NCBI RefSeq assembly: GCF_030253575.1
Contig: NC_080557.1
Location: 5,947,001 to 6,011,000 of the forward strand
Source: Rhododendron vialii
Taxonomy: Eukaryota; Streptophyta; Magnoliopsida; Ericales; Ericaceae
Direction of reading: 5' to 3'
Length of the DNA stretch: 64,000 nucleotides
The position numbers were made by a program, and so were the translations under genes. The notes below the pieces were generated by a model. That model saw only the letters and a program-made list of their open reading frames with translations. It was not told where the DNA came from and made no database searches. Numbering within the stretch: the stretch's first letter is position 1; each line of letters starts with the position of its first letter. Positions 1-64,000 of this stretch are shown here, piece after piece.

Positions 1-1709
1 TAGTACAAACACTAAATGGGTGTTGGTTTACAAAGCTATTTTATCTTTGACTAACTGGGTGCTAGTTTGACAATCTTGTTGGAACAAGGAGGGCATAATG
101 AAACGCTTGTGATATGATCCTGCAAAAGCAACAAATGGGTTGTTGATAAGGTAATTTTAACAAGGAATCTAATTAAGGAAGAAATATATCGTGGATAAAC
201 GAATTGTAGTAACAATACTGCAAATATAGTAGATTCCATATTACAACTGCAAATATAATACTCCACAAGTATCTCTCTGATATGAATCAAGATGTCGCAT
301 TCAAGAACGCATGAACTAACAAACAAAAGACAAGTATTCGTAGTTTCAAACCAATTATAACGCACAATGTGCAATACAAATGGGTTGACAAACAAAATTT
401 TAAAATACTTATGACATGCAAAAGTTCATCAAACTTTAGCATTGGGAATCATTTTATGCATAAAAAGTTATTGTTATTCTTGTATTTTTACCCTTAGAAC
501 TAAAATACCACATAAAATATTAATTATTTCTTCTATTTTACTTTTAGATAATAATAAATAAAAAAAATGAGCGGGATGGGGCGGGGTACCCATAAATTAT
601 CCGGTCTGGGGTCGAGAGTGGGGCTAACTTTTCGGGACTGGAGCGGAGTGTGGCAAAACCCGCCCCGTTGCTATTCCTACTCGAAGCCTAGTCTCCGTTG
701 GGAGGTGCGGTGAGCTGACCCATCCAGGCTACCCCTTCGGTGGTTCCAAAGGGTGATCAAGTTAACGATTATTTAGCACGTTTGGTTTTAGTTAAATTCG
801 ATCTTGCAATTCCCGCCAATTAAAATCAGTCTCGGTAAGAAATCCTCCATCTGTATTTTCTCCCTAACAAATTTCCAAATTTAACGAATACCAAAAATTT
901 ATTGGTTCGTTTTGATTTCAGTTTGCCGAAGTTCCTCCTGTTGTGAAGGACGACTCGGGAGACAAATTGGTTCGTCTTTGTGCTATCTCAGGTAATTCTA
1001 CACCCCCTTCTCTTTCAACAAAAATCAGATTGTTTTGTTTCAATACTGCTTTCCCCCCTCTTCTAGAGTTCTTTGGTGGGATTCGGATTGTGCATTTCTC
1101 TTTACTTCTTCCTTTGTTTTCCTTTTGTGTTTTTTCCTTGTGCTGCTGTGCATATCAAGTGTTCGACAAAATATGTCAATCGCAATTTTCATACCTTGGG
1201 GTTTGGTCCATCATTGTCTTTGTACAATTTGCTTACGTATGGGCCATGTGAATCTTGTTCGTAATGTGTATGCATTTTACGTGTTTGACGATTTTCCTCT
1301 TAGTTTCCATTACATGCACTTTTGCTGCTTTAGAGTTGGTGTTTGCTGCTAGGAACATCCATTTGTTTTGTATCCGTAAATTCGAAGCAAAACTGATTTG
1401 GGTGTTCTCCAAATTCAAGCATGTTAATGAACATCAAAATAGCTTTTGTTCCGATAATCATTATGTGAAAAGCATGAGATCATTGCACTCTAGGAAACCA
1501 AGTTTCAACCTCACCTATATTTCCAAAGATAGTATTGGCCGTTACCCAGCAATTGTGTTTTGGAATACGAGCAGATCACTCAGCTGAGCACGACTGAGAC
1601 GAGCTCGAGTTGTGATTCAAATAATTTGGGGTGAACTCACTCGCCCAACTTAAACTGGTCCCTTCTGATGAAGGATATGAGCAGGACAGCATGGGTGACG
1701 AGGTCTGTG
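1..1709. other. Gene-poor stretch, no confident gene
   Basis: AT-rich DNA with only short, low-complexity open frames. A GC-rich patch at about 566-675 has the GGGGCGGGG/CCCGCCCCG look of a transposon end, but I found no target duplication. A possible small exon lies at 922-991: it is preceded by a pyrimidine-rich TTTCAG acceptor, followed by a GTAATT donor, and has one open frame containing EVPPVVKDDSGDKLVRLC. I do not recognise the product. The end of this stretch is the target site of the LTR element that follows. Confidence 0.5.
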
Positions 1710-1714
1710 GTGAC

Positions 1715-2359
1715 TATAGCAGGCCGAGCAGAATGGCTCGTTCCATTCCGAGCGTGATCTAGTAACCGTGGCCGAGGGTTCCTTTTGCCGAGGGTTCCTC
1801 TAATTACATCTTCTTTAATACTCCATTCCCTACACCTGCTCGGGAAGGAGGATACGATCGTTTCGATAGCCGCCGAAGGTCCCACAACATGCTCGGTGCC
1901 GAGCATGGCTTGGCCGACGGTCCAGCTCATCCGCGTCAGAACAGCATTCATGGCTATGATGATGGTCGTGATGTCATCCGAACGGTTATGAGAACAATGA
2001 TGGTGGCACGTGAAGGTGCCAGCTCATCATGAAAACGGTTGCAAAACCCTAAACGTGATGCAACAGTGACATCAGCCGACGCGTGTCGAGCGTTGGTGCA
2101 ATCTTGGAGTCCAAGCGAAGGGTTTCCTATAAATATCCCATTATGCCTTCTTGGATAGGTACGCAAAAAGAAAACCCTAGCTCCCAATCTCTAACTCTTC
2201 CTTGCAAGAAAACTGACTCTTGCACCGGAGGGCCATCCCGGAGAACCTCCGGTGTGGTCTCTTAGTCGTGCTTCGTTTTGCAGGACTGGGCGAAGGAGAC
2301 AAGAGCAAGCCCCAAACCACCATTCAAAAAGGACGAACCACCCAAAATGGAGCCCCACA
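1715..2359 (+). repeat. 5' LTR of element 1
   Basis: Matches 12620-13263 nearly base for base. The first dinucleotide is TA here and TG in the 3' copy, which looks like a C-to-T change on the other strand. It carries the element's promoter and ends in CCCCACA directly before the leader. Confidence 0.95.
2128..2135 (+). promoter_or_regulatory. TATA box of element 1 LTR
   Basis: TATAAATA sits about 410 bp into the LTR. The same box is at 13033-13040 in the 3' LTR. Position and sequence fit the start of the genomic transcript roughly 30 bp downstream; no start site can be read directly. Confidence 0.7.
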
Positions 2360-2362
2360 ATT

Positions 2363-2381
2363 TGGTGAACCTGACGTGAAC
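2363..2381 (+). other. Probable primer-binding site of element 1
   Basis: TGGTGAACCTGACGTGAAC begins four bases after the LTR end. It starts with TGG, complementary to a tRNA CCA end, followed by a stretch that could pair with an acceptor stem and T-arm. I have not assigned the tRNA. Confidence 0.55.
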
Positions 2382-2481
2382 TTGATTTTCAGATCCACGG
2401 CGGCTCCTCCACCTCGACCGCCTCGTTCGTACCTAAAAACCTCACCCCCTCGAGATCTCCACTAGTCTCCTCCAAAGAAAA

Positions 2482-5400
2482 ATGGGCGGAGCTCCACCAC
2501 CACCTCCTCTTTTTCAACCCCTCAGCTCCTCTTTGCACATCACCTCTGAGACCGGTATCAACGCTGCCTCCCCATCTCACCCTCCTGGATTTACTCCTCC
2601 AGGCGTAAGCTCTTCCATCCAACGTCCAGTAGGTCTGAGCAAAGATGCTCTAGCATACGTTCAACTGCTAGAGCAGCAACAAGAACAGACCAACGCTGAT
2701 GTAGCCGTCCTACGAATGGAGATCGAAAAAATTAAGGCCAAAGAATTCCCAACGGTCTCCCACTCTGGATCTCAGGATCGGCGCCGGAGAGGAAATTTGC
2801 CGCCCCCTCCGCCTTTGGGTATTGATGCACGGCCAAAAAGAATCTCAGTCCACGACCGCCTGGACCCACCATTGACGGACCATCGAACTGGGGACAGCGC
2901 TCGCCTTAGGCAGCAGCTCTCATCAGTTCATAAACGTCTCGGCAATGGTGCGGGACATACAGGCAGAGAAGGACGACGAGAGGGGAGCCCGCATACTGTC
3001 TTCTCCAGTTCATCGGCTGGAGACGAATACTCCCACGGCTCCCAAAGCTACGATACCGTGGAATTCCAAGACAACGATCAAGCTCTCATCCCATACAAAT
3101 CCGAACGGCAAAGAAGCCGAACGCCAAGAAGAAACGGGAAAGGTCCCCAGAGCCATCGGATCGAACACGATGAAGTCCCTCGGGAAAAGGCCTATGAAGG
3201 ACGAGCAACAAATTCAGTCAGCGCTCGGAGGCTAAACCGTGAAAGAAGCGTAAGTGTCGTCGTTCGGCAAGACGATCGCCCTAGCCGACGAAGAGTTTAC
3301 CATACCGAAAATCTTCCAGAAGAAGACTACGGAAAGGTCCCCATAGAAAAGAGGGAGAGGGGATTCCAACGTCGGCAGGATGAGAACGAACGAAAACAAA
3401 GAGAACAGGAATGCCGAGCATCAAAGAAGTCTCGAAACGCTCGGGAAGGTCTTCCCCCTCGGCCAACCCACGAGTACCAATTGAAAAAGCTGACAGAATC
3501 ACCCTTCTCGGCCAAGATCCAAGCCACTTTGCCGAAGCTAGGTCTACATCTTCCAAAATTCCAGAAGTTCGATCCCAGCACGACCGAGGCATACACCCAT
3601 CTCATCAGCTACAGAAGCACCATCTCATGCGTCACCGACGATGATGCCATCATGTGCAAAGCATTCCCCTCGAGTCTTGGGCGCCTCGGCTTACTTTGGT
3701 TCAACCAATTAGAGGCTGGATCGATCCATAGTTTCAAAGAGCTTGAAAGAGCTTTTAACTATCGGTTCATCACTAGCAACAAGCAAGCTAAAGAAGAAGA
3801 TGCCTTAGCCCAGATGAGAAAGAGGCCCGGCGAGACGCTTCGGAAGTATGCCGAACGTTACTGGCAGCTATTTAACGAGATACCCGGTGTTGATCAATAC
3901 TGGGCGGCAAGGAATTTTAAGAATGGTTTGGAAACTGGAAGCAAGATCTTGGATGAGCTGGCAATAAGGGCGCCTCATGGAATGAATGAGCTAATGAGGA
4001 CGGTAGAGCAGTTCTGTTCCTACGAAGAGTTCCTTGCCGAACGAGAACTTCAAGGAGGACAAAACTCAATTATACCTCAAAGCCTTCATGTCCCCACGCC
4101 CCAAATCGCACCACCGAAGCCTGTGGTCGCTGTCCAGCCGAAGAAGCAGGTCAACACAGTCAAGGTGGCAAACAAAAAGGGGCCGAAAGCTCATGACTAT
4201 GTAGCTGAAACCACAGTTTTCAAAGAGCCAATTTATTTCCTCCTCCGTACAATAGAGAGGGAACCGTTCTTCGCCTGGCCGAACCCTCCCAAATTGAACA
4301 CCGAAGAAGGAAACAACAACAATCGGAAGAGATGCTCGTACCATAATGAGCTCGGGCATTACACCACTGCTTGCGCTCCCTATAAGGCACTGTTGGAAAA
4401 TCTGGCGGCACAAGGACTTCTTGATGATCATATCGATTGGACAAAGACGCCGAAGAGACAGCCGAACGCTGCCGGACAAAACCTTATTCCGCGTCCAGTC
4501 GGAGTAATCAATGTTATTCATGGGTCAACAACAAAGGAGGCAGCAAGACAGCTTCGTCAAGAGCTTGTCAAAGCTGAGAAAGTTACCCAAATTTTTTCCA
4601 TCAATCGTGCTCCAAAACGAGTCAAAACGCTTGAGCGTCCTTGGTCAATCACCTTCACCGAGCAAGATTTACAACGTGTTCAAACACCCCATAGCGACGC
4701 TCTGGTGGTCACAATCCAAATCTCAACTCACTCTGTTAAAAGGGTGTTGATTGATCAAGGAAGCTCGGCAGAAGTAATGTACCTGTCTCTCTTTAAGGAA
4801 CTCAAAATTCCTGAATCGTGCCTTCTCCCCGCTGAAGTCCTTCTTATCGGATTCAATGGCACTCCCGTTTGGCCTATTGGACGGATTACCCTCCCTGTTG
4901 TCACAGGCTCGGTTGCTTCTAATTTGGAGTTTGTCGTTGTGGACGCCCCGAGCCCATACAACGCGATCCTCGGCCGAAATTGGCTTCATTCAATAAAAGC
5001 CGTCGCCTCAACCTACCACCAGGTGGTCAGATACATCGGCGCCAACGGCAGACAGGAAGACCTATTTGGAGATCAGTTACAAGCCAGACAGTGTTACGTC
5101 TCGGCCATTGGAAAGTCATCATGCACCAGAAGAGTACATTGGGTTGAAGTCCCCGACAAACCAGTTCTTGAAGACGTCGGATCTCTTCCTGAAGAGAAAT
5201 CAGTTGAGGATCTTATCAAATTCCCTCTTAACGACGATGCATCACGTTATTTCATGCTCGGCGCTGGTCTATCCCAAGCCGAGAGTGAAGAAACCTTGCA
5301 GTTCCTAAAAAGTAACATCGAAGTTTTTGCATGGACACCGTACGAAATGCCAGGCATTGACCCAAAGCTTATCCAGCACTCCCTTAAAGTTTCAAAATCA

Positions 5401-6828
5401 GCAAAGCCTGTAATTCAGAAGCCTCGGCGGTCAGCCAGCATTCACGCCGACGCAGTTAACGAAGAAGTCGGCAAACTCCTCGAGGCTGGCGCCATCAAAG
5501 AAGTACAATACCCCACTTGGCTCGCAAACCCTGTGGTGGTGAAAAAGAAGAATGGAAAATGGAGAGTTTGCGTGGACTACACCAACCTGAATGACGCTTG
5601 TCCGAAAGACTGCCTTCCCCTTCCAAAAATTGATCAACTGGTAGATGCAACGGCGGGTCATGCTCGGCTGAGTTTCTTGGATGCTTACCGAGGCTATCAC
5701 CAGATAGCCATGGATCCCGACGACATGGAAAAGACTGCATTCATCACACCCAGGGGCCTCTTCTGCTACCTAGTTATGCCGTTCGGCCTTAAGAATGCTG
5801 GTGCCACATTCCAAAGAATGGTATACTTGTTGTTCGGAATTCTCATCGGAGAAATCATGGAAGCTTATATCGACGATATGGTGGTGAAAAGTCTCAAGGC
5901 TGAGAATCACCTCTCTCATCTAGCTGAAGTCTTTGCAATCTTGAAAAAGCACAAGCTACGGCTTAACGCCGACAAGTGCGCCTTCGGAGTTAGCTCAGGG
6001 AAGTTCCTCGGCTACTTGGTTACTCGGCGCGGTATCGAGGCAGATCCGAACCAGATCTTCGCTATTCAGCAATTAAAACCACCATCCACTCCTCGGGAAA
6101 TTCAGAAGCTAACGGGGATGGCTGCGGCTCTCAACAGGTTTATTAGCCGCTCGTCGGATAAATGCCATGTCTTCTTCCAAACTCTCAAGAAACAAAGCCG
6201 ACGAAGTTTCAAATGGACGGAAGATTGTGATGCAGCCCTCGCCGAGCTAAAATCTTATCTCAGTTCGGCCCCACTTCTTGTCAAACCAGTAGCTTTCGAA
6301 ACTCTTCATCTCTATCTAGCTGTCTCTCCACACGCCGTGAGCTCGGCTCTTGTCCGACGGGAAGGCCTTGAGGACCAACCAATCTACTTTTCTAGCCGAA
6401 CCTTGCTCCCAGCACAGACCAGGTATCTGCCATTGGAGAAGCTTCTTCTAGCATTGGTTACAGCAGCTCGGAAATTGCTCCCTTATTTTCAAGAGCACCC
6501 CATCATAGTTCTCACCGAGTTTCCACTTAAGAACCTCTTGAGGAAGGCTGATCTATCTAGCAGAGTATCTCAATGGGCAGTCGAATTAGCAAATTTTGAT
6601 ATCCACTTTGAGCCTCGAACTGCAATCAAGGCACAAGTATTGGCAGACTTTATTGCTGAATTCACCCCTGGAAGCCCGGACGAGGAAGCACTGGTAAAGC
6701 CTAATTACGGATGCTGGAACAACAAGAGGCTCGGAAAGTTTGGAACTTATTTAGCGGAGACGTTTGGAAGTTGCACGTCGACGGGGCATCAAACAGCAAC
6801 GGCTCGGGCGCAGGGGTCGTTCTTGTAA
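2482..6828 (+). CDS. Gag-protease-reverse transcriptase-RNase H polyprotein of element 1
   Basis: One open frame of 1448 residues. Residues about 20-340 are a charged, proline- and arginine-rich leader. A retrotransposon Gag domain lies at about 355-475 (motifs LGLLWFNQL and [10 protein letters not shown]). A zinc finger of the form C-X2-H-X4-H-X4-C is near 617-630, in place of the usual CCHC knuckle. The aspartic protease has DQGSSAEV near 756. Reverse transcriptase covers about 985-1180, with [15 protein letters not shown] and the catalytic YIDD near 1129. RNase H follows to about 1393. The last 30 or so residues look out of frame: the second RNase H and integrase continue in another frame from 6711. 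The start is the first ATG after the LTR leader. The product would assemble cytoplasmic particles and copy the element RNA. Confidence 0.93.
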
Positions 6829-8471
6829 ACCCTTGTGGCGTCCTTCATGAAAGTGCTATCACAATCAACTTCCAAGCCACAAACAACGAAGCCGAATATG
6901 AGGCTCTGATTGCTGGTCTCCGAGCCGCGGCAAGTTTACAAGTTGAAGATCTACAAGTGTTCTGCGACTCTCAGCTGATCGTCAACCAAGTAACAGGTGA
7001 TTATGAAGCTCGGGACCCAAGAATGATTAAGTATCAAGCTACCGCTCTAGAGATAATCCGAGGGTTCAAAGGATTCCAAATCGAACAGATCAACAGAGAG
7101 AACAACGCTCATGCCGATGCTCTTGCAAGTTTGGCCTCGGCAAGCAAAGCATCTGAATACCGACATATCAGCCTCGGCGAGATCCACGAGCCGAGCTTTG
7201 AAGTATCGAAAGAAGTATACAACATTTCCCTCGGCCCAAGTTGGATGGATGAAATCATCTCATTTCTCAAAGATGATACTCTTCCCTCTGACAAAAAGGA
7301 GGCCCACCGTGTACGCAACAAAGCAGCCTACTACTGGATCTCTGAGCTCGGCCAACTCTACAGAAAAAGCTTCACTGGGCCATATCTTCGGGTTGTTCAC
7401 CCAACCGAGGTCCCGATTATTTTAACCGAGCTCCACTCTGGCAGCTGCGGTTGTCACTCTGGCGGCCGTTCCCTATGTCAAAGAGCTCTCAGTCAGGGAT
7501 ACTTTTGGAAAGGAATGAAGAAGGATTGTGAAGAGGTGGTCAGAAAGTGCAAGCCTTGCCAACTTTTCTCCCCCATACCAAGGCAACCAGCTCAATCTCT
7601 CAAACCTATCACTAGTCCATGGCCCTTTGCTCAGTGGGGCTTGGATATAGTAGGCAAACTTCCAACTGCCCCTGGGGGCTTCAAGTTCTTGATCACTGCA
7701 ACGGATTACTTCTCAAAATGGGTGGAAGCCGAACCATTAGTCACAACAACTGAAACTGACGTTCGGCGATTCGTTTGGAGGAACATTGTCACAAGGTTCG
7801 GCGTGCCTTATGCTATTGTATCGGATAACGGCTCACAATTCGTCGGTAAGGAATTAACTGGACTCTGTGCTGAGTTTGGAATTAGATTTTTCAATTCAAC
7901 CCCATCCTATCCCCAGGGCAACGGCCAGGCCGAGGCCACTAACAAAACTGTTTGCGCTGGCATCAAACGTCGGCTGGACTCTAAACGAGGAAAATGGGCC
8001 GAAGAACTTCCTAGGGTCCTTTGGGCCTACCGCTCCACTCCCAGACGCTCTACCGGCCAAACTCCCTTTGCAATGGCCTTCGGCATGGAGGCTGTCATAC
8101 CACTGGAATCGAAGTTCCCGACCCTGCGCACCGAAACTTTTGATCTAGAATCTAACAATAATGCAGTGGCAACCGAGCTAATCTTAGCCGAAGAAAAGCG
8201 AGACGATGCTCAGCTCAAGTTAGCCAACTATCAGCAAGAAGTCGCTCGGGGCTACAATCGAAGCGTAAGGCTTAAGAAGTTCAGAACCGACGACTGGGTC
8301 TGGAGGAAGGTTGTCCGAGCCAATCAAAAGACAAAATTCAAACCAAATTGGGAAGGACCCTACAGGGTGATTAAAGAGGTCGGCAATGGCTCGTACAAGT
8401 TAGAAGACAAAGAAGGAAGGGAAATTGAAAATCCCTGGAATGCTCTGAATCTCAGGAAGGCCTACCTTTGA
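6711..8471 (+). CDS. Second RNase H and integrase of element 1
   Basis: A 586-residue open frame overlapping the previous one by 118 bp in a different frame. Residues about 18-145 form an archaeal-type RNase H ([43 protein letters not shown]), the hallmark of Tat elements. The integrase zinc-binding region (H-H-C-C) is at about 237-285. The catalytic core has Asp in WGLDIVG, Asp in IVSDNGSQF and Glu in [11 protein letters not shown]. The C-terminal region ends in a GPYRVIKEV-type strand. No natural start is needed if the chain is made from the upstream frame by frameshifting; otherwise one indel near 6700 separated it from the rest of Pol. Confidence 0.92.
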
Positions 8472-9357
8472 ACTCTCGTTGATCGCACTCTATCACACCA
8501 CCTATCAAGTCTATTACTTTTCCCTTACCAAAGTGCTGTACTTGTCTTGGCAATCTTTTTAATGAAAAGTATCTCCTACTTCTGAAGCATCAGTGTTCTT
8601 CATATTTGATTACAATGATTCAAAATTTCAATCAGTATAAGCTCGGTATTCTAAACAGTTACAGCTACGTTCGGATTTCTTTACTACAAACACGATTATG
8701 GCTCGGACAATTTGATTTCCAGCCACAACTCGATTAAACAAATTGGTTCGGCAATGTCCACCCCTAGAACATTTACTTAACATATTGCCTTGGTACAAGG
8801 CTGGCATTTTGAGCCGAGCCTTATACCAGCATTGGGGCTGTTTTGAGTAAATCATAAACAACTCAGACAACTTAACGTCCAAACAGAAAGCAATAGATGA
8901 ACTTGAAAGTTTATCCTCAGTACGGCTATGTTCATAATTTGACTTGAACTAAATGGCCACATCAAACAATTACTCTACCTATTACCTTGGCATAAGACTG
9001 GCATTTTAAGCCGAGCCTTAAACCAAAGTAGGGGCTATCATATGAGTAACTATCAAAACTTTCAAAACAAACCAAGATTGTTTAACCCTCGGCAGCCAAA
9101 ACCAGAAAATATTTCTAAGGCATGAAGAAATATTCAGTGCAAAAACAAAGTTGGAATTTTTTCTAAGTCATTCAAACACAAACTTGAAATTCAGAATCTC
9201 CTACCCAGAGGGCTCGGCTTGGTAAAACGTTCGATGCCGACCCCCTTTAAACTATTACATCTGGCATGGCAAAACCCCAAATGTTCGGTGCCATCCAGTC
9301 CAAAAGCAAAGTTCAAAAATATTCAGAAACAAAACAAAATGAAACTTAAAGTGAATC
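8472..9357. other. Spacer between pol and the antisense gene of element 1
   Basis: No convincing coding frame. Two diverged copies of a segment meaning roughly 'ccttgg...aaggctggcattttgagccgagcctta' occur near 8790-8840 and 8984-9035, a short internal duplication. This should hold the 3' ends of both the sense pol and the antisense transcript, which converge here. Confidence 0.5.
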
Positions 9358-11678
9358 CTAAACTTGGGCATCTTCCGCAACTTTATCTTGAGCCTCGGGA
9401 CAGCTTTCGGCATCGGCAACCTTCTCCTGTTGATCGAGGCCAGGCACATCGGTCATCTCTTCATCATCATCTTCAGGAGGAAGAGGCTGACACTTCTCCT
9501 CCGTGTACGGAAGGTCAAGGTCTGGCAATGCCGGCTCGGGAAGTTGCTTCAGAAAACCCGACTCAGGTTGAATGGCCATAACACCGGCCATGGCGTCGGC
9601 ACCGGCAGAATACCCCAGCTTGAAAAAGTCAGGTAAACGAGCTTCGAGCTCGTCGTTTACCATCTTGTGAGCAATCTGGGTATACTCCAGCGCGGCTCGG
9701 TTAATTCCAGCCTCATAGCCTTTGGCGTCAGCAGCCTTGAGCTTCTCCTTCTCTTCCCTTCTCATCTTTTCGGCATCAGCCTCGGCAGCGGCCTTAACGT
9801 CGGCCAGCTCCTTCTTCAGCCGCTCCAGCTCTGCTTCCGCATCTTTTGCCTGCTGATCTGAGATCCTCCATTTGGTTCGGTAGGAATCTCGGTCAGACCT
9901 GTACCGTTCACGCTCGGCAGTAACTTTGGTGGCCTTGTCATATGCTTTCAGGGCAGCCTGTCTAGCCTGTCAGAACATGGGAGTAAAAGATTACCACAAA
10001 GCAAGTGCAAAGCAAAAATCACAAATACAAAAAAGTAAGCACAAGTAATACCTGCACAAGATGCGAGCACATTTCCCCGAGCCCTGGGATCAGGTCGGTT
10101 TGCACTTGATCGTAGTCTCTCGGGAGAGCTAGACCCCTGAGGAGCGTCACTGCAAGATTTGGTTCTTCCTTAACGGAATCACTCAATTGCAAGACCCTTC
10201 CGTCAGACATTGTGTAGGAAGGGCTGAATTGCCGTCGGATTGCAGCTTCGGTTGCAGGATCGGTAAGATCGATGTGAGGCTCGGGAAGATTCCTTTGCTC
10301 TTTGGGAGGAGAGGCTCGGGCAACGCTCGAGGGAGCTGACTGAGAAGGGTTCGACAGAAGAACATCCTCAGATGTCTTCTGTCTCTTCTCTTTCTGTTGG
10401 GGCTGCTGGTCCGAAGAGCCTCGGCTCCGAGCCGGGTTTGCCGACTTTGTCGGTATCACTGGCCTTGGAATGTTTCTTCTCGACATGTCTTGGGCAGCAG
10501 CGTCAGTTAAATCGTCGGATCTAAAGGGAGTAAGCCACTCCTCGGCGGTATATCCGATCTTCGGCAACCGAACACCTTGCTGCCGCTTCTCCCGAACGTT
10601 TTCAATGTAAGAAGCTCCCCCCTTTTTCGATGCTCCGGTTGTCTTGGAGGCACCCGCTTTCTTCTTCTTTGGTTCGGGTTCGGCTTCTTTACTCTTCTCT
10701 TTCCGTCTTAGCACGCCCTTGTATGAAGGTTTGTAGTCGAGAAGGGTTGGAGCGTGTCGGCAAGCTTGGGCGAGAAGCGTGTCGCAAGCTTTCTCTCGGG
10801 AATTTGTATTCAGTCCCTTCGATATAGGACCGAGCTCTGCAAAAACAAACAGCAATTCAAGAAATACTCTCATAAGAAGAGAAGACAAAACTAAAGCGTA
10901 ATTAACGACTTAAGCACGATTCGGTCTGATTACCTCTTGTATCAGCAACTTTCGGAACGGCGTACCGACGAAGACCGTCGCCGAACTCAAAGTTTCCATG
11001 CACTTCGAGGTAAAAATCGGCCCATTTATCCGTGTCGGATAGACCTTCGATCAAGGGGATCTTTTTAGGTCGGGTTGAAAGATACCGACGACCAGATTTG
11101 CCATGACGAGACATGGTGTAGGTAAAGAAAAGGTCCGTCGGCTTGAAGTCCAGATTTTGGCTCTCCATCAGGGCAATTACCGACATGATGATTCGGTAAC
11201 TGTTGATTGCCAATTGATGGGGAGCCAAGCTAAACTTCCATAGTATCTCCCTAAGGAAAGGGTGAAGGGGGAACCGTAGCCCGGCCTCGCAGATGGCCAT
11301 TAGGGGCACGGTTATGTGCTCGGGACGGTGATCCCTGTGGTCCTTTATATCGGTGCTTTTGACTCTGTGAATCAGAACGTCGTCGGGAATGTCGAACTTC
11401 CTACGGAACGCTGCATACTCTCCCGGATCGCCACTAAAGTAGTGGGCATAAGGGCATAACAGTCCCTTGTCAAAGAGGTCAGCATCGCTCGGCGCCGACG
11501 TTGAAGCCTCGGTTCCTGACATAAGCCTAGATTTGGCCTCTTGTCCCACGAGTGGCTCGGTCTCAGATTGGGTGTCTGAAGAGAAACTAATCTCCGGCTC
11601 TGTAATAAATCCATCTGCAGCATACTCGTAGTTGCGCTCGGCGTTAGAGTCGTCTGTCACTGGAGAAGTTGCCGACAT
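9358..11678 (-). CDS. Spliced antisense gene of element 1, transposase_28/plant-mobile-domain-like protein
   Basis: Coding exons on the minus strand are 11678-10934, 10836-10052 and 9966-9358. They sum to 2139 nt, exactly 713 codons with stop. Junctions have standard signals: donor GAG|GTAATC, acceptor TTGCAG|AG, donor TGCAG|GTATTA, acceptor GACAG|GC. Frame is kept across each. An upstream non-coding exon ends at 12204 (CAG|GTATGT) and joins at 11815; its frame also reads through, but the first ATG of the transcript is at 11678. Residues about 85-235 resemble the 'putative gypsy type transposon' family (DIPDDVLIHR, GLRFPLHPFL, LAPHQLAINSY). The middle is Ser/Pro/Lys-rich. Residues about 511-590 are a charged coiled coil, and the tail is acidic. 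The function is unknown. Confidence 0.82.
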
Positions 11679-11815
11679 CCTTGTTGAAGAAGATACAACC
11701 GCTCGGCTATTCCTCAACCTACGCCACTCGATAAGTTCGCTGAGGAATTGACGATCGGATTCGGTTTCCGAGCAATCCGAGTCTGATGACACGTCGATGA
11801 CCTCGTGAGCCAGAC

Positions 11816-12203
11816 CTAGGAAAAGAACAAAGGGGTATTAAGCTAGAGAAATCTGCGTCGGCAAAGAAGATCGTGTGGAAGTACGGTTCATCTTATCGGC
11901 TCACGAGTCATATTCTAACCTATAGTGGGCTCGGTACTCCTACAAAGACTCTCCTACGTTCGGCAAAATAAGAGGGTTGGGGAACGTTCGGTAATTTATC
12001 CCTAATAAATAAATCGTTCGGCTGAGCCCCAGATGTCCTATGGGGGCTCGGAAGAACAGGATGAGTTCAGGGATGAACATCATCGTTCTCCCCAGAAATC
12101 CACTATTCATACAGTACAAAAAACTCAAAAATCATCCCAAAAACCCAGAAAATAAGCATAAAAAGCGAGAGAAAGACTAAAACGACAAGAATCGATGACA
12201 TAC
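11816..12203 (-). other. Leader intron of the antisense gene of element 1
   Basis: Bounded on the minus strand by CAG|GTATGT at the 12204/12203 junction and CCTAG|GT at 11816/11815. No ATG occurs in the exon upstream of it after the TATA box, so the first exon would be untranslated. Inferred from splice signals only. Confidence 0.6.
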
Positions 12204-12342
12204 CTGAAGATTTCAGTTGATTTGGGGCTTGAAGTTGAGGATTTGGATTCAAGCTGAGCTCTGGAACGGAAATGAAGAGAAAGAAGGTCCAAGCGCTAGA
12301 GAGAGAAAGTGCAGGAGAACTTTCTCTCTCCTCCTTCACCGG

Positions 12343-12350
12343 TATTTATA
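12343..12350 (-). promoter_or_regulatory. Antisense TATA box of element 1
   Basis: On the minus strand the sequence reads CTTATAAATACC. It lies about 270 bp inside the 3' LTR, with the first donor site 139 bp downstream. A start near 12315 would give a first exon of about 110 bp. This makes the antisense gene independent of the LTR promoter. Inferred from motif and position. Confidence 0.6.
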
Positions 12351-12619
12351 AGCAGAGCAGGCCTTTTCGAATTTCCCGCCCATCATTTCACCGCCGAACC
12401 CCTCGCCAACCTCTACGTGACACGTGGCAACTGAAGCCCTTGCCCATGGCAGCCGTCCCCTCGTCTGCCCAGATGTCCTTTCAACTGACGCACCCGTTCG
12501 AATACTCGACAGCTGTTACCCAATCTGGGGCTCGGATTTTTCTGCCGAAGGTTCAAGCTCGGCCAAGTTTTGAATCAACCCATACCGAGTGAAAAGCTTC
12601 GGCATGGTTGAGGGGCTAT

Positions 12620-13263
12620 TGTAGCAGGCCGAGCAGAATGGCTCGTTCCATTCCGAGCGTGATCTAGTAACCGTGGCCGAGGGTTCCTTTTGCCGAGGGT
12701 TCCTCTAATTACATCTTCTTTAATACTCCATTCCCTACACCTGCTCGGGAAGGAGGATACGATCGTTTCGATAGCCGCCGAAGGTCCCACAACATGCTCG
12801 GTGCCGAGCATGGCTTGGCCGACGGTCCAGCTCATCCGCGTCAGAACAGCATTCATGGCTATGATGATGGTCGTGATGTCATCCGAACGGTTATGAGAAC
12901 AATGATGGTGGCACGTGAAGGTGCCAGCTCATCATGAAAACGGTTGCAAAACCCTAAACGTGATGCAACAGTGACATCAGCCGACGCGTGTCGAGCGTTG
13001 GTGCAATCTTGGAGTCCAAGCGAAGGGTTTCCTATAAATATCCCATTATGCCTTCTTGGATAGGTACGCAAAAAGAAAACCCTAGCTCCCAATCTCTAAC
13101 TCTTCCTTGCAAGAAAACTGACTCTTGCACCGGAGGGCCATCCCAGAGAACCTCCGGTGTGGTCTCTTAGTCGTGCTCGTTTTGCAGGACTGGGCGAAGG
13201 AGATAAGAGCAAGCCCCAAACCACCATTCAAAAAGGACGAACCACCCAAAATGGAGCCCCACA
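12620..13263 (+). repeat. 3' LTR of element 1, with polypurine tract just upstream
   Basis: Starts TGTAGCAGG and ends CCCCACA, with the target duplication GTGAC at 13264-13268. The G-rich tract GAGGGGCTAT immediately before it (about 12610-12619) is the likely plus-strand primer. Compared with the 5' LTR it differs at position 2, at one A/G near 13145, at one missing T near 13177 and at one T/C near 13203. Confidence 0.94.
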
Positions 13264-13268
13264 GTGAC

Positions 13269-13870
13269 TGCTTGTTGGTTCATGAGAGCAAGGGTCGAGA
13301 TTGCATGGGACCCACATTTGCAAGCAGATCAAACGGTTGTAGAGAGATTGATCATTGCTAGCCGCCCTCCCCCCCCCCCCCCCCCAAACAATTTCTACTG
13401 GTAGAATTTTTTTTGAGGGGAGGGGATTTGAATTTCGTTCTTCTGACTTCATGATTGCAAATACCTCCCGCCACTCTTTTAGCTCTCTTTCATTTTCTTA
13501 GTTGTTTGGTTCTTATATGTTTGATTTTATGTTGGGAAATTTTAATTGTGAAGTGGGGTTGTTTAAATGAATAATGGAAGTGGGTTTGCAGCATTTGCTC
13601 CATAGGACTGGGGTTATGCCATTTTTGCTATTGAGGCTTTGTTAAGTCGGGTTTGGGTTGGAAGGACTGAAAGGCTGATAGCACATGTAGTAGGGCATTT
13701 TGGTACACTTACATTATATTTTGGAAGGAAATTTGCTGCCAATTTGTTTGCTACACTTTTTGTTTAGTTTTGAGAAATAATTTAACTGTCTCACTTTAAA
13801 TGAAAGTTTAGGGAGTGTAAGTATATAATAATGAAGTACAAAGTACAAGGGTTATATCTTAAAATTCATA
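13269..13870. other. Unassigned stretch after element 1
   Basis: The first 93 bases continue an open frame from 1625-1714 if the LTR element and one GTGAC copy are removed, ending in TAG at 13359-13361. A run of about 18 C lies near 13368-13385. The rest is AT-rich with no recognisable gene. Confidence 0.45.
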
Positions 13871-14510
13871 CCGCTTGATTCTAGGATCATCCTCAGGGAT
13901 GTTCTACTTGACATTGTCTGTAATATTGGCACCAACATCAGCAGCTTTTGGATGAATACCTCCACTTCCTCTGCCAAAAACAGGACCATAGAAAACCCAT
14001 ATAGGCCGAAACCAGTTACAGATTCAAAGAGGCCTTCCTTTCAGAAGTGAGATCACCACCGGGCTTAAAGAAGATGGAAATACCTCCTAAGTGCAGCCAT
14101 GATCTTATATACAATAACACCACCACATGTACTCTTACCTTTTTTGGAGTGAAAATTCTTCTCTCCAATGGAAATTCACCCACTCTTTTTCAAATCTCAC
14201 AATAAAATTTGAACAATCTGTACAAGAAAGAGCTGTTATTGACACTTACCGCTTCCAATCATCACCGTACTACATATGAGCAAAACCAAAGACCATTTGC
14301 AGCAAGAAGGAAACCCACAACTGCACCGGAATAAAGACGCCTTGCAGCAAGAAGGAAACCCACAACTGCACTAGATTAAAGACGCCTTGACAAGAGACTT
14401 CCCAACACCCTTTCTTGCCTCTAAGGTGGTTCTGGAATTTGAGCTGGGAACCTCTGAAGTGACGGCACCACTCAAGAAAGATATAGTGCTGAAGACAGCA
14501 CTGGAAAGAG
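13871..14510 (-). pseudogene. Type I vacuolar H+-pyrophosphatase fragment (copy A)
   Basis: Minus-strand reading from about 14490 gives [12 protein letters not shown], then GFLLAANGL. A later exon near 14040-13871 gives GLFESVTGFGL, GGIH-KAADVGAN and NIPEDDPR. These match, in order, the conserved N-terminal third of the plant vacuolar proton-pumping pyrophosphatase, a tonoplast membrane protein that hydrolyses pyrophosphate to acidify the vacuole. Stops and frame changes break it, a GFLLAA segment is duplicated at about 14290-14375, and the catalytic core is absent. The same fragment recurs beside the other two resistance genes in this window. Confidence 0.85.
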
Positions 14511-15617
14511 CAGGCTTGCACATTCTGGTGCTGTCATAAGTACAAGGCTAACTGTCTGTGCTGAATCCATCTACAAACCATGGAAAACGATGATTAATGC
14601 GGGAAAAGCAACCATGAAAACAACTTCTTACAAGGGCATGTCTTGAATCACAGGATAAAGGCATGAACATTGAGGAATCTGCACTGACAAGTTAAAAGAT
14701 AGTAACATTTGGGAAGAAACAAAATGAGAACATTAAGTTTGGAAGTATTGAATCCTGTCTCTCTTCCTCTTGTTGCAAAGTATTACTCAAGAAAATCGTC
14801 TTACAAAGAAGCATAACTCCGCTTCTCATAAGTGCAGCAGTGCAAATACAGAACATAATCTGGTAATGAAATACCAAAAAAAAAAGACTTAACTGTAACA
14901 ACTTGATCAGTCATAACAACTTCATCACACGCGCTACATGTTTAGTCTAGATCAACGATGGCACCAGAAATTTTTCTCACATACACATTAAAAAGCTTCA
15001 AAGTTCAAATGTTACAACATACGTATTAAATCTAGCTTATCAATATTATGTAAACTTGTAATTCAAGAATGGTTATGGGGGAAGTTAGCATTATTTGTTG
15101 GTATATCTATCAGGAATAAATACACTTTTAGAACAAATTTTTCTCCTATACATAAGTTCAAACACACACTTCTCGATTTTCTCTCGACAAGTTTCATCTT
15201 TCAAAATCGTAGCATAACAGCTTGATTATAATATGTCGAAGCAACAATTATGTGCTAGTAATTTGTAATTCCTAGTGACTGGGCAAATACAATATTGGCC
15301 TAAAGTTGATACAGTACCAATGAAGACTTCTTCTACATTCTTGGCGAGGTGACCAAAATTAATGTTTCATTTTTTCTCAGTAAACCAATAAGCTCAATTT
15401 GGTGTTCATTGCACCCCTAAATATGTAATTCCATTGCCGTAAAAAATGTAGTAGAATCATGAACAGTGTTTGCATCATTTTAATTTTTACAATCTCTGTT
15501 CGTACATATATGCAGATATCATGTGGTACATGTGCAGTGGGTCGATGATGTAGCGAAATCAGTTGAACTAACATGCCAAAGGGGAAGTTAACAAACCTGG
15601 GCCATTAGCTGCTTGGG
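14511..15617. repeat. Shared spacer of the duplicated block, copy A
   Basis: Non-coding. Long stretches match 48849-50112 and 62860-63806: for example TCAAGAAAATCGTCTTACAA near 14788, the AAAAAGCTTCAAA segment near 14990, and the segment with CTTGGCGAGGTGACC near 15340. It lies just downstream (3') of the resistance gene and probably holds its 3' untranslated region. No ORF of interest. Confidence 0.75.
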
Positions 15618-18600
15618 TCAAACGACGAATCTATTGTCTAGCCAGACTTCAGGAATGTGTGCAATGGAGCGCCAATATTGGCCTTTACCCTTTTCGCATT
15701 GTCGTTTCAGTATCGGACATTCTTTGATCCACAAATACAAAAGCGAGGGAGGCAGCCCTTGCTCCGGAAACGATGCGAGCTTGGGGCAGCGACCGATGTA
15801 CAATTTCGAAAGCGAGGGAGGCAGTCTTAGCTCTGAAATGGACGTGAGCTTGGGGCAGTTTCTGATTTCAAGTCGTTCAAGAGAGACTAGAATTTCCAAG
15901 TCCTTGAAAGATAGCTTCTCCAGATTTGGGAAGCTCTGGATGTCCAGAACGACCAGAGAGGAGGGAAACGACAACATCCCATCTTCTGGAAAGCTCACCC
16001 CATCACAATTCTCAAGGGAGAGTTCTCTGAGAGAGTACAATCGGTGCAAGCCACACAGCTTACCGATGTCGACATCGTAGATGGTAAGTTCAGTGAGGTT
16101 GGTAAAGTTGGAGGAACTTCCTTCATCCAGAATGTGGGAGAGGAGTCCTGTACCCGCAGGAAAACCACCTACGGACAGCTCTTCAACAGAAGCGAGGCGG
16201 TTGTTGTTGTACGCGTGGTTTGGAAGGGGCTCGAGTTTCTCGCAGTTAAATATATCAAAATACCTGAAATTGGTTGTGGGAAACCATCCTTCCGGAAGGG
16301 ACTCCAGATTACCACACCCATATATCACCAGTCGACTGAGATTCTTGAGACCATTATTATTTTGCATGACATCTGGTAGGGTTTTGAGGCGCTCACAATA
16401 TAAGATCTGAACAGATTCAAGAGACGGACAATTGATCTTAATCCCCTCGTCTGCTATTAGCGACTTTAGCTCTGCACAACTATGAACCTCCAGTTTTTTG
16501 AGAGCGGGCAGGAGCCCACTTCCGGAACTTAAGTACGGCAGGGATGGACAGGAATCAATATACAGCTTCTCAAGATTATTCAGCAACGTCAAATCAGGTA
16601 GGGACGCCAGCTCATCACAGTCAATAATCTGCAGCTTTTTCAGCGTAGACGGCAAGACAGGGAAAGAGATGAGGCGTGGACACTGGGAGATGGAAAGCTC
16701 TTGAAGAGATTTGAGGTTATCTCCTTCTTCTCCTTCTGCAAACAAGGAAATAAGTTGGGAGCAACCTTGAATAGTGAGACGTCGGAGGGCAGGGAGACGG
16801 TTTTGTAGTCTCACCTCATCCTCCCACAATGCTGTGAGTTCTTCGAAACCGTGGAGAGATAATTCTTGGATTCCCGTCAGCCCTTGAAAAATCCAACTGG
16901 GTAGGCATGTGTGACCCCAAATATTTTCCATTTTGAGGGAAGTTAGCGAGCTCAAGAGGCTATGGCTTGAGTTTTTGAGTACTACTTGATCACCAACTTC
17001 TGAACTACCCAAGGATTCGGCAATCAAAACATCTTTTAGACGCAAGGACACGAGTGAGTCAAAGTGAAGCGTATTCCACACATCATTCAGCTTTGAAGGG
17101 CTTGGGATCCATGCAACCACCAACACCGGGCACTCCTCCACATCCAATTTTCTTAGCCGAGGAAGATTTCTTGGCAACTCGTGTGAAAGCTTGGGACATC
17201 TTTCAATGGAGAGCTCTGATAGGCGAGCAAATGCTTGAGCTCCCTCCTCGACTCCAAAAGGAGTCCACTCATTCCATTCGGGCATGTCTTTGAAGGTTAA
17301 AATCTCCAAAGCTGGGAAAGGATTTGAGCGACCCAAGCCATAAAACTCAAGTCCAACATTACCTACTGCCTTCATTCCTTGAATGTAGAGCTTTGCAAGC
17401 GAGGGTAACTGCCCCAAAGGTGGCAAGGAAGTGCATTTTTCACAATTTTGGAACTTCAAGCAGACAATGTTGGAGAACAAAGAATTCCCAATCCAATTTG
17501 GGAATGTGAAGCCACCGTAACCATTAATGGAAAGCTCTTTTAAGTTCTTGTGAGGCTCTAGCATATCAAGCACTTGTGATTCAACATTTTCATTGTGAGA
17601 ATTATCCGAGATGTTACTCCACTCCATCCTTAGCACATTTAAACCTTGTTTATCCTTCAAGTTGGCCCTCCTTGCATCTGGAGCATTTGTCACAGTCTCC
17701 AACCCTGATATGCTAAGTGTCCCTCTAAGATGAATCAAGCTGCCCAGCTCAGTTATCATGGACCCGTTGCCATTGCCAACAATGAAATTTGATAAAGTTT
17801 GGAGACTTTTCAATTTTCCAATTTTTGGTGGCATTTCTTGTAAGGAATCTGCACCAGTAACATCGAGATGACGCAAACTAATCAAGTCACTAGTGTTTGC
17901 AGGCAAATTCTTAAGATTTTTACAATCTCTCAAAATTAGCGTTTGTAGGTTGTAGAGAGTGCCTATTAATTCTGGTAACATTAAAACCAAGGCACATGAA
18001 AGGTCAAGGTACCTCACATGCTTCAAATCCCCAATCGAATTGGAAAGTTCACCTATTAGATATCTTCGCAAACTAAGCACACGTAAACGTTTGAGACCCG
18101 GTAACAGACGAAGGGGAACATTGCTAGTCAAGTAGGACTTTTCTTGATATCTAGACCCACATGGTAAAAAAGTTCGCAAATTTTTGGCTTTGTGAAAGGC
18201 CTCAAACTTCTTTATGCCATCACGATACCCACATGAGTAGGATGAATGTCGAGCCTTGCTGATACTTTCATCTCGTTCACTCTCTTTCAGCTTTTCAATT
18301 TCCTCCAGCCTAAAACAAGTTTTTCTTGCAAAAAACTGAGCCAAATCATTGATGAGGTCATGCATAACAAATAGTTCACCACTACTTGATCGTTGAAAAA
18401 ATGACCTTGATAACAATTCATGGAAGTACTCACAACCAAGATCTTCCATTTGCCTTTCCCCTGTTTGCTTCGGAACTAAGCCTTCTGCCATCCACAAGAA
18501 AACTATTTCCTCCTCCTCAAATTCGTAATCCTTGGGCAAAATGGAACAATATGCAAAACACTTCTTCAAATGCGAAGGGAGGTGATAGTAACTTAATCTC

Positions 18601-19846
18601 AAAGCTGGAAGAATGTGACTTTCCTCTTCTGATAACTCCCATATTTTACTTTTTAATACTCCTTTCCATTCATCATCGGTCAACTTGCACCGTAGAAGGC
18701 CACCAAGTGTCCTAGCTGCCAAAGGCAAACCTTTACATTTTTTCATAATTTCCTTACCAATTGAAACCAAATTTTGATTTGCATCCATACTTCTACCCTC
18801 AAATGCATGTTGTGCAAACACTAACCAACACTCATCCTCGGATAGTTCCTTTAGGGAGTGATATTTATTGGGTCCAGCCATTGTAAATGCAACATCACTA
18901 TTGCGTGTTGTTACAATGACTTTACTTCCCGGGGCCCATCATTGAAAGGACTCTTTAAACTACTCCAGTCACCATGGTTTTTGTTCCACACATCATCAAG
19001 AACAATCAAGAACTTTTTCCCGGCCAAAGCCTTTTGTAGCTCAACTTGCACTTGAGCCAAGGCTTTAAACTCGCAGGTCTTGGAAGTGACAAACTCAAGA
19101 ATCGCTTTTGTCACTCCAACAATGTCAAACACTTCTGATACACAGACCCATGCTTTCATCTCAAAATGCTTGTCTACCATCTCATCTTTATAGACCATCT
19201 GAGCAAGGGTGGTCTTGCCGACCCCACCCATACCCACAATCGGGACTACACCAACTTTGTTATCACCAGACTGTTCACTCATGAGCAACTCTATTATCGC
19301 ATTTTTATCATTATCCCTACCATACAAACAAGGCTCAATTATCAAAGGCGAAGTGGGTTGTCTTTGTGAAGCTTGACCACACCACCCTGCAGCAATGTTT
19401 TTCAAGCCAAGCCCCATTCTCCGATTAAAAAGGTCTTGCAACCTTGTAGTGATCTCGTTCATCTCGGACCTCATTCTAAAATCAGACACTAGCATGCTTG
19501 GATTAAAACTTGTGCAGCAATTAGGTATGAGTGCACGTACCGTGCTAGTGCTAGCTCGATGCTCTTCCTTCACCTTCCGTCGCAAAGCTTCGGTAGCGAA
19601 CTCATCCAGTAAGTCATCCATATCATAACTCAAGTCTTCAAGATCAGAGAGCCACAAATTAACACCCAGATCCGTGATTTGTTTCTCCTCAGCATCCGCA
19701 ACCACCGCCTGAACTTGTGCCAACATGCTGCTCCATTTCGTCAGCTGAGTACCAATCCGCTCCGTACGTGCAAAGTTCCACAGATCGCCGGATGCTAACC
19801 TATCAACTAGCACGTTAACGAAAGCACCAAGGAATATTTCGGCCAT
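15618..19846 (-). CDS. CC-NBS-LRR disease resistance protein, RPP13-like 1 type (copy A, one frameshift)
   Basis: Intracellular immune receptor of about 1400 residues. The start MAEIFL at 19846 is chosen over an upstream ATG at 19894 because copy B has the same start at 57888. The first frame (19846-18911) has a coiled coil with YDMDDLLDEF, P-loop GMGGVGKTT at about 205-213, RNBS-A HFEMKAWVCVSEVFD and kinase-2 KKFLIVLDDVW. The second frame (18881-15618) has GLPLA, RNBS-D CFAYCSILPKDYEF and VMHDLINDL, then about 850 residues of leucine-rich repeats ending at EVWLDNRFVV. Between them one base is missing in the GC run near 18930-18936 compared with copy B, so the NB-ARC frame breaks just before the KVIVTTR motif. 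Otherwise intact, with no intron. Either a recent pseudogene or a sequence error in a GGGGCCC run. Confidence 0.92.
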
Positions 19847-21128
19847 TTTTTTTGCTCTGTGGAAAATGAAGTTGTGTTGCACAGAGAAAACCAAAGGGTG
19901 ATACGCGTGAATGCTGATTGATATTCACCAAAGTTTTGCTAGTTGGAAACTGGAGGCTGATGAGTGTGGGCCCCCCAAGAGGAATCTGCTTTTTTTCTTC
20001 ATCATTGACTCATTGTTCATTTACTGTACTTGAATTATCAAGATCAACTAATCTAATTGACATCATACATGTACTGATGTACACATTTAAAGCCCATTTA
20101 GATTGTGAGGAAGTGTGTAATAAGAAATGGGAATACGAAAATCAATCAAGAAATATCATTTTTGTAATTTTCTCTCTTCATTTGTAACTTCACACGCTAA
20201 AAATAAAAATTGGAGTGATTAATTTAGAAAGTGCAAAAATCACTATTACTTGGCAAAACTCTACATGAATATAATGGAGGGCCCTTCTCCTTGAAAATTT
20301 TCTCATGGGAGAGAGAAAGTCAATAATGGAGTCTCCAATGTTAATTGAGAAGAATAATCTGAATGTACCCCTACACAAGGAAGGACTTTCGGGCGGATGA
20401 GTTTGTACGGTCGTTTTTCTACAGTTTTCTAGAATTATATGTAGGAGTAGAAGTTAATTTTTTCGCCACCGGCCAATAGGTTTTGTTTTAAAGTTCAGAC
20501 ACTTGTCACTTGACCAACTAATTTTTATTTTGAAAAACATCAATAATCATCGTGCATCAATAAAAACTTTGACACGAAGCTCAATTTCTTCAATTTCCTC
20601 ATCCAGTTATAGGGGTAAATTAGCCCCAAAGTATCAACGAAGTGCCATTTTGGTCTCCAGTATAAAAATTGTTGATCGGGGCATTGGGAAGAAAATTGGC
20701 ACTGCTAATACTTTGAGGAACATCGATAAAATGACACTTCAATAAGCCCTACCATTGTTGTAAATAAATTATCTATTGTAGACATTGTTAACTTTGGTTT
20801 CTGAAAACCACTTTCTCTCTCTTAGCACAGTCCTCAATAAGAATTTTTTCCAATTATTACTGTCACTTATCTATCTATATCTCTTCACTTATTATTCCAA
20901 AGAAGTAAAATGAAATTAATGTAATCAATTTTAGGGTCACTAAGGAAGTTCAAGTTGACTAAGTGCAATAAAAGTAAAAGAAAACAATTTGATTTTGACA
21001 CTCCACTTTTAGCCATTGGTACTCTACTTTTTTTTTCGTATTTGAAATTATAACAATATCCTTCTATATGTGAGAAAGTGGATGAGTACTAACAAAATAA
21101 AGGGTAGCTTGGTAATTTCATTGCATAT
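19847..21128. other. 5' flank of resistance gene copy A
   Basis: No gene. A segment near 20600-20745 (AGCCCCAAAGTAT, then AGGAACATCGATAAAATGA) recurs in diverged form near 60440-60640 upstream of copy B. GGGCCCTTCTCCTTG at about 20280 recurs near 58100, so the duplicated block extends upstream of the genes. No clear TATA box for the resistance gene was found. Confidence 0.5.
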
Positions 21129-21473
21129 GTGGTGCGATGACCGTCCGTCCACCGCACGTCTATTGGAGTCCACTTTGGACCCCACAAAAATACAGAAAAA
21201 TATTCATAAATTTTAAAATAATATTTTATGGGGCCCTGTAAAAAATTAGTTTCAATGGATATCGGTAGATATGTTTTTTGAATTTATAGAGGCAAAAACT
21301 GCGAAATTGAGCAGTTTCACTCCTATAAATTCAAAAAACATACCTACCGATGTCCGTTGGAGCTGATTTTTTATAAGGCCCCATGAAATATTATTTTGAA
21401 ATTTATGAATATTTTTCTGTATTTTTATAGAGCCCGAAATAGCCCAATAAACATGCAGTGAATCGGTCACCAC
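21129..21473. mobile_element. Foldback (hairpin) MITE-like element
   Basis: Two arms of roughly 150 bp are imperfect inverted copies around a short loop near 21290-21320 (GAATTTATAGAGG against CCTATAAATTC; ATATTCATAAATTTTAAAAT against ATTTTGAAATTTATGAATAT). Outer ends are GTGGTG and CACCAC. I could not see a clean target duplication, so the family is open. Confidence 0.65.
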
Positions 21474-21558
21474 ATCCCATGCGGTGTACCTACTTTCTGA
21501 TTGCGAAAATAACTTTTGAGAAAGGAAATTGATTCATCCTTTTTTCCTAGAAAAATAC

Positions 21559-23032
21559 TAGGGGTGTCAAATGAGCGGGTTTGGATCAAAATGGGTAAGT
21601 AGCAAGTGGGTTGGGTCTTTAATGGGTCATTGACCCATTTAGACCCATTAATTATGAGTCTAATTACCCATACCCAACCCAACCCATTTATTTAAAAGCA
21701 AACCCGACCCGCCCATTAACCCAATTACATACTATATACTAAAATGACTAAAATACATATGTACACTAAAATGACCATATTACCCCTGTAAATTTAAAAG
21801 ACTAAAATACCATGTACACTAAAGTTACCATACTATCCCTCTACTACAAAATGACCAAATTACCCCTGTACACTTAATTACCATATTTGTCACTCTTAAT
21901 TACCGAATCGCAACGTATTTAAGTGGCTTATAATTTTTTTTTGTCTTTATTCAAATATTTTTCGCATTTGTTAGTTTTTTGTCAAATTTTTGAGAATTAT
22001 TGCTTTGTCATGACGAGAAGAATCTAAAAAGTAAAAAATTACGATCGAAATTCATATTTTTTTGAATAAAGATGAAAAAATTGGCTTATTTTTGTCTTCA
22101 TTCAATTTTTTTTTACTTTTTAGGTTTCGATCATAATTTTTTACTTTTTAGATTCCTCCTGTCGTGTCGAAGCAATAATCCACAAAAAATTAATGAAAAA
22201 GAAACAAATGCGAAAAAAATTGAATAAGGATAAAAAAAACAAACCACAAACAAAGCCAACTTTCCATTCATGATAAGTTGAATTTTCTATTCGATCAGAA
22301 TCAAAACTAGCCCGTTGCAAGAAAAATTGAATTTTTTTTGTCTTTGTTCAATTTTTTTTCTTATTTGATAGTTTTGCGTCAAACTTTTGTGACTTAGTGA
22401 TTGGTCTCGTTGAGAAAAATCGAAAAAGTAAAAAATTATGATCGAAACTCATAAATTTTTAATCCAAATCCTATGCGGGACTAAATACCACGAGAGAAAC
22501 TTAATTCACAGCGGAGCCGTGAATACGCGCAATTTCACTAGTCCATTCGCGCAATCAATGGATGAGATGTGTTTTCAATTTGGACTTGTCAAAAATAATT
22601 GTTACCGGTCATAATTGATTTTTAATATCGTTCAAAATATTTTTGGACGCGAGTGATTTAACACAGAAGAATTGAATAAACGCTACAGAGAGAGAATCAT
22701 TTCATTCTTGGACAATGGAGTATGTGCATTAAGAAATGGAGAGAGAGAGAGAGAGAGTCATTTCATTCTTGGACAATGGAGTATGTGCAGAAGAAATGGA
22801 TTCCGTCGGGGGACTTCTGCCGTTCAGCTTTATTTTTTTTGATGGGTTACTTTCATGACCCATTGAGTCATTTAAGTTGACCCAATTAATGCCCAATTAA
22901 GATCCAATAAATAATGGGTTAGTTGGGTTTCGATCCATTTTTACCCAACTAATAAATAGGTTGGGTTGGGTCTATTTTTTAGTTAATGGGTATGAATTTG
23001 TTAATGAGTCTGGGTTCAATTTGCCACCCCTA
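21559..23032. mobile_element. Non-autonomous hAT-type element, 1.5 kb
   Basis: Terminal inverted repeats TAGGGGTGTCAAATGA and TAGGGGTGGCAAATTGA (right end, reverse complement) are flanked by the 8-bp target duplication AAAAATAC at 21551-21558 and 23033-23040. The interior holds further inverted and direct repeats (GGGTTGGGT, TTTTTTGTCTTTATTC and relatives) but no coding frame. An 8-bp duplication is the hAT signature. Confidence 0.85.
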
Positions 23033-23040
23033 AAAAATAC

Positions 23041-24479
23041 CAATGAAAGAGAAAGAGGCCACTAGCAAGCAAGACTCCACACATGGTAGGAAAAGGAGAA
23101 TACGCAGGTCCACGAGAGATTGGTGGTTGTGGGGTCTTGCATGGCCCTCCTCCTTGAAATTTCTCTCAATGGAGAGAGAGAGTATAATGCAATGAAAAAA
23201 AGAATAATGGAGGGCCCTCCTCCTTGAAATTTCTCTCAGGGCCTCTTTGAAAATTTCAGAAAAGAAGGAAGGAGGAGAGAGAAGAAAATAATTTTTTATC
23301 ATTACCTGGTGAATAGTTGTTAGGTAGAAATAACTAACAACCGTTCAAAAAGGAAAAATTGAGTCATGTTTGCAGAAGCTGCTGCAAAGTTATTTTGGTG
23401 CCTTAATGAGGTAAAATAGCTACAAATGTTAGTTTTGCTAAGCTGATAAACTTGCTCTTATATTCAAAGTTTCAAACCAAACCTCTTCCAAATTCACGGC
23501 ACGTGAAATGGGACTTGGGATGTTGGACGGAAGGATTGTGCTGCGCAGTGTGTTGTACATGGTAAATCGCCTCCGCTCCAGTCTTGTTCTGATGATCGAA
23601 AACGTTCACTTCGTAGAACTTGTCGAGTAGAACAAGTATATGAAAAATCAGCTCGATCGGATATCATTAAGTACCTCATCCGAACATTATTATCTTGAAA
23701 TTATTAAGTGTACCAAAAAACAGTGGATTTTTATAGACCACTAAGCAAAGTGTTTAACCATTAGCCCATACTAGTAGTAGATAAGACTAGCTCCTTTCCG
23801 ATTACCGAAACATAAAAACAAAAAGAGAAGGAAGTAAACGGCGTCAAGTCGATTGAATCCACAGAAACGGAGTAGATCTTGGCAAAGCAAATTCGCTTCC
23901 AATAATCTTACGTCTGAACGAGGGAGACACCGATGGGATTGAGAAAAAAGTAAACGGCGTCAAGTTTCCGTTGATAAAACCCGTCTGATTTGAACAGATG
24001 CTGGGTCCTTAGGAGTGATGACCGTAACGCCGCTCCTCGGAACGCATGCGCTTCCGTTTGTGTTTTTGTTTTTCTCATCTATATTTCCTTTTTTTTCCCC
24101 ATTTTTAAATCTCTGAAAATATTTTAAAAACTCGTTTAAGTATATTAAGGTTTATGTCGTATTTGATAATTCTAAAACTTTCGTGAACGAGAATTAAGTG
24201 GGTTTATGAAAATAAATTATCTATATACTCAATTAAAGAATCTTAAACAGAAATCATGATACTAAGTTAATTTGATATTTCTTTCTTATTTCGCTAATAT
24301 TACGGCTATTAAGTATAATGATGCACTATATCTGAGAAAATTTTAATGTGGCCAATGAATGATATAAGCCTCCTAATACATTTTTTTCCTGTTTTTTTTT
24401 ATATACAAATACTTTCCGTATTATGTTAGTTTTGATACTTTCTCATGAAAACAAGTATTCTTCTGAAGCAAAACGTACA
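23041..24479. other. No gene seen; short duplicated motif
   Basis: AT-rich DNA. GGGCCCTCCTCCTTGAAATT followed by TCTCTC occurs near 23215, and a close copy occurs near 23140. It is related to sequences near 20280 and 58100. Nothing else recognised. Confidence 0.4.
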
Positions 24480-26120
24480 TACTACTCCTTGATAAGGGAG
24501 AGCAAGTGATACGAATGACTGAATTGATTTGTGAGCAGGGGAGTAGGTTAAATTGATACCGATAAAGGCCTAAAACAGAATTAAAAGGACTTTATTAACG
24601 GTTTAACAAAGTCTGGTTACAAGGAAATGAAATAAACTCTAGGCTTGGCTAGATTGAACAGGAAAGTAAAGATAATTGAAAGATAAATTGGATAAGCCGT
24701 GGGCTTGATGGTCGTGGATCTTTGCCAAGGCTTTCAATTCAGGTATTTATAAGCAATGTTTCCAGGCCTTGAGCTGCTTGAGCTGCTTCCACAGGCCTTC
24801 ATGCATGGCTGCCAAGTGGCCCTTTTGAGCTGCTTCAAAATGCTCCAATGAGAGGTTGTTCCTTGACCAAAACGTGCTCTTCACTCCAACAAAACAACCA
24901 AAGCCTGAAAAATCCTCATTTTTTTGCATAAAACTTTGTAAAAGAGCAAAAGAAATTTCAGCATTCAGGCCTTTGAGCTGCTTCAACACTCAAGCAACTA
25001 CTTGAATGGACATCCTCTGGGCCCACCAAAGCTAAGGATCGAGACTTCTTCAGGCCTTCCCACCATTTTATTGGTCCTTGCATCCCTTGTGGGCCCTTAA
25101 ATCTTCTAATCTTGACCCCTTGTGGAAGAAGAATCGAGAAACAAAGGCTCAACCAGATCTGGGTGAGCTGCTTGTGAGCAACTTGCTTAAGTCTTCATGA
25201 CTCATTTGCCAGCAGCTCCGAAGGTTGCATATACGCCACCTATCCTTGGCCTTGCTTCATGCTGAAGGATAGGGTCCACTCAGACCTTGAGCTATTTGTA
25301 AGCAGCTTACCCAGGTCTGCCAAACAAGAACATTCTAGGCCTTTGAGCTACTTGGGTGCATGAATGCTTGTAAAAAAGGATATTTGGGCCCACCAAGGCC
25401 ATAAATGTAGGCCTGGTTAAGCTGCTTGTGAGCAGCTTGTGTGATGTTACTTTCTAGGCTTTTGAGCTGCTTGTGAGCAGCTTGTGTGATGTTAGAGAGA
25501 ACTTTCTAGGCTTTTGAGCTGCTTGTGAGCAGCTTGACCCTTGAGCTGCTTGAGTAGCTTACTAGGGAGAAGCTTCTAGGCCTTTGAGCTGCTTGTGAGC
25601 AGTTTGCTTCCCAAGCATGACTAAGCAGCTTATATGGCCATGCTCCAAATATTAATGCGGCCTAATTAATTTTCAAACTCTCTTCTGCCCTTTCAAACTC
25701 AATTTGGCCAAATTGTAGCCACTTTAAATTCTACCAAAGGCCCAATTCAATCAAGGCCTAATTCTACCAAGCCCCAATAAGCCTTGCGAGCCCAAGCCTG
25801 GAGAAAAACCCAGGTTTTAACTGATTTGGACCTACTAGAAGGTCTTATTGTTTCTAAGAACTGGCCCAGGCCTGGATAAAATGCTCAGACTTAGTGGGTT
25901 GACCCAAGACTTTGGCCAGTCCTAGGCCCGAATTTGTGAAAGTGATATTTTGGGCATTAGTTTGTCCCAGTCTTTGCAAACTCAATTGGTCCTTTTGCGT
26001 TTAAACTGGCCCAATTCTGCAGGTAGCCGATTTATAAGGCTTCTCAAGGCCTAAAATTACCTCCAAGGCCATCTTCTATTCTTCTTCTAATTTTGGCCAA
26101 ATGGATGTAAACAGAACCTT
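24480..26120. repeat. Repeat-rich stretch with GAGCTGCTTGTGAGCAGCTT motif
   Basis: The motif GAGCTGCTTGTGAGCAGCTT and variants recur at least eight times between about 24765 and 25640, spaced irregularly and often preceded by TAGGCCTTT. Most copies are themselves near-palindromic (GAGCTGCTTGTGAGCAGCTT). A minus-strand TATA-like CTTATAAATACC lies near 24740. The stretch may be a decayed LTR in minus orientation, but I found no matching ends or target duplication. No gene. Confidence 0.4.
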
Positions 26121-26416
26121 AATGAATTCATTGATACCATGGAGTTGGTGGATATGCCATTATTACTACATCAAACTTTTGAAGGGGTACTTGTGAAACA
26201 TTTTTGGGAAAGCAGAGTTCTGGATGGACGGGCCGGGCCGGGATTAAGCTGTTGAAGAAGTTGCGAGGTCTTGGAGTTGTAATTAAGAATTGGAAATAAC
26301 TCAGTCTTTTGGAACACTATTTCTGAGATATCCAAGGCAGAGGACTAGAGGAGAAGCTAATGCATTTGGATACCACTAAGGCCCCGATATTCTAAGGGAG
26401 CACGTGATTCGGACAA

Positions 26417-26970
26417 GGGAAATTTTCAAAATTGCACCTGAACTTTGCATCAAATGTCACAGAGACACCTGAACTTAAGTTTATTTCAATTAAACACATG
26501 TACTAACAAAATCCCTAAATTTAGACCCCTGAACTTAAGTTTATTTCAATTAAATACTTATACTAACAAAATCTCCAAATTTAGACCTCCGCCGTTATAT
26601 TTCGTTCCAAAAATTGCTGACATGGCATCTCCAACCCGTTTAAGTTGTCCCATTGCACATGTTTCTAACAAGGAACGATGCACCCAAGCGAAACCCATAG
26701 GCAAACTTCATCGTTCCCTGTTGAAAACAGTGCAATGGGGCAACTTAAACAGGTTAGAGATGCCATGTCAGCAATTTTTGGGACGAAATATAACGGCGGG
26801 GTCTAAATTTGGGGATTTTGTTAGTACATGCGTTTAATTGAAATAAACTTAAGTTCAGGTGTCTAAATTTGGGGATTTTGTTAGCACAGGTGTATAATTG
26901 AAATAAACTTAAGTTCAGGTGCCTCTGTAACATTTGGTGCAAAGTTTAGGTGCCATTTTGAAATTTTCCC
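26417..26970. mobile_element. Mutator-like MITE with long inverted repeats
   Basis: The 9-bp target duplication TTCGGACAA stands at 26408-26416 and 26971-26979. Ends are inverted copies for well over 100 bp (TCAAAATTGCACCTGAACTT against TCAAAATGGCACCTAAACTT). Inside each arm a roughly 60-bp unit containing GAACTTAAGTTTATTTCAAT is repeated in tandem. A 9-bp duplication and long TIRs are typical of Mutator-like elements. Confidence 0.88.
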
Positions 26971-27024
26971 TTCGGACAATGATGCTATTTTGTTTCTTTT
27001 TTTCAATTGGTACCTCACCAACTT

Positions 27025-27348
27025 GGGCGCCGCTATTCGCAGCCCTCTATTTTCTCCCATAGCCCGTTAAAAATTTTCAATTATGCTCGACAGTTAGTTA
27101 CCGAAATTGAGATATATTTTCAACATCCAATTACCGAAATATAATATTTTTTTCAACAGCTATTTACCGAAAATGTATGTTCGGCAGTTGTTTACCGAAA
27201 GTTGAACATATTTTCGACATGTAGTTACCGAAATATAATCTTGTTTTCAACAGTAATTTACCGAAATGTTATTTATGATTTTCAACAACCATTTACCGAA
27301 ATGTAGTGGGCTATGGGAGAAAATAAAGGGTTGTGAATAACGGTGCCC
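27025..27348. mobile_element. Mutator-like MITE with internal tandem repeats
   Basis: Terminal inverted repeats of about 40 bp (GGGCGCCGCTATTCGCAGCC against GGGCACCGTTATTCACAACC). Flanks are CACCAACTT (27016-27024) and TACCAACTT (27349-27357), a 9-bp duplication with one mismatch. The interior is six or so copies of a 25-35 bp unit ending ATTTACCGAAAT. Confidence 0.8.
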
Positions 27349-27588
27349 TACCAACTTTGTGTGGAGATTTAGGGAGCACGTGATTTGTCGAGTGGTATGT
27401 GCCAGCCTAGTTGGGATATAGCTCTTTGACAATAATGCTATTTTTCTCATTCTCATTTTTTAGCTTGTCGTATCTTTTACTCAAGTTATTGAATTTTCTT
27501 CTTATCGAAAAACAGGGTGAGGACATTTTTTTTTTGGTTTAAGGGATGCATGATGCATCTAATTAACTAAAATAGAAGAGTACATAAG

Positions 27589-28029
27589 CAAGGCCGGCCC
27601 AACCCCAAGACCCAAGAGGCCTGGGCCTTGGGCATCCAAAAAAGTCTAATTTTTAGGGGCACTCCAATATTTTTACTATTTGGGTTTAAGTAGGACTTTT
27701 TTGAAGCCCAATAGAATGGAAAAAATGTCCAATTAGAGGTAATAAGTTAGTCCAATCCATCATCCCATAAGCCCAACCCACTAAATCCCCAAAATCATTT
27801 CCCCCAAATCAACGAATAACACCACCCAAAAATCGTTTTCCCCCAAACCCACCCAAAAAACTTGATGATCTCGTATTTTGTGTTCATATGTAATGATTAG
27901 TAGAATTTTATATTGGTTTGGCTTTCTCGTATTGTGATTGTTGCTGTAAAAATTGTTAAGTATTAATTCTTTAAGAGCACACTTTTTTTTATTAGGTCTT
28001 GGGCACTAAAAACCCTTGGGCCGGTCCTG
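27589..28029. mobile_element. Non-autonomous hAT element
   Basis: Ends are CAAGGCCGGCCCAA and, reading inward from the right, CAGGACCGGCCCAAGGG. The 8-bp target duplication TACATAAG is at 27581-27588 and 28030-28037. No transposase frame. It sits inside the decayed LINE. Confidence 0.9.
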
Positions 28030-28508
28030 TACATAAGTATTGGGTAGGTCACCCTCTCGGCATCTGCCCTTGAGTGAAAAGAAATACAACTGGGCATAAA
28101 ATCGAAGACACGTAGTCCTTATAGTCCATTTAGATTTGGTAAGGCGATCCGCACAACAGTTTCCTTCGCGAAAGCTATGGTTCACTTCCGCTACATCCAA
28201 AAGCCTCTAAAAGGTACCTGCAAATGTAGTCGAACATAAGCAAATCATGACTCTTGAGTCTGATTCAACTTCCAAATTATGAATTCCTAAATGAGCAGCT
28301 AGTTGAAGACCATGTCACAGTCCCCATATATAATTGCCCCTATTTTCCGACAGAAACCCGCCACCCAGTTGCCGTGGTGGTCATGTATAATACCCCCAGC
28401 CCCTGCATCAGTGTTCTGGTCGCGGGCGGACTCGCATGAACCAGTCTGTAGTTAACATGAACCAGTCTGTAGTTAACATGAACCAATTTGGTTTCTGAGG
28501 CTTCCAAC
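28030..28508 (-). pseudogene. LINE fragment: RNase H domain
   Basis: On the minus strand near 28420-28335 the frame reads AGGIIHDHHGNWVAGFCRKI. Near 28200 it reads DVAEVNHSFREGNCCADRL. These are the early and late motifs of the RNase H domain found at the C-terminus of many plant L1-type retrotransposons. Several stops and frame changes separate them, and a 21-bp segment (CATGAACCAGTCTGTAGTTAA) is duplicated at 28437-28478. It continues the LINE seen at 29456-29884 and 43936-44940. Confidence 0.75.
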
Positions 28509-29455
28509 CATAGTTTTAAATATCGGCCGATACGATTCGTATCGGCCGGTTCATACCGGTATTTGAGAGTTTCGGTTCGGATATAGGCCGGTATAACGGG
28601 GAGACTGAAATTCGCAGGTGAACTGGCCGATTCCCGATACGTATCGGTATGTAACCGATTTGTGGACCGGTTCTGCCAAAAAAAAAAAAACACAGAGCTT
28701 CTCAACTCCTTCCACTTTTCACAGCTTTTTCCCTAAAATTTTGGATCTCACTAGCATTCATATAGTGGGAGCTCTTCATATGGTAGTAATCCTACGGTCA
28801 GAGAACCATCAACACATGGGTATTCACAACAACAATCCGATACTAGCGGCACCACCAATAATTTTGAGCACTGTAATTTCAACAACTTCTACGGATATCT
28901 ATTTGGAGCTGTTGGGCAAAATAGTCATGGTGATGATCAATTTAATGAGGAATATGAAGATCCTCCGGTACCTCCACGCCATTCATTTTGGCATTGAAGT
29001 TGTATTAGCAAAATTATTTATGACTTAAAAGCTATGAGCTTGAAACTAGTTGTGGCTAGCGATTATGTAATGTAAAACCTCTATGGTGTGTTTATTTTAA
29101 TGTCTTCATCTTATTTTTGCTATTTATGTCAATTATATCGAAACTCATAATGTTGCATTTTTCTCATATTTGTAAAATCTTATTGACTTGCAGGTTTTGA
29201 TAAATTATCGGATATTTCACATGAACAGAATGAGCAATAACATGTCTTAAATTAATTAAAATGTGATAATTTAAGCAAATGTTGGGGGCAAAAGCCACAA
29301 AAGTATATTTTTCAAGTTTTATATATGTTGCTGATGATTTTTAAAAATTCACGACAGCGACACCCAATTCCCGTGACGTATCACCGATATGTTCCGATAC
29401 CGATATACCACGACCGATACCACGACGGCGACCGATACCGCGATTTAAAACTATG
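28509..29455 (+). mobile_element. hAT-type element with possible transposase tail
   Basis: Ends CATAGTTTTAAATATCGG and (from the right) CATAGTTTTAAATCGCGG lie between 8-bp copies CTTCCAAC (28501-28508 and 29456-29463). Near both ends are arrays of GGCCGATAC/ACCGATAC motifs. In the middle a plus-strand frame ending near 28998 includes NEEYEDPPVPPRHSFWH then stop, resembling an acidic transposase C-terminus. I cannot confirm that from sequence alone. Confidence 0.75.
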
Positions 29456-29884
29456 CTTCCAACCCGTGAAAAACCAATATTGAGCTGGATTTGAACCGCT
29501 GATTCCCCATTCCTGTGCAGCTGCGATGATAAGGTTACGAATGCTATCCCGATTGATAGTAATTTTGTCGAAGACTCTGCGATTTCTGTTAAGCCAAATG
29601 CACCAGCACGCAAAAGGAAATATGGTCGCCCAAGTATTGGATAGAGAGAACTTAGAAGAAGATTGACAGTTTGCTTTGACCCGATGAAGAGTATCAGATG
29701 CAAAAAAATCCTGCATATCCCTTGGTATCATACCATGAATATCCCACACGGACAATCTCTCAAAACGTAAGAGTGCAAGTTGTCAATCAAACACGGGCAC
29801 ATCCCCATTACACATTGCTGCGAAAGCTGAATGAGATGTAAAGCCTCCGAAAGTGGGATGCTTCCACATCAGATGGTGACCCTC
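29456..29884 (-). pseudogene. LINE fragment: C-terminal part of ORF2
   Basis: Minus-strand frame with SNTWATIFPFACWCIWLNRN followed by RRVFDKI, the stretch between the zinc-binding (zf-RVT) and RNase H regions of plant L1 reverse transcriptases. Stops occur further upstream. It is bounded on the left by a hAT element and on the right by LTR element 2, both of which inserted into this LINE. Confidence 0.75.
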
Positions 29885-30577
29885 TGTTTGTACCATAATT
29901 AAGACTTCCATTTTTACCCGTCGATCAGGCGACACGTGGCAAGGGTAAATATGGGCAAGTAGAAGAATAGAATGGACTCACCTTAATAATTTAGAATGGA
30001 AGTAAATCGATGGTGAAACTATAAAAAGTCTTGTCCGTCGATTGGCCTACACGTGGCGTATTCCTATGGCCTTTTGGTCCGTCGATCAGGTGACAGGTGT
30101 CAAAAGGAATTAGATCCCATGATTCCACGATTAAAGAGAATGTTAACCGCAATTAACAAAACAATTTTCCCAACGTGGGCATGATCGGCAGTTAGAGAAG
30201 TTTCTTCAGCAGAATTCGAGGGAGTTTTCAACTGCTACTTTGGGGGGAAGATTTGAATTCAAATGTAGGGAGGCCTATTTAAGAACAAGTTAGTAGCAGT
30301 TTCAGGGACACACAAACAACGCAAATCAGGCCTTTATCTTTTCTTTTCTAGGAGTAGAGTTAACTTGTAATTGCTCACTCAATCATCTCGATTGATTGTT
30401 CTTCTACTTTGAGGGTTAATAAAGTCTATTTTGTTAATCTTCTTCCACACTTCATCCACTTTATTATTTGTTTCCAAAGAAGTCCTGAAATACGGCAAGG
30501 AACCAAACTCCCACATTCCAACAAGCTTACGATACAATTTCCCGTCGATTGGAAAGAAAACAAGAATTTTGGTAACA
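29885..30577 (+). repeat. 5' LTR of element 2
   Basis: TGTTTGTACC ... GGTAACA. A likely core promoter is CTATTTAAG near 30277. The primer-binding site TTGGCGCTAGAAGGAGG begins a few bases downstream at about 30581; the tRNA is not assigned. Confidence 0.93.
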
Positions 30578-30623
30578 ATTTTGGCGCTAGAAGGAGGGCT
30601 CATTACTAATTTGGAAGTGAGCA

Positions 30624-33326
30624 ATGGCACCGAAGACTAGGAATCAATTGCAAACAGATGGTAACAATGACAACAATTATGCCAATACTAATGGTGGAAG
30701 TGATGCAAATGGAATCAATGCTGTGAATCCGGACCAGAGGAGTCCAGAAGGGGGCCAACCAAATGGCCTAGAGATCGAATCATGTGACTTGATCCAAAAA
30801 TTTGCAAGAGTTTTAAATGATCCAGAAAGTGAGGTAGCCAAAACTTTGATGGCTATGTTTAAGGCATAGGTGGCACAAAATCAACCAACAGTGGAAGTCC
30901 CAGTTAACGTAAACGTTAACCCTGGACAGACCAGTGGATATGCCAACCGTAGTACTGAAGTACCTTCTACGCAGGTATTTGATAATCCAACTTTTGAAAC
31001 TATTTTTACTGGTATGAATAGGGTTCCAAATAATATTAGCAATGGTCAAAATCAGAGCTTTTATCAAAGTATACCAACTACTGTCCCTATGGGAATAGAG
31101 AATGGAAATATTGGAAATAATGCCCATGGAGGGCAAAATATTTATGCAAATATTTTTAGGAATGATAACAGGAACATTCCAAGTATTGCTAATGGTGATC
31201 CAAATCTTTATGGGTACGATCCACCAAACATAAGAAGACAAGATTATCCATATGGGTATGATATTAGACCTGAAACCCTTGTTCCTCCAAATCAAACCGG
31301 AAGAATACAGGAGCCTTATTTAAGGGCTCAACTCACGAATATTATGCAAGATATGTATGGTCCTGGATTACGTTGAATTGAAAAACCTATGTTTAGAAAA
31401 CCGTATCCAAACTGGGTTGATAATGTGCCTTTTCCAAGGCATTATAGAATTCCAAATTTAGTTCTTTTCAATGGAGAGGAAAATCAGTCAACTATAGAGC
31501 ATGTTGGGAGATTTTGCCTGCAAATAAGTGAAGCAGATTTGGACGAGGCTCTAAAATTAAAGTTGTTTCCTCATTCTCTTACCAGAACTGCTTTTTCTTG
31601 GTTTATTAATTTGCCTCCAAATTCTGTTCATTCTTGGAGAGAAATGGAAGAACAGTTCCATACTCAATTCTTTAGGCATGCACCAGAAATTTCAGTAGCA
31701 GACTTGGCTAAAATCAAACAAAAGCCTTCAGAGTCTGTTGGACAATATATGAACAGGTTCAAAAAGATTAGGAATCAGTGTCATTTTTACATCCTCGAGT
31801 CTGAAATAGTGAAGATAGCCCAAGAAGGGCTTGATTATGATTTTAAGAAACATTTTACTGGAACTGAATTCAGAGATTTATTTGATTTTACTTCCAAAGC
31901 CATAGGATATGAGGCTATTCTTATGGAAGGGGAGTACAGGAAAAGTAAATCACTTGGTACATATTACCAAGATATAGAAGGAGACGTAGAGATTGATGTT
32001 GCCCAAGTGATTGGAAAAGCACCAATTGTTTGTGACACCTTAACAAAGGCTGAGAAGCCTGTGAATATGCCTTCATCTCATCCAAACAGGAGAAATCAAG
32101 CAAATTTTAGACAATACTCATTTGATTTGTCCAAAGCTGATCAACTATTTGATGAACTAATTAATCAAAAGTTCTTAACTTTATCACCAGGGCATATGAT
32201 TCCTCTTGAAAAGGATAGAAAGGGAAAAGATTACTGTAAGTGGCATAATTCTTTTCGACACAATACTAACAATTGTGTTACATTTCAAAATTGTGTGCAG
32301 AACCTGATCCAGAAGGGCCTGTTACAGTATGCTAAGGGAAATAAAGAAGTGATGGGTATTGATATTGATCCTTTTCCCTTGGTGGAAGTCAATATGGTGA
32401 CTGCCAGATTGAAGAAAGGGAAAATGGCATCTCAAATTGAAAGAAGGATTCAAGAAACAGAAGAAATTATGGAAGGAGAAGAGGAAGTTCAAGTGAAGCA
32501 GAAATTTGAGAATTACTTTTGTTTGAGATGTGATGAGGAGATTAAGAAAGGGGAAGAGATTATTGCAGAAAAAGAGTACAATGGTACCTATGCTAAAGGT
32601 TCCATTAGATTCAATACTATGGGAAGTAGTGATTTGCAGATTTATGTAGGACCAAAGTTGATTTTTAAAGGTGAAGACCCTGGAATTTTTATACCTTTTG
32701 AATCACTCAAATGGTATGGGGAAGATGATGAACCATTCCTATTTAAAGGATATCCTGTGATTCCAGCACTACCTGGGAAGCCAGATGCAAGCCTAATATA
32801 TCCACTTTCATTTATGAATGGAAGGGGAAGAGGTTTTTACCCAAGGGGTGTAAGATTAAGGGGAAGAATGCCTTTTGTCAGAGGTGGATATCAAGGAAGG
32901 ATGGTAATTTCGCCAAATATTGAGCATCATGGATGGGATACAGTGAGACATCCTAAATTCCCAAATGTTAGGGAATTCGTACCCGTTACCAACACTCAGA
33001 AAAGGAGGTTACAAAGGAAGATTTCAAAAAGAGAAAGAAGAGACCAGCAAATAACGATGGATTCAACACAGTGGCCAGAAATGAAGGCCAGAACAGTTCT
33101 AAATCAGGCAGCCCCTATGGTTTGGACTAGGGAGTCCACTATGCCAGTTTCAACAGTGCCTAAACAAAAGGCAAAGGAAGTAGAAAAACCTGGGGGGCAA
33201 ATAATCAAACCAACCATTACCCAAAGGCTTGGGGGGCAAAGCTCAAGTTCTTCTCCTGTTCTATCGATTAAGGAACAAAAGGCGGAATTCAAGAAGAGCT
33301 TAAAGAAGAAGATGGAAGAATTTTAA
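30624..33326 (+). pseudogene. Gag region of element 2, interrupted
   Basis: Three pieces in one frame are split by stops at 30867-30869 (TAG) and 31374-31376 (TGA). The 645-residue piece from 31389 holds the Gag domain (FPHSLTRTAFSWFINLPPNS, ESVGQYMNRF) and a zinc finger of the form C-X2-H-X4-H-X4-C (CKWHNSFRHNTNNC), the same unusual variant as in element 1. The region after it is basic and glycine/arginine-rich. It ends in TAA at 33324-33326, six bases before the next frame, which may be a normal gag stop or another lesion. Confidence 0.88.
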
Positions 33327-33332
33327 CAAGTA

Positions 33333-35905
33333 TTGTTAGAAGATGATGAAGATGATGATCTTTTGTCAGTTAATAGTTCAGATATGATGAAAGAAGATTT
33401 CAAAGGTGACAAGAATGAAGTAGACTCTCAAAAGTCTACCACTTTTGGCCAAGCACTGGATACAATCCAATTCGGGTCAGTTTCCCCTACTAGAGTTCAT
33501 TGCAATATGATTTTAGTTTTGCCAAAAACTTTTCAGGCAAAACCTAACACGAGTTTAGAAGGGGATGTTGAAGACAAAACAGATGCTATAGTGAAAATAA
33601 AGGAGCAAAAAGAAGACTTAAAAAAGAAGTCCATTCAAATTGAGAAAGACATAAAAGGAAAAGATGTGGTTGTCTTGAGGACTCCTGAAAATGCCTTGGT
33701 CAGGCATTTAAAGCCATTATATATTATGGTTCACATCAATGGGCAGCCTATTAATAAGGTTTTGATTGATAATGGAGCTATAGTAAACATCTTGCCTTCA
33801 AAAATGATGAAAATTTTGAACAAAAATGAGTCAGACCTGATCCCAACAGAAGTGACAGTTGGAAATTTTGCAAGAGGATGTTCACCTGCTAAAGGTGTGA
33901 TTTCTTTGCAATTTCAAATTGGAAACAGAAAGATGAACACTACTTTCTTTGTTATTGATTCTTCATCCAATTATAATGCCTTGTTAGGCAGAGATTGGAT
34001 TCATATAAACGGGTGTGTTCCTTCTTCTTTACATCAGGCATTAATATTTCTGAAACAAGGAGAGGATAAAGATGTCGACGGAATGAAAATTTTCTGGCCA
34101 GACAAACATCCATTTAAAGCAGATACCAACAACGTGGAAGCAGGTCTATATGATGAAGACTTATGGCCAATCAAGTTTGAAGGTTCAGAAGTGAAATCGA
34201 TAGGGATAAGCCTTACTGAAAGCCAGTTCCTTAAATACATTACAGATGGTTTTAAGGAGATAAGCGGAGATTTTGTTAGACCTAACATGATACTAAGGTC
34301 TAGTGGTTCTAAATCAAAGGTTTCCCATGATCAGTGACAATCTGAGCCATGTAAATGAAGAGTTAGCTACTTTAAAAGCTACTTTTAAGAGATTATTTTC
34401 TTTCATTGTATCTAGGAAATTAGAGACTGATGAGCCTATTTCTTGTAATTGGGCAGACTGTGTAGTTGATGATAGTCTTTTGACTGTTAAGGAATTGACT
34501 ATGGAAGATCTTGAAGCGGCTCCTGCTAAACTTGATGATTATAAAGCTGAAGTAAAAGATCCATTAGAGGATTTTAATGTAGGAACAGAGGAAAATCCTA
34601 GAGTTCTTCATGTATGTGCTGCTTTACCCGATGAAATGAAGGATCGTTTGAAGTACTTGTTGTCTGAATTCAAAGATTGTTTTGCTTGGGATTATCCTGA
34701 TATGCCTGGTTTGAACAGATCACTGGTTGAACACAAAATTCCTATTAAAGAGGACTTTGTTCCATATCAACAAATTCCAAGATAGATGACACCTGAAGTT
34801 CAAAAAGAAGTAAAAAAAGAAATGGAACGATTATTTATGGCCAAATTTATTAGGCCTGTTAAATATGTTGAATGGATTTCAAATATTGTTCCTGTAATTA
34901 AGAAAAATGGTAAGGTAAGAATATGCATCGATTTTAGAAATTTAAATACAGCATCACCAAAAGATGAGTATCACATGCCTGTTGTAGACCATTTAGTGGA
35001 TGCGACTGCAGGCCGTCGATTTCTTTCTTTTACGGATGGTTATTATGGATATAACCAAATATTTATTGCAGAAGAAGATCGATACACACAAAACTGCATT
35101 TAGATGTCCAGGATATATTGGATTGTTTGAATGGATTGTTATGGCATTTGGATTAAAGAATGCAGGAGCGACTTATCAGAGAACAATGAATGTGATTTTT
35201 CATGACCTAATTGGAAATTTTATGGAAGTTTACATTGATGACATAGTAGTAAAATCACATACATTTGATGAGCATGTAGACTACTTAAGGCAAGTCTTGA
35301 TGAGAATGAGACAATACAAGTTGAAAATGAATGCAATGAAATGCGCTTTTGGAGTTACTGCTGGAAATTTCTTGGGATTTCTGGTTCATAAGAAAGGGAT
35401 TGAGGTTGATAAAGATAAGGCTAAAACTATGATAGAAGCACAACCTCCAACAAATAAACAAGAACTCCAACAGTTTTTAGGACAGGTAAATTTTCTCAGG
35501 AGATTTATCTCCAATTTATCTGGAAAAACTCTTGCTTTTTCCACACTTTTGAAGTTAAAATCTCAGAAAGATTTTAAATGGGAAAAAGAACATCAGAAGG
35601 CCTTTGAGTTTTTGAAGCAATCATTGGTAAGGCCTTTTGTTTTGATGCCACCAATAATTGGAAAACCTCTAAAATTATATATCTCAGCAGAACACCAATC
35701 GATTGGTTGTCTTTTGGCTCAAGATAATGAAAATGGTCATGAACAAATCATTTATTATCTTAGTCGGAGATTAAATGAATGTGAGATAAAATATAAGCCT
35801 ATTGAAAAGCTATGCTTAACATTATACTTTTCTGCCATCAAGCTAAGATGTTACATGTTACCGTCAACGGTACATGTAATTGCACAGACAGATATCATTA
35901 AATAG
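33333..35905 (+). pseudogene. Protease, reverse transcriptase and RNase H region of element 2, interrupted
   Basis: The aspartic protease reads VLIDNGAIVNILPSKM (DNG in place of DTG/DSG). Frame changes occur near 34303-34337 and 35000-35100, and stops at 34783-34785 and 35903-35905. Reverse transcriptase motifs include [27 protein letters not shown] and YIDD (near 35233-35244). An RNase H with YISAEHQSIGCLLAQD follows. The catalytic residues are still readable across frames, but no single frame could make the enzyme. Confidence 0.88.
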
Positions 35906-35947
35906 ATCTTAACAAGGCCTTTATTAAGAGGCAAACGAGAAAAATGG

Positions 35948-37861
35948 TTGTTATCTCTGATAGAATATGATTTACAGTACGTGCCTCAAAAGGCAGTAAA
36001 AGGGCAAGCTTTAGCTGACTTTATAGCTAACCATCCTAACATGTTAATGGAAAAGGATGAATTTGAGATACATATGATTGAAATGAAACCATGGAAATTG
36101 TCATTCGATGGTTCTAAAACTGACAGAGGGGTTGGAGCAGGCGTAGTTTTTACATCTCCAAAAGGGGAATTTTTACAGTTTTCTTTTCAGTTAGATGAAA
36201 GCAGGATTTTGACCAACAATCAAGCTGAGTATGAAGCTTTGATTATCGGTTTAGAGATTGCAAAAGAATTGAATATTAGGTATTTAAATGTTACGGGGGA
36301 CTCACAATTGGTGATTCGACAGATAACAGGGGAATATAAGTGCAATCACCCTTTATTAGAGTTACAACTGCAGAAAGTTAAAATTCTTGTAGCATATTTT
36401 GATGAAGTGCATTTGCAACATGTCTATAGATTGGAGAATAGTGATGCTAATCAGATGGCACAAATTGCTTCTGGAATTAGGATCCCAGAAGGACAGAATG
36501 AAAAATTAATAAAAGTCCAGAAGAGATTCTTGTCTTTCTCTATTGAAAGAGATAGCAATGATTTTGAAGTTATGGAAATAAGCTTGGTTGATGATTGGAG
36601 AGTTCCAATAAGGAAATTCCTAGAGAATCCGAAGGAGAAAACAGACAGAAATATAAAGCAAAGGGCCATTAATTATGTTATAATGGGCAATGATTTGTTT
36701 AGAAAATCTTCAGATGAAGTATTATTGCTGTGTATTGATAAATCCCAAACAATGACGGTTATGGGAGAAGTTCATGAGGGAACTTGCGGTTCTCATCAGT
36801 TTGGAGAGAAAATGAAATGGTTACTTAAAAGATATGGCTATTATTGGCCAACAATAAGGAAAGATTGTATCTCTTATGCTAAGGGATGTCAAAAATGTCA
36901 ACAATGTGGACCCATTCAAAGGGTTCCAGCTTTTCCTTTACAATTGATTGTTAAACCGTGGCCTTTCAGGGGGTGGGCAATTGATATGATTGGAGAAATA
37001 ATTCCTCACTCTTCTCAACAACATGAGTATGTAATGGTAGCTACGGATTATTTTACGAAATGGACAGAAGCCATCCCATTGAAGAGTGTGGCACAGAAAC
37101 AGGTAATTGATTTCATTGAAGAGTATAGTTTCTGTCGATTTGGTATTCCTGAAACAATTACGGTTGACCAAGCATCCGTGTTCAATGGTCACAAAGTAAT
37201 GACTTATGTTAATTCATATGGAGTAAAAATCTTAAATTCTTCTCCCTATTATGCCCAAGCAAATGGGTAAGTGGAATCTACTAATAAAATTATCAAGAAT
37301 ACTCTATCTAAAATGATAACTGACAATCCAAGGGAATGGCATAATTTACTGCCAAGAGTGTTATGGGCTTATAGGACTTCAAAAAGGGAAAGCACAAGAG
37401 CTACACCATATGAGTTAGTATATGGCCAAGCTGCAGTATTACCCGTTGAAGTTAATATTACATCTCACAGAGTTGCTTGGCATTATGGCCCAAATAATGT
37501 GGATTTCGAGGAAGCAATGTATCAAGAATTAGATGGGCTGGAAGAATCCAGAATAGATGCTTTAAATAATATACAAGCACAAAAGAAAAATCTAGAGAGA
37601 GTTTATAATAAAAGAGTACATGAAAAATCATTTGCAGAAGGTGATTTGGTTTGGAAGGCAATTTTGCCTTTAGATAAGAAAAAGAAAAGATATTTCGGTA
37701 AATGGTCTCCAAATTGGGAGGGACCATTTCGAGTATTAAAAGTACTAAGAGGTGGTGCTTATCAGTTAGAATCTATTCTTGGACATGTTCATGAAAGAAC
37801 AATCAATGGAAAATATTTAAAGGCATATTTTCCATCTCCTTGGGAGTTAATCGACGAATGA
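35948..37861 (+). pseudogene. Second RNase H and integrase of element 2, one stop
   Basis: One frame of about 637 codons is broken by TAA at 37268-37270, two residues before the catalytic glutamate (VEST). The archaeal-type RNase H has LSFDGSKTDRGVGAG and NNQAEYEALIIGL. The integrase zinc region and core (WAIDMIGE, ATDYFTKW, VDQASVFNG) follow, and the C-terminus has NWEGPFRVLK. The stop is one C-to-T change away from a Gln codon. Confidence 0.9.
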
Positions 37862-38048
37862 AAGCATTAATCGACGGACAGATAATTCATACCTAAACAG
37901 ATCATCGGTGAAAGCCTATAAACTTAGGCTAACTTTTCATTCCAGATAAGATAAGTTACATTTCCTGCTTACAAAAGGAAGTAAACGTAACATTTCCTAT
38001 TTAGAAAGGAAACAGAACATAGATAAAATCCAAGTAAAGCCTATAAAT

Positions 38049-39194
38049 TTAGGCATTGATGAGCTCAACAGGGTTACCATCAGCATCAATTCGAATGATT
38101 TCGAAATAATGTGGGAAACTCCAAGTAACAAAAACGTGAAATTTGTCCCAAGCATAGGTTAGGAATGCATGTTCTTTGTCTCTAGCCATTGCCTCTGCAT
38201 CCATTTTTATCTTCTTATCTACTAATGGCCTCATGGCCATTACACTCTTTTCAGCTTGAGCCAAAAGGTGGGCTCTCTTGTGGTTTTTCTTCCGAAGCCA
38301 ATTTTGATGTTTCTTGAACAGAGTTGTTGAGGAGTTTGGTGGTAGCTCCCAGTTGGAGTGATTTAGGTCTAACACTTTGTTATAAAGTTTAACCACTTTT
38401 TCATGTTAAACTTCATAATCAACCCAAAAGGGATCATAGTAAGCAGCAGTGCTGGTCTTCATCCAAAGCCTTATAAGAGGCAGTGCAGATTTAAACCCAT
38501 GAAGGTGGGTAGTAATGAGGCTACTCTCATAAAATTGGAGGGTTTCACATGCCCACAAGAAGTTCAAATATGGGACATGTTCTTCCAGAATGCGAATATC
38601 CAGAAAGGCAAAAGTAGCCAGTAGTTCTTTGGCTGTATTTTCATCGGAATCTCTATAAATCGAATACCCTACATGGGCTTGAGATAGTGGGGGATTATAC
38701 CTTAATTTCTCCAATTCTTGAAACCAATCAGGGTTCTCAGGGAGGGGAGAGATGTCAGGCTGATCATCAGAAAAGCCATCAGGAAAACATGGCTTTCTCA
38801 CCATTTCTTTCCAATAAGCTTGTTGATTTCTTGCCCTCTCGAAAAGGGATTCATGATTCTCCAAGCTTGGCTTGCCGCCTACCTCTGCCAGTTGAAATGG
38901 CATTGGCCTATATGGCATGGAAAGTAGTGAATCCAATAGCATTGCCAGTGGTCCCTCTCTGACCCAGGGAAATTGATAGCTGACTTTGACGTGTGAGCGT
39001 CGAATACTTGAATTGGGATACAGAGGAGGATCCTCCATTCTGACGATTACCCTTTCAGTGGGTGGCTTAATACTCCAACTGGATGGAGGGTTAGAAGGCA
39101 AAGGATCATCCCAGCCAGAAATGGCTGTAATAGGAGAAAGTGGTCGATCGACGGCATTGAAAGATGACGAAGGGGTGTCTTGATCGATTTCCAT
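38049..39194 (-). pseudogene. First antisense gene of element 2, unknown protein with one stop
   Basis: A minus-strand frame of 262 residues from ATG 39194 (MEIDQDTPSSSF) runs to TAA at 38406-38408, then continues in the same frame for about 117 residues to 38049. The first part is Pro/Ser-rich with FPWVREGPLAMLLDSL. The second part is basic (KKHQNWLRKKNHKRAHLLAQ). A TATA-like box lies about 95 bp upstream. I do not recognise the family. The TAA may be the true end, or a lesion with the downstream part once attached. Confidence 0.65.
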
Positions 39195-39288
39195 GATTTC
39201 AATTTGACTATGAGCAGAAAATTACGAAAAGTGAGAAGTTAATTGAGAATAAGAGAGGATCGATGTGCAACCATCCCATAAAGGTTTC

Positions 39289-39295
39289 ATTTATA
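39289..39295 (-). promoter_or_regulatory. Antisense TATA-like box, first antisense gene of element 2
   Basis: Minus strand TATAAAT within CCTTTATAAATGAAACC, 95 bp upstream of ATG 39194. Inferred from motif and spacing. Confidence 0.45.
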
Positions 39296-39829
39296 AAGGA
39301 AAAGATTAATAACGGTTGGGTTTTCTAAGCAGTTAATCAAAGCAGTTATTACGCATGATCATCTCCACTATCAGGAAGTGGAGAAGAGGACGGTTAGTGT
39401 TTCCCATGGGATGTCATTGGTAAAGAAGTTAATATTTAGCCACGATTTATATCCATTACCAAGGAACGGAATAATCGGTTAATGGTTTCATGATTTCCTA
39501 TGAATTGACCCTATCAATAAGGTTGTTTCAAACGCAAAGAAGTGAGCAAGCGAGGGTTGGTTTTTCCCTATCGATTCTGGACGTGAGTCGTTCAAAGATC
39601 CTTGTAATTTTGAGAAATGCAGGAATAAGATAAGCATACTCAAAATCAATACAAATGTTCTTAAAACAAAAGCCATAAAAGCCTAAAAAGAAGGCTAAAC
39701 ATTGCAAGAAAGTAAAGGATACAACTAATAAGATGCCTGAAATATAGAGGCCAAAATGATAGTTGAAGTATACAGACTAATTATTGGTTCTTGAGCTTAA
39801 CTTCCAAGAACAACTTGGAGAAATAACTT

Positions 39830-42800
39830 CACTTGCTGTTTGTAGCATTGTATTTTTCCTGATATTTCAAAAAGTCGGTGTTGGCCATTGTGATGATGAC
39901 TTTAGTTCCTTGCTCATCACAGGAGATCTTGGATAATTCTTGACTGATCAACTCCTTTCGTGCTAATAAAATTTTTTGTTGGTCATTGAGTTAACTCAAA
40001 CGGGCAAGAAGGGCAGCCTTTTCATTTTCAATTTGTTGTAATTCATCTTTCATTTGATGTATATTGCTCCCCATTGTGTCCAAACTGGTTGAAATGGCTG
40101 CAAATTGATTGAGAGTATCCTGTTTGCTCTTCATCTCTTTCTGACAATAGGCTGCTACTGTCAAACTCTCATTTACAATTGAGCCAAATTCCTCAAGCTT
40201 GATTTGCTCAGACAACGGGAAAACTTTCTTGGATATTAGACGATTCATACAGCTAGTAAAAGCTGTAGAATGATCAGTGGCAATTTCCAACAAAGGAAGT
40301 TCAAGCAGCTCAAAAAAGGTTTTCATCTCATCTTTTGTCTCTTCACTAAGCTCGGAGGAATGTGGAGGAGTCAGAGATTCAGAAAACTCATAAATGGACC
40401 TTGAATAGAATTCAGAATATTTCTTGGTCTTAGTCAGCATAAGGTCCAAGTCAGAGTTTGGTGAATTGGCTGACAATTCAGTATCAGCCCTATGGGCAGA
40501 TGAAGGAGAAACCATTGGAGTAGTGGGTTTGATGATCAAATCTGGGGTATGGATTTCCACTTCAGTCTGCGGCTGCTTTGAGAATTCAGTAGCCTCAATC
40601 AATGGTTCCACAGGCTCTGACATCATTTCTCCTTGAATAGGAGAATGAATTCCTGATTGTTCAACAAGAGGCTCCAGCACTCTTTCTCCTTGAGCAGGAG
40701 AATGGATCTCTGGTTGCTCAATACTAAAAGTCTTATGTTCTATAAGGGGTTCAACTTCCAAAGTCATAGGAGAATTAGGTACTGAACTCAAAATGAGCTC
40801 AATAATTGGATCAAATGGTAAAACCTCTGGAAAAACTGATTTGTTGCCCATGTCAAAAATTGTGACACCTTCGTCCGAAATTGATGCTGGACATTTTAAA
40901 GGTGAAGGGGCATTAAATGGGAGATCAAGCTTGTTGACAGAAGAGGAATTGACAGGGGTTAACAAGTTTGTAATCAAACCTTTGTCTTTATTACCTTCAT
41001 CATCTGATTGAGGTGCCAGGTAAAGTTTTCTCCTTGTTTTCTAGATGTGAAAGAAAAGAAATGAATCAATAAAGGACTGATACATGATATCTAAAGTCCA
41101 AATTAGCAGAAAAAAATGAGATTCTTACCCTTTGAAATGTTACCAATATCTCTGAGTCTTCAGCTATTTCTGGCAGACTTGTCTGTCGATCGGGTAAGTT
41201 AAGACCTTTCATTGCATCTGCCATAAGTGGGGGATCTCGCAATGTAACCTAGACTTGAGAGCTCATGTTCTTTTCTTGGAGGGAGGTAAAATCTCAGGTT
41301 GTTTCTCTTTATCTTGACCTTTTGGACCTCTTGGTTTAGAGACAGAAACATTCTTAGAAGTTGAAATTACGAGGAATCATTAATTAGTAAGAATGTAACC
41401 CTCATGACTACAAAATAAGGGATGATTTCATAAAGGATACCTGGCAAGGAATCTTTAGGGTCAAGTCTCAAAAGACAGTTACTCAATTCTTTGTTGAAAA
41501 TGGTAGGCTTGATACAATCCCAAAATAGTTTGAATTCTGAAGTGAAAGAAAGATCGGCCACAAAACTCGCAAGCTGGAAATTGGCCTTGATACCTTGAAA
41601 TTGACCAATCAGTTCCGTAATCAAGGAAGTTTGAGTTACATTTGGCCATGTTTTGGCTAAATCCTTAATCCTTGGAAGAGTATGAGGGACAGGGATTCCT
41701 TGTGCCAAGCCAAACTGTCTAGCACACTGATTTGGCATGTAAACTTCGAAACTGCAGTTGGAGAAGCATGTAGTTGATGGAGAGAATCCTATCGACAGGA
41801 ACCTCGAGATCAAGATACTAGCCCAAAATTCATTGACCGTTTGAGCTGGAACTAAAAATTTGAGGATGGGTTCTATCCTTTGCGATGCCGAGTAATGACA
41901 GTCCTTAAAAGGGAGCCAATTAGGTAATTCTTCAAAAACAGGGCTATAAAATGCCTTGAAGTACCTCTTAAAGGATGAGTCCTCATGTTTGGGTTCATGG
42001 GCTAAAAAGTATTCCGCATAGCTCAAGCATTCACCCCCATCTTTCCTCTTCGGATAATAACTCGTGGGCTTAAGAAATGGAAAATAGGCATACAGCCATG
42101 CTTGGAGAATCCAAAAGGGACCACCACAATTACTGGTGATTTTATTCTGTGTGAATGTCCACAATCCTTTATACAATATCCCTACCACAAAGGGAGCTAA
42201 TGCAAGCTTTGCATCTTGAGCTAAGCAAATGGCCAAGCGAAAATATTCCTTGGTAATCTTCAAACCAAACACACATAGCACATATTTGTTGAGCCAATAC
42301 AAGTAAAATGCTACTTTTTCAGTAAATGATGGCTCTTTGAGATCAGAAGTACAAAAAATGGATATGAAATATGCATAACTCCATGAGTTATCAGAGACCT
42401 CAAATGGTGGATCACAAGAGTGATGATCCAAGGCAGCATTAACTTCTGCACCCATACTCGGTAGGCCAGTCAGATGAATGATGTCCAAAACAGTAAGACT
42501 CATGGGGCCATATGGAAAAACAAAAGCGTTGGATGAAACAGACCAAAAACAAGCAGCAGCAGCAATCAAATTAGGGTTAAATTCAAAGGCCTGTGTAGAT
42601 AGGTCTATAGCTTCATAAATTCCAATTGCATGCCACGAGAGATGTAAGTATCTCTTCATACGATCAACCCATTTTGTCCAAGATGGGAATACAGTGGGCC
42701 ATGATCGGATTGTTCCTCTGGTATTCCAGCCAGTACGATGGAGACCTGGGAGCGAAAGGAGCAAAGGTTCGTCGAAATTCACCGGATAATATGTCGGTAG

Positions 42801-43052
42801 TGAATCAGGGGAGTTTGGAGAATAAATAGGACCCAATATGAATTTGGAGGGATAACCGACTACAGGAACAAAATAAAGAGGTAACTGAGGTGCCTTCCTT
42901 AGGCATTGAGGGTACCTTGGAAGATAGGACTCTGTTGGGGTTTCAATTTTCTGAGAACTCGATTCTTTCTTCTGGGTTGACCGAGGAGTCGATGACTTGG
43001 AAGAAGCTTTGGAAGCCATTGCTTTGCTTTGAGGAGCTTTCTTGGGCGCCAT
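39830..43052 (-). pseudogene. Second antisense gene of element 2, plant mobile domain plus coiled coil
   Basis: Exon 1 is 43052-41441, ending CCAG|GTATCC. It starts with a Lys/Ser-rich tail (MAPKKAPQSKAM) and contains the PMD-like core (RSWPTVFPSWTKWVDRM, FGLKITKEYFRLAICLAQD, GGPFWILQAWLYAYFPFLKP). A middle exon ends at 41129 (CAAAGG|GTAAG). The last exon starts at 41040 after CATCTAG and joins in frame (TFQR/KTRRKLYLAP). The last exon is acidic, then coiled coil (HQMKDELQQIENEKAALLARL). TAA at 39991-39993 breaks the frame, which otherwise continues to TGA at 39830-39832. TAG at 41249-41251 and a one-base frame change near 41270 damage the middle exon. Proteins with this domain are known from plant mobile elements and from silencing factors; the role here is unknown. 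Confidence 0.75.
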
Positions 43053-43106
43053 CGATTCCGGGGTTGATGGTTTGTAACGGTGCCCTAATTTTTATAAACG
43101 GAAGGG

Positions 43107-43114
43107 TATATATA
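43107..43114 (-). promoter_or_regulatory. Antisense TATA box, second antisense gene of element 2
   Basis: TATATATA on the minus strand, 55 bp upstream of ATG 43052 and about 100 bp inside the 3' LTR. A second TTTATAAA at 43091-43098 is too near the ATG. Placement mirrors the antisense TATA box of element 1. Confidence 0.5.
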
Positions 43115-43214
43115 CATTGGGAGAGCCCTGTGTGGTAATCACGCCTTTTGGAAAAGGCAAAGGAATTATTTATTCGAGTTAAATGATTTTAACTCAAATA
43201 AATAAGGGGGGCAT

Positions 43215-43930
43215 TGTTTGTACCATAATTAAGACTTCCATTTTTACCCGTCGATCAGGCGACACATGGCAAGGGTAAATATGGGCAAGTAGAAGAATAG
43301 AATGGACTCACCTTAATAATTTAGAATGGAAGTAAATCGATGGTGAAACTATAAAAAGTCTTGTCCGTCGATTGGCCTACACGTGGCGTATTCCTATGGC
43401 CTTTTGGTCCGTCAATCAGGTGACAGGTGTCAAAAGGAATTAGATCCCATGATTCCACGATTAAAGAGGATATTAACCGCAATTAACAAAACAATTTTCC
43501 CAACGTGGGCATGATCGGCAGTTAGAGAAGTTTCTTCAGCAGAATTCGAGGGAGTTTTCAACTGCTACTTTGGGGGGAAGATTTGAATTCAAATGTAGGG
43601 AGGCCTATTTAAGAACAAGTTAGTAGCAGTTTCAGGGACACACAAACAACGCCAATCAGGCCTTTATCTTTTCTTTTCTAGGAGTAGAGTTAACTTGTAA
43701 TTGCTCACTCAATCATCTCGATTGATTGTTCTTCTACTTTGAGGGTTAATAAAGTTCATTTTGTTAATCTTCTTCCACACTTCATCCACTTCATTGTTTG
43801 TTTCCAAAGAAGTCCTGAAATACGGCAAGGAACCAAACTCCACTTTTCACACCCACATTCCAGCAAGCTTACGATACAATTTCCCGTCGATTCTCCGTCG
43901 ATTGGAAAGAAAACAAGAATTTTGGTAACA
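43215..43930 (+). repeat. 3' LTR of element 2, with polypurine tract just upstream
   Basis: TGTTTGTACC ... GGTAACA followed by CCCTC. The tract AAATAAGGGGGGCAT at 43200-43214 directly precedes it. Relative to the 5' LTR it has short duplications that add 12 bp (near 43845) and 11 bp (CTCCGTCGATT near 43890). Confidence 0.93.
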
Positions 43931-43935
43931 CCCTC

Positions 43936-44940
43936 AAAATTTTTTTATTTATTTTTTGAATCTCCGGAGGGAGGTTGATCGCGATCCGAGAAAAATCCTT
44001 TTGGTAGCCATCACACAACTCGCACACCATAAAGTCATACTCGGGGAGGAGGAGAGGACCCTCTACAAAACACCGAATTGGCCAACATACTAGCCATCCG
44101 AAAACATTGGAAATGTTAGCACCACTTTTCGCAAGAATTTAGGTCCTTAGAAGGAAGAGTATTGCTCCCCTTGAGCATACTTCTCTAAATGGTAGATGGT
44201 TCATGACAGCTGCGACCAACTTCCTCATATTTTCCTTTCAAGACTCATGTTCAGAGAGGCTCTTTTTCTGTAACAAATCACCAGTTAAGTTTTGCCATGG
44301 AGAAAGGATTGACAAGGTTATAACCCCAAAACACACACACCCCCCCCCCCCCCCCCCCCATTTAGGTTTGGCCGCGGTGGTCAGTTAAGATAGCATGCAG
44401 TTAGCAGTTTCCTCTTGTCTTCTGTAGAGCCCCATAGGAAACTGACTTGGGGAGGACCATGGTTTACATAACATGAGCTGGGATGGCCGTGTTAACTGCC
44501 TCGATCAGAGTCAATCAGGCGCCAAGGGAAGCGATTTGCTTTCCCAGGCCAGAGAGAGCCTACTATTGATTCTATCAATAATAGCTTGGAAGGAATAGTT
44601 AGAGGGCCTTTCATGAAGGAAAGGGCAGCAAAGATAACTACCCAGGTGGTTGGTTTCGGAATGTTTAAAATATTACACAAATGATCCTGCCTCCCTTCTG
44701 GCACATTATATGGAAAGAGCACTTAAGACTTCTCAATGATTTTTTGCCCTGGTTCTTTGCCAAATTTTCAATAGTAGATTTCATCACATGACAACAATCA
44801 TCATTGGCTCTCCCGAAAAGAATGAGGTCATTTGCAACAAATAGGTGAGACAAAGCTGGATCACGACTGGAGATACGGACAGGGGTCCCAAATTTCTCCT
44901 CACAAGCTTTGGAGATCGCAATGGACAGGTCAGTAGACTG
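43936..44940 (-). pseudogene. LINE fragment: reverse transcriptase
   Basis: Minus strand near 44853-44690 reads LSHLFVANDLILFGRAND, corresponding to the F-x-DDL catalytic motif of L1 reverse transcriptases (here FVANDL, so one Asp has become Asn). Further on, GSYLCCPFLHERPSNYSFQA and IIDRINSRLSLAW match the conserved block that follows the palm. Several stops. A run of about 18 C near 44341-44359 interrupts it. Its 5' end stops at about 44945, where duplicated block B begins. Confidence 0.8.
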
Positions 44941-44949
44941 TTTTCCGTT

Positions 44950-45299
44950 TATCTAACCATGGCCTTCCGTTTATCTAATTGCTGAGATGTCGCCATCTAG
45001 GCTAGTTGACTATTGTCAGTGTTTTAGCAACGCCCCTACCGAGAAAAGAGAGGGGTGTGAATTTAATGAAATTTCTATGATCATACAAAACTCAAATCAA
45101 CAATGCTAGTGACAATCCCATTATGCACACACACTGCAAGTATGTGCGTGTCTTTTGAGTTATTTTGGTACAAATAGCATCTCACTGGGACAAAGATCCT
45201 CAACAAAATACACACATACACAAATATTTACGCTGGGTGGGCCTGCTCACACAAACAAGGACTTACATGCACTGACGTGATGGGCAAACAAACAACGAT
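44950..45299. other. Left edge of duplicated block B
   Basis: ATGGCCTTCCGTTTATCTAA and the following bases match ATGGCCTTTCATTTTATCTA near 61768, marking the leftmost shared sequence of blocks B and C. CACACACACTGCAAG-type simple sequence follows. It would lie in an intron of the pyrophosphatase fossil. Confidence 0.5.
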
Positions 45300-45433
45300 A
45301 CAGCGTTGCAGTTATGATTGATCCCAAATGTGGAGATGGAGCCAAAAACAAGAGCAGCACATGTTGGTTCTGCATAAAAGCCGACTAGATCGTATCCCAT
45401 ACCAGCAATTTCACCAACAATGTCAGCTATCAC
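45300..45433 (-). pseudogene. H+-pyrophosphatase fragment (copy B, second exon)
   Basis: Minus-strand reading [20 protein letters not shown] then [16 protein letters not shown] corresponds to the segment just after NIPEDDPR in type I vacuolar H+-pyrophosphatases. The acidic DNVGDNVGD substrate site is eroded (DIVGEIAG). It was split from its upstream exon (46443-46700) by a solo LTR. Confidence 0.8.
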
Positions 45434-45453
45434 CTGCAAGTAATAGAAGAAAC

Positions 45454-46033
45454 TGTGGAGGCTTCGGTTATGGCTTCGGTAACCTGGCCAGACCTTCGTC
45501 AACCGAGGCCTCATATTGATACGGTCTGCGGGATTGTACGGGCGGACCATAGCGTACATCCTTCTATCTCCTCCTTCGGTGTCGAGTCTCCTGTTAATGC
45601 TTCGGGGAATCACCGAAGCAAGCATTCCGTTAAGGTCTCTCGAGAGGATGTAGCATACCAAGAGGGGACCAGGAGCGATACGTGGCAGATAAGACCACCT
45701 GGGCCAAGTCTGGCCATGTGCTTCGTAACCGCCTTATCCGGTGCGTCATCTGTGATGTCACCCGAGGCGGTTACCCGAGCGTATCCTTCATGCGTTAGCT
45801 TGGAGCCCAAGTAAACGTAGGTCTATAAATATGAAGGGACTCGAACCTAAAGAGGTATGCCATCTTTTCCTAACCCTAGATCTATATCCTCCTCGGAGAT
45901 CTAACTTGATCGTCGGAGGGTCACTGGGCTATTCTAGCCCTAGTGAGTTGTTACAGGTTCAGAGGCGGGTGAACGGAGCAACGGAAGAGAAATACAAACT
46001 CAGGCCAAGGTCCCTCCAAATTGAACCCCTACA
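45454..46033 (+). mobile_element. Solo LTR, 580 bp
   Basis: Starts TGTGGAGGCTTCGG and ends CCCCTACA. Flanks are GAAAC (45449-45453) and AAAAC (46034-46038), four of five bases matching. TATAAAT at 45824-45830 gives plus orientation. Block C lacks this sequence at the equivalent place (near 62395), which confirms an insertion after duplication. Confidence 0.75.
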
Positions 46034-46442
46034 AAAACTAATTGAGAAAAAGAAGATAACGAAGAGTGACAAAAAGTGAAGTGACAAGAATGGATAAAGG
46101 AATGAAATTGATTTTCTTGCGTGCATTTTACTGGCATGAAACATTTGTTGGAGACTTCTTAAAAGTAACGTCTCAAATTTTACAGTTTGGATATATCATG
46201 AAAGTCTCGAGAAAATATAGTCGCTTCAGGCATGCAAGTGGACGGAAAAGAAGGGCAGATGTACAATTTTAAACGTAGATACTGAATTTCAAGAGCAAAT
46301 TCAAATGTGCTTGGGTTTTTGCCCGAAAAGAGAAAGTTCAAGTGATTTGTACCCGTATTTTCGTTTTTAAGAAAACATATGAAAAGTAATTACTTTTTCT
46401 CTTTTCATTCCTTTCTACCATTCTGTTGCTAACCAAACAGAT

Positions 46443-46700
46443 CATAAAGCAAATTGCACCATACCGCTCGATTCTGGGATCATCCTCAGGGATGTTCTGC
46501 TCAACCATGCCAACAATATCAGCACCAACATCAGCAGCGCGCTTTTGCACTACTCTGCCAAACAGGACCATAGAAGACCAACCAAGGCTGAAACCCATTA
46601 CAGATTCAAAAAGGCCTTCCTTTCGAAAGTGAGATCTCCACTGGCGTAAAAAAGGGGGAAAGCCCGTCCTAAGTGCAGCCGTGATCTTATATACCATAAC
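46443..46700 (-). pseudogene. H+-pyrophosphatase fragment (copy B, first exon)
   Basis: Minus-strand frame with [45 protein letters not shown] and DDPR. It matches the region of type I vacuolar H+-pyrophosphatase just before the catalytic acidic motifs. This is the best preserved of the three copies here, but it is still only an exon or two. Confidence 0.85.
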
Positions 46701-46869
46701 AGATAACACTGAATGTCTCTTGCCTTTTTAGGAGTCGAAACTTCTCTCCTATGGAAGTTAATACCTCCGCCCTTGCCGATAATAGAAAGGAGAATGTAAC
46801 TAATTTCAGCAAATAAGGACCGAAAAGAGATTGTATTCGTACGAAAACTGGGTGTGAAATCAGTTCAAC

Positions 46870-47190
46870 TAGCATGCCAAAGGGGGTGTTAACGTACCTG
46901 GGCCATTAGATTCTTTGGTCAAAACTTCAGGAATGTGAGCAATGAAGCGCCAACGATGCAAGGGAGGCAGCCCTTGCTCCGGAAATACAAAAGCGAGGGA
47001 GGCAGCCCTTGCTCCGGAAACGATGCAAGGCTGGGGCAGGAATAGATCCCCAAAATTCGAAAGCGAGGGAAGCCATCCTAGCTCTGAAATGGGCATGACT
47101 TGGGGCAATCTTTGATTCCGAGTCATTCAAGAGACTTGAGATTTTCAAAGTCCTTGAAAGATAGCTTCTCCTGATTTTCCAATTCCCAGA
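46870..47190 (-). pseudogene. Extra 3' fragment of an NBS-LRR gene
   Basis: Contains the resistance-gene tail: HIPEV near 46930, a repeated PEQGLPPSL-type coding segment near 46965-47020, and the FKDFENL-type repeat near 47150. Indels are heavy. It sits between the pyrophosphatase fossil and the shared spacer of block B, a position empty in blocks A and C, so it is a leftover from unequal exchange. Confidence 0.75.
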
Positions 47191-47501
47191 TGTACAGAAC
47201 AACCATTTTGGTTCTGTCGTAAGTACAATGCCAGCTCTTTGTGCAGAATCCATCTACAAAATTATGGAGAACGAGGATTAAAACATGAAAACAACTTCTT
47301 ACAAGGGCATGTCATGCATCACAGGATAAAAGACGCAAAGATTGAGGAATTATTTCCAATGACAAGTAAATTTGGGCAGGAGCAAAACGAACACATTACA
47401 AGTTTGGAAAGCAAATTGAATTCCGTCTCTCTTCCTCTTGTTGCGAAGTATTGCTCGAGAAAATCGTCTTACAAAGAAGCTTAACACCACTTATCCTAAA
47501 T

Positions 47502-48840
47502 GGGCTTATTTATACGGATGGTTCCCAAAGTATTTTTAAAATGTCAATTTGGTCCTTAATGTACAAATCGTGTTTATTGCATCCTCACTGTTTACAATAC
47601 GCGTTTAAATAGTCCCCGGGATTAACTCCGTTCAAATTAACCGTTAAAGACGGGGGTATTTGCGGAACTTCTTCTTAAAACAACCACCACCCCCACAAAA
47701 CTTCATTTTCAACCTCAAAACCCTAACCCTATGTTTCTCTCCTCTAGACCACCTGGTCCAGCCACACCAAATAACCATTAGTACAATTAAATATGATGAC
47801 CCATCCAATGGTAGTAAATTTATTTGGAGGGCTCATTACAAGGACATTCGGGAGAAAAGAGATAAACCCCCTGGTTTCAATTGAAGAGCAGTTTTCACAA
47901 CCATTATCTCTCTCTCCTCTCCGACTTTCCTTTCTTCCCTCACTTCCCACCCCCATCCTTCGAATACTTTTTCCTCATCCCACCCTCTGACAACCAACTC
48001 ATTGTTCTCCGACTCAAACGCCGCCGCTGCTGCTACTGCTGCCGCCACGTCATCGATCGTCGTGGTCGAATCCCAAATCGGGAGCGTTTCCTTATTCGCC
48101 ACTGAATTCTTCTTGATCAACCTCTTCCGAGGCTTTGACTTTGACTCGGATTCCTTGTAGACATCTGTCGGCAACCGGTCCTTTCGACGCCAATCGTCTT
48201 CTTCTCGTCGATGAGGTTTCAATCATTGCCTCCTTGTTGGGGTTCTAGATTGGACTGGACGTCGTTGTTGAAATCCATTAACGGCTCACCGTCTTCGTCA
48301 ACGTGCTTGAAGATTATACCAAGTCGGTTCACAGTAAGAAACCGAACCCAGAGAGAGAGAAAGAGGAGGTGAAGTGAGGGTGTTGTTGCACAGGTACATC
48401 AGTTGGTGCTTCTTGTTAGATCTGTGTATAATTACGGTGACGACGACGAAGATGATTGTTGTTCCGATGATTACTGAAATTTTTGATAACTTGAATCCGG
48501 TTTGATGATGCTCGGATCTGTTCAGTTGTGTTATTTTTTTTAATCTGTAAAATAGTTTTTCATTTTTTGAACAGCTCGTATACAGTAATTGAAAATTGGA
48601 CATTATTTGAAGTTTATTTATTTTTAATTTGCATCACTGAAGATTGAAGGGGAAAGTGGGGAATTCGGGGGATTTGACTATGATGCCCCCATTTTAGACG
48701 GCAATAGGTAACAGAGTTAGCTCCGAGGACCATTTAAACACACATTGTAAATATTGGGGATGCAATAGACGCGATTTATATAATGGGGACCAAATTGACA
48801 TTTCAAAAATACTTTGGGGACCATCCGTACAAATAAGCCC
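47502..48840. mobile_element. Mutator-like element with captured sequence (Pack-MULE-like)
   Basis: Terminal inverted repeats of about 140 bp (GGGCTTATTTATACGGATGG against GGGCTTATTTGTACGGATGG) are flanked by TCCTAAAT at 47494-47501 and 48841-48848. The block C equivalent is uninterrupted. Between the repeats lies about 1 kb of less AT-rich sequence with minus-strand frames that look like protein coding. Family assignment rests on the long TIRs; the 8-bp duplication would also fit hAT. Confidence 0.8.
47836..48330 (-). pseudogene. Captured gene fragment inside the Mutator-like element
   Basis: One minus-strand frame reads VDEDGEPLMDFNNDVQSN near 48300-48250. A second, offset frame (48222-47836) is rich in Lys/Arg then Ala and Glu (KSKPRKRLIKKN, DDVAAAVAAAAAFESENNEL). 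Further upstream, near 48480-48430, a hydrophobic segment (VIIGTTIIFVVVTVII) could be a membrane span. No family recognised. The frame break near 48215 means it is not translated as one protein. Confidence 0.45.
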
Positions 48841-48848
48841 TCCTAAAT

Positions 48849-49625
48849 GCAGTATTGTAAATATAGAATGAAATCCGGTAATGAATTACACTCACACAAA
48901 AACAAAAAACAAAAAAAAGAACACTCAACTGTAACAAATTGATAAGTTGTGATCACACACACTACAAGTTTACTTTAGATCAATGACGGCACCAGAAGTT
49001 TTTCTCGCATAAACATTAGAAAGCTTCAAATGTTACAACATACATATTAAATCTTGCTTATCAATATTATGTAAACTTGTGATTCAAGAATGGTTATGGG
49101 AGAAGTTTGGTTTATTGTTGGTAATTGGTATCTATCAGAAATAGGTTTCTACATGCACTTCTAGAACTAATATTTCCCCATACATAAGTACAAACGCACA
49201 CTTCTCAATTTTCTCCCGACAAGTTTTCATCTTTCAAAATCTTTGCATAACAACTTGATTATAATATGTCGAAGCAACAAGTATGAGCAAGTAAATTAGT
49301 AACTCCAAGTGACACAAATACAATTTCGGCATAAAGCAGATACGCCAAAGAAGACTTCCTCTACCTTCTTGGCGAGGTGACCAGAATATATGTTTTATTT
49401 TTGCTCAGTAAACCAATAAGATCAATTTGGTGTTCATTGCACCACCATATATGAAATTCCTTTCCCGAAAAAGAAATGCATGAAAAGTGTTTGCAACATT
49501 TTACAATCCCCGAATCTCGTTTGTACAATTACACTCTTTTCCTATCCTCGTAATGTCAAGCTGTGAATCTGTGTGGTGTTGTAATATTTCTTGAAACACT
49601 TAATCGACAATGAAAGAGGATCTTA
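48849..49625. repeat. Shared spacer of the duplicated block, copy B
   Basis: Matches 14800-15500 and 62940-63660, including the segments around ATCAATATTATGTAAACTTG (near 49059) and TTCTTGGCGAGGTGACCAGA (near 49366). No gene. Confidence 0.75.
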
Positions 49626-49977
49626 GAGCATCTCGATCCAATCCTCACCCATTTTATTACCCATACCCAAAATTTGAGTAAAAGCCTTAAAAATTCATCT
49701 CCAATAGTATACTCATTTGCCTACCCATTTTGAGTTCTACCCATTTTATTACCCAAATAATTTGGGGGCACTCAAACTCATACCCTTTTTTTTCGAAGCC
49801 TATTTTCATTCTTATTAATTACAAGTGTGCCACTCATTAATTACAAATGTGTCATTCAATAAAAGATTTGGGTACAAATATGAGTTCAGTATTAGAGATG
49901 CCTTACCAAAATTAAGCTTTTGACTTAAATTTCTATCCAAATTAGGGTGAAAAAAAGGGTAAGAATTGGATATGCTC
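49626..49977. mobile_element. Tourist-like (PIF/Harbinger) MITE
   Basis: Ends GAGCATCTCGATCCAATCC and (from the right) GAGCATATCCAATTCTTACC, with 3-bp target duplication TTA at 49623-49625 and 49978-49980. Absent from the equivalent sites in blocks A and C. Confidence 0.85.
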
Positions 49978-50238
49978 TTATAATTTACCGCATGTAACGA
50001 CGGAAAACTGGGTGTGAAGCATGGTATCATGTGGTACATGTGCAGTAGGTCGATGATGTAGCGAAATCAATTGAAGCAACATGCCAAAGGGGAAGTTAAC
50101 AAACCTGGGCCATTAGCTGCTTGGGTCAAAGACGAATCTTTTGTCAATCATGACTTCAGGAATGTGTGCAATGAAGCCCCAATATTTGCCTTTCCCCTTG
50201 TCACATCGTCGTTTCAGCATCGGACATTCTTCGATCCA

Positions 50239-50627
50239 CAAATTCAAAAGCGAGGGAGGCAGCCCTTGCTCCGGAAACAATGCGAGGTTGGGGCAGTCAG
50301 AGATCCACAAATCCGAAAGCGTGGGAGGCAGCCCTTGCTCTGGAAATGATGCGAGCTTGGGGCAACCAGAGATATGCAAATCCGAAAGCGAGGGAGGCAG
50401 CCCTTGCTCCGGAAACAATGCAAGCTTGGGGCAGCCAGAGATAAACAAATCCGAAAGTGAAGGAGGCAGCTAGCCCTTGCTCCGGAAACGATGCAAGCTT
50501 GGGGCAGCGAGAGATATACAAATCTGAAAGCGAGGGAGGCAGCCCTTGCTCCGGAAACGATGCGAGGTTGGGGCAGTCAAAGATCCGCAATTCCGAAAGT
50601 GAGGGAGGCAGTCTTAGCTCTGAAATG
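50239..50627 (-). repeat. 69-bp tandem leucine-rich-repeat array
   Basis: Five units of 69 bp (23 codons, reading roughly LPPSLSDLxISxCPKLASFP then EQG) have CCCTTGCTC landmarks near 50263, 50332, 50401, 50474 and 50543. The one 73-bp step is a 4-base insertion that shifts frame. Copy A has a single unit here. Each unit is one leucine-rich repeat, so in-frame expansion would lengthen the solenoid by whole turns. Confidence 0.88.
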
Positions 50628-50963
50628 GACGTGAGCTTGGGGCAAAAACCGATATGAAGTTTTTCAAGAGAGACGAGGTTTTCAAAGTCCTTGAAAGATA
50701 GCTTCTCCAGATTTGGGAATCTATCGATGTCTAGTTTGACCAGAGTGGAGGGAAACGACCACATCCCATCTTCTGGAAAGGATCAAAGGACACCCCATCA
50801 CAACTCCGAAGGGAGAGTTCTCTGAGAGAGTACAATCGGTGCAAGCCACACAGTTTACCGATGTCGACATTGTTGATGTGAAGTGAAGTTAGGTTGGTGA
50901 AGTAGGAGGAACTTCCTTCATCCAGAATGTGGGAGAGGAGTCCTGTGCCCGCAGGAAAACCAC

Positions 50964-51095
50964 TTACGAACAGCCAGTCAACTGAAGCGAGGCGGTTGTT
51001 GTTGCATGCGTGGTTTGGAAGGGGCTCGATTACGAACAGCCAGTCAACGGAAGCGAGGCGGTTGTTGTTGCATGCGTGGTTTGGAAGGGGCTCGA
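50964..51095 (-). repeat. 66-bp tandem duplication in the LRR region of copy B
   Basis: Two adjacent copies 66 bp apart encode EPLPNHACNNNRLASVDWLF. One differs from the other at two or three bases. Copy A has one copy. Confidence 0.85.
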
Positions 51096-51806
51096 GTTTC
51101 TCGCAGGTATAGATACTAAATTCCCTGAAATTGGTTGTGGGAAACCATCCTTCCGGAATGGACTCCAGATTACCACACCAATATATCGCCAGTTCACTGA
51201 GATTCTTGAGACCATTATTATTTTGCATGACATCTGGTAGGGTTTTGAGGCGCTCACAGAGACTAATCTCAACAGATTCAAGCGATGGACAATTGATCTT
51301 AATCCCCTCCTCTGCTAGTAGCGACTTTAGCTCTGCACAACTTTGAACCGTCAGTTGTTTGAGAGCGGGCGGTAGCCCACTTCCGGAACTTAAGTACGGG
51401 AGGGATGGACAGGAAACAAGGCACAGCTTCTCAAGATTATTCAGCAACGTCAAATCAGGTAGGGACACCAGCCCATCACAGTCACAAATCTGCAGCTCTT
51501 TCATCGTAGACGGCAACACAGGGAAAGAGATGAGGCGTGGACACTGGGAGATGGAAAGCTCTTGAAGAGATTTGAGGTCATCTCCTTCTTCTCCTTCGGC
51601 AAACAAGGAAATAAGTTGGGGGCAACCTTCAATAGTGAGACGTCGGAGGGCAGGCAGACGGTTTTGTAGTCTTGCCTCGTCGTCCCATAATGTTGTGAGT
51701 TCTTCGAAACCGCGGAGAGATAATTCTTGGATTCTGGTCAGCCCTTGGAAAACCCAACTGGGTAGGCATGTGTTACCCCGAATATTTTCCATTTCGAGGG
51801 AAGTCA

Positions 51807-52090
51807 GAGCATCTCCGGCCTTCACCCATATTTTCCCTCAAATTTGAGTCAAATTTTGGGTAGACGCATCTCCAACCATCAAATCCAAATTTTACACATC
51901 TCCCTCTTTCTCTCTCTCTAACTAGCCATTAGAGAAATGGGTCAAGGCAAAAGTTGTCTCAAATTTGGGAAAAAAATAGGTAAAACCCAAAATGGGGAAG
52001 GGTTTGGGTCAAAGATTGAAGAGAGATTTTTGTGATTTTTGCCCCATTTTTTAATTTGAGTCTTAAAATGGGTTAAGCCTGGAAATGCTC
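51807..52090. mobile_element. Tourist-like (PIF/Harbinger) MITE inside copy B
   Basis: Ends GAGCATCTCCGGCCTTCACC and (from the right) GAGCATTTCCAGGCTTAACC. TCA duplicated at 51804-51806 and 52091-52093. Copy A reads TTA at this site and is uninterrupted, fitting the TWA-type preference of the family. Confidence 0.85.
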
Positions 52091-53212
52091 TCAGTGAGCT
52101 CAAGAGGCTATGGCTTGAGTTTTTGAGCACTACTTGATCACCAACTTCTGAACTACCCAAGGAGTTGGCAATCGAAACATCATTTAGATGCAAGGACACG
52201 AGTGAATAAAAGTGAAGCATATTTCTCTCTTCATTCAGCTCCGTACGACTTGGGATCCACGCAACCACCAACATCGGGCACTCCTCAATATCCAGATTTC
52301 TCAACCGAGGAAGATTTCTTGGCAACTCATGCGAAAGCTTGGGACATCTTTTAATGGAGAGCTCTGATAGGAGAGCAAATGCTTGAGCTCCCTCCTCGAC
52401 TCCAAAAGGAGTCCACTCTTTCCATTCGGGCATGTCGTCAAAGGTTAAAATCTCTAGAACATGAAAAGGATTTAGGCGACCCAACCCATAGAACTCAAGT
52501 CCAACATTACCTACTGTCTTCAAACCTTGAATGTAGAGTTTTGCAAGTGAGGGTAACTGCCCCAGAGGTGGCAAAGAAGTGCATTTTTCACAATTTTGGA
52601 ACTTCAAGCAGGCCATGTTGGAGAACAAAGAATTCCCAACCCAATTTGGGAATGTGAAGCCACCGTAACCAATAATGGAAAGCTCTTTTAACTTCTTATG
52701 AGGTTCTAGCATATCAATCACTCTTGATTAAACATTTCCGTTGCGAGAATTATTCGAGATGTTACTCCACTCCATCAACAGCACATTTAAGCCTTGCTTA
52801 TCTTTCAAGTTGGCCCTAGCTCCTAGCATCTGCCACTTTCTCCAACCCTAATATGCTAAGTGTCCCTCGAAGATGAATCAAATTGCCCAGCTCAGCTATT
52901 GTAGACTCGTTGCCATTGCCAACAATGAAGTTTGATAAAGTTTGGAGACTTGTCAATTTTCCTATTTTTGGTGGCAATTCTTGTAAGGAGTTTGCACCAG
53001 TAAAGTCTAGATGACGCAAACTAATCAAGTCACTAGTATTTGCAGGCAACTCCTTAAGATTTTTACAATATCTCAAAATTAACATTTGTAGGTTATAAAG
53101 AGTGCCAATTGATTCTGGTAGCATTAAAATCAAGGCACATGAAAGGTCAAGGTACCTCACATGCTTCAAATCCCCAATCGAATTTGAAAGTTCACCTATA
53201 TGATATCTTCGC

Positions 53213-56120
53213 TGTAACGCCCCGAATTTTGGATACGTTAAATAAAACATTTTATTGAAATAAAAACTGAGTCTGGCTCTTTTATTACAACAAAAACATG
53301 AAAAGGAGTACTTTTATTACAAGCGGAAGGAAACTAAGGTTCCTAACTACAGCTCCGCTTGATCTTCCATCGCAGCTAGCTCCTCGGCTCCGAAGGCTTC
53401 CAAGGTGTAAAGCTCGCCCTGCTCATCTATGAGATCTGACATATTATACCCGTGTCGCCACCGGTATAATATGCCAGGGTCACTAAAAAGGCAACACTGT
53501 GAGCCAAAAAGCTCAATAGAACTATCCAAACCCTCTAACCCTTAACTTATGAACGTAAGAACATAATAACAACAATTCCACTTAGATCATGCATTTAGTC
53601 CAACAAGTATTCAAATCCACATTCTTTACTTGACTAACATTGTGTTCATCACTTAGACTCATCGTAGACCAAGTTATTACTTCTCTTTCCTTTTTACCCA
53701 AAAACTCCTTTTTAACTCACCCAACTTCGGTTCCACCACGCCGGTTTCCCGAGTATTCTCACAATGGTTCCGCCGCGCCGGGTTCCCATTGGCACAACAC
53801 CGCATTGGCTCCGTACCGTGGATAACCAAGCACACACCCAACCTCGGTTCCGCCGCGCCGGGTTCCCGAGTATCCTCACAATGGTTCCGCCGCGCCGGGT
53901 TCCCATTGGCATACACACACACAACTCACATAATGCACCCAAAACCGGTCATTATGTAGTTTCAAAATATTTCCTTCCTCGGATACACATTTTTATCTTC
54001 GTTAACACACCCTAGGTGCCATGTCTCTATTCTCTTGGTTTTCGTGTCACGTTACATGCATAGACTCCGTGGTGTAGGACTTTCCACATAAACAAGCATT
54101 TATAAATTTCCAAAATGAATACAACAATATTATCCAACTCTTGATCACATAACATGCTTGAATCATAATAACAACATCATGCATCTCATACATTCTTAAA
54201 CAAAGATAACCTTATCTACTTTAAACTTAATGATCAAAGTTACTTTCAAATGAACTTATTTTAGGGTTATGATACAAAACTACCTTATACTTAGGAATAG
54301 GGACAAGGAATTTCTACCGGGATGGAAGTTAAGGAAATCCTACCTTGCTTCTTGGCGGTAGTAGTCGGCTAAGAAGATTTGGTCGTCGGTTTTGGATTCC
54401 GGCGGCGTAACGGCGTCGGTTTTGCTTCGAAAGGAAAAGAGTTGTACTTTCTTTTCCTAGAAACAACTTTCTAACTAACTAAGCTACTTTAAAAGATCTA
54501 ACGGTGGTTTTGGGAGGTGGTTTGGTGGTTTCTCTCAAGAACACTCAAGAACACTAGAAAACTAGAACTTTGAAAGCAAGAACTTTTGGAATTTCTAGAG
54601 AGAAGTGAGAGCAATGGTTGAAGGTGTGAGTTTAAGCTTGGAATGAGCTTCTATTTATAGGCAAGGGCTTCTCCTCTCCCTCTCTCAACTGAATATCTCT
54701 CTCTCTCTCTACATCTTTGATTTCTTTCACTTGTCAAGCTTGATTGAAAGCTTGATGGGTGAAGTTAAGGCTTGGTTGGAAGATCAATGGCTAAATGGTA
54801 GGCTTGCATGGCTACTTTGGTCCTTGGATTTGATCTTTGGAAGATATGTTGGAAAGGGGGGAGACATGGGTACAAGATTCATGGTTTAAACAATTGGAAT
54901 TGGTACAAAGGAGGACAATGGTGGTAGATATGGAAGATATACATCTTCCAAGTTTGAAAAGATGAAGAATCACCAAGTACAAGTCCCGTCTTTCTTCTTC
55001 TTCCTTCTTTCTTCCTTCTCTCTCTCTCCCTCTCCCTCTTTCTCTCTCTCGGCCTCTCTCTCTCTCCTCTCTCACAGCTCTCTTTCTCTCCTCTCTCCTC
55101 TCTCTCTCTCTCCCATGTGCTAGCTATATACATATGTATATATATGTACAAACATGTAAGAATACAAATAAACAATAGGTACTTTTGTACAAAAGGGCAA
55201 TTTAGTCTTTAAGGGTCAAGATTCACCCTTTAAACCAATACAAAAGGTACCATACTTAATTAATAAAGTAATGTACTTTTGTACTCCCGGGAATCTTAAC
55301 AAAATATTAGTTTAATGGGATAAGTACCTTGTTTGAAAGATGAGCCTATTACCCAATGGTTAATAGAATCCCTAACGGTTATTATCTAAGGGATAATAAG
55401 GTACGAGTACTTTAAATACTAAACTAAGTTTTTGGAAAGACTACATGTCCTTTTTGAAAATACACATGTGATATATATATATATGTACTTTCCAAATAAA
55501 ATAAGAAAAGGCTTTTGTCCAATGGGTAAAGATTACCCTAATGGTTATTGTCCAATGGTCCATAGTTACTTGGGTACTTTTATTGGAAAAAATAATCAAA
55601 AGTACTTTTCAAATGTCATTTCTTTAAAAGATCAAAGTACTTGTTCAAATCTTTCAAAAATCCTTTTAATATAAAGAAATGGGTTTCTATTATCCAATGG
55701 ATAATAATTTCCCTAACATTTATCGTCCAATGGATAAAGAATAAAACTAAAACAACAAAAGAAAACAATTAAATCCTTTCTAGTCTAGGGTTCAAAAGGT
55801 TCAAAAGGTTCAAGATGGGCAAAACGGTCCATCTTTGGTTAGGGATAAGTAACTAGGTGACTTCCTAGTTTGGTTACTCCTTCAAGCCGGTTAGAAGCTA
55901 ACTAGGCTTGCTAAGTAGGGCATATAAGTCAAGAAGCGATCCTTGAGGGTCCAAAGTGCGATTAGAGTTTCTAGTCGAGAAATACGATGATAAGGCGATC
56001 GATTGTTTAAATACAAACCACAAGGAAATCAAATAAGAGAATCAACGAGCAATTAAGAGAAATTAAGAAATTTCAAATAACAACGAGATTTTTATTGAAC
56101 GAAAAATCGGAGTTGTTACA
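53213..56120 (-). mobile_element. 2.9-kb TG...CA insertion, probable solo LTR, in copy B
   Basis: TSD TTCGC at 53208-53212 and 56121-56125 splits the first leucine-rich repeats of copy B. The plus end is TGTAACGCCCCGAATTTTGG and the reverse complement of the other end is TGTAACAACTCCGATTTTTC, so the termini are imperfect inverted repeats. No coding frame. A minus-strand TATAAATA at 54652-54659 suggests minus orientation. The interior has repeats of CCGCCGCGCCGGGTTCCC near 53770-53910 and a CT-rich tract near 55005-55115. The 5-bp duplication and TG/CA ends favour an LTR; the inverted ends leave another origin open. Confidence 0.75.
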
Positions 56121-57888
56121 TTCGCAAACTAAGCACACGTAAACATTTGAGACCCGGCAACAAACGGAGGGGAACATCGCTTGTCAAGTAGGACACATCT
56201 TGATACCTAGACCCACATGGTAAAAAAGTCTGCAAATTTTTGGCTTTCTTAAAGGCTTTAAACTTCATTATGCCATCACGATCCCCGCGTGTGTAGGATG
56301 AATGTCGAGCCTTACTGATACTTTCATCTCCCTCATTCTCTTTCAACTTATCCTCCAGCCTAAAACAAGTTTTTCTTGCAAAAAATTGAGCCAAATCATT
56401 GATGTGGTCATGCATAACAAAGAGTTCAGTACTACGTGATGGTTGAAAAAATGACCTCGATACCAATTCTTGGAAGTACTCGCACCCAAGATCTTCCAAT
56501 TTCTTTTGTCCTATTTGCTTTGGAATTAAGCCTTCTGCCATCCACAAGAAAACTAGTTCCTCCTCCTCAAATTCGTAGTCCTTTGGCAATATCGAACAAT
56601 ATGCAAAACACTTCTTCAAATGCGAAGGGAGGTGATAGTAACTTAATCTCAAAGCCAGAAGAATGTGACTTCTCTCTTCTGATAACTCCCATATTTTACT
56701 GTTCAATATTCCTTCCCATTCATCCTCAGTCAGTTTACACCATAGAAGGCCACCGAGTGTTCTAGCAGCCAAAGGCAAGCCTTTACATTTTTTGATAATT
56801 TTTTGACCAATTGAAACCAAATTTGGATTTGCATCCATACTTCTATCCTCAAATGCATGTTGTGCAAACACTGACCAACAATCATCTTCGAATAGTTCTG
56901 CTACGAAATGATATTAATTTTGTTCCAGCCATGATAAATGCAACATCCCAACTTCGTGTTGTTACAATGACTTTACTTCCTAGGGCTCCATCATTGAAAG
57001 GACTCTTTAAACTGCTCCAGACAGTGTGGTCTTCATTCCAGACATCATCAAAAACTTTTTCCCAGCCAAATCCTTTTTTAGCTCAACTTGAACTTGATCC
57101 AAGGATTTAAAATCGTAGGTCCTCGAAGTGACAGACTCCAGAATTGATTTTGTCACTCCTACAACGTCAAACACTTCTGATACACAGACCCATGCTTTCA
57201 TCTCAAAATGCTTGTCCACCATCTCATCGTTGTAGACCATTTGAGCAAGGGTGGTCTTGCCGACCCCACCCATACCCACAATTGGGACTACACCAACTTT
57301 GTTACTACCAGATTGATCACTTAAAAGCAACTCTATTATCGCCTTTTTATCATTATCCCTACCATATAAACCAGGTTCAATTATCAAAGATGATGTTGGT
57401 TGTCTTTGTGAAGCTTTACCAGACCCCCCTGCAGCAATGTTTTTCAAGCCAAGCCCCTTCCTTCGATCAAAAAGGTCTTGCATCCTTGCAGTGATCTCAT
57501 CCATCTTGGAACTGATTCTAAAATCAGACACTAGAGTGCTTGGGTTGAAACGTTTGCAGCAATTAGGTATGAGTTTACGTACCTTGCTGGTGCTAGCTCG
57601 AGGCTCTTCCATCACCTTCCGTCGCAAAGCTTCAGTTGCAAACTCGTCCAGTACGTCATCCATATCATAGCTCAAGTCCTCAAGATCCTCCAGCCACAAA
57701 TTAACACCCCGATCAGTGACTTGTTTCTCCTCAGCATCTGCAACCACCACCTCAACTTGTTCCAACATCCTCTTCCATTTCAGAAGCAGAGTATGAATCC
57801 GCTCCTTACGTGCTAAGTTCCAGAGATCGCCAGATGCGAACTTCTCAAATAGCACATCAATGAAAGCACTAAGAAAAATTTCAGCCAT

Positions 57889-58999
57889 TTTTTTTTTTTG
57901 CTCTGTGGAAAAGGTAGTTTTGTTGCACAGAGAAACCAAAGGCTGGTAATGGTATGCGTGAATGCTGGCAGGCCTTCCCAAGTGTAGTTTTGTTCCCAAA
58001 GAAATCTGCTTTTCTTTTTCTTCGGGTAAATTAATCTGCTTTTCTTTTCCTTTGGGCAAATTAATCTGCTTTTCTTTGTCGGTGAGAAAAGCATAATGCA
58101 GGGGCCCTTCTCCTTGGGGGCCGGAAAAATTTTACATGATGTATATGGGTCCCAATAACATGCGGTTCTAAAAGAAAATAGATAGAAACAATTCACTACA
58201 ATGCCAAGAGCAAATTTTTTTTTGCCGATAAAAAAAACTTATTCTGTTTATGGATCACCAAGAGCAACTTGAGTCTAGAGTCTAGACCAGTAGATCAAGT
58301 GCTTCGCAGCGGGCATGATCCTCTCCACCTCCCTCGTCGTCGCGATCGTCGTTGCCAACTACCTCTTCGTCCAGAACGTATTCTATCTCTCTCTAGATTT
58401 CTCCATTCGCGCGTAGTTTGAAATCTGAATGATTTTCAGTGCGATCGTATTCTTCAATGACAAGATTGCAATTTTAGACAAATATCGAAACTTGCTTTTT
58501 GCGTTTTTTTCCTTAGGAGACCAAGTCCGTTTCAACCCGCCTATTATTGATCCATATTTGACCCTCCCATGTTCAACTCATGACCCGTTTCAATCTACAC
58601 AAACCCGTCCATTTGCCACCTCTAGTTAATTGTTATAGAAAAACTGTTATTAAAAATTACTTCTTAAGTTTCGTCCGCTCAACATTTTTGTTATTCTTAC
58701 ACTTGCTCATCTAGTTTGTTATCGAAAATTGTCCTTTTTATGTATCAATAAAAATTTAACATGAACCTGTTTGTTAGTCGGACTAGCTTTGGGGATTAAA
58801 TAGGAACGATGGATAAAAGAATGATATGGTATAGAAGGGGAAATTAATTGAGGAGAGGAGATTATCTTATAGTACTTAGTTTGGTTGGCAGTTTGTATGA
58901 TGAAAAAGGATAAGTACAAGTTATTTTTTGCCCTTCAAAAATTCCTTTTTACAAAAGTTTGAAGGTGGGGAAGGATAATTGGGTAGAGATTAAATTCTT
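57889..58999. other. 5' flank of resistance gene copy B
   Basis: No confident gene. Three copies of AATCTGCTTTTCTTT spaced about 30 bp occur at 58006-58080. GCAGGGGCCCTTCTCCTTGG near 58097 is shared with the flank of copy A. At about 58313-58378 an open segment reads MILSTSLVVAIVVANYLFVQ, a hydrophobic signal-anchor-like sequence followed by a possible GTATTC donor; I do not recognise it. Confidence 0.4.
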
Positions 59000-59000
59000 T

Positions 59001-59400
59001 CGACCAGTGGTTGAAAATTCCACTTTTTCACCATCGTCTTTTTCAGTCTTATCGTGTGTTTATTGTTGATTTGAACTATTCATCTCGTAGACCCCATATA
59101 GTAGTGTAATCACGCAAAAAATAAACTTGATCGGACCTCGATAGTAATATCAAAAATTGAATTTTGTTTTGAAAAATAGACAGTTTATCTTTACTATTAT
59201 TTACAGAATCGGATCGTCCATTTTATAATCAAAATTCAAATTTTGATATATCTATCGACTTCCGATCAAGCTGATTTTTTGCATGACAATAGTATATTGT
59301 GGGTCTTAAAATATGAACAGTTCAGATTACAACAATAGACGGTCGAAGGAACCCACAATAGGCGGTGGTGAAAAAGTGGGGTTTTACACCGGCGGTGGAT
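59001..59400. mobile_element. Hairpin MITE-like element (approximate ends)
   Basis: CCACTTTTTCACCATCG near 59030 and CGGTGGTGAAAAAGTGG near 59363 are inverted copies. The interior is also inverted (CGCAAAAAATAAACTTGATCGG against CCGATCAAGCTGATTTTTTGC). Outer limits and target duplication are uncertain. Confidence 0.55.
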
Positions 59401-59486
59401 AGAATTTATTCTCAATTGGGTAAGCGGGGAAGGAAGACTATTCATGGACTTGGTTGAGGGTGGCATAAATAGTCTCGCTCCAGAGG

Positions 59487-59875
59487 CAGGGCCGGCTCAT
59501 GAGTTTTGGAGGCCGGAAACGAACCTCTTGAATGAGGCCTCCCTATATCCTCCATACAAAAGTTGGTCTGCAAAGTTTCATAAAATAAAAAAATAAAAAA
59601 ACCATTACAAAAGAGGGGCTTCAAGGTATGCTGTATTCAAGTATTTTTCGTCCACGGTCGTCGGTTCCCTTCCCTTCTGAGTCGTGAGGCTTATTTTGTG
59701 GTTCCTCACTTTAATTGGGCTTATTTTGTGTAAAGGAAGTTTAGTGCAAAAAAAATTTTGGGCCATATATACATACATATATATAGGAGTCGTAGAATTT
59801 TAGGACCCTCATTTTTAGCATTTTTTGGGGACCCGAAGCCCATGCTTCTCCCGCCTATGCTATCAGCCGGCTCTG
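59487..59875. mobile_element. Non-autonomous hAT element
   Basis: Ends CAGGGCCGGCTCATGAG and (from the right) CAGAGCCGGCTGATAGC. The 8-bp target duplication TCCAGAGG is at 59479-59486 and 59876-59883. Contains the GAGGCC-rich and GGGACCCGAAGCCC edges typical of this group; no coding frame. Confidence 0.9.
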
Positions 59876-59883
59876 TCCAGAGG

Positions 59884-61760
59884 GACTATTTTTTCCTCGG
59901 GATTAAATAATCCGGATATGTGTGTACCGACCAAAAACCACACCGGCCAAATGGTCTTATCAAACCAAATAGTCCGGCTAAACATGTACATGTCCTTAAT
60001 GTTTTACTTATCGAAATAAATTTGGAAGCACCAGATTGTATGCATCTACACTTATATATGACCGTATTTATTGTGATTGCTTGAACTGAACGAAATATCT
60101 ACCATGATGTTTTATTACTATTTTGTGGTATGTGGCAAAGAAAACTTTTAATTTTCACTCACCAAACTTTGCAATCGTGTGTCCGTCCTTCCAGCCACGA
60201 GGTATATTCGAACCTCTTCAAGATTTATGGCACATAAAATGACTTCTTCTTCTTTTTTCAATTACAGGAGTAACTTCACTCATTCTCGACCAAATTGTTA
60301 TATCATTTGAATTTGATTAAGCTACTGTTGGGGATGATATGGTTTTAGAATTTCAACACCCAAAGTACCTCTAAATACCTATATTTTTTGAAAAGGCCTC
60401 TAAATCTATATGAGATTTCAGTTTTTGTCAGCTTAAATCAACCATTAGCCCCAAAGTATTAATAAAGGATAGTCGTTTTTTTATTTTTCAGGATCGAAGT
60501 TTGAAATGTGTGTTTAAAATGGTCCTCATGGCTAATTCCACCCAACTATTTTTTAGAACTTTGCAACACAATTTTGTACTGAGAATCAAAATGATATATA
60601 CTTGGCTAATTTTTGGAGGAACATCGATAAAATGATAGGAGTAGTTGAACAGATATAGCATACCAGTGTTGCGAATAAATTAAAGATCAACTCTTGATTA
60701 ATAAAGATAAAAGAAGGGAGGGTTCCATTATTAAAGTTAAAGATCAACTCTTGATTAATTATTCATTCCTCAACTTGTGCATCTTCAGCTTTTGTAACTT
60801 TTGATTGTGTATTGGGATGAGGAGCTAGTCTTCCTACCATCAAAAAGAAGGCTCAATTCTCGGTCACTGCAGTTTGAACAAGCTAGCAATCGAATTTTTT
60901 TCCGGGTACCATTGATAATATTTTTCTCGTTGTCTGTCATGGAATTTTGGCTTTCTGTTGAAATAATACGCTATTTCTGTGCAAAAGCTATGCGAATAGG
61001 TGTGGAAGTTGGAGACTTCATTCTTTTCGTATAGATCTCGTGGCTGTATTTTTCTTGTATATTTGTAGCGACTAGTGTGGCTTCTACTAAAAAGTGCAAA
61101 ATTTCATAAAGAAGCATGACCAATCATCACATGGGGTTCACATTGTCTTTTATTTCATAAAGAAACATGACCAATCATCACATGGGGTTCGCGTTGTCTT
61201 TTACTTGATGATGATTTGAACTGTTCACTAGTCTCGTTGTGTAATTCACTCATGTACATAATTCGGCTAGTGAAATACTGGTAAGTTTGTTTGTCGAATC
61301 ATTATTATCTCGATAGAAATGGACGGCCACATTCATTTTATATATCAAGGCAATATGATTTATTAATAAATTGACTTTATTTTTAGTGGTTAAACATCGA
61401 AACCTTAAAATGATCGAATCAACAAATGGGACCGTGGAATGTCCCATTCTCCTCACGTTGGTCATGTGAGTACTAAATGAGAAAATTCATTCTTGAAATC
61501 TAGATGTCAATTGACTATAGACCTTGACAGTGCAATCCATGCCAAATTTAACTCATAAAAACTTGCAAGGAAAGGATTTTGTGATCCAACGTGGAGTGGA
61601 CTAAACAAATCAATTTTTCAATAAGAAGAAGCCTGAAACCAAACCAGATCAATAACACGCAAAACCTAAACAAATCAATTTTTCAGGCCAGTGTTTTCAG
61701 TTGATTCCATGTTTTGGTATTCAGTTCACCACTACTTACAAGTGCGTGTGGACTTTACTG
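59884..61760. other. Intergenic stretch, no confident gene
   Basis: AT-rich. A segment near 60440-60640 is related to the flank of copy A near 20600-20745. AAAGATCAACTCTTGATTAAT is repeated near 60683 and 60741. A 50-bp unit is tandemly duplicated at 61106-61205. An open frame at 60801-61034 (77 codons) has no recognisable domain. Confidence 0.4.
61106..61205. repeat. Tandem duplication of a 50-bp unit
   Basis: Two adjacent copies of a unit containing CATGACCAATCATCACATGG differ at about three bases. No coding meaning seen. Confidence 0.85.
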
Positions 61761-62198
61761 CTCTGATCATGGCCTTTCATTTTATCTAATTGCAGAGCCG
61801 ATATCTAGGCTGGTGGACTGCTTTCAACAATGTTAAGACACACACTCTTGCATAAACCCATGCACACACTCATATTAGGCTCGTACCCATAATGTGTGTG
61901 CGCAAGCCTTTGTGCCTTTTTGTTCACGTCTCTAGCATTTGTCTTCAATTTTACAGCAATGACTAACAAGCTCGATACCAGCCAGAAAAGAGAGAGGTTT
62001 GAATTAACAATGCCAGTGATAACTCTCATTTAACATACACGCTTGCCCACTCATTTTGTGAATTTTTGGGTACCAATTGCTACCTCACTCAGACACAAAT
62101 CATCAATATAATACATACACAAGCACCTACACTAACACAAGAGGCGGGCCCACATGCCCCACACACTTATACAAACACTTAGACGCAGTCACATGATG

Positions 62199-62384
62199 AG
62201 CAAACAAACAAGGATACCTGCAGAACTAATGAGCAAAGATAGCATTGCAGTCATAGTTGCTTCCAAATGAGGAGATGGAGCCAAAAACAAGAGCAGCACA
62301 TGTTGATTTTGAGTGAGGACCGAATAGTTCATATCGCATACCACTATACCGGCAATATCACCATCATTTTCAGTTATCACCTGG
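62199..62384 (-). pseudogene. H+-pyrophosphatase fragment (copy C, second exon)
   Basis: Minus strand reads VITENDGDIAGIVVCDMNYS and later TAMLSLLISSAGILVCLL, aligning with the region after NIPEDDPR in type I vacuolar H+-pyrophosphatase and one exon further than in copy B. Stops or frame changes interrupt it. Confidence 0.75.
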
Positions 62385-62490
62385 AAGAAAAGAAACAAAC
62401 AAATTGAGAAAGCATCAACATCAGCAGCTTGTAAAGGAACATTTGATTAGGAAGAAAAATATAACGGAGAGTGAAAAATGGGAGAACTCG

Positions 62491-62690
62491 ACCTTGTCTA
62501 TAATATTGGCACCAACATCAGCAGCTTTTGCATGAATACCTCCACTTCCTCTGCCAAAAACAGGACCATAGAAAACCCATCAAGGCCGAAACCAGTTACA
62601 GATTCAAAGAGGCCTTCCTTTCGAAAGCGAGATCACCGCCGGGCTTAAAGAAGAGGGAAACACCTCCTAAGTGCAGCCATAATCTTATAC
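62491..62690 (-). pseudogene. H+-pyrophosphatase fragment (copy C, first exon)
   Basis: Minus strand reads GLFESVTGFGLDGF, FGRGSGGIHAKAADVGANII. Very close to copy A at 13920-14080 (same GGIH and GANI changes), while copy B differs. It ends near DKV at the exon boundary. Confidence 0.82.
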
Positions 62691-62699
62691 ACAATAACA

Positions 62700-63806
62700 C
62701 CACATGTGCTCTTGCCTTGTTCGGAGTGAAAACTCTTCTCTCCAATGGAAATTCACCCACTCTTTTCAAATCTCAGGATAAAGGGCATGTCTTGCATCGC
62801 AAGATAAAGGACATGAACACGGAGGAATCTCCACTGACAAGTTAGAAGATACTCCTACATTTGGGCAGAAACAAAATGAAAACATTTTAGTTTGGAAGCA
62901 TTGAATCCCATCTCTCTTCCTCTTGTTGCAAAGTATTACTCAAGAAAATCATCTTACAAAGAAGCATAACTCCGCTTCTCACAAGTGCAGCAGTGCAAAT
63001 ACAAAACAAAATCTGGTAATGAAATACCAAAAAGAAACAATTAACTGTAACAACTTGATCAGTCATAAGACTCATAACAGCTTAATCACACCCACTACAT
63101 GTTTAGTCTAGATCAACGACGGCACCAGAAATTTTTCTCGCACACACATTAAAAAGCTTCAAATGTTTCAACATCCGTATTAAATCTTGATTATCAATAT
63201 TATGTAAACTTGTGATTCAAGAATGGTTATGGGAGAAGTTAGGTTTATTGTTGGTATATCTATCAGGAATACATGCACTTCTAGAACTAATTTTTCCCTA
63301 TACATAAGTTCAAACACACACTTCTCGATTTTCTCTTGACAAGTTTTCATTTTTCAAAATCCTTGCATAACAGCTTGATTATAATATGTCGAAGCAAGAT
63401 TTATGTGCTAGTAATTTGTAATTCCAAGTGACTGGCCAAATACAATATTGGCCTAAAGTAGATACAGTACCAATGAAGACTTCTTCAACGTTCTTGGCGA
63501 GGTGACTAGAATTAATGTTTCACTTTTTCTCAGTAAACCAATAAGCTCAATTTGGTGTTCATTGCACCACCAAATATGTAATTCCGTTGCAGAAAAAAAC
63601 AGAAGTAGAATCATGAACAGTGTTTGCATCATTTTAATTTTTACAATCTCCGTTCGTACATATATGCCCATTTCCTATCCTCGGAACGTCAAATTGTCAA
63701 ACTGGGTGTGAAACATGAAGATATCATGTGGTACATGTGAAGTGGGTCAGTGATGTAGCGAAATCAGTTGAACTAACATGCCAAAGGGGATGTTAACACA
63801 CCTGGG
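62700..63806. repeat. Shared spacer of the duplicated block, copy C
   Basis: Matches 14640-15600 closely and 48849-50112 more distantly, including CGCTTCTCACAAGTGCAGCAG near 62971 and CTTGGCGAGGTGAC near 63494. Uninterrupted here, so it shows the ancestral state for insertions in block B. No gene. Confidence 0.78.
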
Positions 63807-64000
63807 TCAATCGATTGTTGGGTCAAAGACGGATTTCCAGTCAATCATGACTTCAGGAATGTGTGCAATGAAGCGCCAATATTGGCCTTTCCTCTTTTCA
63901 CATTGTCGTTTCAGTATCGGACATCCTTCGATCCACAAATACAAAAGCGAGGGAGTCAGCCCTTGCTCCGGAAACGATGCGAGGTTGGGGCAGCGAGAGA
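63807..64000 (-). CDS. CC-NBS-LRR disease resistance gene, 3' end only (copy C)
   Basis: Minus-strand reading at the window edge encodes a leucine-rich repeat with PEQGLTPSLLYLWIEGCP, then FIAHIPEVMIDWKSVFDPTI and stop TGA at 63809-63807. It corresponds to the C-termini of copies A and B. The tail differs from copy A (EVWLDNRFVV) and is nearer copy B (EVMIDKRFVFD). The rest of the gene lies beyond the window, so whether it is intact is unknown. Confidence 0.85.
   Translation of the reverse strand, partial: SRCPNLASFPEQGLTPSLLYLWIEGCPILKRQCEKRKGQYWRFIAHIPEVMIDWKSVFDPTID

Follow-up and report, generated by a model that had tools for sequence, protein, structure and literature searches.

The 64,000-nt window of the Rhododendron vialii genome analysed here contains on its forward strand a young LTR retrotransposon that is, judging from its domain order, LTRs and antisense TRP28 match, probably a Retand-type element (Tat, Ty3/gypsy). 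The 5′ LTR (1715-2359) begins with TA, not TG, and the 3′ LTR lies at 12620-13263. The element is flanked by the target duplication GTGAC on both the 5′ (1710-1714) and 3′ sides (13264-13268). The LTRs had been described as near-identical in the first-pass annotation of this DNA, and they do match at 640 of 643 aligned positions (99.5%); the age of the element is approximately 0.18 My. A frame running from stop to stop over 2437-6828 encodes gag, protease, reverse transcriptase (RT) and RNase H (Pfam Retrotrans_gag, Asp_protease_2, RVT_1 and RT_RNaseH), of which the protease is a weak match (E 0.054). A second RNase H (aRH) and the integrase (RVT_3, Integrase_H2C2 and rve) are encoded at 6705-8471, stop to stop, in a frame that differs from that of the preceding piece; the RT-to-aRH piece can be read in a single frame in 10 of 18 alignable relatives. 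RVT_3 is placed between the RT_RNaseH and integrase domains, as in Retand elements, although this arrangement is shared with Ogre. The LTR sizes fall inside the reported Retand range of 315-1,194 bp, and the target duplication has 5 bp. No tandem repeat arrays were found between 8400 and 12700, these being an optional trait present in about half of Retand elements.

The region between pol and the 3′ LTR is 4,148 bp long, and carries a predicted gene on the minus strand in which the coding exons, a leader exon and a TATA box belong to one spliced frame. A putative G-box CACGTG (12421-12426) is located upstream of the TATA box TATAAATA (12350-12343); the latter is exact in 32 of the 37 other copies of the element that have this region, and the 8-mer has four exact occurrences on the minus strand of the 64 kb. 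Leader exon 1 (12318-12204) contains no ATG and is probably noncoding, its 5′ end being placed by assumption some 25 nt downstream of the TATA box. It is followed by intron 1 (12203-11816), which contains eight ATG triplets in the window copy. The whole of exon 2 is 11815-10934, with the CTG at 11813 as its first full codon; 45 codons (11813-11679) precede ATG 11678, and the remainder (11678-10934) includes the TRP28 domain (PF04195) at amino acids 128-173. Intron 2 (10933-10837; 97 nt, 45% T), exon 3 (10836-10052), intron 3 (10051-9967; 85 nt, 52% T) and exon 4 (9966-9358, with the stop codon at 9360-9358) complete the gene. All three introns are GT-AG, and the exons join in frame as 745 + 785 + 609 nt to give 713 codons including the stop (i.e. 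712 amino acids). The splicing pattern, codon count and TATA motif near the 3′ LTR are thus as first annotated.

Statistical properties of the sequence are consistent with this model. The longest ATG-to-stop frame with no more than two introns is the same 712 aa model, and the maxima for such frames in shuffled sequences were 284 aa (150 dinucleotide shuffles), 311 aa (100) and 264 aa (60). When donors are limited to AG/GTA the model remains the best even with up to three introns; permissive donors with three introns lead to rival models of 766 aa. Three-base periodicity is strong in each coding exon, where none of 500 shuffles reaches the observed value, and is not significant in the introns. 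On the minus strand of the stretch from pol to the 3′ LTR, 90-nt windows with at least 45% T are confined to the first part of intron 1 together with the leader end, introns 2 and 3, and the 3′ end of the gene. Codon usage correlates with that of gag-pol with r = 0.63 in the correct frame, compared with 0.09-0.32 in the other five.

The window copy was compared with 39 more copies from this genome (40 copies, 780 pairs); in 33 of the 39, the leader and each coding exon are at least 97.5% present. The value of dN/dS is 0.105 when pooled over all pairs without a tree, the pairs being non-independent, against 1.69 and 1.67 in shifted-frame controls; it is 0.071, 0.118 and 0.115 in exons 2, 3 and 4. 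This is far from a value near 1, and supports the earlier suggestion of selection on the gene. Frame-breaking indels, also non-independent events pooled without a tree, occur at 0.25, 0.30 and 0.53 per kb in coding exons 2, 3 and 4, and at 7.4, 18.5 and 13.4 per kb in introns 1, 2 and 3; the frame is not peculiar to the window copy. The splice donors of introns 1, 2 and 3 are retained in 37/37, 39/39 and 38/38 other copies, and the acceptors in 36/37, 39/39 and 37/38. Relative to the window, the 33 more diverged copies (L015-L047) are 46-78% identical in intron 2, 70-94% in intron 1 and 55-87% in intron 3; the last two ranges overlap with the 72-93% of the exons, and introns 1 and 3 are thus not clearly faster than the exons in every copy. 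Mean pairwise distances are 0.16, 0.44 and 0.27 for introns 1, 2 and 3. A further copy, L072, has both coding introns at identical places, and its three aligned stretches have 69-92% amino acid identity.

Only 11 of the 39 other copies are without frame-breaking indels as well as in-frame stops; among them, L033 lacks the promoter, the leader and one acceptor. In the 13 closest pairs (dS < 0.03) dN/dS is 0.43, which matches the expectation of free decay after insertion, so that the evidence for selection comes from the deeper pairs. The original argument for selection was made from the young intact copy; such a copy says little on the matter, because about 0.18 My is a short time for decay. 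The comparison of copies nevertheless indicates that purifying selection acted on the spliced protein as the family spread.

The gene had been called complete with 712 residues, but this form probably lacks part of the N-terminus. The 45 codons before ATG 11678 have a dN/dS of 0.32 (bootstrap 0.19-0.48), whereas the other two frames give 0.96 and 1.29; the stretch stays open in 35 of the 38 copies. All 38 copies (window included) retain CTG 11813 in a strong context, with G at both -3 and +4. Translation would start either at this CUG, giving 757 amino acids, or at ATG 11678, giving 712, in which case the conserved stretch ahead would have some other role. The ATG is found in all 38 other copies having that place, no ATG comes earlier in the spliced message in 33 of 38 copies (counting the window), and the stretch before it lacks three-base periodicity in the window copy. 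However, in-frame constraint and an open frame ahead of the ATG, together with the invariant CTG, make the ATG the less probable start, and we regard it as rather unlikely. Two other arrangements were judged to be worse than the CTG. For an AUG-bearing alternative first exon, 31 of 38 copies keep the best ATG-donor pair open and in frame, and this pair makes a 7-nt exon with a poor site; a permissive three-intron model with an ATG in intron 1 omits part of the constrained stretch. A coding exon 1 was also rejected; its dN/dS is 0.71 in frame compared with 0.81 and 0.70 in the other frames, and stops occur in frame in 11 of 38 copies (31 and 38 in the other frames).

From its N-terminus, the predicted protein has an acidic motif resembling a SUMO-interaction motif, followed by TRP28, a basic linker and a coiled-coil-like end. 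The proposed relationship to PF04195 holds for exon 2 alone, which scores 28.0 bits over profile positions 5-50 of 69 (cut-off 26.2), but the whole 712 aa protein scores 25.8 bits, slightly under the cut-off. Exon 3 is mostly the basic linker, of low hydrophobicity, with NLS-like sequences KKKK and KRQK. In agreement with the coiled coil noted previously, exon 4 has a long predicted helix of coiled-coil-like character at 29-130 (pLDDT 76-89 for residues 31-110), and an acidic tail. A single-sequence structure model of the TRP28 exon was uninformative (mean pLDDT 34.6). Searching PDB sequences gave no match up to E 1, a tblastn search of viral contigs with the TRP28 exon, the RT-RH piece and the PMD exon gave no relatives, and neither did a search of plasmids with the TRP28 exon. 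The product would most likely serve the element as an accessory protein in the nucleus; that it is nuclear, binds DNA and acts in trans is probable from weak motifs and published analogy.

Could the antisense transcript function purely as RNA, by convergent transcription or as dsRNA against gag-pol, with the reading frame incidental? Genomic RNA should run antisense across the gene, and a review (PMC7264820) considers regulation through dsRNA by transcripts of this kind. Yet an RNA-only function would treat codon positions alike, and this is contrary to both the low dN/dS relative to the shifted frames (0.105 vs 1.7) and the rarity of frame-breaking indels in exons when they are common in introns. 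Convergent transcription cannot by itself account for the codon-level constraint, though an added role is conceivable, and we consider the purely RNA explanation very improbable. Still less probable is that a host gene or another transposon became nested in the element by chance; despite the resemblance of the promoter motif, introns and coiled-coil-like end to a host gene, the gene recurs in the 39 further aligned copies, 33 of them near-complete in leader and coding exons, with the RT-RH piece at the expected distance in 18 of the first 20, and TRP28 in such a position is a Retand feature. Equally slight is the chance that frameshifts have broken a single unspliced gene into the three long ORFs, with the introns as reading artefacts, since although ORFs 2 and 3 share an 8 nt overlap at which a frameshift could join them, and introns 1 and 3 match exon conservation in some copies, GT and AG stay in place in 37-39 copies while the length between them (and the sequence of intron 2) varies, and the introns lack periodicity, introns 2 and 3 being T-rich.

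The best explanation of the whole is therefore a Retand-type element with a spliced, selected accessory gene on its minus strand, to which we assign a probability of roughly 85%. Transcription would start below the TATA box, and splicing would remove the leader intron with its many AUGs. The product would enter the nucleus, dimerise and bind chromatin or DNA, and might then act in trans on the transcription or silencing of the element family. The antisense orientation would let the element keep its introns; in the sense genomic RNA these read CT-AC and are unspliceable, and hence would be passed on intact by reverse transcription. Codon-level purifying selection on the spliced form shows the gene product to be a protein, and one of importance to the element.

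A wider proposal, which we put forward tentatively and as somewhat short of an even chance, is that across Retand the antisense ORFs so far described separately (TRP28, Smc-like coiled coil and others) belong as exons to a single multi-intron gene that is CUG-initiated after a leader intron, the antisense orientation allowing a retroelement to own a spliced gene. If this is so, the introns outlast the RNA intermediate because they are not removable from genomic RNA, and only the gene's own promoter can give rise to the protein. In computed models, other TRP28 families of the same genome and the antisense PMD gene of a second Tat element share a plan in which introns lie between an N-terminal domain, a linker and a coiled coil. 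TRP28 and the coiled coil are in separate computed exons in families L069-L071 and L073, and L068 has no coiled coil; faster introns were not evident in the L069-L071 alignment. A shared exon plan in these families is suggestive only.

Antisense TRP28 genes are already known, and what the comparison with the 39 other copies adds is evidence, for this family, of a spliced structure and of purifying selection, of which we found no description in those parts of the literature examined. The first-pass annotation took extra antisense ORFs to be a trait of some Tat elements; according to a recent survey, antisense TRP28 ORFs occur in 97% of the clusters of recently active Retand elements (Vicient 2025, PMC11963269), and the copies of this lineage number in the thousands in maize and Silene. 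Like the gene described here, those ORFs are antisense, lie between pol and the 3′ LTR and match PF04195; the LTR and region sizes here fall in the published ranges, and Smc and other domains are also reported there. The survey used single ORFs from ORF Finder of a required 600 nt, and in its text the word 'intron' is absent, whereas here the ORFs are predicted exons of one spliced gene that was tested for selection. Another study reports TRP28 in 23% of Retand elements with ORFs of 250 codons required (PMC6317226). A gene model with its start, introns and domains escapes such single-ORF surveys, and a correct one opens direct tests of transcripts and protein function.

The window also contains the second Tat-type element, with an antisense PMD gene in the equivalent position. 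Its computed model (43052-41441 / 41003-39991) has 874 amino acids, one intron and a coiled-coil-like C-terminal end, and may be compared with the PMD (PF10536) ORFs of Ty3/gypsy elements described in PMC6317226, PMC5418596 and PMC9289625. Aligned as single sequences with hhalign, the TRP28 and PMD proteins showed no relationship (E 0.23).

Gene23 of maize Grande (Gomez-Orte 2013, as summarized in PMC7264820) is comparable in that this accessory gene, too, lies antisense in the 3′ internal part of its element; it is reported there to be transcribed from its own promoter and to have a nuclear product. Candidate counterparts of these features here are the TATA motif and the NLS-like sequences of exon 3. 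HBZ of the retrovirus HTLV-1, as presented in PMC11963269, is also an antisense accessory gene of a retroelement with a nuclear regulatory product, and we claim no sequence relation to it. The antisense promoter of HTLV is reported to be inside the 3′ LTR (PMC7264820), whereas the TATA box of the Rhododendron element lies between the gene and the LTR.

The window contains a spliced antisense gene on the minus strand, comprising a leader exon 1 (ending at 12204) and coding exons 2 (11815-10934), 3 (10836-10052) and 4 (9966-9358), separated by introns 1 (12203-11816), 2 (10933-10837) and 3 (10051-9967). Its splice sites, reading frame and exon lengths are those of the first-pass annotation. When the longest spliced frame was sought under permissive splice rules with no more than two introns, the same model came out, i.e. 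712 amino acids (aa) from the ATG at 11678; the maxima in shuffled sequence were 284 (n = 150), 311 (n = 100) and 264 (n = 60). With AG/GTA donors (i.e. AG then GTA) and up to three introns the model was still the best (shuffle maximum 200, n = 60), and permissive donors together with three introns make other models of 766 aa possible. The same search on the plus strand of this region gave 155 aa.

Three-base periodicity is strong in all three coding exons, and is not significant in the introns. The T content of introns 2 and 3 is 45% and 52%, and exon windows of the same lengths never exceed 33%. When ranked by a simple home-made consensus score against the 210 GTs and 301 AGs of the region, donor 1 comes first, donors 2 and 3 are unremarkable (ties inside the top 23), and the acceptors lie within the top 3, 3 and 8. 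Transcription would begin from the antisense TATA box (12350-12343), to be followed by splicing. A G-box, CACGTG, is located upstream of this at 12421-12426, and might possibly place the gene under light or stress control.

The exon 3 ORF was used as a DNA query against the 532.6-Mb genome of 13 contigs, in which the window belongs to contig 1, and 40 of 105 candidate places were scored; these include the window and are 78-100% identical to the query. Around each of the other 39 copies (L009-L047) we took ~4.2 kb and aligned it individually to the window. The leader and every coding exon are at least 97.5% present in 33 of the 39, with more missing from L033, L035, L040, L042, L045 and L047. 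L009-L014 are near the window sequence, at 90-100% in every part. Over the aligned parts of the remaining 33 (L015-L047) identity is 76-93, 78-89 and 72-92% in exons 2, 3 and 4, and 70-94, 46-78 and 55-87% in introns 1, 2 and 3. By these ranges intron 2 is clearly less constrained than the exons are, intron 3 partly so, and intron 1 not. The donor GT is kept in 37/37, 39/39 and 38/38 other copies for introns 1, 2 and 3, and the acceptor AG in 36/37, 39/39 and 37/38. The ATG at 11678 is retained in 38/38 and the stop codon is in the same place in 30/35. The TATA motif TATAAATA, ~140 nt above donor 1, is exact in 32/37.

Exons 2, 3 and 4 carry 0.25, 0.30 and 0.53 frame-breaking indels per kb, compared with 7.4, 18.5 and 13.4 per kb in introns 1, 2 and 3; these are indels of a length not divisible by three, excluding events of 60 nt or more and counting events shared by descent once per copy. 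Eleven of the 39 copies are free of both such indels and in-frame stops. Among them is L033, which lacks the promoter and leader and has lost one acceptor. L015 and L016 are mosaic relative to the window. Over the promoter, leader and intron 1 they share 94-97% identity with it, far more than in exons 2 and 4 (82% and 75%), which suggests that recombination took place close to the gene's start. In L015 intron 2 is 105 nt, and the frame open at the Transposase_28 (TRP28, PF04195) match is 617 aa.

The first-pass annotation had supposed that the protein is still under selection, and comparison of the copies shows that it has been under purifying selection. The Nei-Gojobori dN/dS over 780 pairs of the 40 copies (ratio of means, dropping codons in which either copy has a gap or stop) is 0.105, against 1.69 and 1.67 for the identical letters read in shifted frames; since pairs are not independent these figures are averages rather than test statistics. 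Exons 2, 3 and 4 give 0.071, 0.118 and 0.115. The ratio is 0.43 at dS <0.03 (13 pairs) and declines to 0.10 at dS 0.5-1.5 (552 pairs), with unselected decay in the recent pairs and selection in the spreading lineage in the deep ones. Eleven copies free of disabling changes (including the window, excluding L033) give 0.093 (55 pairs). As a yardstick a reverse transcriptase-RNase H (RT-RH) piece was taken for the first 20 of the 39 copies, of which 18 could be aligned. Over 171 pairs dN/dS is 0.056 for RT-RH and 0.103 for the antisense gene. Synonymous divergence in these pairs is more than twofold higher in the antisense gene (0.55 compared with 0.24), a hint that subfamilies have exchanged sequence.

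The 712-residue protein originally proposed begins at what is indeed the first ATG of the spliced message, in the window as in 33/38 copies overall, the window included; the leader parts contain no ATG, and intron 1 has eight. However, the true start is probably upstream, at a CUG (CTG 11813) giving 757 residues. Exon 2 has CTG as its first full codon in 38/38 copies, flanked by G at -3 and +4, and the 45 exon 2 codons before the ATG are open in 35/38. Their dN/dS is 0.32 (codon bootstrap 0.19-0.48), and the other two frames give 0.96 and 1.29. Against this, the stretch lacks three-base periodicity in the window copy. Its peptide starts LAHEVIDVSSDSD in 28/38 copies, which we take to resemble a SUMO-interaction motif. 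Comparison of the copies gave no clear coding signal in exon 1, and no alternative exon bearing an ATG is as well kept as the CTG.

As the first-pass annotation expected, the protein matches the TRP28 profile, at aa 128-173 numbered from the ATG. A coiled coil is likewise probable in exon 4, where single-sequence AlphaFold2 predicts a helix at residues 29-130 of that exon (pLDDT 76-89 at its residues 31-110, lower at the ends), in agreement with a heptad-like pattern by a crude score. There are NLS-like motifs in a basic linker, and an acidic tail. The protein would enter the nucleus, dimerise, and act on the element's own DNA or on silencing of the element. We infer this role by analogy, because a nuclear location is reported for gene23, the antisense accessory gene of maize Grande (review PMC7264820), and TRP28 is predicted to bind DNA (PMC11963269). 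In sense genomic RNA the introns read CT-AC and stay unspliced; the antisense orientation thus explains their survival in a retroelement. Retrotransposition reporters are described as exploiting the same principle in mirror image (PMC12786077).

The host is a plus-strand Ty3/gypsy element. Its LTRs (1715-2359 and 12620-13263) agree at 640/643 aligned positions, and the target duplication GTGAC flanks the element on either side. LTR distance, counting one extra terminal-dinucleotide difference, gives an age of ~0.18 My at a rate of 1.3e-8 substitutions per site per year. Gag, protease (a weak match), RT and RNase H lie at 2437-6828 and a second RNase H followed by integrase at 6705-8471, all on the plus strand. 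The dual RNase H, the 4,148 bp between pol and the 3′ LTR and the antisense TRP28 are consistent with the Retand lineage of Tat elements, as characterized in PMC11963269 and PMC6317226. The pol frame is broken at 6705-6828, between the RNase H domains. This looks private to the window copy, since over the piece 5437-6960 18/18 alignable relatives differ from it in length and 10/18 read the whole piece in one frame.

The window holds CC-NB-LRR genes and Tat-type retrotransposons, as expected of a flowering plant. The resistance-type genes or fragments lie on the minus strand at 15621-19924 and about 50000-58131, in blocks 87-91% identical. A second, older Tat-type element (29885-43930; LTR identity ~97%, flanked on each side by the duplication CCCTC) has an interrupted gag-pol. 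It carries a computed antisense plant mobile domain (PMD) gene with one intron (43052-41441 + 41003-39991, minus strand; 874 aa, shuffle maxima 192-202, n = 60), with TATATATA upstream. The intron is uncertain, because the acceptor at 41040 looks better than the one chosen but does not keep the reading frame when joined to the donor of the model. A further antisense ORF in this element (38406-39221, minus strand, 271 aa) shows strong coding periodicity and matches nothing in Pfam.

In the genome as a whole, scoring 150 of 1,960 candidates gave at least 109 matches to PF04195, with none in 14 control genomes. Six further loci were read. L072 belongs to the same family as the antisense gene, with both coding introns at identical places. 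TRP28 and the coiled coil are on separate computed exons in L069-L071 (another family) and L073 (a third), an arrangement not obtained for L068. Together L069-L073 and the PMD gene model weakly support a common plan.

Only two of 63 Retand clusters are reported to lack antisense TRP28 (PMC11963269), and transcription from its own promoter is reported for the antisense gene of Grande (PMC7264820). The surveys describe single ORFs, of at least 250 codons using getorf (PMC6317226) or at least 600 nt using ORF Finder (PMC11963269). Read in this way, from stop to stop, the window element has three ORFs on its antisense strand, which are 311, 296 and 203 codons long. The word 'intron' is absent from PMC11963269 and PMC7264820, and the authors of the latter call for a search for spliced antisense transcripts. 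A spliced antisense gene of this kind was not found in the titles and abstract openings searched; priority is not certain, since subscription literature was outside that search. Antisense TRP28 appears as single ORFs in the Retand clusters as presented in PMC11963269, whereas here the ORFs are exons of one spliced gene.
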